Assembly: GCA_031002005.1 (NCBI GenBank)
Contig: JARYHS010009186.1
Coordinates: 181,314,437-181,378,436, forward strand
Direction: 5' to 3'
DNA from: Vandiemenella viatica
Taxonomy: Eukaryota; Arthropoda; Insecta; Orthoptera; Morabidae
Length of the DNA: 64,000 nt
A program made the position numbers and the translations under genes. Of the stretch, positions 1-64,000 are shown piece after piece; position 1 is the stretch's first letter; every line of letters begins with the position of its first letter. The notes beneath the pieces are model-generated. The model saw only the letters and a list, made by a program, of their open reading frames with translations, did no database searches and was not told the origin of the DNA.

Positions 1-53
1 AAAACAGAGGGGCCTAATAATTTATTAATCCGGCACTGCCTTTCATAGCCACA

Positions 54-2523
54 TCATAGGTTGCCAACCTTTTCAGCAGCCGGGCCAAATTCTAGAACTA
101 CAACTCTCTACCGGGCCGCATGCATAATTTTCTTGGAAAAAAAATTAATATTTTCATGAAGGAAAACAACACTTAAAATGTAATTAGATATTTAATGATA
201 TATTAAATATACACTTATCTTAATGCGACTTTTGACATTGTTTTACAGAACTAAGGGCATCAATGTTGATATCGAGAGAAGTTGTGGGTGGCTACACGCA
301 TAAAGTTCTCCAAATGAACATCGGTGATTCGTGTTCTGTTTTGAGACTTGATACTGTTCATCCGTCTGAAAAGCTGTTCACACACATAAGTGTTTCCAAA
401 TAGGGAAATAATCCGCAAAGCATGTTTATAAAATGAAGGATATTTCTCCTTGTACACAAATTTTCTGTAAAATTCTTCCAAATCAACCTGGTGGAATTTC
501 TCCTTGAGTTGTGCAATATGTTTTTTGAAATATTGAAATCGGTTTTCAAACTCAAGTTTTAAGTTTGATATGAGTGAACTCTACTTAATCGCCAACGTCT
601 GTGTGACGTCTGCTACCAATGATAGCGTGGAAAAATGAGTGAAATTTTTATTTTTCAGCTGTTGTTCCCAAAGCCCAAGTTTCATTTGAAACGCGGCAAC
701 AAAATCAAACATATCATTAGCCAATTGGTCTTTGCCTTGCAGACGAATGTTCAAGTTATTTAAATGGTTAGTTACGTCGACTATAAATGCGAAGTCACAA
801 ACTCAAGCCACGTCTTCAAACTCTGAGATACTTTTCAACTTGCTTGCATAGAATGATTTCTTCAAATCAAACTCTCTTTTTAACATTTTTGCACGGGACA
901 ACCATCTTACTTCAGTATAAAATGTAAGGTCATTATAGTCAGAATCCAAATGTTTGAGGAATTCTTGGAACTGACGGTGGTTCAACCCCTTCGATCTAAA
1001 GAAGTTCACTGTTTTGATAACCACGCTCATGACATGATCTATTTTTAACGACTTGGCACATAAATTCTCTTGATGAATAATGCAATGAAAATTTAATAAT
1101 GAGGTATTATCAAGTTTGCAGACTTCACTTTCAATCAGTTTTACTAAACCTTCATGTTTTCCAACCATTGCAGGAGCTCCATCCGTCGTCACGCCAGATA
1201 AGTTGTGAAGTTTTAACGAAAAACGATTTAACGTTGCTGTAACTGACTCTAACAAATCGCGTGCAGTTGTAACGTTCTTGAGTGGATATAGAGCCGATAA
1301 TTCTTCTGTTTTGTTTAAATGGACCTCTTAAGAAAATCGTTACTTGCGCAGTATCTGTGCTTTCATCCAATGCTAGAGAATAATATACGAAATCAGGCGC
1401 TCTGCTTTTCAAATTATCTTCAATATGTTTCCCAATGTATTCCACACGCCTGTTAATAGTTTGACGAGAGAGGCTTATTTTTGGACACATAATTTCAACG
1501 ATGCTCTCCAAACATTCCTTCACCATTTCACCATCTGAATACGGCTTCGATTTCTTGGCTAATATCGAGGTTACTGCATAGCTCGCTTTTACGTGGCATG
1601 TTGACTCTGCAGCAGTGCTAGTGAATATCTGTTGCTATACAGAAAGTTTTCTTTTTAAGTCATTTACCTGGTCTAATCGAAATTGTCCTTGGTACTCATC
1701 AAACTTATTTGCATGTTTAGTTTCATAATGCCGTTTCATGTTGTAGTCTTTCAATACAGAAACAGATTCTTTGCATATTAAGCATATGGGCTTAGCTATA
1801 AATTCTTCAAAAAAATAGTTAATTGTCCACTTATCCTGAAAACTTCTCAGTTCATCTGCAGCTTTTCGCTTCTTTGATCCAACATCTTTGCTAGTTGAAG
1901 CCATTATTTAATTGAACTAGAAAGAGAAATGAATGAAAGTCACGTGCTTGTATTTTGCAGAAACTACTACAATCTCAACGCTTAAAAATAATAGTACCGG
2001 GAATATATTCGGTAAAGATGCAACAACACGAATATCACGTATTTTTAACTACAGTAATACTTACATACACACGACGTATATAAAACAGAAACTAGTTCTT
2101 AAAAGTCGATCACGACAAAACGCCACAAATACTTCAGTACAACAGACACATGGAATTTAGACAATGCATTTCGAATCAAATACAACTATCAAAGCAAAGA
2201 GTGTACTTCCATCTATGGGTGGAAACATTAAAAGCTAGGAGATCAATAACCGACACAAGCGCTCCAAGAATCAGTCAGGCGAACCATTGACTTGCTGAAA
2301 GTTATAGGAACATTAGCCGTGATAATGCTCGGTTGTACACCCGCACTTTCCATCCCTGCAAGATCAATCGAGCGATGATCTTGGTTGAATATGTGCTTAA
2401 CTTAGTGTAGATATCACCATTGACAGTCAAAGCTTACGTATATAATGAATTAATGATACAGCTCCGCGGGCCAGAAAACGACCTACCGCGGGCCACTAAA
2501 TGACCTACCGCGGGCCATCCCTG
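54..2523 (-). mobile_element. Decayed hAT-superfamily DNA transposon
   Basis: This is a minus-strand hAT element of the kind whose transposase was domesticated as vertebrate GTF2IRD2. Its transposase remnants lie at 260-1904. The transposase-start end is at 2523, where the minus strand reads CAGGGATGGCCCGCGG followed by three spaced copies of a GCCCGCGGTAGG-like subterminal motif (about 2465-2515). The other end is vaguer: TTGCCAACC and two CCGGGCC motifs at 55-120 suggest it lies near position 54, but I see no 8-bp target duplication matching TATTACAT at 2524-2531. Superfamily is secure from the protein; the left boundary is a guess. Confidence 0.7.
260..1904 (-). pseudogene. Broken hAT transposase, GTF2IRD2-like
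   Basis: The coding remnant reads from an ATG at 1904 downwards. The first block (1904-1635) has a lysine-rich start and a BED-like zinc finger with C-x2-C (CLICK) and H-x4-H (HYETKH). The next block (about 1526-1320) contains ALDESTDT, which in this family carries the first catalytic Asp. The block 1255-803 has TTDGAPAM and HCIIHQENL, typical of the RNase H-like core. The final block (481-260) is the hAT dimerisation region (FGNTYVCEQLFRRMNSIKS). Frameshifts near 1630, 1320 and 800-480 break the frame, so no full transposase can be made. The family is normally one long ORF of roughly 600 residues. Function as a transposase is lost; no sign of domestication is visible. Confidence 0.75.
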
Positions 2524-3591
2524 TATTACATATTGCTTGAGCCTAATTTTCTGCTTCGTGCTTCCTTGCATAGTTCTCCTTCAAAAAAACTAAGAAACAG
2601 AAACAATATTGCCTTCTCGCCATGAGAAAGCTTCCAATGCAGTGTTTCTAAACGTTTTTCAACCCGAGGAACAGTAAATAGTCAAAAATAATGCGGCGGA
2701 TAACTAACTTACACGTGGCTAATTTTTTTTATCTGTCTATACATTATTAACATCTGGGACATATTAAGATAATAAATCTAAAACCATGTTTTGATTTTCT
2801 ACAAAAACAAAGTTATGACAGGGATTCGAGTGTGGAAGTTCAAGCACTCTGTTGATTTCCCTACGTTGTAACTAGCGTTACAAGAAAATCATGATGGGGT
2901 TGGTGAAACTGCAGTAGGCTCTGCAAGTTGAGCCAACTACGAGCCCATAAGAACTATACTCCGTAAAAGCGACGCCCCCAATCCTCTGCTACATGCAATG
3001 TAACAGCGTTCCAAAGGCGCAGCCTTAAAAATACTACCCGTTTTATTTTATATCAACAGTTCTAAAAATATTGACTGACAGTGTTTAAACGTCTGTGCAA
3101 AATTCTCTAAATGCTTCCTGTTAATTTAAATTCTGTTTTACTCTATTTAAAAACATATTTTAATATATCTTTTGGGGCGGCTCCACCTTACAGCGTTTAA
3201 CGACGAGCCGCTACTGATTTCATTGGTTCCACACTGCTGCCGGAATTAACTCAATAGCATATAAGAAGTTCCAATTTTATGACGATATAAACTACAACCG
3301 AAAACGTACATTACAAAATCAGAGTTATGAGCGTTTTAATAACAATTCTATTTAATTAAACAATTGCGAAAAATAAAGAGCGAGACATTTTATTGAAAGC
3401 TTCATTTCTGACCAGATCTGAAGATAATTGACATATAATCACTATTTTACTTTTTCCCATATATACTACTTCTTCTTCTTTTTTTTTTTTTTTTTAAAAA
3501 AAAAGAAGAGATAAATACTTCATACTTAGGAACTATTAGTTCATCAACAGCATTAATTATTGTGCCTTTAAACTGAACAGATCATTGAATA
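2524..3591. other. Intergenic stretch without recognised gene
   Basis: No long ORF or recognisable domain is present. A CAGTGTTTCTAAAC motif at 2640 resembles the tip of some non-autonomous hAT elements, and CTACTG near 3217 could be a partner, but the ends match over only about five bases. A T-rich/A-rich tract lies at 3478-3506. Confidence 0.5.
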
Positions 3592-4278
3592 TACGAGGGT
3601 GAGTCAAATGAAAACCTTAAATCTATCTTCTATATAATAAAAATGAATCGCCAACTGTGTTGCTGACCGCAAAACTCGAGAACGGCTCCACCAATTCGGT
3701 TAATTCTTTTTTTTATATTTTCGTTAAGGCACGAGGAAGGTTCTTATGGAGAGAAAAAACGCAGAAATTGGAACACTTTTCTTTTCCCTCAATCAAAACA
3801 AAACAAAGGCGCGTTAGGATTGTCTTTGGTATGACTTCAAGTTAATTAGGCTCCATGGATATTAATCTATGCCTGCATGTGATCAGCGAAAATAATATCA
3901 CTGACGTACGTGTTATCTTTATTTCCTCCGTGCGTGGCATTTTCTTGGTTGCTTTTAAACTTTCGCTTCTCTCGAAAACCAATTGTGTGTTTATTTGTTC
4001 AGTGTGTTTACATTTAGACCCATGCCGCCCATCCAGAAAGTTTCGACTATGAAAATAGAATTCATTAGTTTCGAAGGATGCAATATTGAGAATACCTAAC
4101 AAACAAAATCTATTACTGGTATTTTAGTTGAGAAGCGATATGCATTAGCATCTGACGATCGAGCCACACTTATCCTATTCAAAGTTGTGGTAACCCTTGC
4201 GGTGATGGGTTCCATTCGTTTTAAATTATGTTCAGGTAGAATTCATGATGATTGAATTGGGTATGAGTAATAATACTT

Positions 4279-4440
4279 TCTTACTTTTAAATAAATAAAA
4301 ATGAATCGCTAAATATGTCGCTAAGCTCAAAACTCGAGAACGGCGCGATCAATTCGGCTAATTTTTTCTTCTTCATATTTTCGTTAATACCATACAAACC
4401 AGTCAATCATAACAAAACAAAAAGGCGCGTTAGGATTATC
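4279..4440 (+). repeat. Second Helitron 5'-end copy
   Basis: From TC at 4279 the sequence repeats the start of the surrounding Helitron (3622 onward). Shared blocks include AAAAATGAATCGC, CTCGAGAACGGC, ATTTTCGTTAA and GGCGCGTTAGGATT, with many substitutions between copies. After the LTR element the similarity resumes at about 12180-12290 (GGTATG, ATGGATATTA, TGATCA.CGAAAATAA). The outer Helitron therefore has two tandem 5' ends, either from insertion of one relative beside another or from failed 5' termination. Confidence 0.7.
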
Positions 4441-5841
4441 TTGTAACGAGCCGCGCTGTCGCCACGTTACAAGGTGCATTTTTATTATATATGTAATAAT
4501 ATAAGAGTAATTTACATAAATCTTGGGCGACCACGTGAATAGATTTTTGTTGTAATTTTATAAAGTACGCAAGATTCCAAGTGAGGACTGTAATGAAATG
4601 GTGAACTTATACAGTGTATCGTAGCAAAGCGAATATTCAAGAATTATTGAGCTATGTAGGCTTGAAGCTAATCTTGGTGTTTCCAGAGCCATGGCGACAG
4701 GACGTCGCGGATTTGGGATTTTGCCAGACCACACACACTGCTCCCTGGGGATGGGTCACTCACCGAGCGGGAAAAGCCTGCCGTCCGAAACCCGAATGTT
4801 CTCTCGCCCGGCGAACTTAGCCGAATATGTCCGACCTCTGTTGGATTCTTTGGCCAAATCACATATCGAGGATATCACGTGACATTAGGTGCCGACCTGA
4901 AGGTCCAATCAAAATGAGCGTATAACTCAAAATCCTGGGAATTTTTGTTGTATGTGAGCTTCGAGACTACAAATGGGCGGAGCAAGAAGTTTCCTCGTGG
5001 ACCGAAGAGCGAGGAGCTGAGATTCTAGATTCTAACTTCGATCGCACCAGTCTGAGGTTGACTTGGAAAGTTGACTTCTTTCGCTAACTGCAGCTTGCCT
5101 TGCTGGAGCAAGCGTATCACCGCAACACAGCCGGTAATGCGATGATGCGCATTGCCAGACCAGAGATGCCTATAGCCGACTTGTGAGATAATCTCACATA
5201 TCGTGGGTCCGCTACACTCATCACAGACATCAGACGCAGAACTACAATGGTAATTGATTACGACCAAGCCATGTGATTGTGCATTCCGTGAAACAGAACC
5301 CGTAAGCGACTTTGAGAGGATAGGTCCATGTTCTCACTTTGTAATTGTAAAAACCCCTGAGCTAGCGGCATAATTTGCCAGAACTAGTTATTTTCGAATG
5401 ATATATTGTTCATTCTGGCGCCCATGATTTTCTTTTTAACTGTAAAGTCACAGTATTATGATGCCTTTGTCTGAGGTAGTCATAACTTGTATTTTTCATT
5501 GTTTCCAGTTGTCATTATTTCTTGCATTTTGATTCTGAGATATTTAAAAGTAAATATACAATTGTTTGCTTGCTCATGACGGCTAATTGTAACTCTGAGC
5601 GTTGCTTTTATGATTTTGCCAATTTGTGTTAATGTTAACGGTAAATTCGCTCAGACTTGTAATCGCCAGTGATAAGAAAATAAATGTCATATTGTGACAA
5701 TTTTTCCTAAATTCCAACTAACGTCGAGATTCTTGCTAAATTAATAAATTTCCACTCCTTCATATAAATTAAAATTAAAAATCCACAATTATTAATCATA
5801 AAGGTATGAAAGATAATTGTAACGTGGTTTGCCCACCAAGG
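4441..5841 (+). repeat. 5' long terminal repeat
   Basis: 1401 bp. It opens with TTGTAACG, which can pair with CGTTACAA at 4465-4472 to make a terminal hairpin, and TTGTAACG recurs near its 3' end (5817-5824). AATAAA near 5680 is a candidate poly(A) signal. No coding capacity is recognised; the small ORFs read within it are repeated in the other LTR. Confidence 0.9.
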
Positions 5842-6453
5842 CACCCACCACATAATGTCGCCCAACGCTGGTGCCAGATGAGACATTACTTCTTAATGTC
5901 TGCGAACTTGGTGGCACTAATTCAAATTAATACAGTTTGAGCCCAAATTCAGGAAAGTTTCATGGAATGTTGCACATGGTTTTTGGCTGTTTTATCATTC
6001 TTGTAGTCAATAGATATTCATACAAGATTTTATTTTGATGTTTCACTTATATTTTAATGCATAAAGTTCATTTTGTTTCAATGCATAAAATTTATTTTGT
6101 TTCAACGCATTAAAAGGAAGTTCATTTGTGTATTTCAATTGAGATGCAATACACTTTGTATTGTAACAATTTTGTGATCAGTTTAAAATTTTTAAATGAG
6201 TAACGTCAGTGTTGATTTCTTAATGCATGGTAGCTTCTAAGAAAATTAAAGACACGCATGTTTTGCCCATGTGTTTGAAAGTAAGTCTGCTTTCATGGTG
6301 TTGTGTTGCATGATTCATCGTTGCTTTTCTCTTGCTGTATTTTGGAGGGGTATATGTATTTGTGTGTATTGAAATTCGCGGTATTTTTGTTGTTGTGAAT
6401 CTAGATTTCGTCATTGCACAATTGCGGTGTAAATTCATTCGTTGTGTGTTCAT

Positions 6454-7539
6454 ATGAAGCTACGATCTCGTACGATAAAAGATTTCGATATGGAAGATCA
6501 GTCTGATAGGCAAAAATCTCCCGAAATCATGAACGATCAGGTTCAGTTAACGGAACAAAGCGAAATATTGGCTGCAGGGGAGGGGAACGTAAGTTCTGAA
6601 GTTCCGACCCACTCATATAGTTCGCAGTCTACTTTGTCGCCACAGGAAGATATGGAAAATTTTCCTTCACCTGTCGGTGAGACGACACAGAATACTCCCG
6701 CACATTCAGAACAGACCCAACAAATATCACAAATGCCGGTAGAATCACCACCCCTATCGCCGCAAATGCTAAACATGTTAATGACTGCAATCAATTCACT
6801 AAAAGAGGAAAATAAGAGAAGTTCGGATTTGCTTAGCCAATCGAATCAACAACTAAAGCAGGATTTAAGCCAACAATTAAGCCTGCAAATTAATTCACAA
6901 AAACAGGAATCAAGCCAGCAATTTCTGGAATTAAACAAGCGTTTTGATTCACAAAAGGAGGAAAATAAGAGAAATTCGGATTTGCTTAGGCAGAGTTTTG
7001 ATTCGCAAGCTGCGATATTAACAAATTTGGACGTGAAATTATCCACCTTCCGTTCTGAAACACAAAAACACACAGAGGTATCAACTACCGCGATTACCGA
7101 TGAATGGATCGAAATTGCACAAGTAGGACAAACCCAAAATACAGACCAACAGCTGGTAAACTCTGAGGAATGCGAGCATTCCACCATTACGTCTGTCGAT
7201 TGTATGGTCGAAGCAGTTCCGGAAATACAAATTTTCAATCGGACACTGCTCGAAGACGTGACAGTGACGCGGCAGATTACTGAGCATAGTGTCAGCAAAA
7301 GCGTTGATACAGTGCAAAAGTCACTGCAGATCGCAGTTGTGAGTACGGAATGCGTCTGGTCAGACGCGCAGTTCCGGAAAACTTGTGTAAAGCGTTTCGG
7401 TTTGAGTATCCATGGAACAGAAAGGCATGATAGCATATACACCGCCATGATCGAAAAGCAACGGGAAATTTTTCTGTGCCCGTTCAGGTCAAAAGACAAG
7501 TATTTTGCTGCAGAAACTAAATTCTGGCAGGATCAATGA
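6454..7539 (+). CDS. Gag-like protein of the LTR element
   Basis: An intact 361-residue ORF, starting at the ATG at 6454 because upstream in-frame codons lack ATG. The first 90 residues are acidic and rich in Ser, Pro and Gln. Residues about 105-195 form a Gln/Lys/Glu-rich coiled coil with an internal repeat (SLKEENKRSSDLL and SQKEENKRNSDLL). The last third is mixed and ends near KYFAAETKFWQDQ. I see no CCHC knuckle and no major homology region. The gag assignment rests on position just after the 5' LTR and on the coiled coil, as in many insect retroelements. It may act as a structural protein for particle formation. The frame is unbroken, consistent with the young LTRs. Confidence 0.6.
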   Translation: MKLRSRTIKDFDMEDQSDRQKSPEIMNDQVQLTEQSEILAAGEGNVSSEVPTHSYSSQSTLSPQEDMENFPSPVGETTQNTPAHSEQTQQISQMPVESPPLSPQMLNMLMTAINSLKEENKRSSDLLSQSNQQLKQDLSQQLSLQINSQKQESSQQFLELNKRFDSQKEENKRNSDLLRQSFDSQAAILTNLDVKLSTFRSETQKHTEVSTTAITDEWIEIAQVGQTQNTDQQLVNSEECEHSTITSVDCMVEAVPEIQIFNRTLLEDVTVTRQITEHSVSKSVDTVQKSLQIAVVSTECVWSDAQFRKTCVKRFGLSIHGTERHDSIYTAMIEKQREIFLCPFRSKDKYFAAETKFWQDQ

Positions 7540-8861
7540 AATCAGCTGGAAGGGAAGACAGACGAGAATGTTGTGTAACCCAGGTACCTGGTTGTCAGCT
7601 GAGCCCATTAGCAAGGCTAAGGGATCCGCTAGCACAATGCGTCTTCCGAGAATTTTGTTAGGGAGCGCAGATGTTGGACTTAGGGTCATCACTGAGTGCC
7701 AAACGTTTCTCGCCTCGCATCAGCGTTTTATCGCATTCAATAAATATGCGATGAGCGTGTATTCCGAAAGGAATTATGTGATAAAAAGAATCCATGGACG
7801 TCTCAAATTCGTCTTGTAGGCATTGTTCAACAAGTTGTGTAGCATGCCAAATACGATTGACGAAAAGGCTGACTATGAATTGACCGATTTGAATCATAAA
7901 AAAAAGGGGGAAATTAAATGTACAGTACACATTCTTTTAGGTTAGACGCCTTACCGAAATTAATCATGCTTGAAAAACGCCGATGCCAGGTTTCCGCTAG
8001 TCTAAACCGTCTGTTTTGCTGGAAAGATTAGATAAACGGAAAATTAAAATTCCAGTTACCAAATTTGCACTTACAGTTAAAGCTACTTAGGATATTTCCA
8101 TATTCGGAATTTTTAATGCTTATTTCGCTATTCCGAACTTTATATTTTGTCCACGTGAAATATTAATAGTCACTTTTGACTTTCACGCTGTTAATTGGAC
8201 TTGATTTGATAAAAATCCTGAAATATTAAATGTTTTCCTGAGCCAGATAAATTGATACGCACTCGCGGAAAATGAAGCGCCATTAGCAGCACAATTTCTT
8301 GTCTTCGCAATCACAATGAATCTGACAGCGATACAAATATTGTGATATGCTTTCTAAGATGTATTTTGTGACATAAACGAAAAGGGTTTCAACATTTTGT
8401 GATGCATGAGTTCGATGTAACGTTTTACCTTAGGTAGTTGCATTATATCTTTTCTGAGCAGAAGTGTACAGCGAGCGTAATATCGCTTTGTCTGTGTTGA
8501 TCGAAGATCGCAATGTTATCTGTCAACGTAATTTACTTCTTTGTTTTGTGTATCTGTAAAGGGTGGCTAACGTGCCATAGATAATGCCCTATAGAACACG
8601 AAACCTTGCCAGAAAGATTTGTTTAAATTGTGTTGGTCATCACAGAAATTAGGAATCTTAAGTTGAAGGATTACAGATATACAGGAGAGTTTTCACAATA
8701 CCTTGCTGTTATTTTGCTAACGATAGAGCGAGGTCGAAGAGCAAAAAGTTAAAGGCGACTGCATTTGTAAAGGCTAAAGGGAAAAACTTTATTTACGGGA
8801 TATATTCAATAATTCAGCTAACTTTGCAAGTTAAGGTAATTATATTTGATGCTAACTTCAA

Positions 8862-9068
8862 TTGAAAAGGAATTTTGTATATGATAAATGCACAGATGGT
8901 GAAGACGTGAACAATAAGATTATTGGTGATATCGACGTTTTTCTGCTATATTTCTGGCCTTATTCGGTTGCCAGAGTGATCTCGAAGAATTGTTATTTGT
9001 TGACGGACGGACAAACCGAGATCGGGCCTCATAACGCCCGGAACTTAAAGCCATTTCATACAAAGTAA
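8862..9068 (+). pseudogene. Remnant of pol C-terminus
   Basis: The last 45 codons read PYSVARVISKNCYLLTD then GPHNARNLKPFHTK. This matches the pattern at the very end of Gypsy-type pol, where the integrase tail ends in a GPY/F-like strand and a V-N-x-R-x-LKPY-like motif. No upstream integrase or reverse transcriptase sequence is recognised between 7540 and 8861. The scrap marks the right edge of a large deletion that removed pol. Confidence 0.5.
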
Positions 9069-9672
9069 CGGTTTCGAAAGAGTGGGGAAACAGCTACCAT
9101 CGAACAGCTGAGGTCATTAGTGCAGGTAAGCAGTGGCTCAACCGGCAGGTTCCGAGAATTGGCAGGTAGCGAATACCCCAGGATGAATGAGAAGGGAAAC
9201 AAATCGTTCCACGCCTCGTTCTAGCGGTATTTCGCGTACCCTTACTGTAAATTGTATAGTATTCCGTAAATTAGATTAAAACTATTGTTGGACAGCATAC
9301 ATTTAGCTCAGAATTGTGTGCACTCAACGAAAATAATTTCAAAGTTTATATTTGTGCTTTATATAGATTTGTAGTATTCTGCTAGCGTGAAATCTCAAAA
9401 TTGCTTTGTATTGGCAAACGGAAAACCTGAGATCGAACCGTTCTATGCACAAAGCTTACGACCTTTTTCATACAAGCTAAAGAAGCATAAGTGTATAAAA
9501 GGAAAATATTCGCTAACTGGGATGGATTTTCGGCTTAAAACGTGGAGTAGACGGACATGTTAAGAGGGTTATAATAACTCCTAAATAAAGAGAAAATTTT
9601 ATTCTTTGAATGTCGAGATAATCTCGAGTCATCAATAGACCCATTGTGAAGGAATCGTAATGTTACTGAGGA

Positions 9673-10053
9673 ATGATAGTTACGCTATTCATTATCCTTT
9701 CATTTATGTGCGGAATGGTTATTTGCAGGGTCCGCTTGTATGCAAAGATGCTACAGCGACTTTGGTTGACGATGAAAGTTCACGTCAAACCGCATAATGT
9801 GTATAATGTCTCATATGGGAATGGTAAATTTTATAGAAATTCCATTACATATACCCATGAGCAAATACAGTTTCCTTTCGCCATGAAATTCGCAATCACT
9901 TCACAGACGGTATATTACAAGTTAGAGATGTCGACCAATGAAAGACTAATTAGGAGACCACCTAACATTCAACGAGTAAGGTTCATAATTTACGTAACAA
10001 ACGAAAACATGTACTTACATCGTTCATTCCACACCACGTTGAATTATAAGTAA
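9673..10053 (+). CDS. Small ORF in env position, unknown function
   Basis: An uninterrupted 126-residue ORF from the ATG at 9673, between the pol remnant and the 3' LTR. The first 18 residues are strongly hydrophobic (MIVTLFIILSFMCGMVIC) and could be a signal peptide or membrane anchor. The rest is basic with many Tyr, Asn and Arg and no motif I recognise. Errantivirus-like insect elements carry env at this place, so it may be an env remnant or a chance ORF. It is much shorter than any complete env. Confidence 0.35.
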   Translation: MIVTLFIILSFMCGMVICRVRLYAKMLQRLWLTMKVHVKPHNVYNVSYGNGKFYRNSITYTHEQIQFPFAMKFAITSQTVYYKLEMSTNERLIRRPPNIQRVRFIIYVTNENMYLHRSFHTTLNYK

Positions 10054-10754
10054 ATGCCGCGTCATTAAAATCTAAGATTACAGTTAGTGATATTTGACCA
10101 TGAACACGAACACATCTCTCTGAAATGCTTATTGAATTAACCGTCGGTCATGACGAAAATCACGTCACCGAATCCGACTAAACTATTCCGTTGTTTTGAG
10201 ATTAAAACCGCGCAATGTAATGAGATATTTTACGCTCACCTCTAGCATCTTTATGGATGTTTGTTGAAGGCAGAATTATTTTTATGCACATGAGTAAAAC
10301 ATCACGCTAAATTGTAAATACAATGTATAGTTCAACCACTTTCTGCATAAGTGTTCTGACAATGTTTTGTTTTATTAATGTGTTTCATTTTATTAATTTA
10401 ATGATAAGATTTGATACAAGTTATTTTCAAGATTATTATTTAAACATGTATGTAAATAATTTATTTTCATGTATATTTTAGTATTGTGTTTAATATAACT
10501 TTGTATTTGGGAAGGCTACCTGAATTCACGTGCTTCTGTTTGTAAAGAATTGTAAGACGGCCAAAAGGACATATGCTCCCGTTATATATTCACCTTACAA
10601 GGCAGGAATACCGATGGTTATTGGAATCACATTTAAAATTAATGTAATTATAAAAATGCTTAAGTTTTTGTTGAGTCACAATGGAGATAGAATTAGGTAG
10701 TTAAAAATAAAATTATTGTACCATAATTTCATTTTTCACCAACGGCCGGCCATA

Positions 10755-12157
10755 TTGTAACGAGCCGCGCTGTCGCCACGTTACAAGGTGCATTTTTATT
10801 ATATATGTAATAATATAAGAGTAATTTACATAAATCTTGGGCGACCACGTGAATAGATTTTTGTTGTAATTTTATAAAGTACGCAAGATTCCAAGTGAGG
10901 ACTGTAATGAAATGGTGAACTTATACAGTGTATCGTAGCAAAGCGAATATTCAAGAATTATTGAGCTATGTAGGCTTGAAGCTAATCTTGGTGTTTCCGA
11001 GCCATGGCGACAGGACGTCGCGGATTTGGGATTTGCCAGACCACACACACTGCTCCCTGGGGATGGGTCACTCACCGAGCGGGAAAAGCCTGCCGTCCGA
11101 AACCCGAATGTTCTCTCGCCCCGGCGAACTTAGCCGAATATGTCCGACCTCTGTTGGATTCTTTGGCCAAATCACATATCGAGGATATCACGTGACATTA
11201 GGTGCCGACCTGAAGGTCCAATCAAAATGAGCGTATAACTCAAAATCCTGGGAATTTTTGTTGTATGTGAGCTTCGAGACTACAAATGGGCGGAGCAAGA
11301 AGTTTCCTCGTGGACCGAAGAGCGAGGAGCTGAGATTCTAGATTCTAACTTCGATCGCACCAGTCTGAGGTTGACTTGGAAAGTTGACTTCTTTCGCTAA
11401 CCTGCAGCTTGCCTTGCTGGAGCAAGCGTATCACCGCAACACAGCCGGTAATGCGATGATGCGCATTGCCAGACCAGAGATGCCTATAGCCGACTTGTGA
11501 GATAATCTCACATATCGTGGGTCCGCTACACTCATCACAGACATCAGACGCAGAACTACAATGGTAATTGATTACGACCAAGCCATGTGATTGTGCATTC
11601 CGTGAAACAGAACCCGTAAGCGACTTTGAGAGGATAGGTCCATGTTCTCACTTTGTAATTGTAAAAACCCCTGAGCTAGCGGCATAATTTGCCAGAACTA
11701 GTTATTTTCGAATGATATATTGTTCATTCTGGCGCCCATGATTTTCTTTTTAACTGTAAAGTCACAGTATTATGATGCCTTTGTCTGAGGTAGTCATAAC
11801 TTGTATTTTTCATTGTTTCCAGTTGTCATTATTTCTTGCATTTTGATTCTGAGATATATTTAAAAGTAAATATACAATTGTTTGCTTGCTCATGACGGCT
11901 AATTGTAACTCTGAGCGTTGCTTTTATGATTTTGCCAATTTGTGTTAATGTTAACGGTAAATTCGCTCAGACTTGTAATCGCCAGTGATAAGAAAATAAA
12001 TGTCATATTGTGACAATTTTTCCTAAATTCCAACTAACGTCGAGATTCTTGCAAAATTAATAAATTTTCACTCCTTCATAAAAATTAAAATTAAAAATCC
12101 ACAATTATTAATCATAAAGGTATGAAAGATAATTGTAACGTGGTTTGCCCACCAAGG
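10755..12157 (+). repeat. 3' long terminal repeat
   Basis: 1403 bp, the partner of 4441-5841. I count roughly nine differences, over 99% identity. Most are single-base length changes in short runs (for example TTTT/TTT after GGGA, CCC/CCCC before GGCGAAC) plus three A/T or C/T substitutions near the 3' end. Such identity implies a recent insertion. The usual purine-rich tract is not obvious directly upstream of 10755. Confidence 0.9.
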
Positions 12158-12330
12158 TATCCACCACAATCTCTGGTATGCTTTAAATTTGATTAGACTG
12201 TATGGATATTAGTATATTCCTGCCCAAAATACAGATCGAAGAAAAAAAAAAACGGTTTGCGTGTGATCAACGAAAATAAAATCACTGCCTGTTAATCAAA
12301 CAAAACAAGGATGCTTTGTGATTATCTAAG

Positions 12331-13058
12331 GGATTGGAAAATGATCAATCTGAAGAAATGTTTTCAAAGCAACTCATTGGCATTGGTAATGACAAAATCC
12401 CAGCAGACGTTTTGACTGGCTGCATTACATTTCCTGTCAATTCTTTGGTTGAACGAACGATCTATATTACAAAGACAAAAACACGGATGTAACTGAAATA
12501 AATTTTAAAATTCAAAATGAAGTTGCCAGTTAATTAAGGACATACAAATCAGTTGATTGTGCAACTAACCAAGATGATGTCGTGAACTATCCACCAGAAT
12601 TTTTGAACTCACTGGATTTGCCATGATTGTTGCCTCATAATCTTCAATTAAAAGTAGTATCGGTGGTCATAATGTTGCGAAATATCAACCAATCGCGTCT
12701 TTGTAATGCCACACGGCTAGCAGTCAAAAAATTACTGAACAATGTGACTGAAGCAACCATTCCGAAGGGATAATATAAGGGAGAAGATGTGTTGATACCT
12801 CGCATCGCAATGGTACCAACTGACGCATCATTTGAATTTAAACGACTGCAATTTCCAGTGCGGCTTGCCTTTGCTATGACTATAAATAAATCCCAGGGTC
12901 AGTCATTGAGTGTTTGTGGCGTTAATCTTGAAAACCCATGCTTCTCTCATGGACAGTTGTATGTTGCCTGCTCCCGCGTTGGAAAACCGTCAGCTTTATT
13001 TGTTTACGCGCCAAGTAACCAAACAAAAAATACCGTGTACCATAAAGCATTACAATAA
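12331..13058 (+). pseudogene. Helitron helicase C-terminal remnant
   Basis: The open part at 12789-13058 contains LAFAMTINKSQGQSL, the late helicase motif of the Pif1-like domain of Helitron replicases, followed by LYVACSRVGKPSALFVYAP, the normal C-terminal end. Upstream, 12331-12790 can be read in broken frames as earlier Pif1-domain sequence (NDQSEEMFSKQL.GIGNDKIP, then a degenerate tail). The Rep nickase domain and the helicase N-terminal half are absent. It cannot drive transposition; its position just before the 3' end is normal for a Helitron. Confidence 0.82.
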
Positions 13059-13217
13059 AAATATCATCACCCTATCGTATTACTAAAGTCTTGCAGTGTA
13101 CGAAACAGAAAACTTATTTTTGTAAGTAAACGTTGTATATTATTGAGACATTAAATCAATGTATAAAGTGATAACTCTATAATACGTTTTATTTATTTAT
13201 TTTTTCTATTGGACTAT

Positions 13218-13264
13218 GACAGACCAATACCTTTTGACAGAAAGAAGTCTGTCGGGTCAGCTAG
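13218..13264 (+). other. Helitron 3' hairpin and CTAG terminus
   Basis: GACAGAC (13218-13224) pairs perfectly with GTCTGTC (13247-13253) across a 22-nt loop, then seven bases lead to the terminal CTAG. A hairpin shortly before CTRR is the termination signal of Helitron rolling-circle transposition. Confidence 0.75.
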
Positions 13265-13383
13265 TTTGTAATAAAAACTGGAAATTTCGCGCTGTTATCC
13301 TGTAAGTTGGTAAGCGTGCAGAATGGCCTGTAGGTGACAGCATAGTGCAGATGCACAAATACCGTCGCACTATCAGTATAAAG

Positions 13384-14458
13384 ATGGCTGCCCCACTTGA
13401 GACTTGCACCAGGGAAGAACAGCGTTCTGTTATTCGGTTTTTGAGTAGTGAAGGGGTGAAACCTATTGAAATTCATCGAAGAATGTAGGTTCAGTACGGT
13501 GATGCATGTTTGTCACAGCAGCAAGTCTACGAATGGAGTAGGAAGTTCGCAAATGGTGTGACTTCAGTGGAAGATGCTCCTCGCCCAGGTCAGCCATAAC
13601 GAGTTGTGACTCCACCGAACATTGCAGCAGTTGAAGCCATAGTGATGGAAAACCGCCGAGTGATACTGAATTACATTGCAGCATGTTTAAAGATTAGTCA
13701 TGGTTCAGCACACCACATTGTGCATGATGTGCTCCAGTTGCACAAAGTGTCTGCAAGATGGGTGTCACGGCAGCTGACTCCTGAAATGAGAGAACGATGT
13801 GTTGATGCTTGTGAAGAACTACTTCGGCGTTTTGAACGAGAAGGTGATGGCTTCCTTGCAAGAATCGTTACTGGGGACGAAACCTGGGTTCACTTCCACC
13901 AACCGGGAACGAAAAGAGCTTGCAAGGAATGGCGCCAATCCTTATCACCAAAACCAAAGAAGTTTCGAACAGAACCATCAGCAGGGAAGGTTATGCTGCC
14001 TCTCTTTTGGGACGAAAAAGGCGTCATTTTGGAGTATTACATGCCTTGAGGGACTACTGTCACCAGTGCATCATACACAGATCTCCTAAAAAATTATCTT
14101 CGGCCTGCAATCAAATCAAAGCGACGTGGATTGCTATCATCAGGTGTCCTTTTGCAAAATGACAATGCATGGCCCCACACTGCCCGTACAACAGTTGCAA
14201 CAATCCCAGACCGGCATTTTGAGTGTCTTCCTCATTCATCAAACTCACCAGACCTTGCCCCAAGTGATTTCCATATGTTTGAACCACTCAAAGAAGCAAT
14301 GGGAGGAAAGAAGTTCCGTACTGATGAAGAGGTACGCCACTAGGTGCATGAGTGGTAGCGCGGACTACCAAAAGAATTTTTTTTCTAAAGGAATTTATGC
14401 ACTTTATAAGCGCTGGAGGACTTGCATTGAGCGTGGGGGAGATTATGTTGAAAAGTGA
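13384..14458 (+). pseudogene. mariner transposase, D34D type, inactivated
   Basis: Translation starts at the ATG at 13384 (MAAPLETCTREEQRSV). The helix-turn-helix half covers about 13384-13780, ending with the linker-like SARWVSRQLTPEM. The catalytic half shows all three Asp contexts: VTGDETWVHF (about 13870), LLQNDNAWPHTA (about 14155) and SPDLAPSDFHMF (about 14250). The frame is interrupted by stops near 13485, 13597, 14047 and 14341, and the C-terminal YKRWRTCIERGGDYVE segment is read from another frame up to 14458. Family members are about 345-350 residues long. The damage makes it non-functional, which fits its place as host of two later insertions. Confidence 0.9.
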
Positions 14459-14532
14459 TACAGCTTTGTATCTCTTCTGCACAATAAAAATATTTTTAAA
14501 AAAATTAAGGTTTCAATTGACTCACCCTCGTA

Positions 14533-15118
14533 ACATAAAGATCTTGCTTTTCAGCATGTTTTACAGTGTGTTCGATATCTGTGAAAAGCAATAGCTAAAG
14601 ATGACAAACCGGCTACGAATTAGGAGGTCCTTTGGTGTTAGTAAAATGCGAATTGGTAATAACAATTCCCAGACGAACTATTCGTTTTAAGAGTCTTATT
14701 ACGTTTGGTTCGCGTATTCTGTTTATTTTAGTGTACAAAATTGAAGAACCAAGTAATCGAAATCAAAGGATAAAACAGAATCTATATACGATTGTAGCGT
14801 AATCTTTTGTCAATATTTCTTCAAAGGAGTGGTCATTTCAAATACAGTTATCTGTATGTATATTTCTTCCAGTTCGAATCGAATTTAATTTACTGCTCTT
14901 TTCCTCGGTATATATAAGTCAAAAGCCATTTCCACATATTTTAATCTAGACTATTAGCTCTAAAAATTTGAAAACATCATCCAAATTGCTGGGCTATTGA
15001 CATCAGGTCAAACCTTAGGACATACACAGCTTGTTTATAAATTTATAATAGTATAGATTTACGCACCATCAGATTATTATAAAAGTATACCAGAAAAGGT
15101 CAAGTTTAATTTAATTGC
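14533..15118. other. No recognised feature
   Basis: A/T-rich sequence between the mariner and the next LINE fragment. Both strands carry frequent stops, and no element end, RNA gene or domain is recognised. Confidence 0.5.
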
Positions 15119-15660
15119 AATGGAGCACAGGCTCCGGTGGCAATTTCCCTACACCTCCATCTCCCCCCTACCCTGCACCCATCTATATTTGCCCTCAACA
15201 AATTTTATCTTTAAATTCTTTCAACGTTTTCGGTAAATTATTTATCATTTCTCTTAGTAACTAATTCCAATCCCTGACACCCTTCCCTAAAAAAGAGAAT
15301 CTTCCCACACCCTTATGCCTGAAATCGAGTGCCAGCTTGTGGTCATGGTCATCTTTTCCCTTCCATGCACTACTTTTCATACCTATTGCAATATATTTCC
15401 AAGCCTCAACGCCAGTATATGCCCTGTACACTTCCATGACCCTCCTCATGTCTTGCAATGAATCCCATTCCAGCTCCTTTATCATATCCGTCACTGATTG
15501 CATTCTGCAATAATTTCCAGAAACAAATCTAGCATCCCTTCTTTGCACCCTCTCCAACTCCTGTATTTGATACGTAAAATGAGGGTCCATTACTACACCA
15601 CCATATTCAAGCAATGGTCTGACCAAAGTTTTGTAACCCAATTCCTTTACTTCTCTCGTT
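15119..15660 (-). mobile_element. LINE 3' fragment (reverse transcriptase C-terminus)
   Basis: The minus-strand frame at 15641-15261 encodes KTLVRPLLEYGGVVMDPH then IQELERVQRRDARFV and LEWDSLQDMRRVMEVYRAY, the region after the reverse transcriptase fingers and palm in Jockey/CR1-type non-LTR retrotransposons. The copy continues as noncoding 3' sequence to about 15119. The 5' part is missing, as usual for 5'-truncated LINEs. The same family occurs again in pieces at 20300-20900 and 28741-32275. Confidence 0.8.
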
Positions 15661-17929
15661 GCCTTAAGAACAAATTATTAACATATAAATTATTATATAG
15701 AGTTTTTTCCACACACTTTCCCAGTTTTTCGTACTACAGCTACTCTGCTCCATTAAAAAGTCTTTCGTAAAAATATTTTATTAGCTTGTATGATTATTCT
15801 ATTTGCTACATTATTATCGTCATTATTTATTCAAAAGAAACATGAAAATACGAGCTGATCGTTTCATTGCGACAGATTTTTGATTCTATACATTTAGCTC
15901 AATAAATTAAGCAGCCTAGTGTATCACCTTCCCTGGAGTAGACTAAAAAAGTAAATGTGTATGATACCAGCTTTTGGGCTATTTAATCCGCTAGTGAGAT
16001 AATTCCAGAAACTTGGTACGTCCTAGTGTACGTCACACACACACACACACACACACACACAAATATGGAATATGAAGTGAATATCTTGACCACGAGCTGC
16101 CAGACCACTCAAATCCCGACTGACATTACCAGCTTAATAACTATGTCAGGAAAAAGCTACAATTTACTGTACTTTCACGATTCTAAATGCAAACAAACAA
16201 TTATTTGAAATCAATTTTTCCTTAGTTTAGAAAAACCCTTAAGCCTATTTCAATTACCAGACTTTCGTTATGTTCCTAAGCATTAATAAACATGAGACGA
16301 AAATGTTTGTATGTAAAAGAATGTATGGTAACTTACTTTTTTATGCAGATTCTTTCATTTCTATTTATGACAAATGAAAAAAAAATATTTCAAGTAATAT
16401 TACTGAAAACTGTACACAATTTGTTGTTTTTGCAGATGAAAACATGGTTTTAAACGAAAACATTCTAGAGAAATTGCGTTTGAGGACTTTGAATGTTAAT
16501 CTTCATCCGGTGAGCTTCGGAAATATTTAAAGATTTATCAGATATAAGCTGAGACGGAGGCTATAGATGAAGTGAACCGCGGAAATGTGTTTTGAATAAC
16601 CATGCAAAAAGCGGCGCTGAAATTGCAGATAAAGAAAAATAACGTCCATGGTCAGTATCTGATACGTAATATCTCAGGAACGATTGCTTATTTTCGTTGA
16701 CAAAAAACAATATTTCAGTCACAAGTAAACCGAAATTAGACCTAAAAGACGCTCGGAGGCTTCGGGCGAAACGTTGCTATGATTAACATCACCAAAACGC
16801 GCCTTAATCTAGGACTAAAGCAACAAGGTATTACTAACAACACTGCTTTCACCTTCGACTCTTTGTGTCCAGAAAATTTGTCTTGCTAGTATATTTAGTC
16901 CAAAGAGTTTGGCGCCCAAATATTATTCTTCGACGTTGGAGAGCAATATGCACGTGGAGGAATTCCTTTTGGGAAGTTGAATACGATTTCTCTAGTATCG
17001 TGGTGTCATGAAGTGGAATACGGAGTCCTACCTTTGCCAAAAATCACTAGACTTCATATGGTAGACAGTGATAAACCGTCTTCTTAATCAATAAAAAGAA
17101 TCAAAATCAGAGTTACATTTTTCTTTTATTAAATTAGGACAAATGCCACTATTAATTTAACAGTGAAAGACAATAAGTATTTCATTTAATTTTTTCCTCA
17201 ATAGTCTGAATTTATGTTTATAGTACTTTTCAGTTTTCTCTGAAATGATAATAATAAAAAAAAATGTTCTTTTGAACGTCATGTACTAGAAATCTGCGAG
17301 AAATCAAAATCTTAGTGATTAATTGGTTTCATTCCTCTCATTCAGGAATAAGTGAGTCTAGTATTTGCTTGTTTTGCAGAGGATAAAGAGGTGGTGACCA
17401 GGTTCTGCAAAACTTGCTTGAGTTTGATGGATGGTATTAGATTCACAATATGCGTACAAAATTATCAGATACAGTTGTTCGAGAGAGTGTAAAAGACGGT
17501 TGTTAGGTTTTCCTGGGGGGATTATTAAATAACTCATTAGTAAATTAATACTATAAAGAAACTGCCATGTGAGCTGTAGGAAGAAATGAGATGGGTGAAG
17601 AGAATGGTGGCCATATGCAAAGCTGACGGCGATGCGACGAATAATTAGGAATTGTATGCAGAAGAAAACAGAGGACTTTTCCCACAAATTAGCACTTTGC
17701 TGAAGTCGTAATATAAGGAAAAGTTTTCCTCAGTAGCCAGAGGCATTAAAAATTGAAAGTGACAGAGGAAGGTTATAAATATTACGTTTGTTTAAGTAGA
17801 TATGTTGCTTAACAGGACAGCTCCATCGTGATTATTATTAAGAAAACGTAGTTATCTGAACCTCTGATAAGGGTTGAATAATCACAAAAAACAGCACTTC
17901 AGCTCAATAATTTTACCGTTCAACGGCAG
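15661..17929. other. Intergenic stretch, only a microsatellite recognised
   Basis: Apart from the CA repeat at 16034-16060 I see no gene, element end or domain. The short ORFs here have no recognisable composition or motif. Confidence 0.5.
16034..16060. repeat. (CA)n microsatellite
   Basis: A pure CA dinucleotide run of about 27 bases. Confidence 0.95.
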
Positions 17930-18520
17930 TTCTATCATTACCGTGGCGCCAAAATCTGATGATGAATTCTTGTAGAACTCGACGAAACAAATCGAAAATA
18001 AAGAATAAATTTTTTTGATATCTCGCTTGGTTTTCGAGTTATAGTATGTTAGAAATCAGTCATAGGTATATTTCCTTCTGCTTGTGGTGTTTTTTCTTCT
18101 GGTCCAGGCCGTATTTCAACCTAGCAACAATCACTAGGAAGAAAAATAAAACACCTGTAGTGCATTTCCACCGTGTAGATATTGTAGTTTTGGTGAAAAA
18201 ACATTTTCTGGTCCAGGCCGGATCTCACCCTAACCTCCTCACTTTTCAATATCTCGAGAACTAAGCGAGATATCAAAAACCTTTGTTCTTTATTTTCCAC
18301 TTGTCTCGTCGAGTTACATACGAATTCATCATTAAATTTGGCTATACCGAAACTTTTCTTCTGGTCCAGGCCGTATTTCAACCTAATTACGTCAATTTTG
18401 AGATACAATATCTCGAGAACTAAGCGAGATATCAAAACACTTTATTCTTTACTTTCAATTTGTCTCGTCGAGTTCTATAAGAATCAATCATCAGATTGTG
18501 GCGCCACGGTAATGATAGAA
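17930..18520. mobile_element. Foldback element with internal tandem repeat
   Basis: The left arm (17930 to about 18045) and right arm (about 18405-18520) are inverted copies over about 110 bp, beginning TTCTATCATTACCGTGGCGCC. Between them, the block GGTCCAGGCCG occurs at 18104, 18211 and 18363, and a unit of about 152 bp running from that block to TCTCGTCGAGTT is repeated in tandem. CCGTTCAACG lies just outside both arms as an imperfect direct repeat and may be the target duplication. No protein is encoded. A non-autonomous DNA element is the best description; the superfamily is unknown. Confidence 0.7.
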
Positions 18521-18617
18521 TCCCCGTTCAACGCCGCAGTTTTAAAATATTATTAAGAAACAGAATTTTATAATTTTTCAGTTCGAAACCGGATAGAAGG
18601 TTTCTTTTCTTTATATA

Positions 18618-19463
18618 CAGGGCGTTCGCCGGGAAACGCAACCCACTGTTAGCGCTACAAGGAAGAAACTGCTCCCGGCAAGCGAGCGGTCAGCTTCCGG
18701 CATTGTTCGACCGTCGGCCGCGGACTATTTCATAATAATTACGCTTCATAAACTTGTATGCGCTAAGCATTTAAATGTGGCGTTATTATTAGCTTACCTT
18801 ATAAAAGATGCTGGAAGTGTTGACCCTCTTGTGAAATGCACATTTCACATCTTCTGAACATATTTCGAGACACACGCTGCCCTAACTGACTTAATGATTT
18901 TTTGGGTGACTGTTCTAGTCGAAAAGCGATATCGTCAATTTTCTCCTCTGTGAGAATACGGTTGACCGACAGTCTCTTTTTGTTAAAAAATGAACCCGTT
19001 TCTCTTATTTTTTTAACCAGACGCAGAATTTTTGATTTAGCTGGCAGTAAAGCGCCAGGAAATTCGCGACGAAATTTACTGCGACACTTTTTAAACGACT
19101 TCTTCTTCACATATGTATCGTAGAGAAATATTCTCTGTTGCAAACTGTAACGTACCATAATTTTACTCACACTCAAACACGGTACAGATTAGTAAGAGTA
19201 TGAAGCCCCAAACCAGCCAAACCGCAAAGAAACGTTTATTCAGAACACTGATTAATAAGAGACTGAAGTCACAAACTATCTACAATGCAAAGAAACCGTT
19301 CTTAACAATGTAAGGGTCACTGCACGGCACTGTTGGGGCAGCGGAGGTGTTAAACAGTGCGGTAATTCACGGTGCCGTGTGGCGGAAACTGCTGGCACTA
19401 CTGACCGAGCAAGTTGCCGACGGCAACAGACTGGGAGGGTAGCGTTTTCCGGCGAACGCCCTG
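18618..19463 (-). mobile_element. Short TIR element with DUF4817-type ORF, copy 1
   Basis: The ends are CAGGGCGTTCGCCGG (18618) and the inverted CCGGCGAACGCCCTG (19463). Both are flanked by TATA (18614-18617, 19464-19467), consistent with a TA-type target. The length is 846 bp. The minus strand carries a small ORF with the N-terminal helix-turn-helix of a transposase. A second copy of nearly the same length lies at 58173-59019. No catalytic domain is present, so the element must depend on a full-length relative. TA targeting suggests a link to the IS630/Tc1/mariner group. Confidence 0.8.
18799..19158 (-). CDS. DUF4817-like helix-turn-helix protein
   Basis: From the ATG at 19158 (MVRYSLQQRIFLYDTYV) the ORF runs 119 residues. 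The pattern YSLQQRIFLYDTYV...KKCRSKFRREFPG followed by KSKILRLVKKIRETGSF and LTEEKIDDIAFRLE is that of DUF4817, a DNA-binding helix-turn-helix module common in insect transposon proteins. In full proteins a DDE domain follows; here the ORF ends at about residue 120 with HFQHLL. It could still bind the element's ends, for example as a repressor, but that is inference. Confidence 0.65.
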   Translation of the reverse strand: MVRYSLQQRIFLYDTYVKKKSFKKCRSKFRREFPGALLPAKSKILRLVKKIRETGSFFNKKRLSVNRILTEEKIDDIAFRLEQSPKKSLSQLGQRVSRNMFRRCEMCISQEGQHFQHLL

Positions 19464-19467
19464 TATA

Positions 19468-19859
19468 AAAAAAATTGGTTGGACTTAAAATTTCCGCATT
19501 TTTAAGCAATATACTTGCAATGGAGTATATACTTCGATGGTAATTTCTGCAAATATCTATTTTACATCGTTTTCACCTTAAATTGTTTGAGTGCCATTTC
19601 CCCTTTGATGTTTCCAAACTTTAACTCTAAATACAGTACTGTACTTTCAATGTTTCTGGTAATTTATTCCTGTCATTCCTGTAACTACAAAAGGACATTT
19701 TTACTCTCCTTTAGGCCTGAAATGGCTGTTTTCATCTTTTCCTTCTCATGTAGTGCTACATATTCTACCAATATCCTTCCTAGAAACATCATCTATATAC
19801 GCTTCTCACCCTCCACTTGTTTTCCAATTACTCCCAATCCAGGTCATTTATCACATATA
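19468..19859. other. No recognised feature
   Basis: Sequence between the DUF4817-type element and the next LINE fragment. A plus-strand ORF of about 127 codons at 19515-19898 is Phe/Ser/Leu-rich and matches nothing I know. Confidence 0.4.
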
Positions 19860-20020
19860 AAAAAGGGTTCGGTATTCAAGGACACATATCTCCAATAAGC
19901 TGCCAACACATATTAAATGTCTAGCAGATGATAAGATTAAATTCAGGAAAAAATTTAAAGAACTTTTGATTCAAAACTATTTCTACTATGTCGAAGAATT
20001 TATTTCGGTAACACGTTAAT
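19860..20020 (+). mobile_element. LINE C-terminal fragment
   Basis: Across a frameshift this reads NKLPTHIKCLADDKIKF then KKFKELLIQNYFYYVEEF, the characteristic last coding block of Jockey/CR1-type reverse transcriptases. It is only about 160 bp. Confidence 0.65.
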
Positions 20021-20299
20021 ACGTAGGAACTTACTGTGTACCAAATTTCATACCGATAGCACAATTTTTGTAGGGTCCGATGTATTAACGCGGAGCCTTT
20101 ATTTCTAAGGAATCTACAAAATAACTGCCAGTGGATTGTGTAAATGTAGTTAACAAAATTAACGTACCATGTATGTTGTGACTACATCTTCTGTACTATT
20201 TTGTTGTGTTATTGTTTAACTGTATACCGACCACTTTCCACATCCCACAGAGCCAGTCTCTAATATTGGGCTCAATGGAAAATGAATGTATAGTTACTG

Positions 20300-20900
20300 A
20301 TAAAGTTCTACGGTAATTTCCACAAACAAATTTGTTTGCACATCACTGCACCTATTTCAAATTCTGTATCTGATACCAAAGTTGTGGATTCCATACACTA
20401 CACGTCTATATTGAATCAAGGGTCTGACCAAAGTTATGAAACTCAGTTCCTTCTCTTCTATGCATCATCTCTTATCACTCTCCAACCATGGAGGAAGGGG
20501 CCTCCATGTCTCCAACAAATGAATGATTTTTTAATCTCTTCCTACCGTCCGCCAAGTTGAGAGTGTCGTCAAACGTTATGCTAAGATTGTTACATTTAAG
20601 TTCTTCAAAAAGCAATTCCTTCCCCCCTCCCTGCCCCCCCACTATAAATCATAAAAACAATTAATCTTCTATCTGTGAACCTAACAGATTGTATCTTTTT
20701 AACATGTTTTCTACCTTCTAAGAATTTATCTACCAAGTTGTAACTTATTCACCAACTTCAATTTTTATCTTATTCAGCATCACTTTATAAGCTACTGTGT
20801 CAAATACCTTAAAAAATCTAGTACTATACTATCAAGTTGACTTCTACTATCGTATTCACCAGAAGTATCTTGTGTACAAAAAGAAAAAAATTCTGTCATT
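20300..20900 (-). mobile_element. LINE fragment (reverse transcriptase core)
   Basis: At 20305-20500 the sequence parallels the LINE at 15500-15660 (the block GGTCTGACCAAAGTT is shared). Higher up, about 20760-20900, the minus strand can be read as FFKVFDTVAYKVMLNKIK, resembling motif A of reverse transcriptase. It is in the same orientation as the 15.1-kb copy and is heavily damaged. Confidence 0.6.
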
Positions 20901-21576
20901 AAAAGCTGAATTGCAAACATGTTTCACGATTTAAAAAATCCATGTATTGTGACCGAGTTATTTTTATTGAATATACAATGCTTTAGGACGCTCTATTTCT
21001 TTTATTAACATTTCAATAATGCACTACTTTGAACCAGGAAATAGTAAAAAACTGAATATAATTATTAAATTTGAAATAGTACAAATTTAAAAACTAGTAC
21101 AAATTTTAAAAATAACTAGCTAAATCTGTGTGAAACAAAAAATTTGCTAAACATTTATAAATAATTATCATATATTAAATAATATTATTTAGTTATTGTA
21201 ATGGTCTGCTTTTTGGTTACCTTATTATGAAGTAATAAACGCCAGATTAATTTGTTTCTTTCCGAAGAAAATATTGGAAAGAAATTGGTTCCGCCTCGTA
21301 CCTTGCTGGTAATGTTTACAGTTGTTAATTTGTTATGTTGGCATTGGCATGGCAACCGCTGGAGTCAGTTTTCAAAAGGAGCTATCGGAGGAAATTTGGC
21401 GATATCATGTGTAATTGTATGTGCGTGTTGTAATTGGATAAAAATGTGATTTATAATTAGATGAGTACTCTTTATTTTGTACTGACTGCTTCAGGACTGG
21501 GTGAACTGTGTAGTTTCACCAACAGCTGAAAGTTTTACGTGTGCTGTATATAGACCATGTGTTCAATGTAATCAAC
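20901..21576 (+). promoter_or_regulatory. Upstream region and 5' leader of WDR43
   Basis: This stretch lies directly before the first coding exon and must contain the transcription start or an upstream intron. I see no convincing TATA box. TTCAG at 21490-21494 could be an acceptor for a noncoding first intron. The start codon at 21577 has a good context (A at -3, G at +4). Confidence 0.35.
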
Positions 21577-21756
21577 ATGGCGTGTGAGAGTTACGCGTTT
21601 TCAGACGATGGAAGGTATTTTTGCTCCTGTGGACAAGATGGAAGGCTTAAAATTTGGGAAACAGACAGTGGTGTCCTGAAACAGGAGTACACTCCCAATC
21701 TTCATTTGATTTCACCAACTACATGCATGACATGGTTGAGTTTATCACGCAAAGCG
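21577..21756 (+). CDS. WDR43: WDR43 coding exon 1
   Basis: Codons 1-60, from MACESYAFSDDGRYF to LSLSRKA. The first WD unit is visible (SDDGRYFCSCGQDGRLKIWE). The ATG is chosen over upstream in-frame codons because of its context and the conserved short N-terminus. The donor is GCG|GTAAGC, phase 0. Confidence 0.88.
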
Positions 21757-24700
21757 GTAAGCCATGTGAACTGCATGCTTGTTGAGGGATTTATAAACCT
21801 TAAATTATGTTCTTTCACAGTAAGCTTCATACTTTATTATTTAATGTTCATCATTTAGTGTTTTGTAGCTATTATTTTCGGTAAGGGAATGGTATATAAT
21901 CAAGTTTAGATAAACTGTTTATGTTCGGTCTTCCAGCAAGTGGATAGATTGTAATCAGATTCTAGGTTATATGACATTGTTGTCGATCTGTGAAAAGTGG
22001 TTTTCGTCGTTGTTGATAGGTTTTTCCTATAGCTGCCTTGAATCTGTAATAAATTACACGGTGTCATTAGTGAAACAGTCTCTTTCAAATGTAGGTAATA
22101 CTGCTGTAGTCAGTCGCACGACGTATTATTTTCAAGCAGTAATTCCATTATAATACAGCCTGGACCATTAATATCAAGCAAGAATTAGGTTGTAATACAG
22201 CCTGGACCAGCATTAAACCGTTAAATGTACTTCGGAAAGAATTTGTAGTGGAGTCTTGCGTTTGACCACTGCAGTATTATGATGACAACTCCTGACGGAA
22301 TCGCGATCTCCAGTAATCCCAATTAATATATGAGACACTCCAGTTTTGTGGCCTACATTATTTTGACTTATTACAAATGGAGAGGTTCTATGCTGAACTA
22401 TTTCCAGGTCGGTCCTGATTTTCAGAAGGCACCAAACAAATAAGTGCGTCTAAGATTGTTGCTGGTTAGCAGGATGAAAATTGTAATGCAATAATGTCCA
22501 CCTTGTTTTGGCTGTATGGTGTCTGTACCAAATGCCAGTATAGAATAAAATAAAATTTGTCATTTCACACAGTTATTCCTAATATTTACAGATAAAGATT
22601 TGTGAATTAAGAAGACAGGATGGTTTAATTATAGATGGGGATACCGCTGCCTTGCGACTTAACGTGACGTCGTGTTCACGTACAGTCATCTGCGTAAAAA
22701 CATGACAGAGCGTAGCGAGGTCACAATAATTTAAAGCTGTACAATATCAACATAAACTGATATCCCGAAGGTGTATTAGATGCAGGCGGCCGCTGGTAAG
22801 CGGCCGCAGATCTCCGTTAACACAACCAATATTGCTAATCTTCGCGGGTTCACTGCCGGATGATGATGAAATGCGAGCTTCACCTGAAACATTGAACATC
22901 TGATTGTGTTATCGGACATCTGTGGCCGCTTACCAGCGGCAGGCAACCTGCATCTGATCCACCTTCGGGATATCAATTTATGTTGATGTTATCCAGCTTT
23001 AAATGTTTTTACGCGAATGCTGTACGTGAACGCGACGTCACGTTAACAGTCGTGAGGCAGCGGTATCCCCATCTAGAATTAAACCGACAGGATTACTTGA
23101 GATTGTGATTATGTGAAGAGTTAGCATCATAATACTGCAGTAGTCAACTGTAAAGTCTACGGAAAATATTGTGTCTTGTGGTTGACTACTGCGGTATTAT
23201 GATGTTAGCGGGAGAAAAGTTGCTGTAGTGGTATAGTGATGTCTTTGAAATATTTGGCCTTAATCTCCTCGCCAGCATTAACCACTTTCTTTCAAATCTC
23301 CTTTTTCTTGTAAGCTTCGACAACAAAATGCAGCAGTACCATGTATGATGGTATGTGAAATTCAACATTACAACTGTTGTTGTGACCAGCTGTTCATGAT
23401 TTGGGTTTGTTTTAATCTCATGTGTGCTTGTATTTCTTTACCTAGCTACCTTTACTTTCTTGTTGTTTTACCATGTTTTTATTGTTTACAGTGCCTTTGA
23501 AAGAACCTACTATTGAGCTGTGGTATGTTTTCTTTCCTACTATCTTGGTTTTGATTTAATCCATGTCGGACTTAGTTTTAATTTCATCGGTCCTCATCCA
23601 GTCTCTTATAATTGTTCAACTGCTCTGCTGTTTCACAGTTCGTCTCAGAATCCCATTATTTCAACTCCCCCTCCACCCCTCCCCTCACCCACAAAGGCTT
23701 GAAGCTTAGAATTTTTAGATCATCCATCTCATATTTGTTTTCAAATGTTTTTTTGGTAATGTTCAGTCCCTTTTTACCTTGAAATGGAATCATTTTTTGT
23801 CCTATTCTCCCTGCTCACAGTGTCTTCAAACTACAATATCCTTATTGAATATTCTTTTTAGCCTCCATCATTGTTACCACAGAGGCCTACTTATGATTTT
23901 ATCTAGCTTTTGTCCACAGATTTGCCTATATGGATCAAGGCATGTGGACTAATGCATGTAAGTTACCTTCTTTTATTTTCGAATAGCAATTATTTTCTCA
24001 GTGCTGGAAAAAACCCTAAATCTTTTGTAAGAAGATTGCTTTTTCCAGCTATTTTCTTATTTTGGGTGACTTCAGGATTCTATCTTACCATTAAAAAAAT
24101 AACAATTTTGTGTAGTTGAAGCTGGCAGGTTAAATATATTTAAAACTGGTACAAAATTACAATTAACACACAATAAAAAATAAAATAATGTGATCAGCTC
24201 TCGGTATCACTTAAGAACAGAATATTAGTTTGGGATTTTAAGTGTGCTTTGTAACATAACATATTTGTAACAGTTAATGTAAAGAAAAAAAATACATTTT
24301 TAGATATGGAAATATATTAACTTATAAACTTGCAAGTTTAAAGTCATTCCATCAAAATGTCTCAAAGAACAAACTGCTGTACTAATTAAGTTAATTCCTA
24401 TTGTTAATTCTTTGGTCTTGAGTTATTCAGATGAAAATAACAGTAAAATATTTATAGTTGTTCCCCCAAATGATCACAATCTGTACAAGTTCTTTGCTTT
24501 GATGAGATATTTTTCATTTATCACAGGTGAACAAAAATAAACCACACTGCATGAAATGGAAAGTATTACATGCTGATGGAGTTGTGATAAATGTATGATT
24601 AAAAATTGAAAGTTGTACATGTCATAGTATGCAAATTAAGGTTTAGGCCTATTTACTATGCAAAATTGCTATGTTGCTTCTGGTGACCAAATATGCCACA

Positions 24701-27700
24701 GCAAAGAGTGATGGTCCTCTGCATCCAAATGTCTGACTTTGTCAGAATGGCATTGTAGAGTTGATACTTGTCCTAACAGAAGGATACTTGAAAACTGAAA
24801 ATTGTGGCAATGGCTGTTGCTGACAGGTGGGCGACAGCAGCCCATATCCAAGCAGTGCTTAGAGAGTGTCCACATGGATAGTTTTAAACATGATTTCTTG
24901 AAGTCATGTTACACTCTTGGACCCCTACACAGTGTGTTCTATTAACCCGATTTTACTGACAGCAGTGTGTAACCCGGTAATCTGCAAAACACTACTGGAC
25001 ACATAAATGGCATCAGGTGTGATTAGTGACAAGTTCCAGTTCTATGTACCGAGCGTGCTGGTGTAAAGGCTAGCGTTCTGGCCTTGCTTTCGGGAGGACG
25101 GCGGTTCGAATCCCCATCTGGGCATCCAGATTTGGGTTTTCCATGGTTTCCCAAATCACTCCAGGTAAATGCCGGGATGCTTTCTTCAAAATGCCATGGC
25201 CGAATTCCTTCCCATTCCTTTCCCGTCTCTAAAGACCTCGCTGTTAGAGAGATGTTAAGCACATAAAAAAACCAATTCTATGTGTTGCAAAGTGATATTC
25301 GACGGCACATATGCTGGCGTAGTGGAGAAAGTGCCCATTGTTTGGTGATTTCAGAATGTCAGATAGATCGAACCCCTGATGTCATGGTTTTGGGGACAAT
25401 CAGTTATGATAGGAAGATTGAGTTTGTTGTTGAAAGTACAATGACATCTTGTCAGTATGTGGACAGGGTGGTACACCCTGTTGTGATACGCTTAGAGTCC
25501 TCCATCTAAAATGGTATATTTCAATAGGATAATGCCTGTCCTCATACTGTGGTCATCACAACACAAGCCCTGGAAGAGCATACAACCATGGATTGGACCA
25601 CATGGACCCCAGATTTATGCCTAATGGATATGGTTTGACACATTAGGTCACATGGTTACCCAACACAAACTGTACAACTAACTGCACAAGTAATATAGGT
25701 ATGGAGAGAGACACAACAAGAAGCCGCGAAAGATTCACAAATGTTTAGCTCTAATTAGGGAGGGGGGAAGCACATTTTGTACTGACACGTGTATCTAAAG
25801 GAATTGAACTTTACACTATCATTTTTTTCTGGATATGACCGTGGATATATGCACGAAGGTTCCTAAAATTCCAGCATTTCAATATGGGTGCAACGCTTTC
25901 TGTCAGTGTACTATTAATGTTCACATGTCTCTGAGCAGATTTTAAGTTAGATCCTAAGCTTTCTTGGCTTATTGTAGATTTCTGCCTTTGGTGGTATATA
26001 TAATTTCTGGGGAGTATTGTTTAAAGAATTTTTGGGTGCCTATCTGTTCAAGTCATAAACAAATTATATTTTGCTTCCTTTGCCAGTCATGTAGAATCAT
26101 AACATGTAACACAGATTTTAAGCTAGTCAATAAGCTTTCAAATTGTGAAAATCCGATCAAAATTGGTTTGGTAGTTTTTGTGAGATCCTTTAATGAAGAA
26201 ATGGCCACACCCGTTTCAGAGAGATTATGTAGGCCCTATATAAGTAGAGATTGAAGTGTATGCCTATTTCTCATTGAGTTTGCTTCAGTTTCTTGAAAAA
26301 ATTTTACCTTAAAATCCCTTGCAGTCTGAGGTATCTGTTCATGAACTCCAAAAAAGTTTCTGTAAGAACATATTGATAATAATAGTATTAACTTTGTGTG
26401 GTCCTAATGGCAAAGTTTCTTAATGACTGTGTGCTCTGTCATAGCTGCCTAATCTGTGTGCATGTCCATTTGTGTGTTAATGCTGCCTTGCCATCATCTA
26501 ATGTAAGAAGTTGTTCTTTTCCCTGCATATCCATTCTTGGAAATAATAGTGGTAGAAATTAAACATTTGAATAGGAAAATAACTACCGCTTACCACAGTT
26601 GAAGTTAGAATAGTGTGGAACACACACACACATATTAAGCATTGAAATTTTCGGGTCTATGATCCTTCATAAAAAAATAAAATGAGATAGTTATATGTTG
26701 GAGTCTGGCAACTAATCGAATGTAAACACTAGACATACCTTTCATCTTCAGCATACCGAGTGTGATGGGTGAGCGGTTAGCGCTCTGGCCTCGCATTCGG
26801 GGGGCCGGTTCGAATCCCTGTTCGGGCATCCAGATTTGGGTTTTCCATGGTTTCCCCAAATCACTCCAGGCCAATGCCGGGATGCTTCCATCAAAAAGGC
26901 CATGGCTGAATTCCTTCCCATTCCTTGTCTCCAGTCCCATCCCGCCTCTCATGATGTTGACATGATGTAAAGCCACATTATAACATATATATATGTATAT
27001 ATATTTTTTTCAGTTCTTGGCAGAACTGTTTATCTCTTTAATAGCTGTGTTGTCATTAAATATGATACTAATGTAGTTAGATAGGATGTTTTGCTTTCAA
27101 TACATCCTTAACCATTCTTGTCCCATAGAGTTATTTCCTTGCATGTCTTAACCTTGCAGATTGGTAACTAATGTTTGTCTACTGCCAATTAAATCACCTT
27201 TATTTGTTATGCTAGTAGACACTTTTTTTTATTTTTCAGACTATTTCAAAGAAGAAACGTCGATCGAGATCATCTTTGCCAGAGGGGGCTGGGAATGATA
27301 GTGATGTGGTGGCATTGGGAACTGTTAATGGTGCTGTTTTACTGTATAGTCTAGCTGTGGGAGACGTTGAAGCACAGTTGCAAGGAGGTCACAGTGGCCA
27401 TGTTTCAAGCCTGAGCTGGATCAATGGCTGCCCTCTGTATAGTGGTGGATCAGATGGACATATTGTTGAATGGAGTATAGGTGATGGTGCTATAAGGAGG
27501 TGAGGCCATATTAAGACTATCATTTTTATCCAGTGCCTATCGTTAAATGTGCTGGTACTTTCTCATACTTGTTACTCATCTGACATAGCATTGTGTTAGC
27601 ATCTATATAAATTAATACTAAAATTAAACAGCATCATTTGAGAACGCCTGGACAGATGTGGCTATTTTTTCTTAAATGTTTGTAGCAATCCGATTAAGGT

Positions 27701-30700
27701 TTTTAGAGAAAGAAAAATTGTAAAAGTTACCAGAAAATTGGAAAATTTGGGAAAACCGGAAAATGCTTTTTCCTACATACCAATTTGGCTTTTTTTCCCC
27801 CACTCAGTCCTGCTAGTAGGCAGCAGTACAATGCCCATGACCTCACTGTTTGCTGTCCAGCAACGTTCTCCTCCTTCGACACACAGTCAAGAAGTGGCTC
27901 TTCTCCACTGCCCGCCTCAGAGCAGCATTCCATGGAACAAAATAAACAGAAATATCCTAGTGGTGTCCCTATTTCCCATAGGCTGGCCCTGTTGCTATCA
28001 ATGGTGAGGAATCTTCTGAAGGCTTTTGTCCTCGCAGTAGGGCCTTGACCCTGCTCCATTCATATCGGCAGCAGCGCAGCGGGTGGCTTGACGAACGGCC
28101 TACCAGCTGCAGCTCGTCAAAAAAACAACTTTCCCTTGATCGTCGCCCACTGCCTCGCTTTGGGAACACGACTCATTGTAATACAAACTGAAACTACTCA
28201 AATTAAAAAATCCAAACAAATCGATAATCCGAAACATCCTCGGTCCCAATTAATTCAGATTAAAGATGCTGTAGCGTATTTATTCTGCGGTGAAGAATCC
28301 AGCATAGTATTTCTAAACTATTTAATAGTTTAGTCACAGATGTCCTCTGTACAGTAAGAAAGTAACTTCGTATATCATTTTGATTTAGTTTGAGGATTAT
28401 TTGTTTTCTGAACCACGAATTTATATTTGTTTTATTCCTTTTAGTGTGATTAGTTGTTGATAACATTGTTGACACAGCTTCAACAATTAGATTTAAGCTG
28501 GCCTGTGATTAGATTATAATTTTTTGTGTGTCTTTATTTTACTAAACTGTAAGTTCTTTCTACTGAATCTTTTAATGGGTTGGAAATTATTGAGCTGGTG
28601 CTGCCTTAGGCAATTACCTTTTTTGCTTTCATCTCTGTTACCTACTGGTCAGTTTATACATTTTTTGTAGACTTGCTCCACTTTCTTCTCTTAGCAACCA
28701 TTATTAAGTTTAAATTTGACTTCAGTTTGCTTGGAAAGTATTTAATATTTAATTAAAATTGCAAAGAAACGCATGCTCTGGTGGCAATTTCCCTACACAC
28801 CCATCTTCTCCCTTTCCTGCACCCACCTGCATTTACCCTCCACAAATTTTAACTTTAAATTCTTTCAGTGTTTTTGGTAAATTATTAATCATTTCTCTTG
28901 GTAACTTACTCCAATCCCTGACACCATTACCTAAAAAAGAAAATCTATCAGGCACTAAAGGTTAGTAGGGGTTTAGTACCAAACAGCCTGAATTATAACC
29001 ATGCTGTGTTGCCTTTGGATATAAAGATTGTTCTTGTTGTTGACTGGTTGCCACCAGATTGGATAACCTCAATCAGGAAAGGTATGTAGAAATTAAAGTC
29101 ACTGCTGCTATTAAAAATTTAAATAGTTACTATATTCTTCAGAAAAAAATGTACAAGTTTGCAGAACAATTCTTTATGCATCGAACTTCTTCACCAAACT
29201 AAATAATTGCAAGTACTGATAAATGATTCAAGTCAGGCAAACCTCATAAAACCCTTAACTGCTTACGGTCACATGAGGATTTGCAAGTATTTCAAACGCG
29301 CACCAAAAATTCCAGGATATCTGCCGGAAACACTATCTCATGATATCGCTTGCTGATTCTTGCGTACCGCTTCACACCAAACCCTCGCCTGACGTACAAC
29401 GTGCCTGTTCAACCAACTTTTATGACTGGCCGTGAGGGGCTGTACTGTGCTTGTATTTACAGCTGCACCATGGGAACTTGAAAAAAAAAAAAACAATTTT
29501 TATGACGACATCCAAAACTTCCAGGTATCCAAACTATTCCAAATGACTTGAAATTTTTACACTATGTAGCTTATTTCCTAAATGTTAAAATGTGTCGTAG
29601 TGAAAATTCCTGTAACTATCATCGTTTTGCCGTAAAAAAATTATTTCCCATACTTTTCAAAAAGGTTTATAACAAAGTTTTATAGCAACGGAGCTGAAAT
29701 AACCTTTAAATTTATTTATTTTTGCTCCTCTTTCATTTGATACTCAAATCCACTTTGTTACTATTTTTAAACTGGGTGAATGAAAATGTGAAATTCAAAT
29801 CGTAGCTATTTCCTAAAGTATATAAGTTATGTCTCTGAAAATTGCTTTAAATGATTCTACGTTAACTCTTCAATAAGATATCATCACTATCTAACTGTAA
29901 TAGCAGTTATTTGATAGCTTTTTCATTGTTTTCTAATTCCAACCCCCCCCCCCTTTTGGATTTAAATGCTTTCAAATCTTCTCCTGGAATGACCAATTTT
30001 AATTATTTCTTTTTCAGAAATCCACCAAACTAATCCATAAATTCAAAAATCAATTAAAGTGTCGTGCCCAGAACAAATTACCTACTCTTTTGCTTAGACA
30101 TAATACCCTTGATGAAAGTTTTGTCTCCCAAGAACTCTTGACAAACCCATTTTTCAAAATCTTCCCAAAACACCCTTTAAAATTTAGCTACCTTTCTCAA
30201 AATTTAGTATGATATGTGCACCTAAATCACCCTTCTTTTAAGCTATAAACTGTTTCCCTATCTTCAAAATTATGGCTTATAGATTTTAAATGTGTTTATT
30301 GCATCATTCTGATTTGAAGGCAAACTCGATTTTAAAATTCCTAGCTGTGAAGTTACAAATCTCTATTTGCTAGTTAGTGTCTGAAATATCTCTATAGATA
30401 AATTTGGTTATGAAGTACAATTTTAGGTTACCTGACAAATCTTCCTACACCCTTGTGCCTGAAATCAAGTGCCAACTTATGGTCATTGTCATCTTTTCCC
30501 TTCCATGCATTACTTTCCATTCGTACACCAATATCTTTCCACTAGCAGAGTTCCCGGCGTTGCCCCGTCTGGTTGGCATTAATTTAACCGTACACTGTTT
30601 TTATTCACACAATGAGAAACTTGTACCAAGTTTCATACAATTTGCACCTTCCATTTCCAGAATTAAATCAAACCTAGAGTCATCCGCACTGTATCACGAA

Positions 30701-33700
30701 AGGAGTGGGTTGAAGTTGATATACCTGTACACTATTTTTAAGATTCACATATACCAAGCATCATTGATTTCGTACCGGTACTAAACTAAACGTTGATTTA
30801 GCAACACATTTCTAATAATGAGGTGTTTTCGATGCTTTGATACAGAATGACAGTTTTTATTTTAGTTTGGGGTACATTTTATCCTAATTAAATTTGCTAA
30901 TGTTGCAGCCTGAAAATCGAAACATTGACTGTATGCACATTAATACATACCACATATGTAAAAATGTATCTGGAATGTGTCTGTTTATTCTGGCATTATG
31001 CAGAAAATACATATTTAATATGGATTTTCAGAATTTGAAAGCCTGGGGTCAAAATTAAATTTAACTCTTTAAGACGGTCTGACACATTTATTTTACGAAT
31101 TATCTAGCATTACCTGAAAACTGCTGAATCAATTTTGACCAAGTTTTCACAGTATCCAACATTAGATGTGTGTCATTATGCTAACACATTTGCCGCTGGA
31201 GCTAAAAAAATTTCATTATGGTTTATCTGGCACTAGAGCTCAAAATTAAAATCTATTCCGTACCCGTACAGTTGTATATCAAGTATTCAGAGTTGTATAT
31301 CAAGTATTCAGACCTAAGGGAGATATGAAAAATAAATTGTTAACTATCGATTTGTTTCAGGGAGCTACAAACTGCAGCGCGATGGTTATTGTAGAAACTG
31401 CATTACTAAACAACGAAACAAATTATAAAATGAAGAAAAGCTGATTTGTTGTCCTAAACTGTTTTTATTTGCAACACTAAAGGCTTAATACAATGTTCTA
31501 TTTATATAAAAAAAAACCTTTAGCCTACGCATTACTCATTGTGAACAGAATGAATCTACTTTCAGCTTCAAACGCCAGATATTTTGGCTTACATTCTATA
31601 TCTGTAGAACTTAAATAGATTATAATATGATTAAAAGCTAGTAGTGCAAAATGTAAAACGAAAACATTGAGTTTTCCTAAACCATATATGATTGTAGTTG
31701 TTCTAACAGAGATTGTGATCAAAGAAAATCGCTTTTGTTTTTTTCGTTATTAGCTTCTGGCATTCAGTACGGCCATTGATGGCGTTTAAAAACTGAACAT
31801 CCGTAATTAAATGGAAAAAATATTTCAGGTTTCACTTAGTGTGGAAGGTGCAAAATAGTTATTGTAAAATGATTTTATTGTTTTGATTAAAGGCTATGGT
31901 CACACATGTTGTAGTTGTGTCTTTAATGTGGAGTATGCAACATCTAGTTGTTCCACCTTTGGTATTTGTCACCATATGTTCAGAATTTCATTTAAAGCTC
32001 TGGCATTATGAAACTTTATAACATAAGACATACCAAACGAAGCAGTTGAATTCTAAGCTTTAAAACTGTGAAAACCCCATAGAAATCAGCTCAGTAGTTT
32101 GAGCTTTTCTAGCACAAATTTATCCTGTTTTTGTTTTATAGATATAGAGATGCCTCATCACCAGTATACGCCTTGTACACCCCATGATCCTGTCCCCTCC
32201 TCCTGTCTCCCAATGAATCCCATTTCAGCTCTTTTATCTTATCTGTTACTGTTTGCGTTCTGGTGTAAGTTCCAGAAAAAAAATTGAGCTATTTCATAAC
32301 TGCAAATAATTTTATTTCATGTTGAAAGTAATGTTTGTTTGCAGTTATTGGTGAATAAATATGTGTTACATTTTTCCAGCAAATGGAAGTCAGGTAACGA
32401 ACGTTTGACTTCAATTATGGTCCTGCCTGATGGGAAAACCCTTCTGTCAGCAAGTCGTACTGTCAGCTGGTGGAATTTGGAAGATAAACAGTTATTAAAA
32501 ACATTTACTGGTCATTCTACAGATGTAATTAGTTTATTATTTGTGTCACCATCAAGTGAAGGAGGAGATTGCTATTTCATGAGTGCAGCAAAAGGAGACC
32601 GTTACATAAGTGCCTGGTGAGTTTTTATTGTAGAATGCACTTCAATTGTGGTATGTAAAATTATATGAATATTACCATCTTCATATAGTCATACTTTTTA
32701 TTTTATTAAATTGGAAGTGAAGTACTGTAGAACTCCAATTATCCGAATCAATTGGAACTGAACCCCATTCGGATAATCAAAAATTCAGATAATTGGATTT
32801 TTTCCAAAAAAGGGTCTATTTTAATTAATCACTGTATGTATGTTGAAAATGGGAGAAAAAACTTTTTTTTAGGAAAATTGCATTTAATTAATTAAATTAA
32901 AAGGCAACACTTTTATATGTTAAACGGACTTACAAGTGATGTACATTAGTACAGTATGTATGTACCGTACTGTAAATAAAAGTCACGGCATGCTGAACAA
33001 CTCGGTCAAAGTAAGCTGTTGACTGTATTCATCTGTTTTCGGCAGCCAAGTTGCGCATTCGCTTGACGGTGAGAAGTTGCATGTGGTCACACTTGGACTG
33101 ACACTCCAGTTTCAAGGCCGGCTGGCAAGTGCTTGACTTGCTGATGGACCCGTGTCTGTTTCAACTTCGACATTAAGGTTATCTTCTTCCTTGACACTTT
33201 CTTCTCTTACAATTTCGATAAGTTCATCATCATTTAGAATTTCATACCTAGGGTCTGACGAATCGCACACCACGTTTCCGTCTTAAGTGAAAAAGTGATT
33301 TGGAAAATTGAAGTTCTACTGTAGATTATTTGGAAACAACAAGAATACATTTAAAATTCAGTTAAGTTTATTGACTGTATGAGCAACCATTGATTACCAA
33401 AAAATGTGGCAGCATGTTGCAAGTACACAAAATATTTGAAAAAGATTATTTTGGTTGCTAGCAGAGAAATAAGGCGTGTGTTTTCTGACCTTCGCCCAAC
33501 GCAAGCCTTGGTTGGCTGTCAAAAGATTCTACTGTAGGTTCTCACCGTTCTGTATTTCTCCATTTTTTGTGTACTTGCATCATCCCACTGTGATCCTTGC
33601 TATGCAGTGGTTACCTTATCTATCCTTACTTAAATTTACTAATCAATGCCTTTTGTTCCCCACCAAACATATGGAGAAAAAGCTTCAGTTAGAAATTTCT

Positions 33701-36700
33701 CCTCTCATAATTTTTGTGATCTGAATCTGCTGAATTAACTAGTGTAGCAACTTTCATTGTTCCTTTTGAGATTTTTTAATTCCAATTGCAGATCCATATG
33801 TTGATTTCTGTGTTTTCAGAATAAATTATGATAAATAATGGAATATTGTCAGAATATGTTAGAAGGCAAACATCTTTGATTTCCAATATCCGGATTTATA
33901 GACTTCAGTGTTAATGAGATACAAAATTCCATTATATCTCCAAATAAACAGTCTTCCTTGGAAATTGCTTGTATTTTCTGTCTCACTGGATCAGGTATAG
34001 GATGTCTTCTGAGTTATGTGGGACTTTTAACATTATTGTTTGTTTTTTTATTATTTTTATTTATATCTTTATTAGTCCAGCACCTAGTATCTATACTGGG
34101 CCCATATTTCCTACATATTACAAAATGTACTTAATGTTAAATTCTATTTTGACAATACATGTTGAATTTGTTCAGAATGTAATGTTAATTAGTGTTATGA
34201 AACTTTTTGAGTTCCATGAATGTTAGTTACTTGACGAAATTAACAGTGGGATAGAATGTATTTGCTGGGTATTAGTTAGTTTATATATTAGTAATTAGAA
34301 TAACCTGACAACAGCTGCTACCAACTAGCTAACAAATGTTTACAAAAGAGCATGTATCTACAGGCAGCCCCCCCCCCCCCCAATACACACACACAAAATT
34401 TTATGGTTAGATGATTGTAATTAAACTGGTTCCTACAAATGTATATACATGAAAGTCATATATAAATGTAAGGATGTACATGTGCACATACCTACACGAC
34501 ATACACATTCTCTTTTACATGAATACGGGTACACGTAATTCACATACATACCGATACACAAGATCGAGGGCGGAAACAGTTCTGAGCTTCTTTTGATTTT
34601 TAAGAAACGTATGTCTTGCTCTGGGTTACATGTATATACTATAATGTTGTGCTAGGTGCTTGCTCCAAGTGATCGGTATTTCTTAACTTTCATGGTAGTC
34701 ATAGGCACATGATAGTTGAAACAGTTAGACATAAGGAAATGGGTTAAAATAGAAAAGGAATGTATTGGTACGAAACAAGTAATGCTTGAAATAAAGCAGG
34801 CATAATTTATTGTTTTATATCAACTATTGGGGAATCAACTTTCAGGTAAATACTTTTTGTGGTATCATTGTTTAGATCCATCCAACAAAGTGGTATGTAT
34901 GGATACTGAAGCAGATCTTGTTTTTTTAATTGGTGTTCTTTTTTTTAAATGTTATTTATATATTAAGTTTGTTATCCTCATACAGATAGATAAATTAATT
35001 CGTTTATTTATGCTTTCTATCTGCTTATTTTTGTTGAAAGTGTAATTACATTCTGACTTGTTTGTTGTCTATTTCTGCAGGTTTGTTTTTAGTAGTGCCA
35101 AATGCCAATTTTGCTTTCTTCGTTCGTGTACTATGTCTGTTGTCACTCATATACCCGGAGAGCTCTGCCAATAATAAGCTTTTAAATTGCCACATCATTT
35201 AGTCTCTTTGCTCTTCAGTGCCCTTATATGCTTTGTCTTTTCTTGTAACTACATCTGATAGCCAGAAATTTGTTGGCAGAAATCTTTTGTATTGTCATAA
35301 TTCACCTTGTCTTGTTTAAATTTTTTTTTTTACCTCTATCACCTTCAACCTGTAGGTCACAGCACTTTCTACAGTAGCTTTGTTTGCACATTTTGGTTAT
35401 GTATCTTTGGATATGATGTTGTGAAGGAGCTCAATAAGTATTTTTTGATTTCACTGCTGCTATCTTTTTGCAATAGAGTGGTGTCAGGTATATGAGCTTT
35501 TTATATTGTCAATATTATCAAAACTATTAGTATAGACTCATCTTTATTTTTATTACATTTTTCGACAAAGCAAACTACTTTCTTCACTCGTTGCCACAAT
35601 ATAGACAATTTCATGCATCATAACTTTTTATCAATTTTTTGTGGCATAGCTTTATAGTATACTTAAATATTTATATTTACTGATATTCCTGAAGTCTAAG
35701 CTTCACCTCCATAAAATAAAATACTTTTACATACAGTTTTCCACCCCATTCGTTTTGTAGGTTGAGGCACTGCGATAGTGCCTGGTGCTGACATGGGCTT
35801 AGCTGCTTTGATACCTGGTGGCGAAAAATTCATCATCAACACTTGGATAGCAGGGCATGTAAGATGGTGATACACAATTCCTAATCACCAGATTGTGTTC
35901 CAGAGTCTCGGGTTAAATCCCAAACCCCTCCGCAGTGCATATGGAATGAGGGAATACAACAATGTCAATTGTTATTCGTCTGTAGGATGGGGATGTTAAG
36001 CTTGATGGCCCTCAATGCCTTTCGGAAGTGTGGGCTGGCAGAGGGTTTCACTCTCTTTGTCGCCTCTTTATCACAACACTATACACTGAACACACACATA
36101 TCACAGTCATAAACACTTACATAACACTTATGAACAGTGTCACACTGGGGATACTTGGTTATGGGTATGGCATCTTAGAAGATATACAGTCTGGGAAAGT
36201 TCTTTGCATGTTGTTGATCAGTTTTAAACTACTGTTTTTCTATATGAAGAAGGCTAAGCAAGTGATCTGCTTTTAATGTCATTTCCTGCTTGAGCCATCA
36301 TTGTTATACAACAAAATTTCTTCTTTTTTCCGTTCCTATTTTAATATTCAAATGTTTTCATCTTTGTGAGGCTTTTATTTGTATTAAGTGCTAATTTCTG
36401 CACCAAGTATTTTGTAATACCAAGAAACTTTATATATCCTCCCCTATTGCACTTATTAATTGTATCTTTACATAATAGTTGAATATCATCAGTGATAATT
36501 ACAAACTCGCATCACTGTTTTTAAACTGGTGCTTTTCTCTCATGATTAAACTTTTATCATTGTGATGTTATTCTACATCTGTTTTTTTTTTCTTTCCATT
36601 GTTTTGATTTAAGTGTTACCATGGAGAGAAAGTTTGAAGCTTATGGTGTGAGATTTAAATTACTATTTTGTCACAAATCTTCTCAAGGATTGCAAAACAT

Positions 36701-39700
36701 CTACTCTTGAATTATTTTAGCATCATGTTTAATCTAAAAAATCCTATTGTCTTGTGGCCACTTACATACAGCTTCCTGTTACAAAAAGAAGCAGTAAATG
36801 TTAATACATTGTTAATGCATTCCTTATATTGCTCTTTCCATGTATTTTCTGATAATGATGTACAATTCATTCCTTGATTTTGCAGTTCATACAGTTATTA
36901 AAAAATGGTACTCATTCATTTTTTAATATGACTCTTCATGACAATTCCAGATCCATTTTGCTTATAACGCTTTTTCTCATCTTCCTCACAAACTTTCAGT
37001 TAAAATATTTTCATCTTAATACAAATAAGCGCTTAAAAACTGTAAAAAAAAGGACATTGCGGCCAAATATGTATATTTAAAGCTTTCATCTCTCATGATT
37101 GAGGTGATCTCCTGACAAAGGGCCTATCGGCAAAATGGTAATTTGAGAAAAACGCAATTGAAAGTTTGTACCACTTTTTCTTTAACACTTAGATCACTGT
37201 GAACGTAATATTACATTCCACAAACTCTTACGAAAAATGCGGCAAATGTAATATTACGTTCCTTAACATGTCAAAATTTTCTTTGGCTAAAAACGTAACG
37301 GAACGTTTGTAGCGTGACTCTGATGGCTTCTCTATGTATTTGAGTTCATCAGGCTACCATCAGAGTTCATCACCTTGAAACCTTTGAAATCGAATATCTG
37401 GGAGTAGATTACAACAATCACAGGGCAGGTGTAGATCTCTTCAACCACCATTTGTCCTGCAGTGCTGTTACACACAAGACAGTGAAGTGGTGGAAGTAAC
37501 TTGCTTTTCACTTGATAATTATGAGTTTATCAAATGCATGCATTTTACACAACACAATCTCAAGAAATAATATCACAACAACACCATTCAGGAGACATGT
37601 TCAGCCATGGTGCTCTCTGATGGTGACACCAATGATGTGACTAGCGGCAATAAAAAAACTTTCAAGATTGACACAGAAGCACTTTCCAGAAAGAGTGTCC
37701 TAAGTCCAGCTGGAAAGAAGAAAGCCCAAAGAAGGTGCATTGTGTGCAGTGATAAAGCAAAGTATTTCACAGGCAACCCCACAAGAAAGGACCCTACCAG
37801 TGTGGCGACCGTGATTGTATTGAACCATGTTTTAGACTCTACCATACACTATGAGAAATAAATGTTTCTACTTATCATCTTAAGAAAAAAGCACTTTAGA
37901 ATACACCTTTTATATATCTGATAATAAATAGCATAATGCAATTTTACAAATTTTTTGTTTAATTTTTCCCTGTAAAACACATGCCACATCATAAATCAAC
38001 ATAACCTGTGAAAAGGAAAAACAGCAACTCTCAAAACCGACATAAAAATTGACTACTCTCAGAAAAAATAAAATACAGTTTTATTTGTTTGCCTAGCTTC
38101 CAACATTTTTATTTTATGCTGAGATGAATGTACTGTAAAACAGCGAAAATCATCCAGTGTACAAGGAGGGAATTGTACCCATTGGATCAGCACTGTAAGT
38201 GTTAATATCATTGTCAAGTTAAACATCAAACTGAAATAAATACTGATATAATGAACATCTTCGCAAAGTATGTATTAAGTCATTCTTGCGACACATACAT
38301 ATTTCAGTATATTACAACATCTTTATATATAAAGATGAATGTATGTTTGTTTGCTTGTTGGTTTGTTTGTTCTTCATACAAATCCACAGTTTTCATCCGA
38401 TCTCGATGAAACTTTGCACACTTATCCTTTGAAACAAAGAGGAAAATACTGTCTACATTTGGTTGAAAAATTATCTGTATAAATAACACATGTTGTGTCA
38501 TAACTTCGAAATACGGCGATAGACAGACACGTTGGATGTGGACGTCTCCAGACCGTGTTTCCGTGTAGTGAACTAGCAGCTCAGTGGCTAAAGAGCTTGC
38601 TTACGAACGTCGTAGTCTCCGGTTCAAATCTCCGTAAAGGCTAAGATTTTTAAAAATTGTTTTTCATCGTAAGAGTCAGGCCTAGGCCGTAGGTTATTTG
38701 GATTGAATGCTAAACTGTAGATATTATAAAGTTAGGGGTGCAATGCGAGGCAAATCGTAGCTAGTCTTGCAATTTTGTAGGTGTACACTTTTTTACGTTA
38801 TAATGATCCCTCAGCTGTTGTTCGCAGTCAGTGTGTGAGTGTGAACCACAGTAATCTTTATATATAAAGATGAATGTATGTTTGTTTGTTTGTTCTTCAT
38901 ACAAATCCACAATTTTTATCCGTTCTCGATGAAACTTTGCACACTTATCCTTTGAAACAAGGAGAAAAATACTGTCTACATTTGGTTGAAAAAATATCTG
39001 TATAAATAACACATTTGTCTCATAACTTCGAAATACGGTGGTAGACAGACATTTTGGATGTGGACGACTGCGTACCGAGATTCCGCGTAGTGGCCTGTCA
39101 GCTGAGTGGCTAAAGCGCTGGCTTACGAACGTCGTGGTCTCCGGTTCGAATCTCCGTCGGGGATAAGATTTTTAAAAATTGTTTTTCATCGTAAGAGTCA
39201 GGCCTGGGTCGTAGGTTATTCGGATTGAATGTTAAACCGTAGATATTAGAAAGTTAGGGGTGCAATGCGAGGCAAATCGTAGGTATTCTTGCAATATTGT
39301 AGGTGTATACTCTTTTACGTTATAATAATCCCTCAGGTTTTGTTCGCAGTCAGTGTGTAAGTGTGAACCACAGTAATCTTTATATATAAAGATGAATGTA
39401 TCTTTGTTTGGTTTTTTTCTTTTGTTGGTTTGTTTGGTCTTCATACAAATCCACAGTTTTTATCCGTTCTCGATGAAACTTTGCACACTTATCCTTTGAA
39501 ACAAGGAGAAAAATACTGTATACATTTGGTTGAAAAATTATCTGTATAAATAACACATTTGTCTCATAACTTCGAAATACGGTGGTAAACAGACATTTTG
39601 GATGTGGACGACTGCGTACCGAGATTCCGCGTAGTGGCCTGTCAGTTCAGTGGCTAAAGCGCTGTCTTACGAACGTCGTGGTCTCCGGTTCGAATCTCCG

Positions 39701-42700
39701 TCGGGGATAAGATTTAAAAAAATTGTTTTTCATCGTAAGAGTCAGGCCTGGGCCGTAGGTTATTCGGATTGAATGTTAAACCGTAGATATTAGAAAGTTA
39801 GGGGTGCAATGCGAGGCAAATCGTAGGTATCCTTGCAATGTTGTAGGTGTATACTCTTTTACGTTATAATGATCCCTCAGGTTTTGTTCGCAGTCAGTGT
39901 GTAAGTGTGAATCACAGTAATATTATTATAATTAGGGATGTAAGTCTCTGTCTTTTTGATACGTTATGACTCCCAATTGGCTATATCGTTGTGATGGAAT
40001 TTTATAAGGAAATCTGTATGAAGGGCACAGGATATTGTTTGCAGTGTGATTAACAGTTGTAGTCACGAAATTTTGAGACCTTATCGAATGGTGACAGAAA
40101 TACTTTGGCAATTGATTCTCATAACTTGGAAATACGGCGATAGACAGACACGTTGGATATGCACGTCTTCAGACCGTGTTTCCGTGTAGTGAGCTGGAAG
40201 CTCAGTGGCTAAAAAGCTTGCTTACGAACGTCGTGGTCTCTGGTTGAAATCTCCGTCGGGGATCAGATTTTTAAAAATTGTTTTTCATCGTAAGAGTCAG
40301 GCCTGGGTCGTAAGTTATTCGGATTGAATGTTAAACTGTAGATATTAGAAAGTTAGGGGCGCAATGCGAGGCAAATCGTAGGTAGTCTTGCAATGTTGTA
40401 GGTGTACACTTTTTTACGTTATAATGATCCCTCAGGTGTTGTTCACAGTCAGTGTGTGAGTGTGAACCACAGTAATATTATTATAAATACGGAAGTAAGT
40501 CTCTGTCTTTTTGTTACGCTTTGACGACTAAATGGCTATTTCGTTGTGATGTAATTTTATAAGGAAATGTGTATGAAGGGCACAGGATATTTTTTCCAGT
40601 ATGATTAACAGTTGTAGTCACGAAATTTTGATATCTTATCGAATAGTGACAGAAATATGTTGGAAATTAATTCTCTTCAAGAGGCAGGTTCGACGGTAGA
40701 ATGATATAGCGATAGCTTTCCTGTCATATTATGCCGACTCGATATTGTTTGGGACTAATCCTTCGTTACCAACAACTTACTATATTTAATTCTGGCAAAA
40801 AAAATCCTTAATCCACGCGTACGAAGTCGCTGGTACGAGGCTAGTACTAATATAAATACGGAAGTAAGTCTCTGTCTTTTTGTTACGTTTTGATGACTAT
40901 ATGGCTATATCGTTGTGATGGAATTTTATAAGGAAAGCTGTAGGAAGGGCACAGGATATTTTTTCCAGTATGATTAACAGTTGTAGTCACGAAATTTTGA
41001 AATCTTATCGAATAGTGACAGAAATATGTTGGAAATTGATTCTCTTCAAGAGGCAGGTTCGACGGTACAATGATATAGTGATAGCTTTCCTGTCATATTA
41101 TGCCGACTCGATATTGTTTGGGACCAATCCTTCGTTACCAACAACTTTTTATATTTAATTCTGGCAAAAAAATTCTTAATCCACGCGTACGAAGTCGCGG
41201 GTACGAGGCTAGTAATTTATAATAGTACTAAATTGCCCTTCTTCCAACGAACACAAAATGCTCTGCATAAAAAGTGAAAAATAATAGTACAATGCAATAT
41301 AAGATGTATTGGAAAATAAATAAATTAAAAGTAAAGAAACCTTTGGGTGCAAAACGCATTTGCAAGGAATTCATTTGAATTTCCTCTATAATGCATTCAA
41401 TCCAATTCCTGTCTGCGGGTGACATGAAGACAAGAAGATCTGTAATATCTTTCACTTTTGATGGGTTAATGGCATTATATGGGATCTGATTGAAGGTAAT
41501 ATTTACGTTTGGATTCCTTGTCACCATATTTGGAATGGTATGTAAATCTCAGTGTAAGTTGTAGAACACAGCAAAGAACCAACTTTTGTGTACTTCATTT
41601 GGACATATTTCTGGATTAGGAAGATATTATTCTTTATTTTTGGTTTTGCCCGGAATAGAGGCTTCAACACTTCCGTCCAATTTCTTTATAATGCCACGAT
41701 CCATTACAACATTGAAAGGTGATGGGTTAGCATGACATTCAACCATGGCCTCCAGATAAGTTTTAGCAGTACCAACTACTGCCTTTTTCTTCACCACAGA
41801 TTTAACAAGGCGGAAATTTCGGTCGCACTGATTGAATGAATGTCCTCTGACTGGGAAAATGAGGTGAATGTCCACAATAAACTTTTTGGCGAACCACATA
41901 CCAAACTGCTCCATGTAAATATTTTTGTTCTGTCCCCCACATGTCAGACAGAAAAACTATTGAGCTTGTGTTACTATTCATTGAACACAGGCAAACAGAA
42001 ATGAAATAACAGAGTTAGCTCCGAAGCTGTACATGTTAAATGACTTGAAGTAATGAAAATATGAAATACGTTTTGTAAGCCAGTTTTTAAGCATTTTTTT
42101 GTTTTTTTTATTTTCTTTGTAATACTCCTAAAACAGCTCATACAGCTTTTTTATGTTAAGTTCAGAATTTTCAAAGTATTTCCTTTCAGATTTGTGTTGT
42201 GAGTAATGACTTGTTTTGCTTAAAATGTGCCTTTAATAGATCAAACACTTCACTGTCCAGCTTACAAGGCCAGTTGATATGTGCCCCTGTTCTTTCCACA
42301 AAAGAACTGCCATTAGACACCTTCCCCTGAATAACGCGTATACGCTTAACAGAAATTTGGTAAAGAGCGTGTATCATAGTTCTACATACTTCAACAGATT
42401 CCCCTTCATTTACCATAATATAATATTTCCATATATGCTAGCGTATATGTTTTGGATTCACTGTCTTTCTTTTTATTTCAACATTGAGTTTATTTACACC
42501 CTGACCAATGATTGGATACTGCTGTTTTACTGTGTGAGTAAAAATATTTTAACTTTTCTGCTTGAGAGTCAGAATTTATTTTATTGAAACACTCCTTTAA
42601 ACAACATTTCTTTACTGCTTTGAAAGTCTTGCCAGTTACAGCTATACCATATCCCGAAGTATATCCTTTTCTGCTTTGTTGTTTTATTTTCTGTACCTCA

Positions 42701-45700
42701 CATTTCACACTCACTTTCTTTTTGCAAAGCAATTCGCCTCTAATCATTTCTTAATCAGTATCCATTACATGAAACCCTAAAACAATGGTAATCACAGCTA
42801 CAATAACATACATAATACAATACAACAATACAATGTACAATGATACATATACAGTATACAATAATACAAGACATATAAAACAATACAATAACTTGCAGAA
42901 CAGACCACGATACAGTCCTAGTGTCAAAAGCTGTTTCTGGATATGATGTTTCAAACAAATTAATAACTTCGCACAGTGTTGCCACATCAAAACGAAAATA
43001 TCAGAGATTGTTGATTACAATATGACTGTTCATTACAACAGATCTCTGGAAAAGAGGACCATGTGCCTGCAGGCCCTTTGTCAGGAGATAGCCTCAATTC
43101 TGCTGGTAAAAGATTATCCTTGTCATATCCTTTTAGTTACTGTGCTGTGTCATATGAGATAGTTTTAAATATGTGTTGGATGATTTCTCTCGTTAGCTTT
43201 AGTAACGTACCAAACAATGCATATTGATTAACTCTATAAAATGTGCATGATTATTAGTAAGTGCCTGGATCTCGAAGCTAATTATACTGTGTGTACTCTT
43301 GTTTTAGTTTAGCAGGCAGCCTAAGACAAAATCTTGTGTGAGGATTATTAAACGTAATGGCAAAACATTGGGTAATCTGTTGCTGAAATAGCCTGGGTAT
43401 TCATAGTACTAGTCCCAGTCACCTTCCCGACCTTTCAAACTTCAGTTACAGTAATATAGGTGCTTAGATTTATGTTAACAGGTTGCTGTTTTTGGTCTAT
43501 TGTTCTTAGGTTCCTCTGCTAATTGTTTTTGTTATGGGTCCTCCATCTTGTAACTAAACAAAATACTTTTTATGGTATACATGTTTTGTCATTATTTAAG
43601 ACATCCTCAGTTTGTTTTTGCTTATGGATTAGAATAGGCAAATTTGATGTTCTGTACCAGCTATATGTTTCACATCATTCTCTCAAATATTTTAATAGTA
43701 TAAAGCTACATATTAGAAAAAACTGTACATAGACTCCAAAAGCATATACCTGGGGCCACTCGTGACCAAGTATGGCACTATCAAACAACTTAAACATTTT
43801 AAGCACTTGGGGGAAATTATTGGGAATACTGGAAATGAGAAAGAGGCCCACAATATCCACACGGAAAAACTATGTAAAGCATATACATTTACTTGGAATA
43901 CTTACAATAAGAAATCACTTTCCACCAAAGTCAGACTCCACCATTACCACACCGTTGTTTTCCCAGGAGCACTGTATGCAATGGAAACATTGCCATTAAC
44001 TGTTAACATCGAAGTAATTTAATAAGTAGAATAATAGATGCTGAGAAAAATATTTGGTCTCAATATCCAAGATAGCATCTGAATGCACAAAAACCCAGAA
44101 GAACTGTATTCATTGACTGAATGATTCACCTCATTTGCACAGTAAAGACATATCAGATTCTACAGAATGGATGACGTGCAGCTGACCAAGAAAATCTTAC
44201 GCATCATCAGCGGACCTTGACAAACCAAAACATGCTGCCTTGTTGAAACCCAAAAGGATCTCGCAGAAGTCGACTTAGACCCACTGAGATCTCCACAGAG
44301 TACATATAGACAAATAATGGCTTCAGATAAGTTTGTATCCGAGTTCCCAAAAGCAGAAGATCTAAAACTTAGAAATGCTTGAACATAAGAGAGATATCAA
44401 GCACCAAGTGAAGGATGAGGAGATTTTGGGAAGAAAAGAACAAGAATAATAAGAACAACAATTCAAATTAATGGTTCCATGTGCTGCTTAATGGGTCAGA
44501 TGATAAAAATAAATAAATATACATACTGAGATTACACATGATTTCAGTTTTGCTCGCCATGTTCTGAACTGTGGACAGGTGTTTGTTATTGTGTAAACTT
44601 ATAGCTAGCATAGAACTTTGAACTTGCACATTCTAATCCATAAGCAAAAACTGGCACCGAGGATCTCTCGAATAAAATTAAAATGTGTATGTCATAACAA
44701 GCATCTTTGTTAGATGCAAAAAGGAAGACCCTTGAGCAGTTCAGTAATGTTTCGATTGTTGCACTTTTTTGTATTTTTATAATAACATTACAATTATTTT
44801 AAATAATAAATATGTATTGCATATTTTCTTCACTGCAAGCATGTTAAAGAGTGATCTTGTTTTTTCTCTCCCAGGACAATGAATCCAACCAATAGAAGCA
44901 AGACACCTGTAGCTTCTTTTGTAATGGAGGACATTGCAGTTGCCATTTCTGTTTTCACTAGTACAGAAGCTCAACAAACTACGATGTGTGCTGTCACGCG
45001 GAGTGGTGTGATGCACGTTTATAGGCATCAGCTGAATGGGTAAGGCTTTGCTTTTCAGAGAATTGATATTTTTAAATAAAAAGCTGATTAGAATTTGTTA
45101 TATTTTATTATTGTCAAACTTCTTATTTCTTTATAGCTTTACATTTTCAGTCGCCAGGGATACAAGCCGCATTTTAATTCGTTTAGTACTTGAATCTCCA
45201 AATTTGTTAACTTAATCTCCTTTTTTACCCGAAATATTGTATTTTCTTTGTGTGTGTGTGTGTGTGTGTGTTTTGTGTTGCTGCTGCCCTCCTCCTTTCA
45301 ATTTTGGTGAGTGTTGGGTGTTTTTTCCCTTTCTTTTCCATGTAAATATTGCCTTGTGGCATTTCTTTCCTTTCATTGTTACCTATAGTCTGTTTTATTT
45401 TTCTTTGGGATTCGTTATGCTATAAGTTTTCCTAAGTAAGCTTGTAAGCTACAAAATCCCATTTGTTGTTACTGCAGATTAGAAATTGTGAACTATAGCT
45501 TTGTGTTGTAGTTTCTTTAATTATTTAACTGAATTTATATGAAATTGACATGTAGGATGCATTGACCATTTTTGTCTGCTGCACTGGCAATTGGAGGGTT
45601 ATGAGTAGGGTTCGGATCTTTAGGACAAGTAATATTTTTTTCCTGCCTTCGTTTTGAGCGGAAATGCTGAATTAAACACTGATTCAACATTTCTGGTTGT

Positions 45701-48700
45701 ATTTAAATGTATTTTATACAGCATATAAGTGAATATTCAGACCAGTTTTCTAGTTTTGGTCATATTTCGATAATATTCATGGTCTTTTGGTCATATTTTG
45801 AGGAAAAATTTTGTAATTTTTTTTTAATAGTATCAGGAATTCAATAGATATAGATGAGAAGAAATTAAGATAATTATTAACAGAACTGTACTTCTGCTAT
45901 ACAGGGGGAGGACTAATTTTCACTGTGGTCAGAATTCGCCAGTCAAGAAATAAAGTTATACACTATTTTCACTCTCTAAATGTAATAGTGTGACCGCCTA
46001 TAATCTCGGCAATGCAGCAGAAGCATGCCTGTGTCGATCCGCATCAATATCTCAATGAAATATCCTCAGTCATCGTTAAATCTGCAGTGGATCAGTGAGT
46101 TACCTACCACCATTCCGAAACTAAAATTTTCTGAAAGTGTGAAGCTACTAAGGGAATTAAGAGAAGAGTATTTTAGTACAGATGAAAGAGTTCTATTATG
46201 TAAATTTTCTGAAATTAAAGTGACATCAACAAAACGATTTAAAATTTAACTTCCCAACGGCGCAAAGAGTGCACGGAAGCAAATTATGCTATTTACATGA
46301 AAGCAACACTAGATAAAATAAATGATGTATAATTGAGCATGTTTTGATGTATAGCAAATTTAAATGTCTGGTTTATTTTAGGTCATATTTACCAATTTTA
46401 AGGTCATATTTGCCTGCATTTTTCTCTATTTTGTTGGTCATAAAGATCCGAACCCTAGTTATGAGGGTCATTCAAATATTTTTCTTTTTTTAAAAAGCCT
46501 CCTTCATTGGATTTATATTTGGCAGAACAAATATAAAATTATTTTTCTGTCTAGTCTCCATAAATGCACATTTTTCCCCATTATCATACATTTTTTTTAA
46601 AAAATCCTTTGTAAAAATTTGTTGGATGTGTACATAGCCAGTTGTGCACAAAGTATTGTTCCTCTTTGTCACAAATTTTATCCTCCACTTAAATCCTTTT
46701 GAGAAGTCACCAGAGTTGAAATGAGGAGAGTATTGGCAACAAAAATAAAAAGTAAAAAACTTTAACAAACTCAATAGTTAATGTCAAATCATTATTAAAG
46801 ATAGAACCATGTGACTCGGTTCATGTGGACCCCCACGAACAACGCAGCCACTTGAATGATGGTTTCAACCATTGGAATCAGATTAGTTATGGTGGTGGGG
46901 GATGGGAGGGAGGCAGCCAACCAGCAACAGTATCAGTGGAAATGTTAATCATGGAAAGAAATCAGTCAAAATGAAAGTAAAAAGGAGCGTGTAAATGAGG
47001 TGAAAAATTATTTCAAAAAAGCTAAAAGATCAACGAATACTAAACCAAACTAAATTTTGAAGTAAAATCTGCATATATAAATTAACTGTACTAGCAAGTG
47101 AAGGGAATGCCAGTGTGTGAAAGGTGAGTAAGATATTAGATTGAGGCCCGGGAGGTGTTTGAAATCGAAACGTGTTGGTAGGTTAATTCCCACATCCAAA
47201 GTTCGGTAGGGGATGTGGTTTCGGAGAGTACTCTGGTGGCTCAAACTGTGAAACAATTTTTCAGGTCACTAGTGTTATGAGAACATGATTAGTATCAGGG
47301 TGGTTTAGAATCTGAGAGTAAATTTTGTCTCATTCTGATGGGTAACAGCAGACCACCCAACCTACAAAAATGTACTGATGCACAAATGCCAACTGTTTAA
47401 TGCTCCTAATCCACCCTACAGCTTCTTACCTTATAACAGGCTTTGTTGCAAAATGAGCAGTATGGATCAACCCACCACAACTGTAACAATTGTAACTTTA
47501 TCACTGTTAAAACTTACCCAATCATAGGCCATGTCACCTATACCACATCCCATCTGGTACACCCCCTCAGCAGACACTATTGCCAGAGTTCTTACTCCAG
47601 CCTCACCATGAAGCATATAGAACACAACTACTGAAAAGCTCATTGTCAGCTACATTCAGACCAACTCTATGGTTGGTACAAAATTGAAAAGTAAAAAATT
47701 CGTCTATTTTAATTAAGATCTTGAAGTAGTAATGCTAGATTATGGGAAATTTCTGGACCATTTATATGAATTGTGTGCAAGTGTTGCGATTTTTGTGTTT
47801 GTGTGTTACGTTTTGTACGTGTGGCATGTTTTTAATAAATTGTGTTTTCAGGAGATGCCAGAAGCCAATAAAACCAAAAGTTACAGTGCAAATAGCTTCA
47901 GACACAGGTCAGAATAAACAATCAGTGTTGCCGATACCAATAGTGGGTGCAAAAATGTGTGATGAAAATACCATTCTCATTGGACATGGAGACAATACAT
48001 TCCTGTGCTTCGAAAAGATAGTAATAATTTTTATATATATATATAAATTTGATTATATGAATAATAACTTTACCACTGTTAAAACCTGTAGTAGAAAGTA
48101 ACTGTCAGTTTTAAGATAGCCATTTTATTTATGTATAATAAAGATTGAATCAGCAGTATTGAATGATTATTGTTTCCATCAGGTGCCAAACTGTTATGAG
48201 AAGGTGCTGTGCCTTGTTAGACAAGATCCACGACGATCAGTTGCTGTAAAGGTAGATGCAGCATCAAAGGTATGGGTTATCCCAGTTATTTTTTTTAGAT
48301 TATTGCAGTAGCAAGAGGAGAAGCATTACTCTCTTGTGCGGTTTATTAGTTATTTTCTGTAAAATGAATTTCAGCTTTATCGGTAGTGACAAGTGTCTCT
48401 TAAATTTTTTTAATTTTTGCCTTCATTCTCTTTAAGTTTTTAATGCTGTTGTTCAATTTCTCACATCCTGAACAGATCTGTTTATCCAAAATTATATGTT
48501 ACAACCAATGCACACATTTAATTGTTTCATATACTTATCTTTTTCCACAACTTATTAGGCAACTGTTCCCTATGCTAACAAATAATCATTTTCATCGAAA
48601 ACTGTGAGCTTACATGCTGTCTCCATTTTATGTTAAACTCTTTCACAAATCTCTTCATTAACTGTTTCTGAAATTTGTTGAAACAATTAGTTTACGAGGG

Positions 48701-51700
48701 CGGTCTGGAAAATTCTAAGCTAAAAATATAAAACCAATTTGATATTTACCAAATCATTTTTATTGGTCAATATAGTCTCCCTGAACACTGATACACTTAG
48801 TCCAACGATGTTCCAAGTTCATTATACCATCCCTGAAGTGGCTTTCTGGAAGGCCTGCAAAATATCCATCTACAGCTGCAATCACCTCTTCATTTGTAGA
48901 AAAACGCTGACCAGCAAGAAAGTTTTGGAGTATTGGGAATAAATAGAAGTCGTAGGGAGCCAAATCTGGGGAATAAGGTGGATGCTGCAACACGTCATAG
49001 TGCAGATCTCTTAATTTTCCCATTGCCAAAAGACTCTTGTGGACAGGTGCATTGTCCTGATGAAAGATGATTTTCTTCTTCCTCAAAATGGGTTTTTTCT
49101 CACAAATTTTTTCATCCAGAATGTCTAAAAGATCGGAATAGCATTGTCCAGTTATTGTTTTACCCTTTTCAAGGTAATCAATGAACAAATCAACTTTAGC
49201 ATCCCACAAACTGATGCCATCACCTTCCCTGCTGATGGAACCGACTAGGCCTTCTTTGGACCTGAACAACCAGCTTCTGTCCTCTGCTTCTACTGCAGTT
49301 TTGATTCTGCCATGTAGTGGTGAACCCATGTCCCATCCATAGTTATGAATCGAAGCACAAAATCAGTTTTATTTTTGTTGAAACGCTCCAAACACTGTTC
49401 AGAAAGTCTCATGCGGATGCGCTTTTGATCAAGTGAGCAAATGCGGCACCCATCTTGCACAAAGCTTCTTCATATGCAATACTTCATGCAAAATGTATCC
49501 CACACGTTCTTTTGATATCCCTACGGTCTCAGCAATCTCACGCACTTTCATTCGCCGATCATCCAAAACCATATCATTCACTTTCTGGATGATTTCTGGA
49601 GTTGTTGCACTTTCCGGACGTCCTTCGCGTTCATCATCTTCGACAGTGCTACGGCCACGTTTGAACTCAGCAGCCCATTTCTTAACTGTCGAATATGAAG
49701 GAGAAGAGTCCCCATACACTTTTAAAAATCTTCCTTGGATCTTGGATGGTGTTAAACCTTCTTTTAAAAAGAATTTTATAACTGCACAATACTCGATTTT
49801 TTCCATCTCTGCTAAAACTCCGCACCACACCTGCATCAAACAACTGTTCAGACCAAACTACAACGTAGAATGAATTGCAGTTTCTTGCAGGCACGTCTGG
49901 CACGTGCACCAACTTGCACAGAAAAAATTACATGGGTAGTGCTGCTATCTATAGTCAGACTGCCCTCGTATAGTATACTTTAATGACACATTATTCTTAT
50001 AAAATATTATTTGAATTTTCTTCATGGTGTTGCTTCACATACATGTAATATGACTGTAATAATTGGCACTAAGATTACAGGCAAAGAAAGGAGTAGAACA
50101 AAAACTTGCATTGGTTCATGTTTTCATTAGAAAAGAAAATCATTACACCTGAAGTTGCATATTTCAAACTGTTCATTATTCTCCCTTAGTGTTTTCCACT
50201 AACTGAATCTGATGTGTGAGCAGTTAATGCATGTGCTTGGCACTGAGACACAGGGATTGTTCTCCAGTCCAGTTTTTCAGGTTTTGGTTTTCCATGATGT
50301 ATTAAAACTTTTCCTTGAAATGTGGAAAATGGAATGGTTCGAACTCCTTTTGATTCCTTGTTCAGTCCTATCCAGACGCTAATAAAAATCAGTGTGAAAT
50401 TTGAAGCCCATAAAAAAGTCTTCCCTTGAACAATTTAATTTTTCTTTAGCCTTGCAGCATCTAATATTGTGCAATTCTTTGCAAAGAGAAATTTGTTGAG
50501 TTGAGGAATTACTATATGAATTTATTCAATTGAGCATGCAGTGTAGCTGGCTTAGTGCCAGTGTCACAGTAATAAATTGCTAAATAAATGATCCCAAAAA
50601 CATTAATAAAAATATATTTACATAGCAGCAAAAAATTCAGTACTATTTGATTTAAGCATTAATATTAATTTTGATTAGGAGTCACTAATACAGCGTGGCT
50701 GATACAACAGCAATGATTAAATGCTGAATTTACAGTAATTGGAAGCTGGTAACTGGCATCTCATTTTCATGAATTTAAAAAGGTCACTTTTTTTTCATGT
50801 ATGCTGTGATTAATTTCTCTCACTTCCTGCTGTGAGCTAACATGCCTGTATTTATTTGAAATGCTCTTTATAACATGTTCTCAATTATCTGCTTAAGATT
50901 TTATGTTTGCCTTCCTCCACAGTTCTTTCATTCAGCTGTTGCCTCCACTAACAAATTAATTGGTCTTGCCGGTCTTAAAATGAAATACACTATCCTTCTC
51001 TATTTTCTGTGAGACTCTTCAGTAGACATGTTTCCTCAACCATCTGTTCCAAAAAAATGTTAATTTTCTATGTTATCTGTTCACTTATTTTTCTATGGTA
51101 CTTCCTTTAGTAGCAACTATAAGTGCCATAGATGTATCCTTATGTTTCTTGTTCCTTCCTTTCAATTTCGCCAAAGAAATGCAGTTGGTAATTATCAATT
51201 TTTTGTGGAATGATTATTAACCAGAGTCCATCAAAGATTTTAAAACAGTATTGTGCCTTAGCCAAGAATCAATTATTGGATCAACAAGATCAAAAGTGGT
51301 TACAGAACTTTGGAACAGGAGAGATACACCCCTTCACCTCCACTGCTGATAGCATTTTTAATAGGTCTGCAAACAGATGGGTGTTGATGAGGTGAAAAAT
51401 CATACAGAATGTAGTCTTGTTTTTCCAAAGTAGGCTTTACTTTCATGAAGTCTGAGCAATATGGGTCACAATCCACAGATACAGTTGTTTGTATATCTTC
51501 CAATGATATTTGGACTTGATAGTAAGCAAGGTGACTTCACCTTAGAAAAAATAATCACAGGAGATGAAACATAGATTCATTACTACCAGCTGGAGAGTAA
51601 ATGACAAGAACTGAATGCAATCCCCCATTACTTAATTAATTTAGAGTAATCTCAAAGACCTAGTAACAAAGCAGTGCCACCCAATCTAGCTTGGTAATCG

Positions 51701-54700
51701 TGCCAGATAAAGGAGACCGACAATTCAACTTGTTACCCAAACTACAGAGTATCCTCGCATCTTCACATTAACAAAGCAATTCTTTGCCAGAAGATGAGGT
51801 CAATTTTAAGGACAGCTACAACCTGTATTCAAACAGCGAATTTTCCCTATCTCTGTACCATGCTTTAACACTAGAGTGCACGTGCCTTTAAATAAGTACT
51901 AAGCATCTTTATTTTTATCATAATAACTTATACAATTAACAAAATTTTGTTTCTTAATTATAATTTGTAACATAAACATAAACTTCTTAAAAATCAGCTA
52001 TTTTTGGAAGGTTTGAGATCTTTTAGTCTTATTTTTGTTTAGAATCATAATATTTATTATAAAAAGGGTTTCCAGTTAAGTAATTGAACCAATTATCAAA
52101 GTCATTGATAATAAATTCTTCTGTTGGCATACATTCAGGACAGACGACTGGCTGATGTTTGCTACAAATGTGCCTCATACATTTGCTGCATTGCTTGCGC
52201 GTGCTGCGGCCCTGAGCCCTGCTGCAAAAAGAACATTGAGCAACTCCTACCCGAATAGGCATATTATGTTAGAGGGGTTGATCTCCCAGTCCTAGAAGTA
52301 GTCTGCCTTTCAGTTTTATACCTTTTAGTATATTTTGCTGGGATATACGACACACTATAGAAGATCTCGCAAGACCAAATCCGACTTCTTGAAGATATTG
52401 ACAACGGATCACTTTCATATCAGGGTTGTTCATCTGATATATTATAACATTGTTTATTCCCGCCATATTTACAAAATTGTAAAACAGCATGAGAGGCCAT
52501 CGACGACTGTTCCGAGTAACGTCGTATTGTTTACACATTTTATCAAAAATATCAACGCTGTTTTTGTGTTGTTATAAAATTCTATGATATCATGTTTTCG
52601 AGCATCACAAGTTGAATCGTCAATTTTGGCATGATTATGGAGGGTAGACATCAGAAATACCTTATTTCGTTTTGTCATCCTCCAGCAACCATTTTAGTGT
52701 TTAGGCATCGTTCACATTACCCGCCATCTAAAATTGACCAAAACATAATAAAGTTACACGAAAAAATCCATAAACACAAACAACACACACAAAAAACTGT
52801 TGTAGACATTACTTTTTTATAGTATTACTATACAAAATATATCATATTTACCTCAATTTTGTTATTTGTATATTAAATAATTAACTTCCTCCAACGCTCG
52901 CGCAGGATACGGGTGTAGCCCATCAACTTCGAGGGCAATTTCTGCAGACGTCCGTATGCCGTGAGGGATGGCACACTACTGGTGGGCGTGGGAGATAGTA
53001 CTTGAGGAATACACTGGCCGATTAATCAGTAGTGCACCAAGTTTAAAAAATATACAACAATATTACACGTTGGGCTACATATGTAGCCCACGCGTGCACT
53101 CTAGTGTTAACCAACTGAGACACCAGACTGTTTACAATCCCCCATGAAAAATGTAAAGAATTCAGAAAAATGTGATGCTTCATTTGTTTGGGGCTCACAA
53201 AAGTCATTGCATTACCAGGAGAGTGACAGCCACAGTGTACAACACAGTGAGGTATTGCATGACATGTTAAAGCCAACAATTTAAAGCAAATACAGAGGAT
53301 AATTACCAAAGTTGAAGTCTTGCTGCTGAGTTTTCAATCCCTCCCTACAGGAGTTAGCACTTTCTGCATAGTTCTGAGATTATTCATTTGGATTCTCGTT
53401 ATTTAAGGATTTTTTTTTTGATTGCATAAAGAGGGTAGCACAATAATGGACCAGTGTGTCATAAAGCATGGGTGGCTATGTTAAAACATTATAGTCTTGT
53501 GAGCTATTATTATTGTAATAATTTATAACTACATATCCATCAATCTGATGACTCGTACTTGAGCAGTCACTACCCACAACACTACCCACAAATCCGATGG
53601 GGGCACTGGTTTGCCTCTGGTCTATTTTAGTTGGAAAGAAGCCATCATTCATATGACTTGTGAGTATTACATGTTGTTGGGACATCCCATGGATCTTCAG
53701 TGCAATGACTTCATTGCCTTCTGCATCCACATACCATACCCATCTCAATAAAGTATAAAAATTAAGAGAGTAGGCTGGAAAGAAATGCAAATGTGCTTAT
53801 ATGACATGAATAAAAACAGATGGCAAGATCATGCAAAAATTACATTAAAGTAAAATTATTAAGCTTCAAAATCATATATTTATTTTTCAACATAGTCACC
53901 GTTAAGGCTAACACATTTCTCCCAACTTGTAACAAGTTTTTATTCAGTCACTGAAAAATCCTGACTTTCCTCAAGTCCAGGATTTGACAGCTGCCTTCAC
54001 CTCATTGTCCGAGATGTAATGATTATCCATAGAGGAAAAAAATAAATAAAAATGTTAAGGCACAAGATTGGGGATGATAGGAGGGTGTGGAATCGAACCA
54101 AACTTAAGGTTTATTAGAGACGATGTGGTACCCACCGCACACAGATTTTTATGGTATCCCAGTTGTTCAATAATGAAGCCGACATGTTCCTTGAATATTC
54201 CAATATGGTTTGTGATACACTTGAGCGATTCACCATCATTTTGAATCAAATTGTTGACGAGTTTGCGATGTTCATAGTCTGTGGCAGTGATAAGATGTCT
54301 GATGAATTTTTCATCAACAATTATGGCTTTTCCTGGCTCCCAATCACGAAATTTTACTGTCCATCGATTTACAGTAGATCTGTCAACAGCATTACTTTCG
54401 CTTCACAAAATATACTGGATGAATTCAATGACTTCAAACCTTTACGTGCATATAGAGGGGGAATGTTACTTCCACATGCTACCAGGCATGCTTCTGAAGG
54501 TCATTTCATTCACACTCTACAAGCTTGTGTGTATTTCTTGGCCTACCCTCGTATATTGTTGTAGATAAAATCTTAGAAAAGCCTGTTGCAAGACCCTAAT
54601 TCAGGAAGGTATTGCCTTTCATTATCGTTTCCTGTTCCATTATTATTGTAATCATGCAGGAATTTAAAATAAATAATTCTCATGGGTACCAAATGAAAGC

Positions 54701-57498
54701 TGGCAGTCTGTCGGCAGTGGAAAAGTTAGGTTTTAATTTCATGCTTTAAGAGATTTTCCAGAAATCTGCTGTCTGTCACCTTTATTTCTGAAACGCTGTA
54801 TTGAAGATTCTTACATAATTTACATTGGCAATGTCCTAAGATTACAAGAAAATGATGGTGATTGTTCTGTAATCTGGAGATTCTGAAAAGAAATAATAAT
54901 AATAATAAGTTTAGCGAATCTTGTTCATCAGAAAAATAATTTATTATGTTTAAAGAAAAAATTTAGTGCCAATTTTTTACCCCCAACTATTTGATATCAG
55001 TTGTTTATCATTATTAATAATGCAATGTGATTTTAAATTATTTATTCCTTATATATTATAGATCTGGATTTATGAATATTTTTGTTTAATTATATGTTCC
55101 TGGTAGAGAGGAGTAATGTTTCAGATTATTTAATGAAGGGAATGTCTTATTATTTATTTCATTGTGTATTTGAAGAATCAAAAACAAAAAATGTAACATT
55201 TTTGTAATTAGAACCTATACTAATTTCTTTACTTCTTTGATAAGACTATTGGCTGTGGGAATTTGTATGGGAGAGATGATTGGCCATGGATAAACATGTG
55301 ATGGATAGAGATTGTGAAGTCCGTAGCTGCATGGCTCACTTGAATAAAGAGTATACATGTCTGTTTTATATTTTTTGCTGTAAACTGTTATACAGTACTC
55401 TTTATGGCGGGGCATATGAAATGCTTAAGTTTTTTCAGGCAGTTTGTAGTTAAATTTTTAAAGTTCTTGCTTTCTTAAAAAGTGGCCATAAATATTGTCG
55501 ATTAGACTTTTTGTTGCCAAATCTGTGTCAAAAATGGTATAACAATTAGTAACTCGAGATTTCTCTCCAATATCGAACATATTCCATATTCAAACAATAG
55601 ATACTAAAAATTCTTACATCTAATATAGTTTTAAGTTTTTAGCAGAAACAAAAAATTTATATTTTGAGTTAACTTTGCCATATAATAGTACTATTTTTTG
55701 AAGTTGCTCCTAATTCATAGTGCATTACATACTAATGGATGGGAGATGTACCACCTACATATTGATAAAATAATAAATTTTGTTAGAATTGAGTGATTGT
55801 GCAGGGGATGCAACAGTAACATTACATTTTTGGAAGATTGTGGTGTGGATTGCTGTAAGTTTGTCAATACAGTGAATATGAATTTTTTAAATTCATATTT
55901 CAAACAATATGATGAAATAAAGAATAGAACTGTTTACTTTCCATTAAAATTTTACTTATTTATGTTCCCTAGTTATTTTTAAATCCAAATATTGTATCTT
56001 AATTTAATTACTTTTTTTTACTACCTACACAAATTACTGCTACATATTTACCAGTGCTGAAATATTTCTTCATAGTAATAATTGTGATAATTGCTTTTGA
56101 AATGGATACTAATTACATAAAGGATAGCTGTGTGAATGCATTTCATGTAAAGCTTAGCTATTTCATGCCATGCCATTTTTATCCAGTGGATTTATTGAGG
56201 TCCATAGGTATGATTTCTCTCATGGACTGGGCCAATTTATTGAAATGTTAATTCATATATTAGGCATTTATTTTTGAGCCAGGCTATGGCCAACTCACAT
56301 GCCACATCCATATTTGTTTTAGTGATTAGAGTATAGAACCCTAATTTTGCGGTTTCACTTGAAATCAAGTGTTAAAAAATGGTCATGATCCTCAGGTTAT
56401 TACATATTCTGCTACTAATAATTCTTTGCCCAATATCAAACCAGGTCTCATTATCAGTGTATGCTTTCATGTACCCACCATTTGTGATCCAGTTTTGTGA
56501 ACTTTAGAAATCAGTTACTTGTAAAGACAGTGTCACCATGTATCCTGCTTTCTGCCAAGTTGTTGTTTACTTATGGTGAACATCTGTTACCATGACACCA
56601 GTTTTGCAGTTCTACTTTGTCTCTCTTTGAAGCAAAATGACAAGTATTTAATATGGCCGAATATAACGTTGTACGCTAAGGCTACAATGGTACAAAGTTC
56701 TTGTAGCTGTAATACTGTTGAAACAGTACAAGATATATTTTTTTTCTGCAGGTTAAAATTCCAAAGGTTGAAGATGATGTTCAGTATTTACAAGCATCTC
56801 AGACAACGAAACGTGGCCGTAGAGTCCAATCTGAAGTACCAATGGAAGAGAGGCTAGAAAACTTGCAGCTTAACAAGCCAGAACCAAGCCACGGGCCACC
56901 TAGAGGGGACAGTTTAGCTCACCTTCTTATGCAGGTAATAACAAATCGTGCTGAATATTTTATTTAAAGGTTTTGCTTCCTTGACATACATTTTAATAGC
57001 TTTGGGTGATGTGCTATTACCATAATGTGTACAATTAACCATACCTGTGAAACTTTTGAAGCCAGTTATTGGAGACTGCCTTTTTTTACTTTCCGGATGT
57101 TTGAAACCGTTTTCCATCATTTTTGTTTGTAACATCTTTTAAAAAAAATCTGACCTGGGAAATAGTTAAGAAAAACACAGTGGAGGTTTATTAGGGTATT
57201 TAACATGATATCTCTTTTTCATCGCACTTTTGGTTTATATGAATCACTTTTAAACATTTTCACAGAGGCTTTAGATGTCGATCCATATTATTAGCAGTGC
57301 CTTATTCTAACAGCAGATGTTGCATTTTGTAGGCTGCTCTTTGCAACAAAAACAAGAATTTCGTAATATATATTTTGGATAATGGAAACAAAGTTACTCC
57401 AGTTTTTGGAATAGTCATAAGCCTCATGGAGCCAAATAAGAGGTTTTGTACAGTTTTACTTTTGTGTGCCAGTGCATTATCTAGCATCAGAGAGCATG

Positions 57499-57532
<34 letters not shown>

Positions 57533-60191
57533 TCTAGCTGAATAGGGGACCAGACAAATTTTCAGAACGTGTTTTAAATTGACCATTGTCGATATATTTA
57601 GCCAAGAAAAATAGTAATTTACTTAAATAAAGCTTTATAAGTACATAAAACCATGAGTAAATGTTAAACTGTTTAAATTCCTACGCAAATAGTATATCAC
57701 ATGATCTCGTCGCGCGTGACGTCGTACATGTGTAAAGCAACTTGACCTCCAATTTGTTATTCCACCAGTATTAAGCAATTTTAAGCATTTCGTGAAGTTA
57801 TAGTCCTAATGGAATGAAAGACGTATTGTTGGTGTATACCTAAATGTACCAATAATTCTGTATCTACTCCAAACAAATTATTTATTGATGTACCATGAAA
57901 AGCAGAAATACGAATCAAGTGGTTGCAACTAGCATTACGTCTACGACGGAATTTCAGTGCATTAGATTTGGAACAAATTTTGCATTCCGTTCACACCTTG
58001 CACTTGAGAGTACATAACCTGAATCAGACAAGTTGTGCATATCCTACGGCATCATCACGGTAGGATTGTCTTGCCGATTTAAGTGAAACCAAAACTTTAA
58101 GTCTCATAGGTATAAATAAAATCATACGACATTTATTACAAAAATTAGGCCATTAGGCAAATAGTTGAAATACATGGTGTTCACTAGGCATTGCTCCCTG
58201 CTGCTAGTAGTACAACGAAGAAACAGCTCCTGGGGAGCAAGCGGCCAGCTTCCCACATAGTTCGCTTGTCAACCGCGGAACTACTTAGAAGTAATTATGT
58301 ATCATATACATGTATAAGTATGTGAAAGCATATAAATATTACGTATTCCATTAACTTACCGTACAAAAGATGCTGAAAGTGTCGCCCCTCTTGCATAATG
58401 CACATTTGACATCTTTTAAACATGTTTCGAGGCACACGCTTGATTTCACTTCTCTCCATGGACATTATTACTTGATATATTTTGTTTTCAAGTTCTTTCA
58501 ACGTGTGATGATTTCCTTCATACACCTTTCCATTAAGCTTTCCACAAAGATTTAAGTTACTAGGTTTAAATCTGGGCGATCTGGCGCCACAAGCCACGGC
58601 TGATTTCACATTTCTCTTACTTTTTTTAAACTAAGTGCCAGGACATTTGTGATGTTATTTACTGTGACACCCTTCACATATGTATAATGTAGTAATATTC
58701 TTTGTTCCAAACTATAACGTGCCGTAATTCAACTCACACTCACACATGATACTGATTAGTAAGAGACTGAAGTCACAAAATAGTTAAACTGCAAAGAAAT
58801 GTTTACACAAAATACTGATTAGAAAGAGACTGAAGTCACAAACCAGCCAAACCACAAAGAAGTGTGTTAATAATGGAAAAGTTCGCATTATACTGCGTCT
58901 TTTGACTTGGTTTTAATCTTGCCGGTTATTCACACTGCTGTTCGGCGGGAGCTGGCCTTTTGTAGTGAGATGCCGTCGGCAAGACAGCAGGTGTGTAGCG
59001 TTTCTAGGCGAACACCCTGTACTTAAACAGCTGCTTTCACTCTTCGAAAATCAGCATCACTACAATCCAAATTAGTGACAAATAAATTCCAAACCATTAT
59101 TAATTCACTCTCGGAAGATTTCGACTGTCGGATGTAGTAGATTCTGGCAGTGGCGTAGCTAGGTCAACAAGGGCCCCGGTGCAAAAAATTTATTTTGGGC
59201 CCTCGGGCCAGACGGGCGACCTTTTTTTTTTGCTTTGTGTGCTGGTAGGGCCCCCTGAACTGAGGATGGGGGTCCTTGAATTGTTCTTTAGGGGCCCCTG
59301 AGCAGTGAGGGCCCTTAGTGAGGGGCTCCTGTGTTCTCAGGGGGCCCCTTAGACGACGGCGGAGCTAAAAAAAAGGTCGCCAGTTTGCCGTGAAGGCTAG
59401 TGGCCCCTTTAAACTGCACTTGAGGGCCCCTAGAGGTATGCTTGGGCCCCAGTGCACTGCACCGCCTAGCCCCATAGTAGCTACGCCCCTGGCATCTGGA
59501 TTCATGAAAACAATGGTTTAAAGAATCTGCAACAACGTCTACTTGAAAGATCGTTACCATGCCCCTTATCACTCAGTATTGTAGGAGTTCTGTGACAAAC
59601 CTACGTGTCACAGGACGGAACTATTTGGTTATTGAATGTCACATAATCATTGACATACTACAATCTCTCCCACACTTTCTTTCTACGTTGTCTCTTGGAT
59701 AACTAGTAGCTGAATTAATGAACCCAGAAAAATTGTCAAGTGTCCTTTCTGTTAAATATATATAATATATAAAATTCCAAGTATTTTACTTAAAAAAATC
59801 TGGAAAGTATAAATATGTTACTTTAGTTACCCTAGCACAAATACTTAAAGGCAGTTGGCCCTTTGAAGTGGAAGTCATTGATTGTATCAAACCAGTATTC
59901 TGCTAATTGCTGTGTATTAATCATCTTTGCCACTAAAAGTAACAGAAAACATGAGCGATAGCATGACAAGTTTTTTGTTTTAACTGTGTGTATGATTTCT
60001 TTTTTCTGTTTTCATTATTGAAGTATTGTTTTCTCATAGGGACTTCACAGCAAGGATAAAAAAATTCTGCACAACGTATTGTTCAGAAAAGATGACAAAA
60101 TAATAACAAATACAGTCACCAGACTTCCACTACAAGTAATAGTTCCCTTGGTGAAAGAGTTAATTATTCTCATTCAGGGAAAGTCTCATGT
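21577..60191 (+). CDS. WDR43: WDR43/UTP5, exons 1-8, 3' end beyond window
   Basis: WDR43 (yeast Utp5) belongs to the UTP-A/t-UTP module of the small-subunit processome, acting in the nucleolus in rDNA transcription and pre-18S rRNA processing. Eight exons join in frame: 21577-21756, 27240-27499, 32380-32616, 44875-45039, 47852-48020, 48183-48269, 56752-56934 and 60040-60191 (477 complete codons). Residues 1-280 form WD40 repeats with motifs such as GRLKIWE, GHIVEW and GHSTDVISLLF. Residues about 415 onward begin the Utp12 domain (HLLMQGLHSKDKKILHNVL, RLPLQVIVPLVKEL). Vertebrate WDR43 has about 677 residues, so roughly the last third of Utp12 and the acidic tail are missing. No internal stop or frameshift is seen. 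Identification is from remembered family sequence. Confidence 0.93.
22248..23163. mobile_element. TIR element hosting a foldback
   Basis: ACTGCAGTATTATGATG at 22267-22283 has an inverted partner at 23127-23143, with weaker similarity extending outward on both sides (GTAG...TTTGAC against GTCAA...CTAC). The interior contains the foldback at 22622-23085. A third copy of the motif (ACTGCGGTATTATGATG) lies at 23186-23202 and forms a palindrome with the right end. No protein is encoded. It is probably a MITE of unknown superfamily. Confidence 0.55.
22622..23085. mobile_element. Foldback element with 8-bp target duplication
   Basis: Two inverted arms of about 170-195 bp (left from GGTTTAATTATAGATGGGG, right ending CTAGAATTAAACC) surround a spacer of about 100 bp. 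GACAGGAT is present immediately outside both ends (22614-22621 and 23086-23093), a perfect 8-bp target duplication. The arms include paired blocks such as GGGGATACCGCTGCC, CATCAACATAAA/TCAACATAAA, TGATATCCCGAAGGTG and a GCGGCCGC-containing centre. The left arm carries a 22-bp addition near 22704 lacking in the right arm. The 8-bp duplication points to a hAT-like mobiliser. Confidence 0.8.
24669..25908 (+). pseudogene. Tc1-like transposase remnant, cut by SINE
   Basis: After the SINE the plus strand reads QFYVLQSDIRRHICWRSGES, then VMVLGTISYDRKIEFVV and, with stops, DNACPHTVVITTQALEEH and WTPDLCLMDMV. These match the Tc1 core, including the second catalytic Asp context (FQ.DNARPHT) and the third-residue region (SPDLNPIEH). 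The N-terminal part before the SINE (24669-25035) is only faintly recognisable. The right end near 25908 reads AACGCTTTCTGTCAGTG followed by TA, as expected for the inverted tip. The left tip was not found. Many stops make it dead. Confidence 0.75.
25048..25271 (+). mobile_element. tRNA-derived SINE, copy 1
   Basis: 224 bp. The 5' part resembles a tRNA, with an A-box-like GGTGTAAAGGC and a B box GGTTCGAATCC. The body has CCAGATTTGGGTTTTCC, AATCACTCCAGG and ATGCCGGGATGC, blocks I know from SINEs of polyneopteran insects. It ends in an A-rich tail. The imperfect 12-bp repeats CCAGTTCTATGT (25036-25047) and CCAATTCTATGT (25272-25283) are its target duplication; they lie inside the Tc1 coding sequence, which continues in frame after removing the SINE. 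Confidence 0.88.
26755..26990 (+). mobile_element. tRNA-derived SINE, copy 2
   Basis: Same family as 25048-25271: ACCGAG start, A-box-like GGTGAGCGGTTAGCGC, B box GGTTCGAATCC, then the body with GATTTGGGTTTTCC and AATGCCGGGATGC. It ends in an A/T-rich tail near 26990. Target duplications were not resolved. Pol III transcription from the internal A and B boxes is expected for intact copies. Confidence 0.85.
27240..27499 (+). CDS. WDR43: WDR43 coding exon 2
   Basis: Codons 61-146 plus two bases. It opens with a basic patch (KKKRRSRSS), which in WDR43 lies in a loop and may aid nucleolar retention, followed by VALGTVNGAVLLYSL and SSLSWINGCPLYSGGSDG, a complete WD unit. Acceptor TTTTTCAG|ACT; donor G|GTGAGG, phase 2. 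Confidence 0.92.
28947..30436. mobile_element. Unclassified 1.5-kb insertion in the LINE
   Basis: This segment interrupts the LINE, and AAATCT stands at both junctions (28941-28946, 30437-30442), a likely 6-bp target duplication. The ends read ATCAGGCACTAAAGG and, inverted, GTCAGGTAACCTAAA, a weak inverted similarity only. No coding sequence is recognised. An 11-base C run lies at 29943-29953. Its identity is unknown. Confidence 0.5.
30542..32150 (-). mobile_element. Non-autonomous Helitron, 1.6 kb
   Basis: On the minus strand it starts TCTCTATATCTATAAAAC (from 32150) and ends GGGAACTCTGCTAG (to 30542), both typical insect Helitron ends. It lies between A (30541) and T (32151), and its removal rejoins the LINE exactly. 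No replicase or helicase ORF is seen, so it depends on an autonomous partner. The content between the ends is A/T-rich, with the duplicated block AGTTGTATATCAAGTATTCAG at about 31270. Confidence 0.85.
32380..32616 (+). CDS. WDR43: WDR43 coding exon 3
   Basis: Codons 147-225 plus two bases. It contains LPDGKTLLSASRTVSWWNLE and GHSTDVISLLFVSPS, then YFMSAAKGDRYISAW: the third and fourth WD units, matching the family's LL(S)AG/SRT..LW pattern. Acceptor TTTTTCCAG; donor TG|GTGAGT, phase 2. Confidence 0.93.
32725..33321 (-). mobile_element. pogo/Tigger-like remnant, 0.6 kb
   Basis: The tips CTGTAGAACTCCAATTATCC (32725) and inverted CAGTAGAACTTCAATT (33321) are pogo-type, with TA on both sides. 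The minus strand around 33260-33010 can be read as EILNDDELIEIV, then KRMRNLAAENR, similar to the C-terminal tail of Tigger transposases. The DDE domain is deleted. A second inverted motif (ATTCGGATAAT/ATTATCCGAAT) lies just inside the left tip. Confidence 0.7.
35850..36070 (+). mobile_element. SINE-like repeat
   Basis: It contains CTCGGGTTAAATCCC, a plausible degenerate B box, then CCGCAGTGCATATGGAATG and GATGGGGATGTTAAGC...GCTGGCAGAGGGTTTCACTCTC. This order matches a SINE family I recall from cockroach and termite sequence. Ends and target duplications were not defined. Confidence 0.5.
37186..38201 (+). mobile_element. piggyBac deletion derivative 1
   Basis: TTAA stands at both ends (37182-37185 and 38202-38205), and the tips are CACTTAGATCACTG and, inverted, CACTTACAGTGCTGATCC. 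The length is 1016 bp. Only the C-terminal part of the transposase remains (37337-37861). TTAA targeting together with this protein makes the superfamily secure. Confidence 0.85.
37337..37861 (+). pseudogene. piggyBac transposase C-terminal remnant
   Basis: Read across frames, 37400-37560 gives NNHRAGVDLFNHHL and TVKWWK.LAFHLIIMSLSNA, the DDE_Tnp_1_7 region with the third catalytic Asp context (GVD). Then 37607-37861 holds KKKAQRRCIVCSDKAK and, after a one-base shift, CGDRDCIEPCFRLYHT, the cysteine-rich DNA-binding C-terminus. The first two catalytic Asp regions are absent. Confidence 0.75.
38330..39916 (+). repeat. Three tandem ~523-bp units of the Helitron
   Basis: Starts at 38330, 38855 and 39376 give unit lengths of 525, 521 and about 541 bp. 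Shared blocks include TTCATACAAATCCACA, CGATGAAACTTTGCACACTT, AACTTCGAAATACGG, GAACGTCGT.GTCTCCGGTT and GGGGTGCAATGCGAGGCAAA. Units 2 and 3 are more alike than either is to unit 1. Confidence 0.85.
39088..39168 (+). other. tRNA-like A/B-box region in Helitron unit
   Basis: CAGCTGAGTGGCTAAAGCG resembles a tRNA D arm (A box) and CCGGTTCGAATCTCC a T arm (B box). The same region occurs at about 38568-38645, 39631-39705 and 40184-40262. The anticodon arm does not pair properly and no acceptor stem is seen, so this is not a tRNA gene. A Pol III promoter relic, such as from a SINE, is the best reading. Confidence 0.55.
40472..41212 (+). repeat. Two tandem Helitron 3' modules
   Basis: Two copies of about 370 bp. 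Each starts near ATAAATACGGAAGTAAGTCTC and ends with CCACGCGTACGAAGTCGC then GGTACGAGGCTAG (the first CTAG at about 40842, the second at 41209-41212). A divergent start of the same module is also at about 39926-40120, between units 3 and 4. Confidence 0.8.
41228..42990 (-). pseudogene. Transposase-like remnant with RGHS motif
   Basis: Fragments from 42990 down to 41228 line up with a protein family widespread in insect genomes. A Cys-containing N-terminal block (FKAVKKCCLKECFNKI, then QAEKLKYFYS) is followed by a charged middle, then DIHLIFPVRGHSFNQCDRNF and, at the C-terminus, NPSKVKDITDLLVFMSP. The pattern F-PVRGHS-x3-CDR-F is the family's best-conserved part and includes plausible metal-binding His and Asp. 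I believe Pfam calls a related domain DUF7869, but I am not sure. Stops and shifts break the frame at least four times. Confidence 0.55.
43743..44460 (+). mobile_element. LINE fragment (post-RT region)
   Basis: The plus strand encodes IKQLKHFKHLGEIIGN, then LSTKVRLHHYHTVVFPGALY and, across stops, MLRKIFGLNIQD and RHIRFYRMDD. These match the region after the reverse transcriptase in a non-LTR family of insects (pattern F.YLG..I, Y(N)KKSLS..(A)K.RHY.TV..PE.LYA). The first 5 kb of the element are missing. Confidence 0.7.
44875..45039 (+). CDS. WDR43: WDR43 coding exon 4
   Basis: Completes codon 226 (Trp) and encodes up to codon 280 plus two bases. Key blocks are TPVASFVMEDIAVAISV and CAVTRSGVMHVYRHQLNG, the fifth WD unit. 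Acceptor CTCTCCCAG; donor GG|GTAAGG, phase 2. Confidence 0.92.
45249..45271. repeat. (TG)n microsatellite
   Basis: A pure TG run of about 23 bases in intron 4. Confidence 0.9.
45606..46457. mobile_element. Non-autonomous hAT-type element
   Basis: The tips TAGGGTTCGGATCTTTA (45606) and the exact inverse (46457) are flanked by perfect 8-bp duplications GTTATGAG (45598-45605, 46458-46465), diagnostic of hAT. The length is 852 bp. An ORF of about 74 codons at 46025-46249 may derive from a transposase gene but has no decisive motif. Confidence 0.85.
47852..48020 (+). CDS. WDR43: WDR43 coding exon 5
   Basis: Completes codon 281 and encodes to codon 337. It reads CQKPIKPKVTVQIASD then LPIPIVGAKMCDENTILI, aligning with the conserved CxKP..x..T(I/V)QIA and PIPI segments of WDR43. 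Acceptor TGTTTTCAG; donor ATA|GTAATA, phase 0. The donor is followed by a TA repeat. Confidence 0.9.
48021..48182 (+). other. WDR43: WDR43 intron 5 (162 bp)
   Basis: Short GT-AG intron, with GTAATA donor and CAG acceptor, A/T-rich with a TA run just after the donor. It is the only intron here with no transposon. Confidence 0.85.
48183..48269 (+). CDS. WDR43: WDR43 coding exon 6
   Basis: A short 29-codon exon (codons 338-366), with EKVLCLVRQDPR and VAVKVDAASK. It is separated from exon 5 by only 162 bp. Acceptor TTCCATCAG; donor AAG|GTATGG, phase 0. Confidence 0.85.
48695..49968 (-). mobile_element. Complete-ended mariner element
   Basis: The tips CGAGGGCGGTCTG (48695) and inverted CGAGGGCAGTCTG (49968) are each flanked by TA (48693-48694, 49969-49970). 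The length of 1274 bp is normal. The transposase is on the minus strand. It belongs to a different mariner lineage from the one at 3594-14530, to judge by tips and protein. Confidence 0.92.
48760..49839 (-). pseudogene. mariner transposase with few frameshifts
   Basis: The N-terminal half (49839-49429) has both helix-turn-helix units and the linker (MEKIEYCAVIKFFLKEGLTP, WAAEFKRGRSTVEDDEREGR, ARWVPHLLT). A frameshift at about 49428 moves the frame to RFITMDGTWVHHYMAESK, the first catalytic Asp, and another near 49330 moves it back. The last part has FHQDNAPVHKS and YSPDLAPYDFYLF, giving D34D spacing. The C-terminus RWTKCISVQGDYI is normal. This is the least damaged transposase in the window, but still not translatable as one protein. 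Confidence 0.9.
50222..50430 (+). mobile_element. Degenerate SINE-like sequence
   Basis: It has GTGAGCAGTTAATGCATG (A-box-like), a poor B box, then GGTTTTGGTTTTCCATG and ATGGAATGGTTCGAACTCC. This order recalls the body of the SINEs at 25048 and 26755, but similarity is weak. Confidence 0.35.
51540..51640 (+). mobile_element. mariner fragment
   Basis: The plus strand reads FTLEKIITGDET.IHYYQLESK, the first catalytic block of a mariner transposase with the Trp codon changed to a stop. No tips were found. Confidence 0.45.
51869..53106 (-). mobile_element. piggyBac deletion derivative 2
   Basis: Tips CACTAGAGTGCACG at both ends (14 bp, perfect inverted repeat), each next to TTAA (51865-51868, 53107-53110). 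The length is 1238 bp. The tips differ from the other piggyBac derivative, so this is another family. A palindrome GGGCTACATATGTAGCCC lies inside the right tip (53072-53089). The minus strand carries the transposase C-terminal third. Confidence 0.9.
52029..52678 (-). pseudogene. piggyBac transposase C-terminal third
   Basis: From 52678 downwards: RNKVFLMSTLHNHAKID (strand before the last catalytic Asp), then a one-base shift to SVDIFDKMCKQYDV, TRNSRRWPLMLFYNFVNMAGI, then a linker, and after another break the cysteine-rich domain CSFCSRAQGRSTRKQCSKC.RHICSKHQPVVCPEC. The Cys/His pattern (C-x2-C...C-x2-C...C-x2-H...C-x2-C) is the DNA-binding C-terminal domain of this superfamily. The N-terminal two thirds are deleted. 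Confidence 0.85.
53865..54551 (-). mobile_element. mariner remnant with internal deletion
   Basis: The minus strand shows NRWTVKFRDWEPGKAI, then NDGESLKCITNHIGIFKEHV and LGYHKNLCAV: the two helix-turn-helix units. It then jumps to IPHPPIIPNLVP, a decayed HPPYSPDLAP. The catalytic middle is missing. The right tip reads CTACCCTCG followed by TA at 54552; the left tip has decayed. Confidence 0.7.
56752..56934 (+). CDS. WDR43: WDR43 coding exon 7
   Basis: Codons 367-427. It is a charged linker after the propeller (VKIPKVEDDVQYLQAS, then TTKRGRRVQSE), a VPMEERLENLQL segment equivalent to the family's EERLGAM/L motif, and the start of the Utp12 domain (LAHLLMQ). Acceptor TTTCTGCAG; donor CAG|GTAATA, phase 0. 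Confidence 0.92.
57505..57531. repeat. (AT)n microsatellite
   Basis: Uninterrupted TA/AT run of about 27 bases in intron 7. Confidence 0.9.
58173..59019 (-). mobile_element. Short TIR element with DUF4817-type ORF, copy 2
   Basis: Ends CATGGTGTTCACTAGG (58173) and inverted CAGGGTGTTCGCCTAG (59019), with TA on both sides. At 847 bp it is one base different in length from the copy at 18618-19463. Similarity covers the whole element, for example AAGATGCTG.AAGTGT, TGCACATTT.ACATCTT and AAACTGCAAAGAAA near the ORF start. The two copies diverge at many positions, so they are old or belong to subfamilies. Confidence 0.8.
58295..58609 (-). pseudogene. Decayed DUF4817-like ORF
   Basis: Only the C-terminal end RNMFKRCQMCIMQEGRHFQHLL matches the ORF of the first copy; the preceding segment (LKELENKIYQVIMSMERS) is divergent, and the helix-turn-helix start is broken before 58610. 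It is not expected to be functional. Confidence 0.55.
59148..59491. mobile_element. MITE of the CAGTGGCGTAGCTAGG type
   Basis: The tips CAGTGGCGTAGCTAGG (59148) and inverted CAGGGGCGTAGCTAC (59491) are of a type common in insect hAT MITEs. GATTCTGG and GCATCTGG outside the tips agree at six of eight positions, a decayed 8-bp target duplication. The inside is G+C-rich with repeated GGGCCC blocks, unlike the A/T-rich intron around it. It is 344 bp, with no coding sequence. Confidence 0.75.
60040..60191 (+). CDS. WDR43: WDR43 coding exon 8
   Basis: Codons 428-477 plus two bases. It covers the first helices of the Utp12 domain: GLHSKDKKILHNVLFRKDD, then TVTRLPLQVIVPLVKELI and LIQGKSHV. In the family this domain mediates contacts within UTP-A. 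Acceptor CTCATAG|GGA; donor GT|GTAAGT, phase 2. The next exon was not found before 64000. Confidence 0.93.
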
Positions 60192-61176
60192 GTAAGTATT
60201 GCTTGTAATTATTTTTCACATTTGTATTCTTTTATTGTGTATAGAGCCATCCATGTTTTTTGTTTATAATTGTAAATTTAAAATAACTACAAACATTTGT
60301 TTGCAATTCTTGGTGACTGAGTCTTAAAGAATTTCTAATTTCATCCGAAGTCTTGGTAATATTAAGTTCATCTAATGTTTATTGTGTTTGTCTCTGCCTT
60401 CCTATCTTCAGATTTGGTGACTGGTTTATTTCTCTATTCTTGCACAGATTGACATAGTTTTTAAGACGGATGAGTGGACCCGTTACTGGTACCAATCCGT
60501 GTATTATTATTATTAATTTTTTTTTTGCCCTCCCTGCTAAGTTTATTGTTTCTATGGTCAGTCTGACTGGTATCTTTATATATATTCTGTTTGGTCTTAG
60601 GTTTTAGTGGCCTTTGCAGCCGGATGCTTGATTGGTTTAACATACTGTATGGCTGACTTTTTTACAGATCGTCATAAAGTTAGGAATTTAGTTCACATTT
60701 TAGCCACATTGTAATACCAGTTTTTTGTTAGAGCACAAATTACCTTGATGTTGATTAATCCTAAATCCTAGTAACTAAATGGGCAACTAGCTAACCCAGA
60801 TCAATCCTAAACCAGACCAGGCACCTATTCACCACCCCATACCAAACCTAGTGTTACATATTTGTTATTGGATTTCTTCTATCTTCTTCTGTTTTGGTCG
60901 CCCAGGCAAAAATGGTAAACGATTTTAGCTCTTTGTGGAACAATGAACTAATTTTTTTCCTTTGAGGTGTATGGCTTTCTTGTGGTCATTAGAGCTGGGA
61001 GAGGATGAAGGAAAAGGAACAGGAACAGGAAAAAATTTGTCCATTGGGAACACAGATTCCCAAATGGGGGCATGAAGACATGTCAGGGGTGGTGCAGTGT
61101 GCGAGGTAGCTTCACCGTTGATATGGATGCTCTTCTTTATCAGAGGTACTATATCTCCTTCACCTTCTCTAAAGCA
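60192..61176 (+). other. WDR43: Start of WDR43 intron 8
   Basis: The intron starts with GTAAGT at 60192 and has no acceptor assigned in the window. This stretch has no recognised element or exon. Confidence 0.6.
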
Positions 61177-61815
61177 GCCTGTAGACGATCAAATTTATTT
61201 GACAAATTCGTTGGTCAACCTTCAAGTTTTCAAACAAACCAAAGATCAAACAAATTTTTCAAATTTGCCTGTAGTTTCTTTACCGGGACGTCACGCGTGC
61301 CACAATAAAGATAAAACATTTTTGGCAATGGTCCAAGCACTGTTCATTAAGAAAAAAAAAACGTACTTTTGTCTATATAGAGAATAATTGAAATTGAGAG
61401 AAACATATACCACGAAAATTTATTACGAGAAATGTTACACACAGAACCAGTTGATTATACTAACTTCCCACAGATGGACCATAAAACTTTTTCAAAAGTA
61501 CTACAATTATTACATTCTCAAATTGAAAAAATGGACACTGTTAAGTGCAAATCTGTACCACTACTGAAAGATTATCAATAACTTTGAGGTACCTAGCTAG
61601 TTACGCTGATTTTGAAGATTTAGAATTTGCATCCCATAGAGAGTCAAATTATCATTGAAACTTGTGAAGCATTAAATGAAACATGCAATCAAATACTTCG
61701 CTAATCAAAATTTCCATCTAACATGTCAAACAGAGTGACAAACATCAAACAATGCACAGACGATCAAATAATTTGACAAACACTTAAAAATTTGACACTT
61801 TGATCATCTACAGGC
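61177..61815 (+). mobile_element. PIF/Harbinger remnant
   Basis: CCTGTAGACGATCAAA at the left and the inverted CCTGTAGATGATCAAA at the right define the ends. Inside, the plus strand reads NLLREMLHTEPVDYTNFPQM, FSKVLQLLHSQIEKMDTV and, after a shift, RLSITLRYLASYADFEDLEF, the N-terminal region and the conserved L..TLR(Y/F)LA(T/S)G block of PIF/Harbinger nucleases. The DDE part is gone. The 3-bp target duplication was not resolved. Confidence 0.7.
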
Positions 61816-61921
61816 CCCTTTAAGAGTTGAAAACCTTTGTTCTAACATGGTATACTTATCAAGTTTTCTTTAAGACTTCATTGTTACTACTGAGAAGTTG
61901 CAACTCTGAAAATATAAAATA

Positions 61922-62649
61922 CTAGCTGATACCCGCGACTTCTTTCACGTGCACTTTGAATTTCATTATCTGAATAGAATTTAGAAAGCTGTTAGTAACA
62001 CTGAGTCGACATAATATGACAGGAAAGCCATCACTGTATAATTCTTCTGTCAAACCTGTCTCATAAAGGGAATCAATTTCCAACACATTTAAAAACTGAA
62101 AAACAAACTTGTTGCGGGGATGGGGGTTAACTAAGGACAGCTTTATTTCAGCTTGGTCTTTTCTTCTATCTTCAGCATGAGCATCCGATTCTTGGGTTAA
62201 AATAACTTTAGCTGCTCGTGCTCTGCTAGAGCTACACCTTAGGCCAGGTTTACTCCTGCAAGGCATGTCAAAAAAGAAGACAAACTAAAACATTTAGGCA
62301 GACACAAAGTAGTAGTACAATGCAGAACAAATCGACATTTATAATATATAATAAGTTTTGTCTCTAAATGAAATATACTAACAAATCATACACTAACAGA
62401 CTGTGCGAGGAGCGTAGCTTGAGCAACCGACATAACGTTACAGACTAACACTTGCTTCCGTCTGTCTGTAACCATTCGATAAGTTCTCAAAATTTCATGA
62501 CACCAGCTGTTATACTGAAAAATATGTTCTGTGTACTTCCTACAGACACACAGTATTTCCTTGTCACAATCCATCAATATCGGTATAGTCATTTAGTCGT
62601 CAAAAATATAACAAAAAGACAGACACTTATTTCCACATTTATATTATTA
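61922..62649 (-). mobile_element. Short minus-strand Helitron derivative
   Basis: On the minus strand the 3' end reads GAAGTCGCGGGTATCAGCTAG, ending at 61922 next to A (61921). Its body from about 62649 to 62400 (ATAAATGTGGAAATAAGTG, TCTGTCTTTTTGTTA) is similar to the 3' modules of the Helitron at 40472-41212, so the two are related. It carries a short ORF. The 5' end is not exact. Confidence 0.65.
61925..62266 (-). pseudogene. Helitron replicase N-terminal scrap
   Basis: The ORF starts MPCRSKPGLRCSSSRARAAK and goes on with an Arg/Glu-rich stretch (ESDAHAEDRRKDQAE), like the basic leader of insect Helitron replicases. From about residue 50 it enters sequence without similarity that I know. 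It encodes neither Rep nor helicase motifs. Confidence 0.45.
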
Positions 62650-64000
62650 CTAACTGGGGTACCTGGCTTCGCTCAGGGAGTTGACATGAGAATGTGTAGT
62701 AGTTAGAATAAAATTATAAACTTTAAAATAAAAGAAGTAAATTGAAATTTATTGAAAACATATTCTATTTACAATACTTGTTTATAAACAACATTTTTAA
62801 TTTTTTTATCTGGGGTATAGATGTACAAATTTTTGAATTTCCTACTTGGGAGCAAGCTACGTATAGTTGACCGTGAGAGAAGCAGGAATCTAAGGTTGAT
62901 GCCGCAATGTTTTAAAGTTTGTCCTTGCGCTTTGTTAATTCTGAAACTATAGGCTAATTTGATTTGAAATTGCACTTTTAAATTCAATAGAGATCGGAGG
63001 TATTCTGGAGATTTATGGTCTTCGTTGGGTAGTGGTAATAATGATCCCATTTTGTGATAGATTTGTTGTTGGATGGAAAAAGCATAATCGATTTCATCTC
63101 TGTTAGTATTGATCGAAGTGACACCAAAAGAAGTCATTTGAAAGCAGGCATTGTATGCTTTTATATTTTGAAGAAAGTGTTTCCATTCTGGATTTTCCCC
63201 GGTCATGTAATGTAGAAATTCCTGCGGTGGTACTTCCAGTGGTGTTAATCGAATTTTTACATTAATAAAACAGAATCCTGGTGTTTCTCCACTGAATTTT
63301 TTCGCATTGCAAAATTATCAGAAGTTATCAATTTTTCCGATTACAACATGTTTGTGTTTGTTATATTTTTTTGTCGGGTCGTAGTGGAATGCTTCATTTA
63401 TTAGGTTGTACTGTTTACTTGTCCTCGTCTGCACTTCTTGCAGGGTGATATTTCCATGGGTGGCTTGCGTTTGCAATCTTTTATTATAAGAGTGTGTTGC
63501 AATTCTTGATTCTTTAATTTGTTCATTTCATTGTTCTTCAGTTTCTCTGCTTCTCACGGTGCTCATTCTCATTCGTTGGGAACATAAACATGCCTGGCGC
63601 TCTTCGACTGTTTCGTTTTTTCGCTTTTTATTTTTTGTTTTGTTTCGCCATTTTGCTTCAGAACTGGTAAGATCTCCTCCTCTTTTAAGTTTGGGCATTG
63701 TATAAAATATAAATCAAATCAACTTTTTATTAAGAAATACACTAAGTACACTTTACACACTTTTCACATTTTATTTTCAATTTATATTCAGTCATTGTAC
63801 CACTTTAAATATTCACACTTCACAGTTCAGCCCTTAATTATCTTGAACAGCATGCCCTTCATGTAAAAATGGGAACCTTCATCACTGTTTGTTTTTATTC
63901 ACACACTGCACTACTTTGGAATTTTCACTTCTTTTTGGTTTTTGCCTTAGTCACTGATAAGAAATTGACATTTGAACCCACGACGGAACTTGCTTTATTT
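62650..64000 (-). mobile_element. Helitron derivative running off the window
   Basis: The minus-strand 3' end near 62650 reads GCGAAGCCAGGTACCCCAG then TTAG, where CTAG would be expected, so the terminus may have one substitution. Upstream lie helicase and Rep remnants (62769-63698). The region after 63700 is A/T-rich leader sequence; the 5' TC end lies outside the window. Confidence 0.65.
62769..63698 (-). pseudogene. Helitron replicase with internal deletion
   Basis: It starts with ATG at 63698 (MPKLKRGGDLTSSEAKWRNK) and an Arg/Glu-rich leader, stops near 63525, and continues in other frames (EAFHYDPTKKYNKHKHVVIG). The open part 63206-62769 reads NIKAYNACFQMTSFGVTSIN and YHKMGSLLPLPNEDHKSPEY (Helitron-like N domain), then directly LAYSFRINKAQGQTLKHCGI and LYIYTPDKKIKNVVYK (helicase C-terminal end). 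The Rep nickase His-Tyr motifs and most of the helicase are missing between them. Complete replicases have well over 1000 residues. Confidence 0.8.

What the first reader, a model, noticed from the sequence alone, without database searches (positions are those of the whole stretch)
3592..14532. Three-level transposon nest with exact boundaries
A mariner (TA-flanked, 1294 bp when closed up) contains a Helitron inserted between A and T. That Helitron contains an LTR retrotransposon with a TATC target duplication. All six boundaries can be read to the base, so the order mariner, Helitron, LTR element is fixed. Few nests allow both ends of a Helitron to be proven by the restored host sequence.
Basis: partly seen in the sequence, partly recalled or inferred. 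Interest (0 to 1): 0.75.

Follow-up and report, generated by a model that had tools for sequence, protein, structure and literature searches.

The report
Nested insect transposons, one pre-insertion copy
A mariner transposon was hit by a Helitron, the locus was then copied in inverted orientation nearby, and only one of the two copies later received a long retrotransposon, so the joins and the order of events can be read directly; the elements themselves are of ordinary kinds.

Summary
The nest is real and the order mariner, Helitron, LTR element is right. Mariner and Helitron joins hold against other genome copies: 27 of 27 mariner copies examined (of 39 listed) run straight across 3621/13265. 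The LTR join was misread. Proof is an inverted copy of the locus on the same contig, about 26 kb before the window's start, with the same mariner, Helitron and flanks and a single ATCT but no LTR element. The Helitron is itself composite: a second Helitron 5' end lies inside it, as in 26 of 29 other copies examined. Mariner, Helitron and left flank differ alike between the two arms (2.5-2.7%), so they predate the duplication. The LTRs differ at 5 of 1409 positions, all within 108 bases, a set of letters also found in one other copy, so the LTR insertion is younger. A well-ordered example of known processes, not a new kind of element.

The parts
3592..3593 (+). TA target duplication, left side of mariner
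   Evidence: inverted ends
3594..3621 (+). mariner, left 28 bases with the terminal inverted repeat
   Evidence: joint to 13265 continuous in 27 of 27 other copies examined
3622..4291 (+). outer part (A) of the composite Helitron; starts TCTA after A3621; right end approximate
4284..4441 (+). inner Helitron 5' end (B) inside the composite, 82% like 3627-3727; its own first bases are lost in this copy; left end approximate
4438..4441 (+). ATCT target duplication, left copy
4442..5852 (+). 5' LTR (1411 bases, TG...CA)
5853..5878 (+). presumed primer-binding region; likeness to a lysine tRNA end is recalled, not tested
6433..7539 (+). gag-like open frame, 368 aa from stop to stop; 'gag-like' is by position and look; no relatives found
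8856..9563 (+). two diverged copies of a short protein motif (15 of 32 identical) that by recall looks like the tail of a retroelement integrase; no Pfam match
10756..12168 (+). 3' LTR (1413 bases, TG...CA)
12169..12172 (+). ATCT target duplication, right copy
12173..13264 (+). rest of Helitron, ending CTAG before T13265
12322..13058 (+). broken C-terminal helicase remains (Pif1/Helitron type)
13236..13253 (+). hairpin GACAGA/TCTGTC, 11 bases before the Helitron end
13265..14530 (+). mariner, remainder with broken transposase frame and right inverted repeat
14531..14532 (+). TA target duplication, right side of mariner
1..20640 (+). arm of an inverted duplication with indels; other arm seen at C5206:181281505-181293284 of G000; neither limit was found

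Best explanation
Four steps. (1) A mariner inserted at a TA. (2) A composite Helitron inserted inside it between A and T, without target duplication. (3) The locus with its flanks was copied in inverted orientation on the same contig. (4) An LTR retrotransposon (7727 bases, gag-like frame, no pol detected) inserted into the Helitron of the window's arm only, duplicating ATCT. Steps 1, 2 and 4 are shown by the joins and by copies without the insert; that step 3 fell between 2 and 4 is shown by the sister arm, if it is a duplication and not an allele. Inferred: the composite Helitron arose earlier when one Helitron (B) sat inside part of another (A) and rolling-circle transfer began at A's 5' end and stopped at B's 3' end. 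The mariner transposase and Helitron helicase frames are broken and the LTR element shows no pol, so this copy most likely does nothing now beyond marking history.
For: Sister arm: window 1738-4441 and 12169-15225 match it, and the two blocks overlap there by exactly 4 bases, ATCT. Arm-to-arm substitutions are alike for left flank 50 of 1829, mariner 35 of 1287, Helitron 48 of 1912. LTR pair: 5 substitutions in 1409. Mariner joint continuous in 27 of 27 copies examined. Helitron: 25 of 29 other copies fetched end CTAG before T, one of them the sister arm; 22 of 29 run through the ATCT site without a gap at the matching place. Composite in 26 of 29, sister arm included; inner A|TC kept in 12 of 29.
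Against: The arms could be two haplotypes put in one contig by the assembler; the order would stand but step 3 would not. The right flank differs less (10 of 693) than the rest, unexplained. No copy of A without B was found; that search did not complete. The Helitron hairpin is weak by energy (13 of 200 shuffles fold as well).
Confidence: 0.93

Rival explanations
1. One reading: LTR element 4441-12157 with TATC target duplication.
For: TATC does stand at 4437-4440 and 12158-12161. Closing there gives as many identities (75) with the related stretch at 3785-3880 as closing at ATCT does.
Against: It leaves 11 bases of matching LTR outside the element; LTR copies elsewhere end 11 bases further on; closing there needs a 10-base gap against the related stretch, closing at ATCT none; the sister arm closes at ATCT.
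Confidence: 0.01
2. The sister arm is not a duplication but the other haplotype of the same locus, misplaced and inverted in the assembly.
For: Same contig, inner ends at most about 21 kb apart, and one arm lacks the LTR element as a young heterozygous insertion would.
Against: About 2.5-2.7% substitutions and several large indels are much for two alleles, and the inverted placement would need a further error. The sequence between the arms was not seen, and no reads were tested.
Confidence: 0.15
3. The composite Helitron formed by tandem head-to-tail insertion or internal rearrangement, not by insertion of one Helitron into another.
For: Tandem Helitrons are reported in plant and bat genomes (passage seen); one copy (L069) starts directly after a CTAG.
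Against: In 12 of 29 copies the inner start is A|TC, with no CTAG just before it, as at an ordinary insertion site.
Confidence: 0.3

Closest known systems
mariner (Tc1/mariner superfamily, Mos1-like)
   Same: TA target, short inverted ends, transposase match to Mos1 (PDB 4u7b, E 4.8e-14), 34 residues between the last two aspartates
   Different: frame broken, split by the Helitron; subfamily not assigned
Helitron (Helraiser/Helibat type)
   Same: 5' TC, 3' CTAG, A/T flanks, hairpin 11 bases from the end as described for Helraiser (passage seen); helicase remnant best matches Helraiser (PDB 7lcc, E 7.2e-19)
   Different: no Rep domain found, a second 5' end inside, present mostly as the composite in the copies fetched
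non-autonomous LTR retrotransposon
   Same: long LTRs TG...CA, 4-base target duplication, many copies (2793 candidates, 40 scored)
   Different: no pol detected in the pieces scanned, gag-like frame without relatives, no clear polypurine tract by eye; superfamily not assigned

Membership tests
mariner | TA target duplication and inverted terminal repeats | tested here: met
mariner | transposase with DD34D | tested here: met
   34 residues between the last two D; Pfam Transposase_1 E 1.1e-07, above its cut-off; first D not tested apart
Helitron | 5' TC, 3' CTRR, insertion between A and T without duplication | tested here: met
   outer 5' A|TC in 9 of 11 other copies where it was visible, read by eye (exceptions L069, L084)
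Helitron | hairpin near the 3' end | tested here: inconclusive
   stem present; 13 of 200 shuffles fold as well, z -1.80; stem letters recur in most copies printed, with changes in L066, L080, L087 and L088 among others
Helitron | Rep and helicase in one protein | tested here: inconclusive
   helicase remains only; looks like a deletion derivative
LTR retrotransposon | LTRs with TG...CA and short target duplication | tested here: met
   4-base duplications also in 3 of 4 other elements readable on both sides (L027 does not match)
LTR retrotransposon | primer-binding site and polypurine tract | tested here: inconclusive
   tRNA-like stretch after the 5' LTR, identity recalled; no polypurine tract seen by eye before 10756
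LTR retrotransposon | gag and pol | tested here: inconclusive
   no pol domain in 16 of the 52 open stretches that were scanned (only chance-level matches below Pfam cut-offs); gag-like frame without relatives; the other 36 were not scanned; so filed only as a non-autonomous element

The most novel reading that the evidence does not exclude
The composite Helitron is a natural record of directional rolling-circle transfer: a Helitron inserted into another in the same direction, later transfers began at the outer 5' end and stopped at the inner 3' end, and this chimera then spread as a family; the window's lineage later lost the inner start by a short deletion.
Probability: 0.35. Interest if true: 0.45.

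Novelty: new member of a known kind. Interest (0 to 1): 0.3.

Why it matters
It gives a locus where mariner, Helitron, duplication and LTR insertion are ordered by direct evidence, useful as a worked standard for nest annotation. It also shows how a false target duplication can arise from two changed letters in an LTR end. If the composite reading holds, the Helitron family is a natural test of where rolling-circle transfer stops.

Tried and rejected
Rejected: TATC as target duplication. Rejected: a one-off Helitron chimera, since 26 of 29 other copies fetched share the structure. Rejected: plain dating of the LTR element by its 5 substitutions, since they lie within 108 of 1409 positions (p about 0.0001 by 200,000 draws) and the same five letters recur in one other copy, L034.

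Led nowhere: viral contigs, 4 scans, no related locus. Bacterial and archaeal contigs, 2 scans: none confirmed; one Paenibacillus locus (L001), not examined, held to be chance. Relatives of the gag-like frame: 0 of 2597 candidates scored. tRNA scan of the window: 0. Paper search listed 0; one search listed 1, not read.

Not answered: copies of the outer Helitron part lacking the inner one, and how far the duplication extends.

Full report
What was claimed.

Mariner. The inverted ends 3592-3613 and 14511-14532 match at 21 of 22 positions; the next best place in the window reaches 14 of 22. TA stands outside each end. The frame at 13600-14049 matches Mos1 transposase (PDB 4u7b, E 4.8e-14) and Pfam Transposase_1; 34 residues separate the last two aspartates in the next piece. 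The frame is broken into several pieces. A search of the window's own genome (3.72 Gb, 8965 contigs) found 2150 candidate places and scored 40, listing the window, 39 other long matches and one short one. I examined 27 of the 39: in 27 of 27 a 20-base stretch across the joint 3621/13265 is continuous with at most 3 edits. A first, stricter script gave zero gap in 23 of 27: L003 was not found by it, L007 has an A-rich tract, L008 was matched on the wrong strand, and L057 has 4 extra bases past the joint. All four show the joint, L007 with 3 edits and L057 with 2.

Helitron. It begins TC after A3621 and ends CTAG before T13265. A search with 12173-13264 scored 40 of 2113 candidates; 30 loci were fetched, one of them the window itself (L060). 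Of the 29 others, of which L061 is the sister arm described below, 25 end CTAG followed by T; L088 ends CTAC, L066 lacks the end at that place, and L084 and L086 gave no match to the pattern. Outer 5' ends were visible in 11 copies besides the sister arm: 9 read A|TC, L069 reads G|TC right after a CTAG, and L084 reads A|TG (by eye). The helicase remnant 12774-13058 best matches Helraiser (PDB 7lcc, E 7.2e-19), and 12627-12770 matches the Pif1 2B domain. A hairpin lies near the end, but by energy it is weak: 13 of 200 shuffles fold as well.

The LTR element. The two LTRs align over 4442-5852 and 10756-12168, beginning TGTAACG and ending ACCACA; 1409 positions pair, with 5 substitutions and 6 gap columns. 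Of 30 LTR loci fetched (of 40 scored; L010 is the window's own), 28 show both ends by the script's pattern, all beginning TGTAACGA and ending ACCACA; L020 and L034 did not pass. Four-base target duplications are seen in 3 of 4 other elements whose two flanks were at hand: L017/L013 ATCT, L025/L031 GGTG, single LTR L035 ATGT; the single LTR L027 does not match over 4 bases. In the Helitron family, 22 of 29 other copies run without a gap through the ATCT site at the matching place, with up to 6 substitutions in 29 letters; in the other 7 the script's best match lay elsewhere, in the outer stretch (L080, L085, L088, L089), in a further related stretch (L070, L071), or at a place not resolved (L084). 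In the interior, 16 of the 52 open stretches were scanned and gave no pol domain; the gag-like frame found no relatives among 2597 candidates.

The sister locus. The second-best Helitron match, L061, lies on the same contig about 26 kb before the window's start, inverted. The stretch L090 (C5206:181281500-181291499), reversed, matches window 1738-4441 (95.9%) and 12169-15225 (96.3%), and in it these two blocks overlap by exactly 4 bases: one ATCT, no LTR element. The match reaches window 1 and window 20640, with further indels; its limits were not found, and the inner ends are at most about 21 kb apart. Both mariner ends, both Helitron ends and the TA sites are present in both arms, with one change in the left mariner end. 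This is a direct pre-insertion site.

Order and age. Between arms, substitutions are 50 of 1829 in the left flank, 35 of 1287 in mariner, 48 of 1912 in the Helitron and 10 of 693 in the right flank. Mariner and Helitron thus differ as much as the left flank and were there before the duplication; the lower right flank is unexplained. The LTR element is absent from the sister arm, and its LTRs differ at only 5 of 1409. Those 5 lie within 108 bases (p about 0.0001). The 3' LTR letters, ATATT against TCTCC, recur as a set in 1 of 30 loci (L034), and the first three (ATA) in 6 of 30. They are therefore probably family variants brought in together, by gene conversion or a similar exchange (inference), and not mutations since insertion.

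A nest within the nest. Window 3627-3727 and 4284-4387 are 82% alike: the Helitron holds a second Helitron 5' end. In 26 of 29 other copies, sister arm included, the outer segment stands before the inner one (only its last part in L065, at a distance in L076); L066, L086 and L087 lack it there (my tally). In 12 of 29 the inner start still reads A|TC; in 11 of 29, the window's group, the first bases of the inner start are lost; 6 gave no match. Of the three inner-only copies, L087 begins A|TC, L066 C|TC and L086 G|TC. I propose that one Helitron inserted into another and that transfer then ran from the outer start to the inner end. Helraiser work reports that the 3' hairpin acts as a stop signal and that a missing stop leads to use of another one downstream (PMC4778049, passages seen); that an inner stop would be used when met first is my inference. 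Tandem Helitrons are reported (PMC5876387, passages seen). The test for outer copies without the inner one did not complete.

Literature. Seen as passages only: PMC6544945, PMC4778049, PMC4344730 and PMC5876387. The first two use empty sites as evidence. Searches gave listings; I make no claim that this locus or family is absent from print.

Host. By recall of protein style the window looks like insect DNA; among the 120 listed relatives of the transposase piece (of 697), the one with an organism in its name is from the termite Cryptotermes secundus (81% identity). The species is not known to me.

Verdict. A real, well-resolved nest of ordinary elements, with a corrected LTR boundary, a sister locus that shows the order, and a composite Helitron that deserves a follow-up.

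Noticed in passing
4442-5852 and 10756-12168: All 5 LTR substitutions sit in the last 116 bases of the LTR, and the 3' LTR's letters recur as a set in L034; looks like gene conversion or similar exchange at the 3' LTR end.
   Followed up: partly
1-20640 and C5206:181281505-181293284: Inverted duplication with arms at least this long and inner ends at most about 21 kb apart; limits not found.
   Followed up: partly
17935-18523 and 18618-19463: Stretches in the window arm absent from the sister arm; the first belongs to a repeat with many copies, so further insertions after the duplication are possible.
   Followed up: no
L090 (sister arm): About 250 bases in the sister arm, absent at the same place (near 15213-15225) in the window arm, resemble 25048-25271 and 26755-26949 of the window.
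   Followed up: no
55-2524: A repeat of about 2.5 kb with many copies, 86-94% alike in the longer matches; frames on the minus strand at 803-1634 look by recall like a hAT-type or domesticated transposase.
   Followed up: no
5853-5876: 12 of 14 readable 5' LTR copies, the window's included, carry the same TGTCGCCC... stretch after the LTR, while L028 and L037 carry TGGCGCCC...; by recall the latter fits a lysine tRNA primer better.
   Followed up: no
L062, L064, L065, L067-L071, L073: Nine of the 40 scored Helitron copies carry a second 3' end (last 118 bases repeated) beyond the first.
   Followed up: no
48760-49857 (minus) and 62769-63314 (minus): Frames that by recall look like another mariner transposase and another Helitron helicase end.
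   Followed up: no
38319-41221: Tandem-like array of units of roughly 540 bases, 87-94% alike.
   Followed up: no
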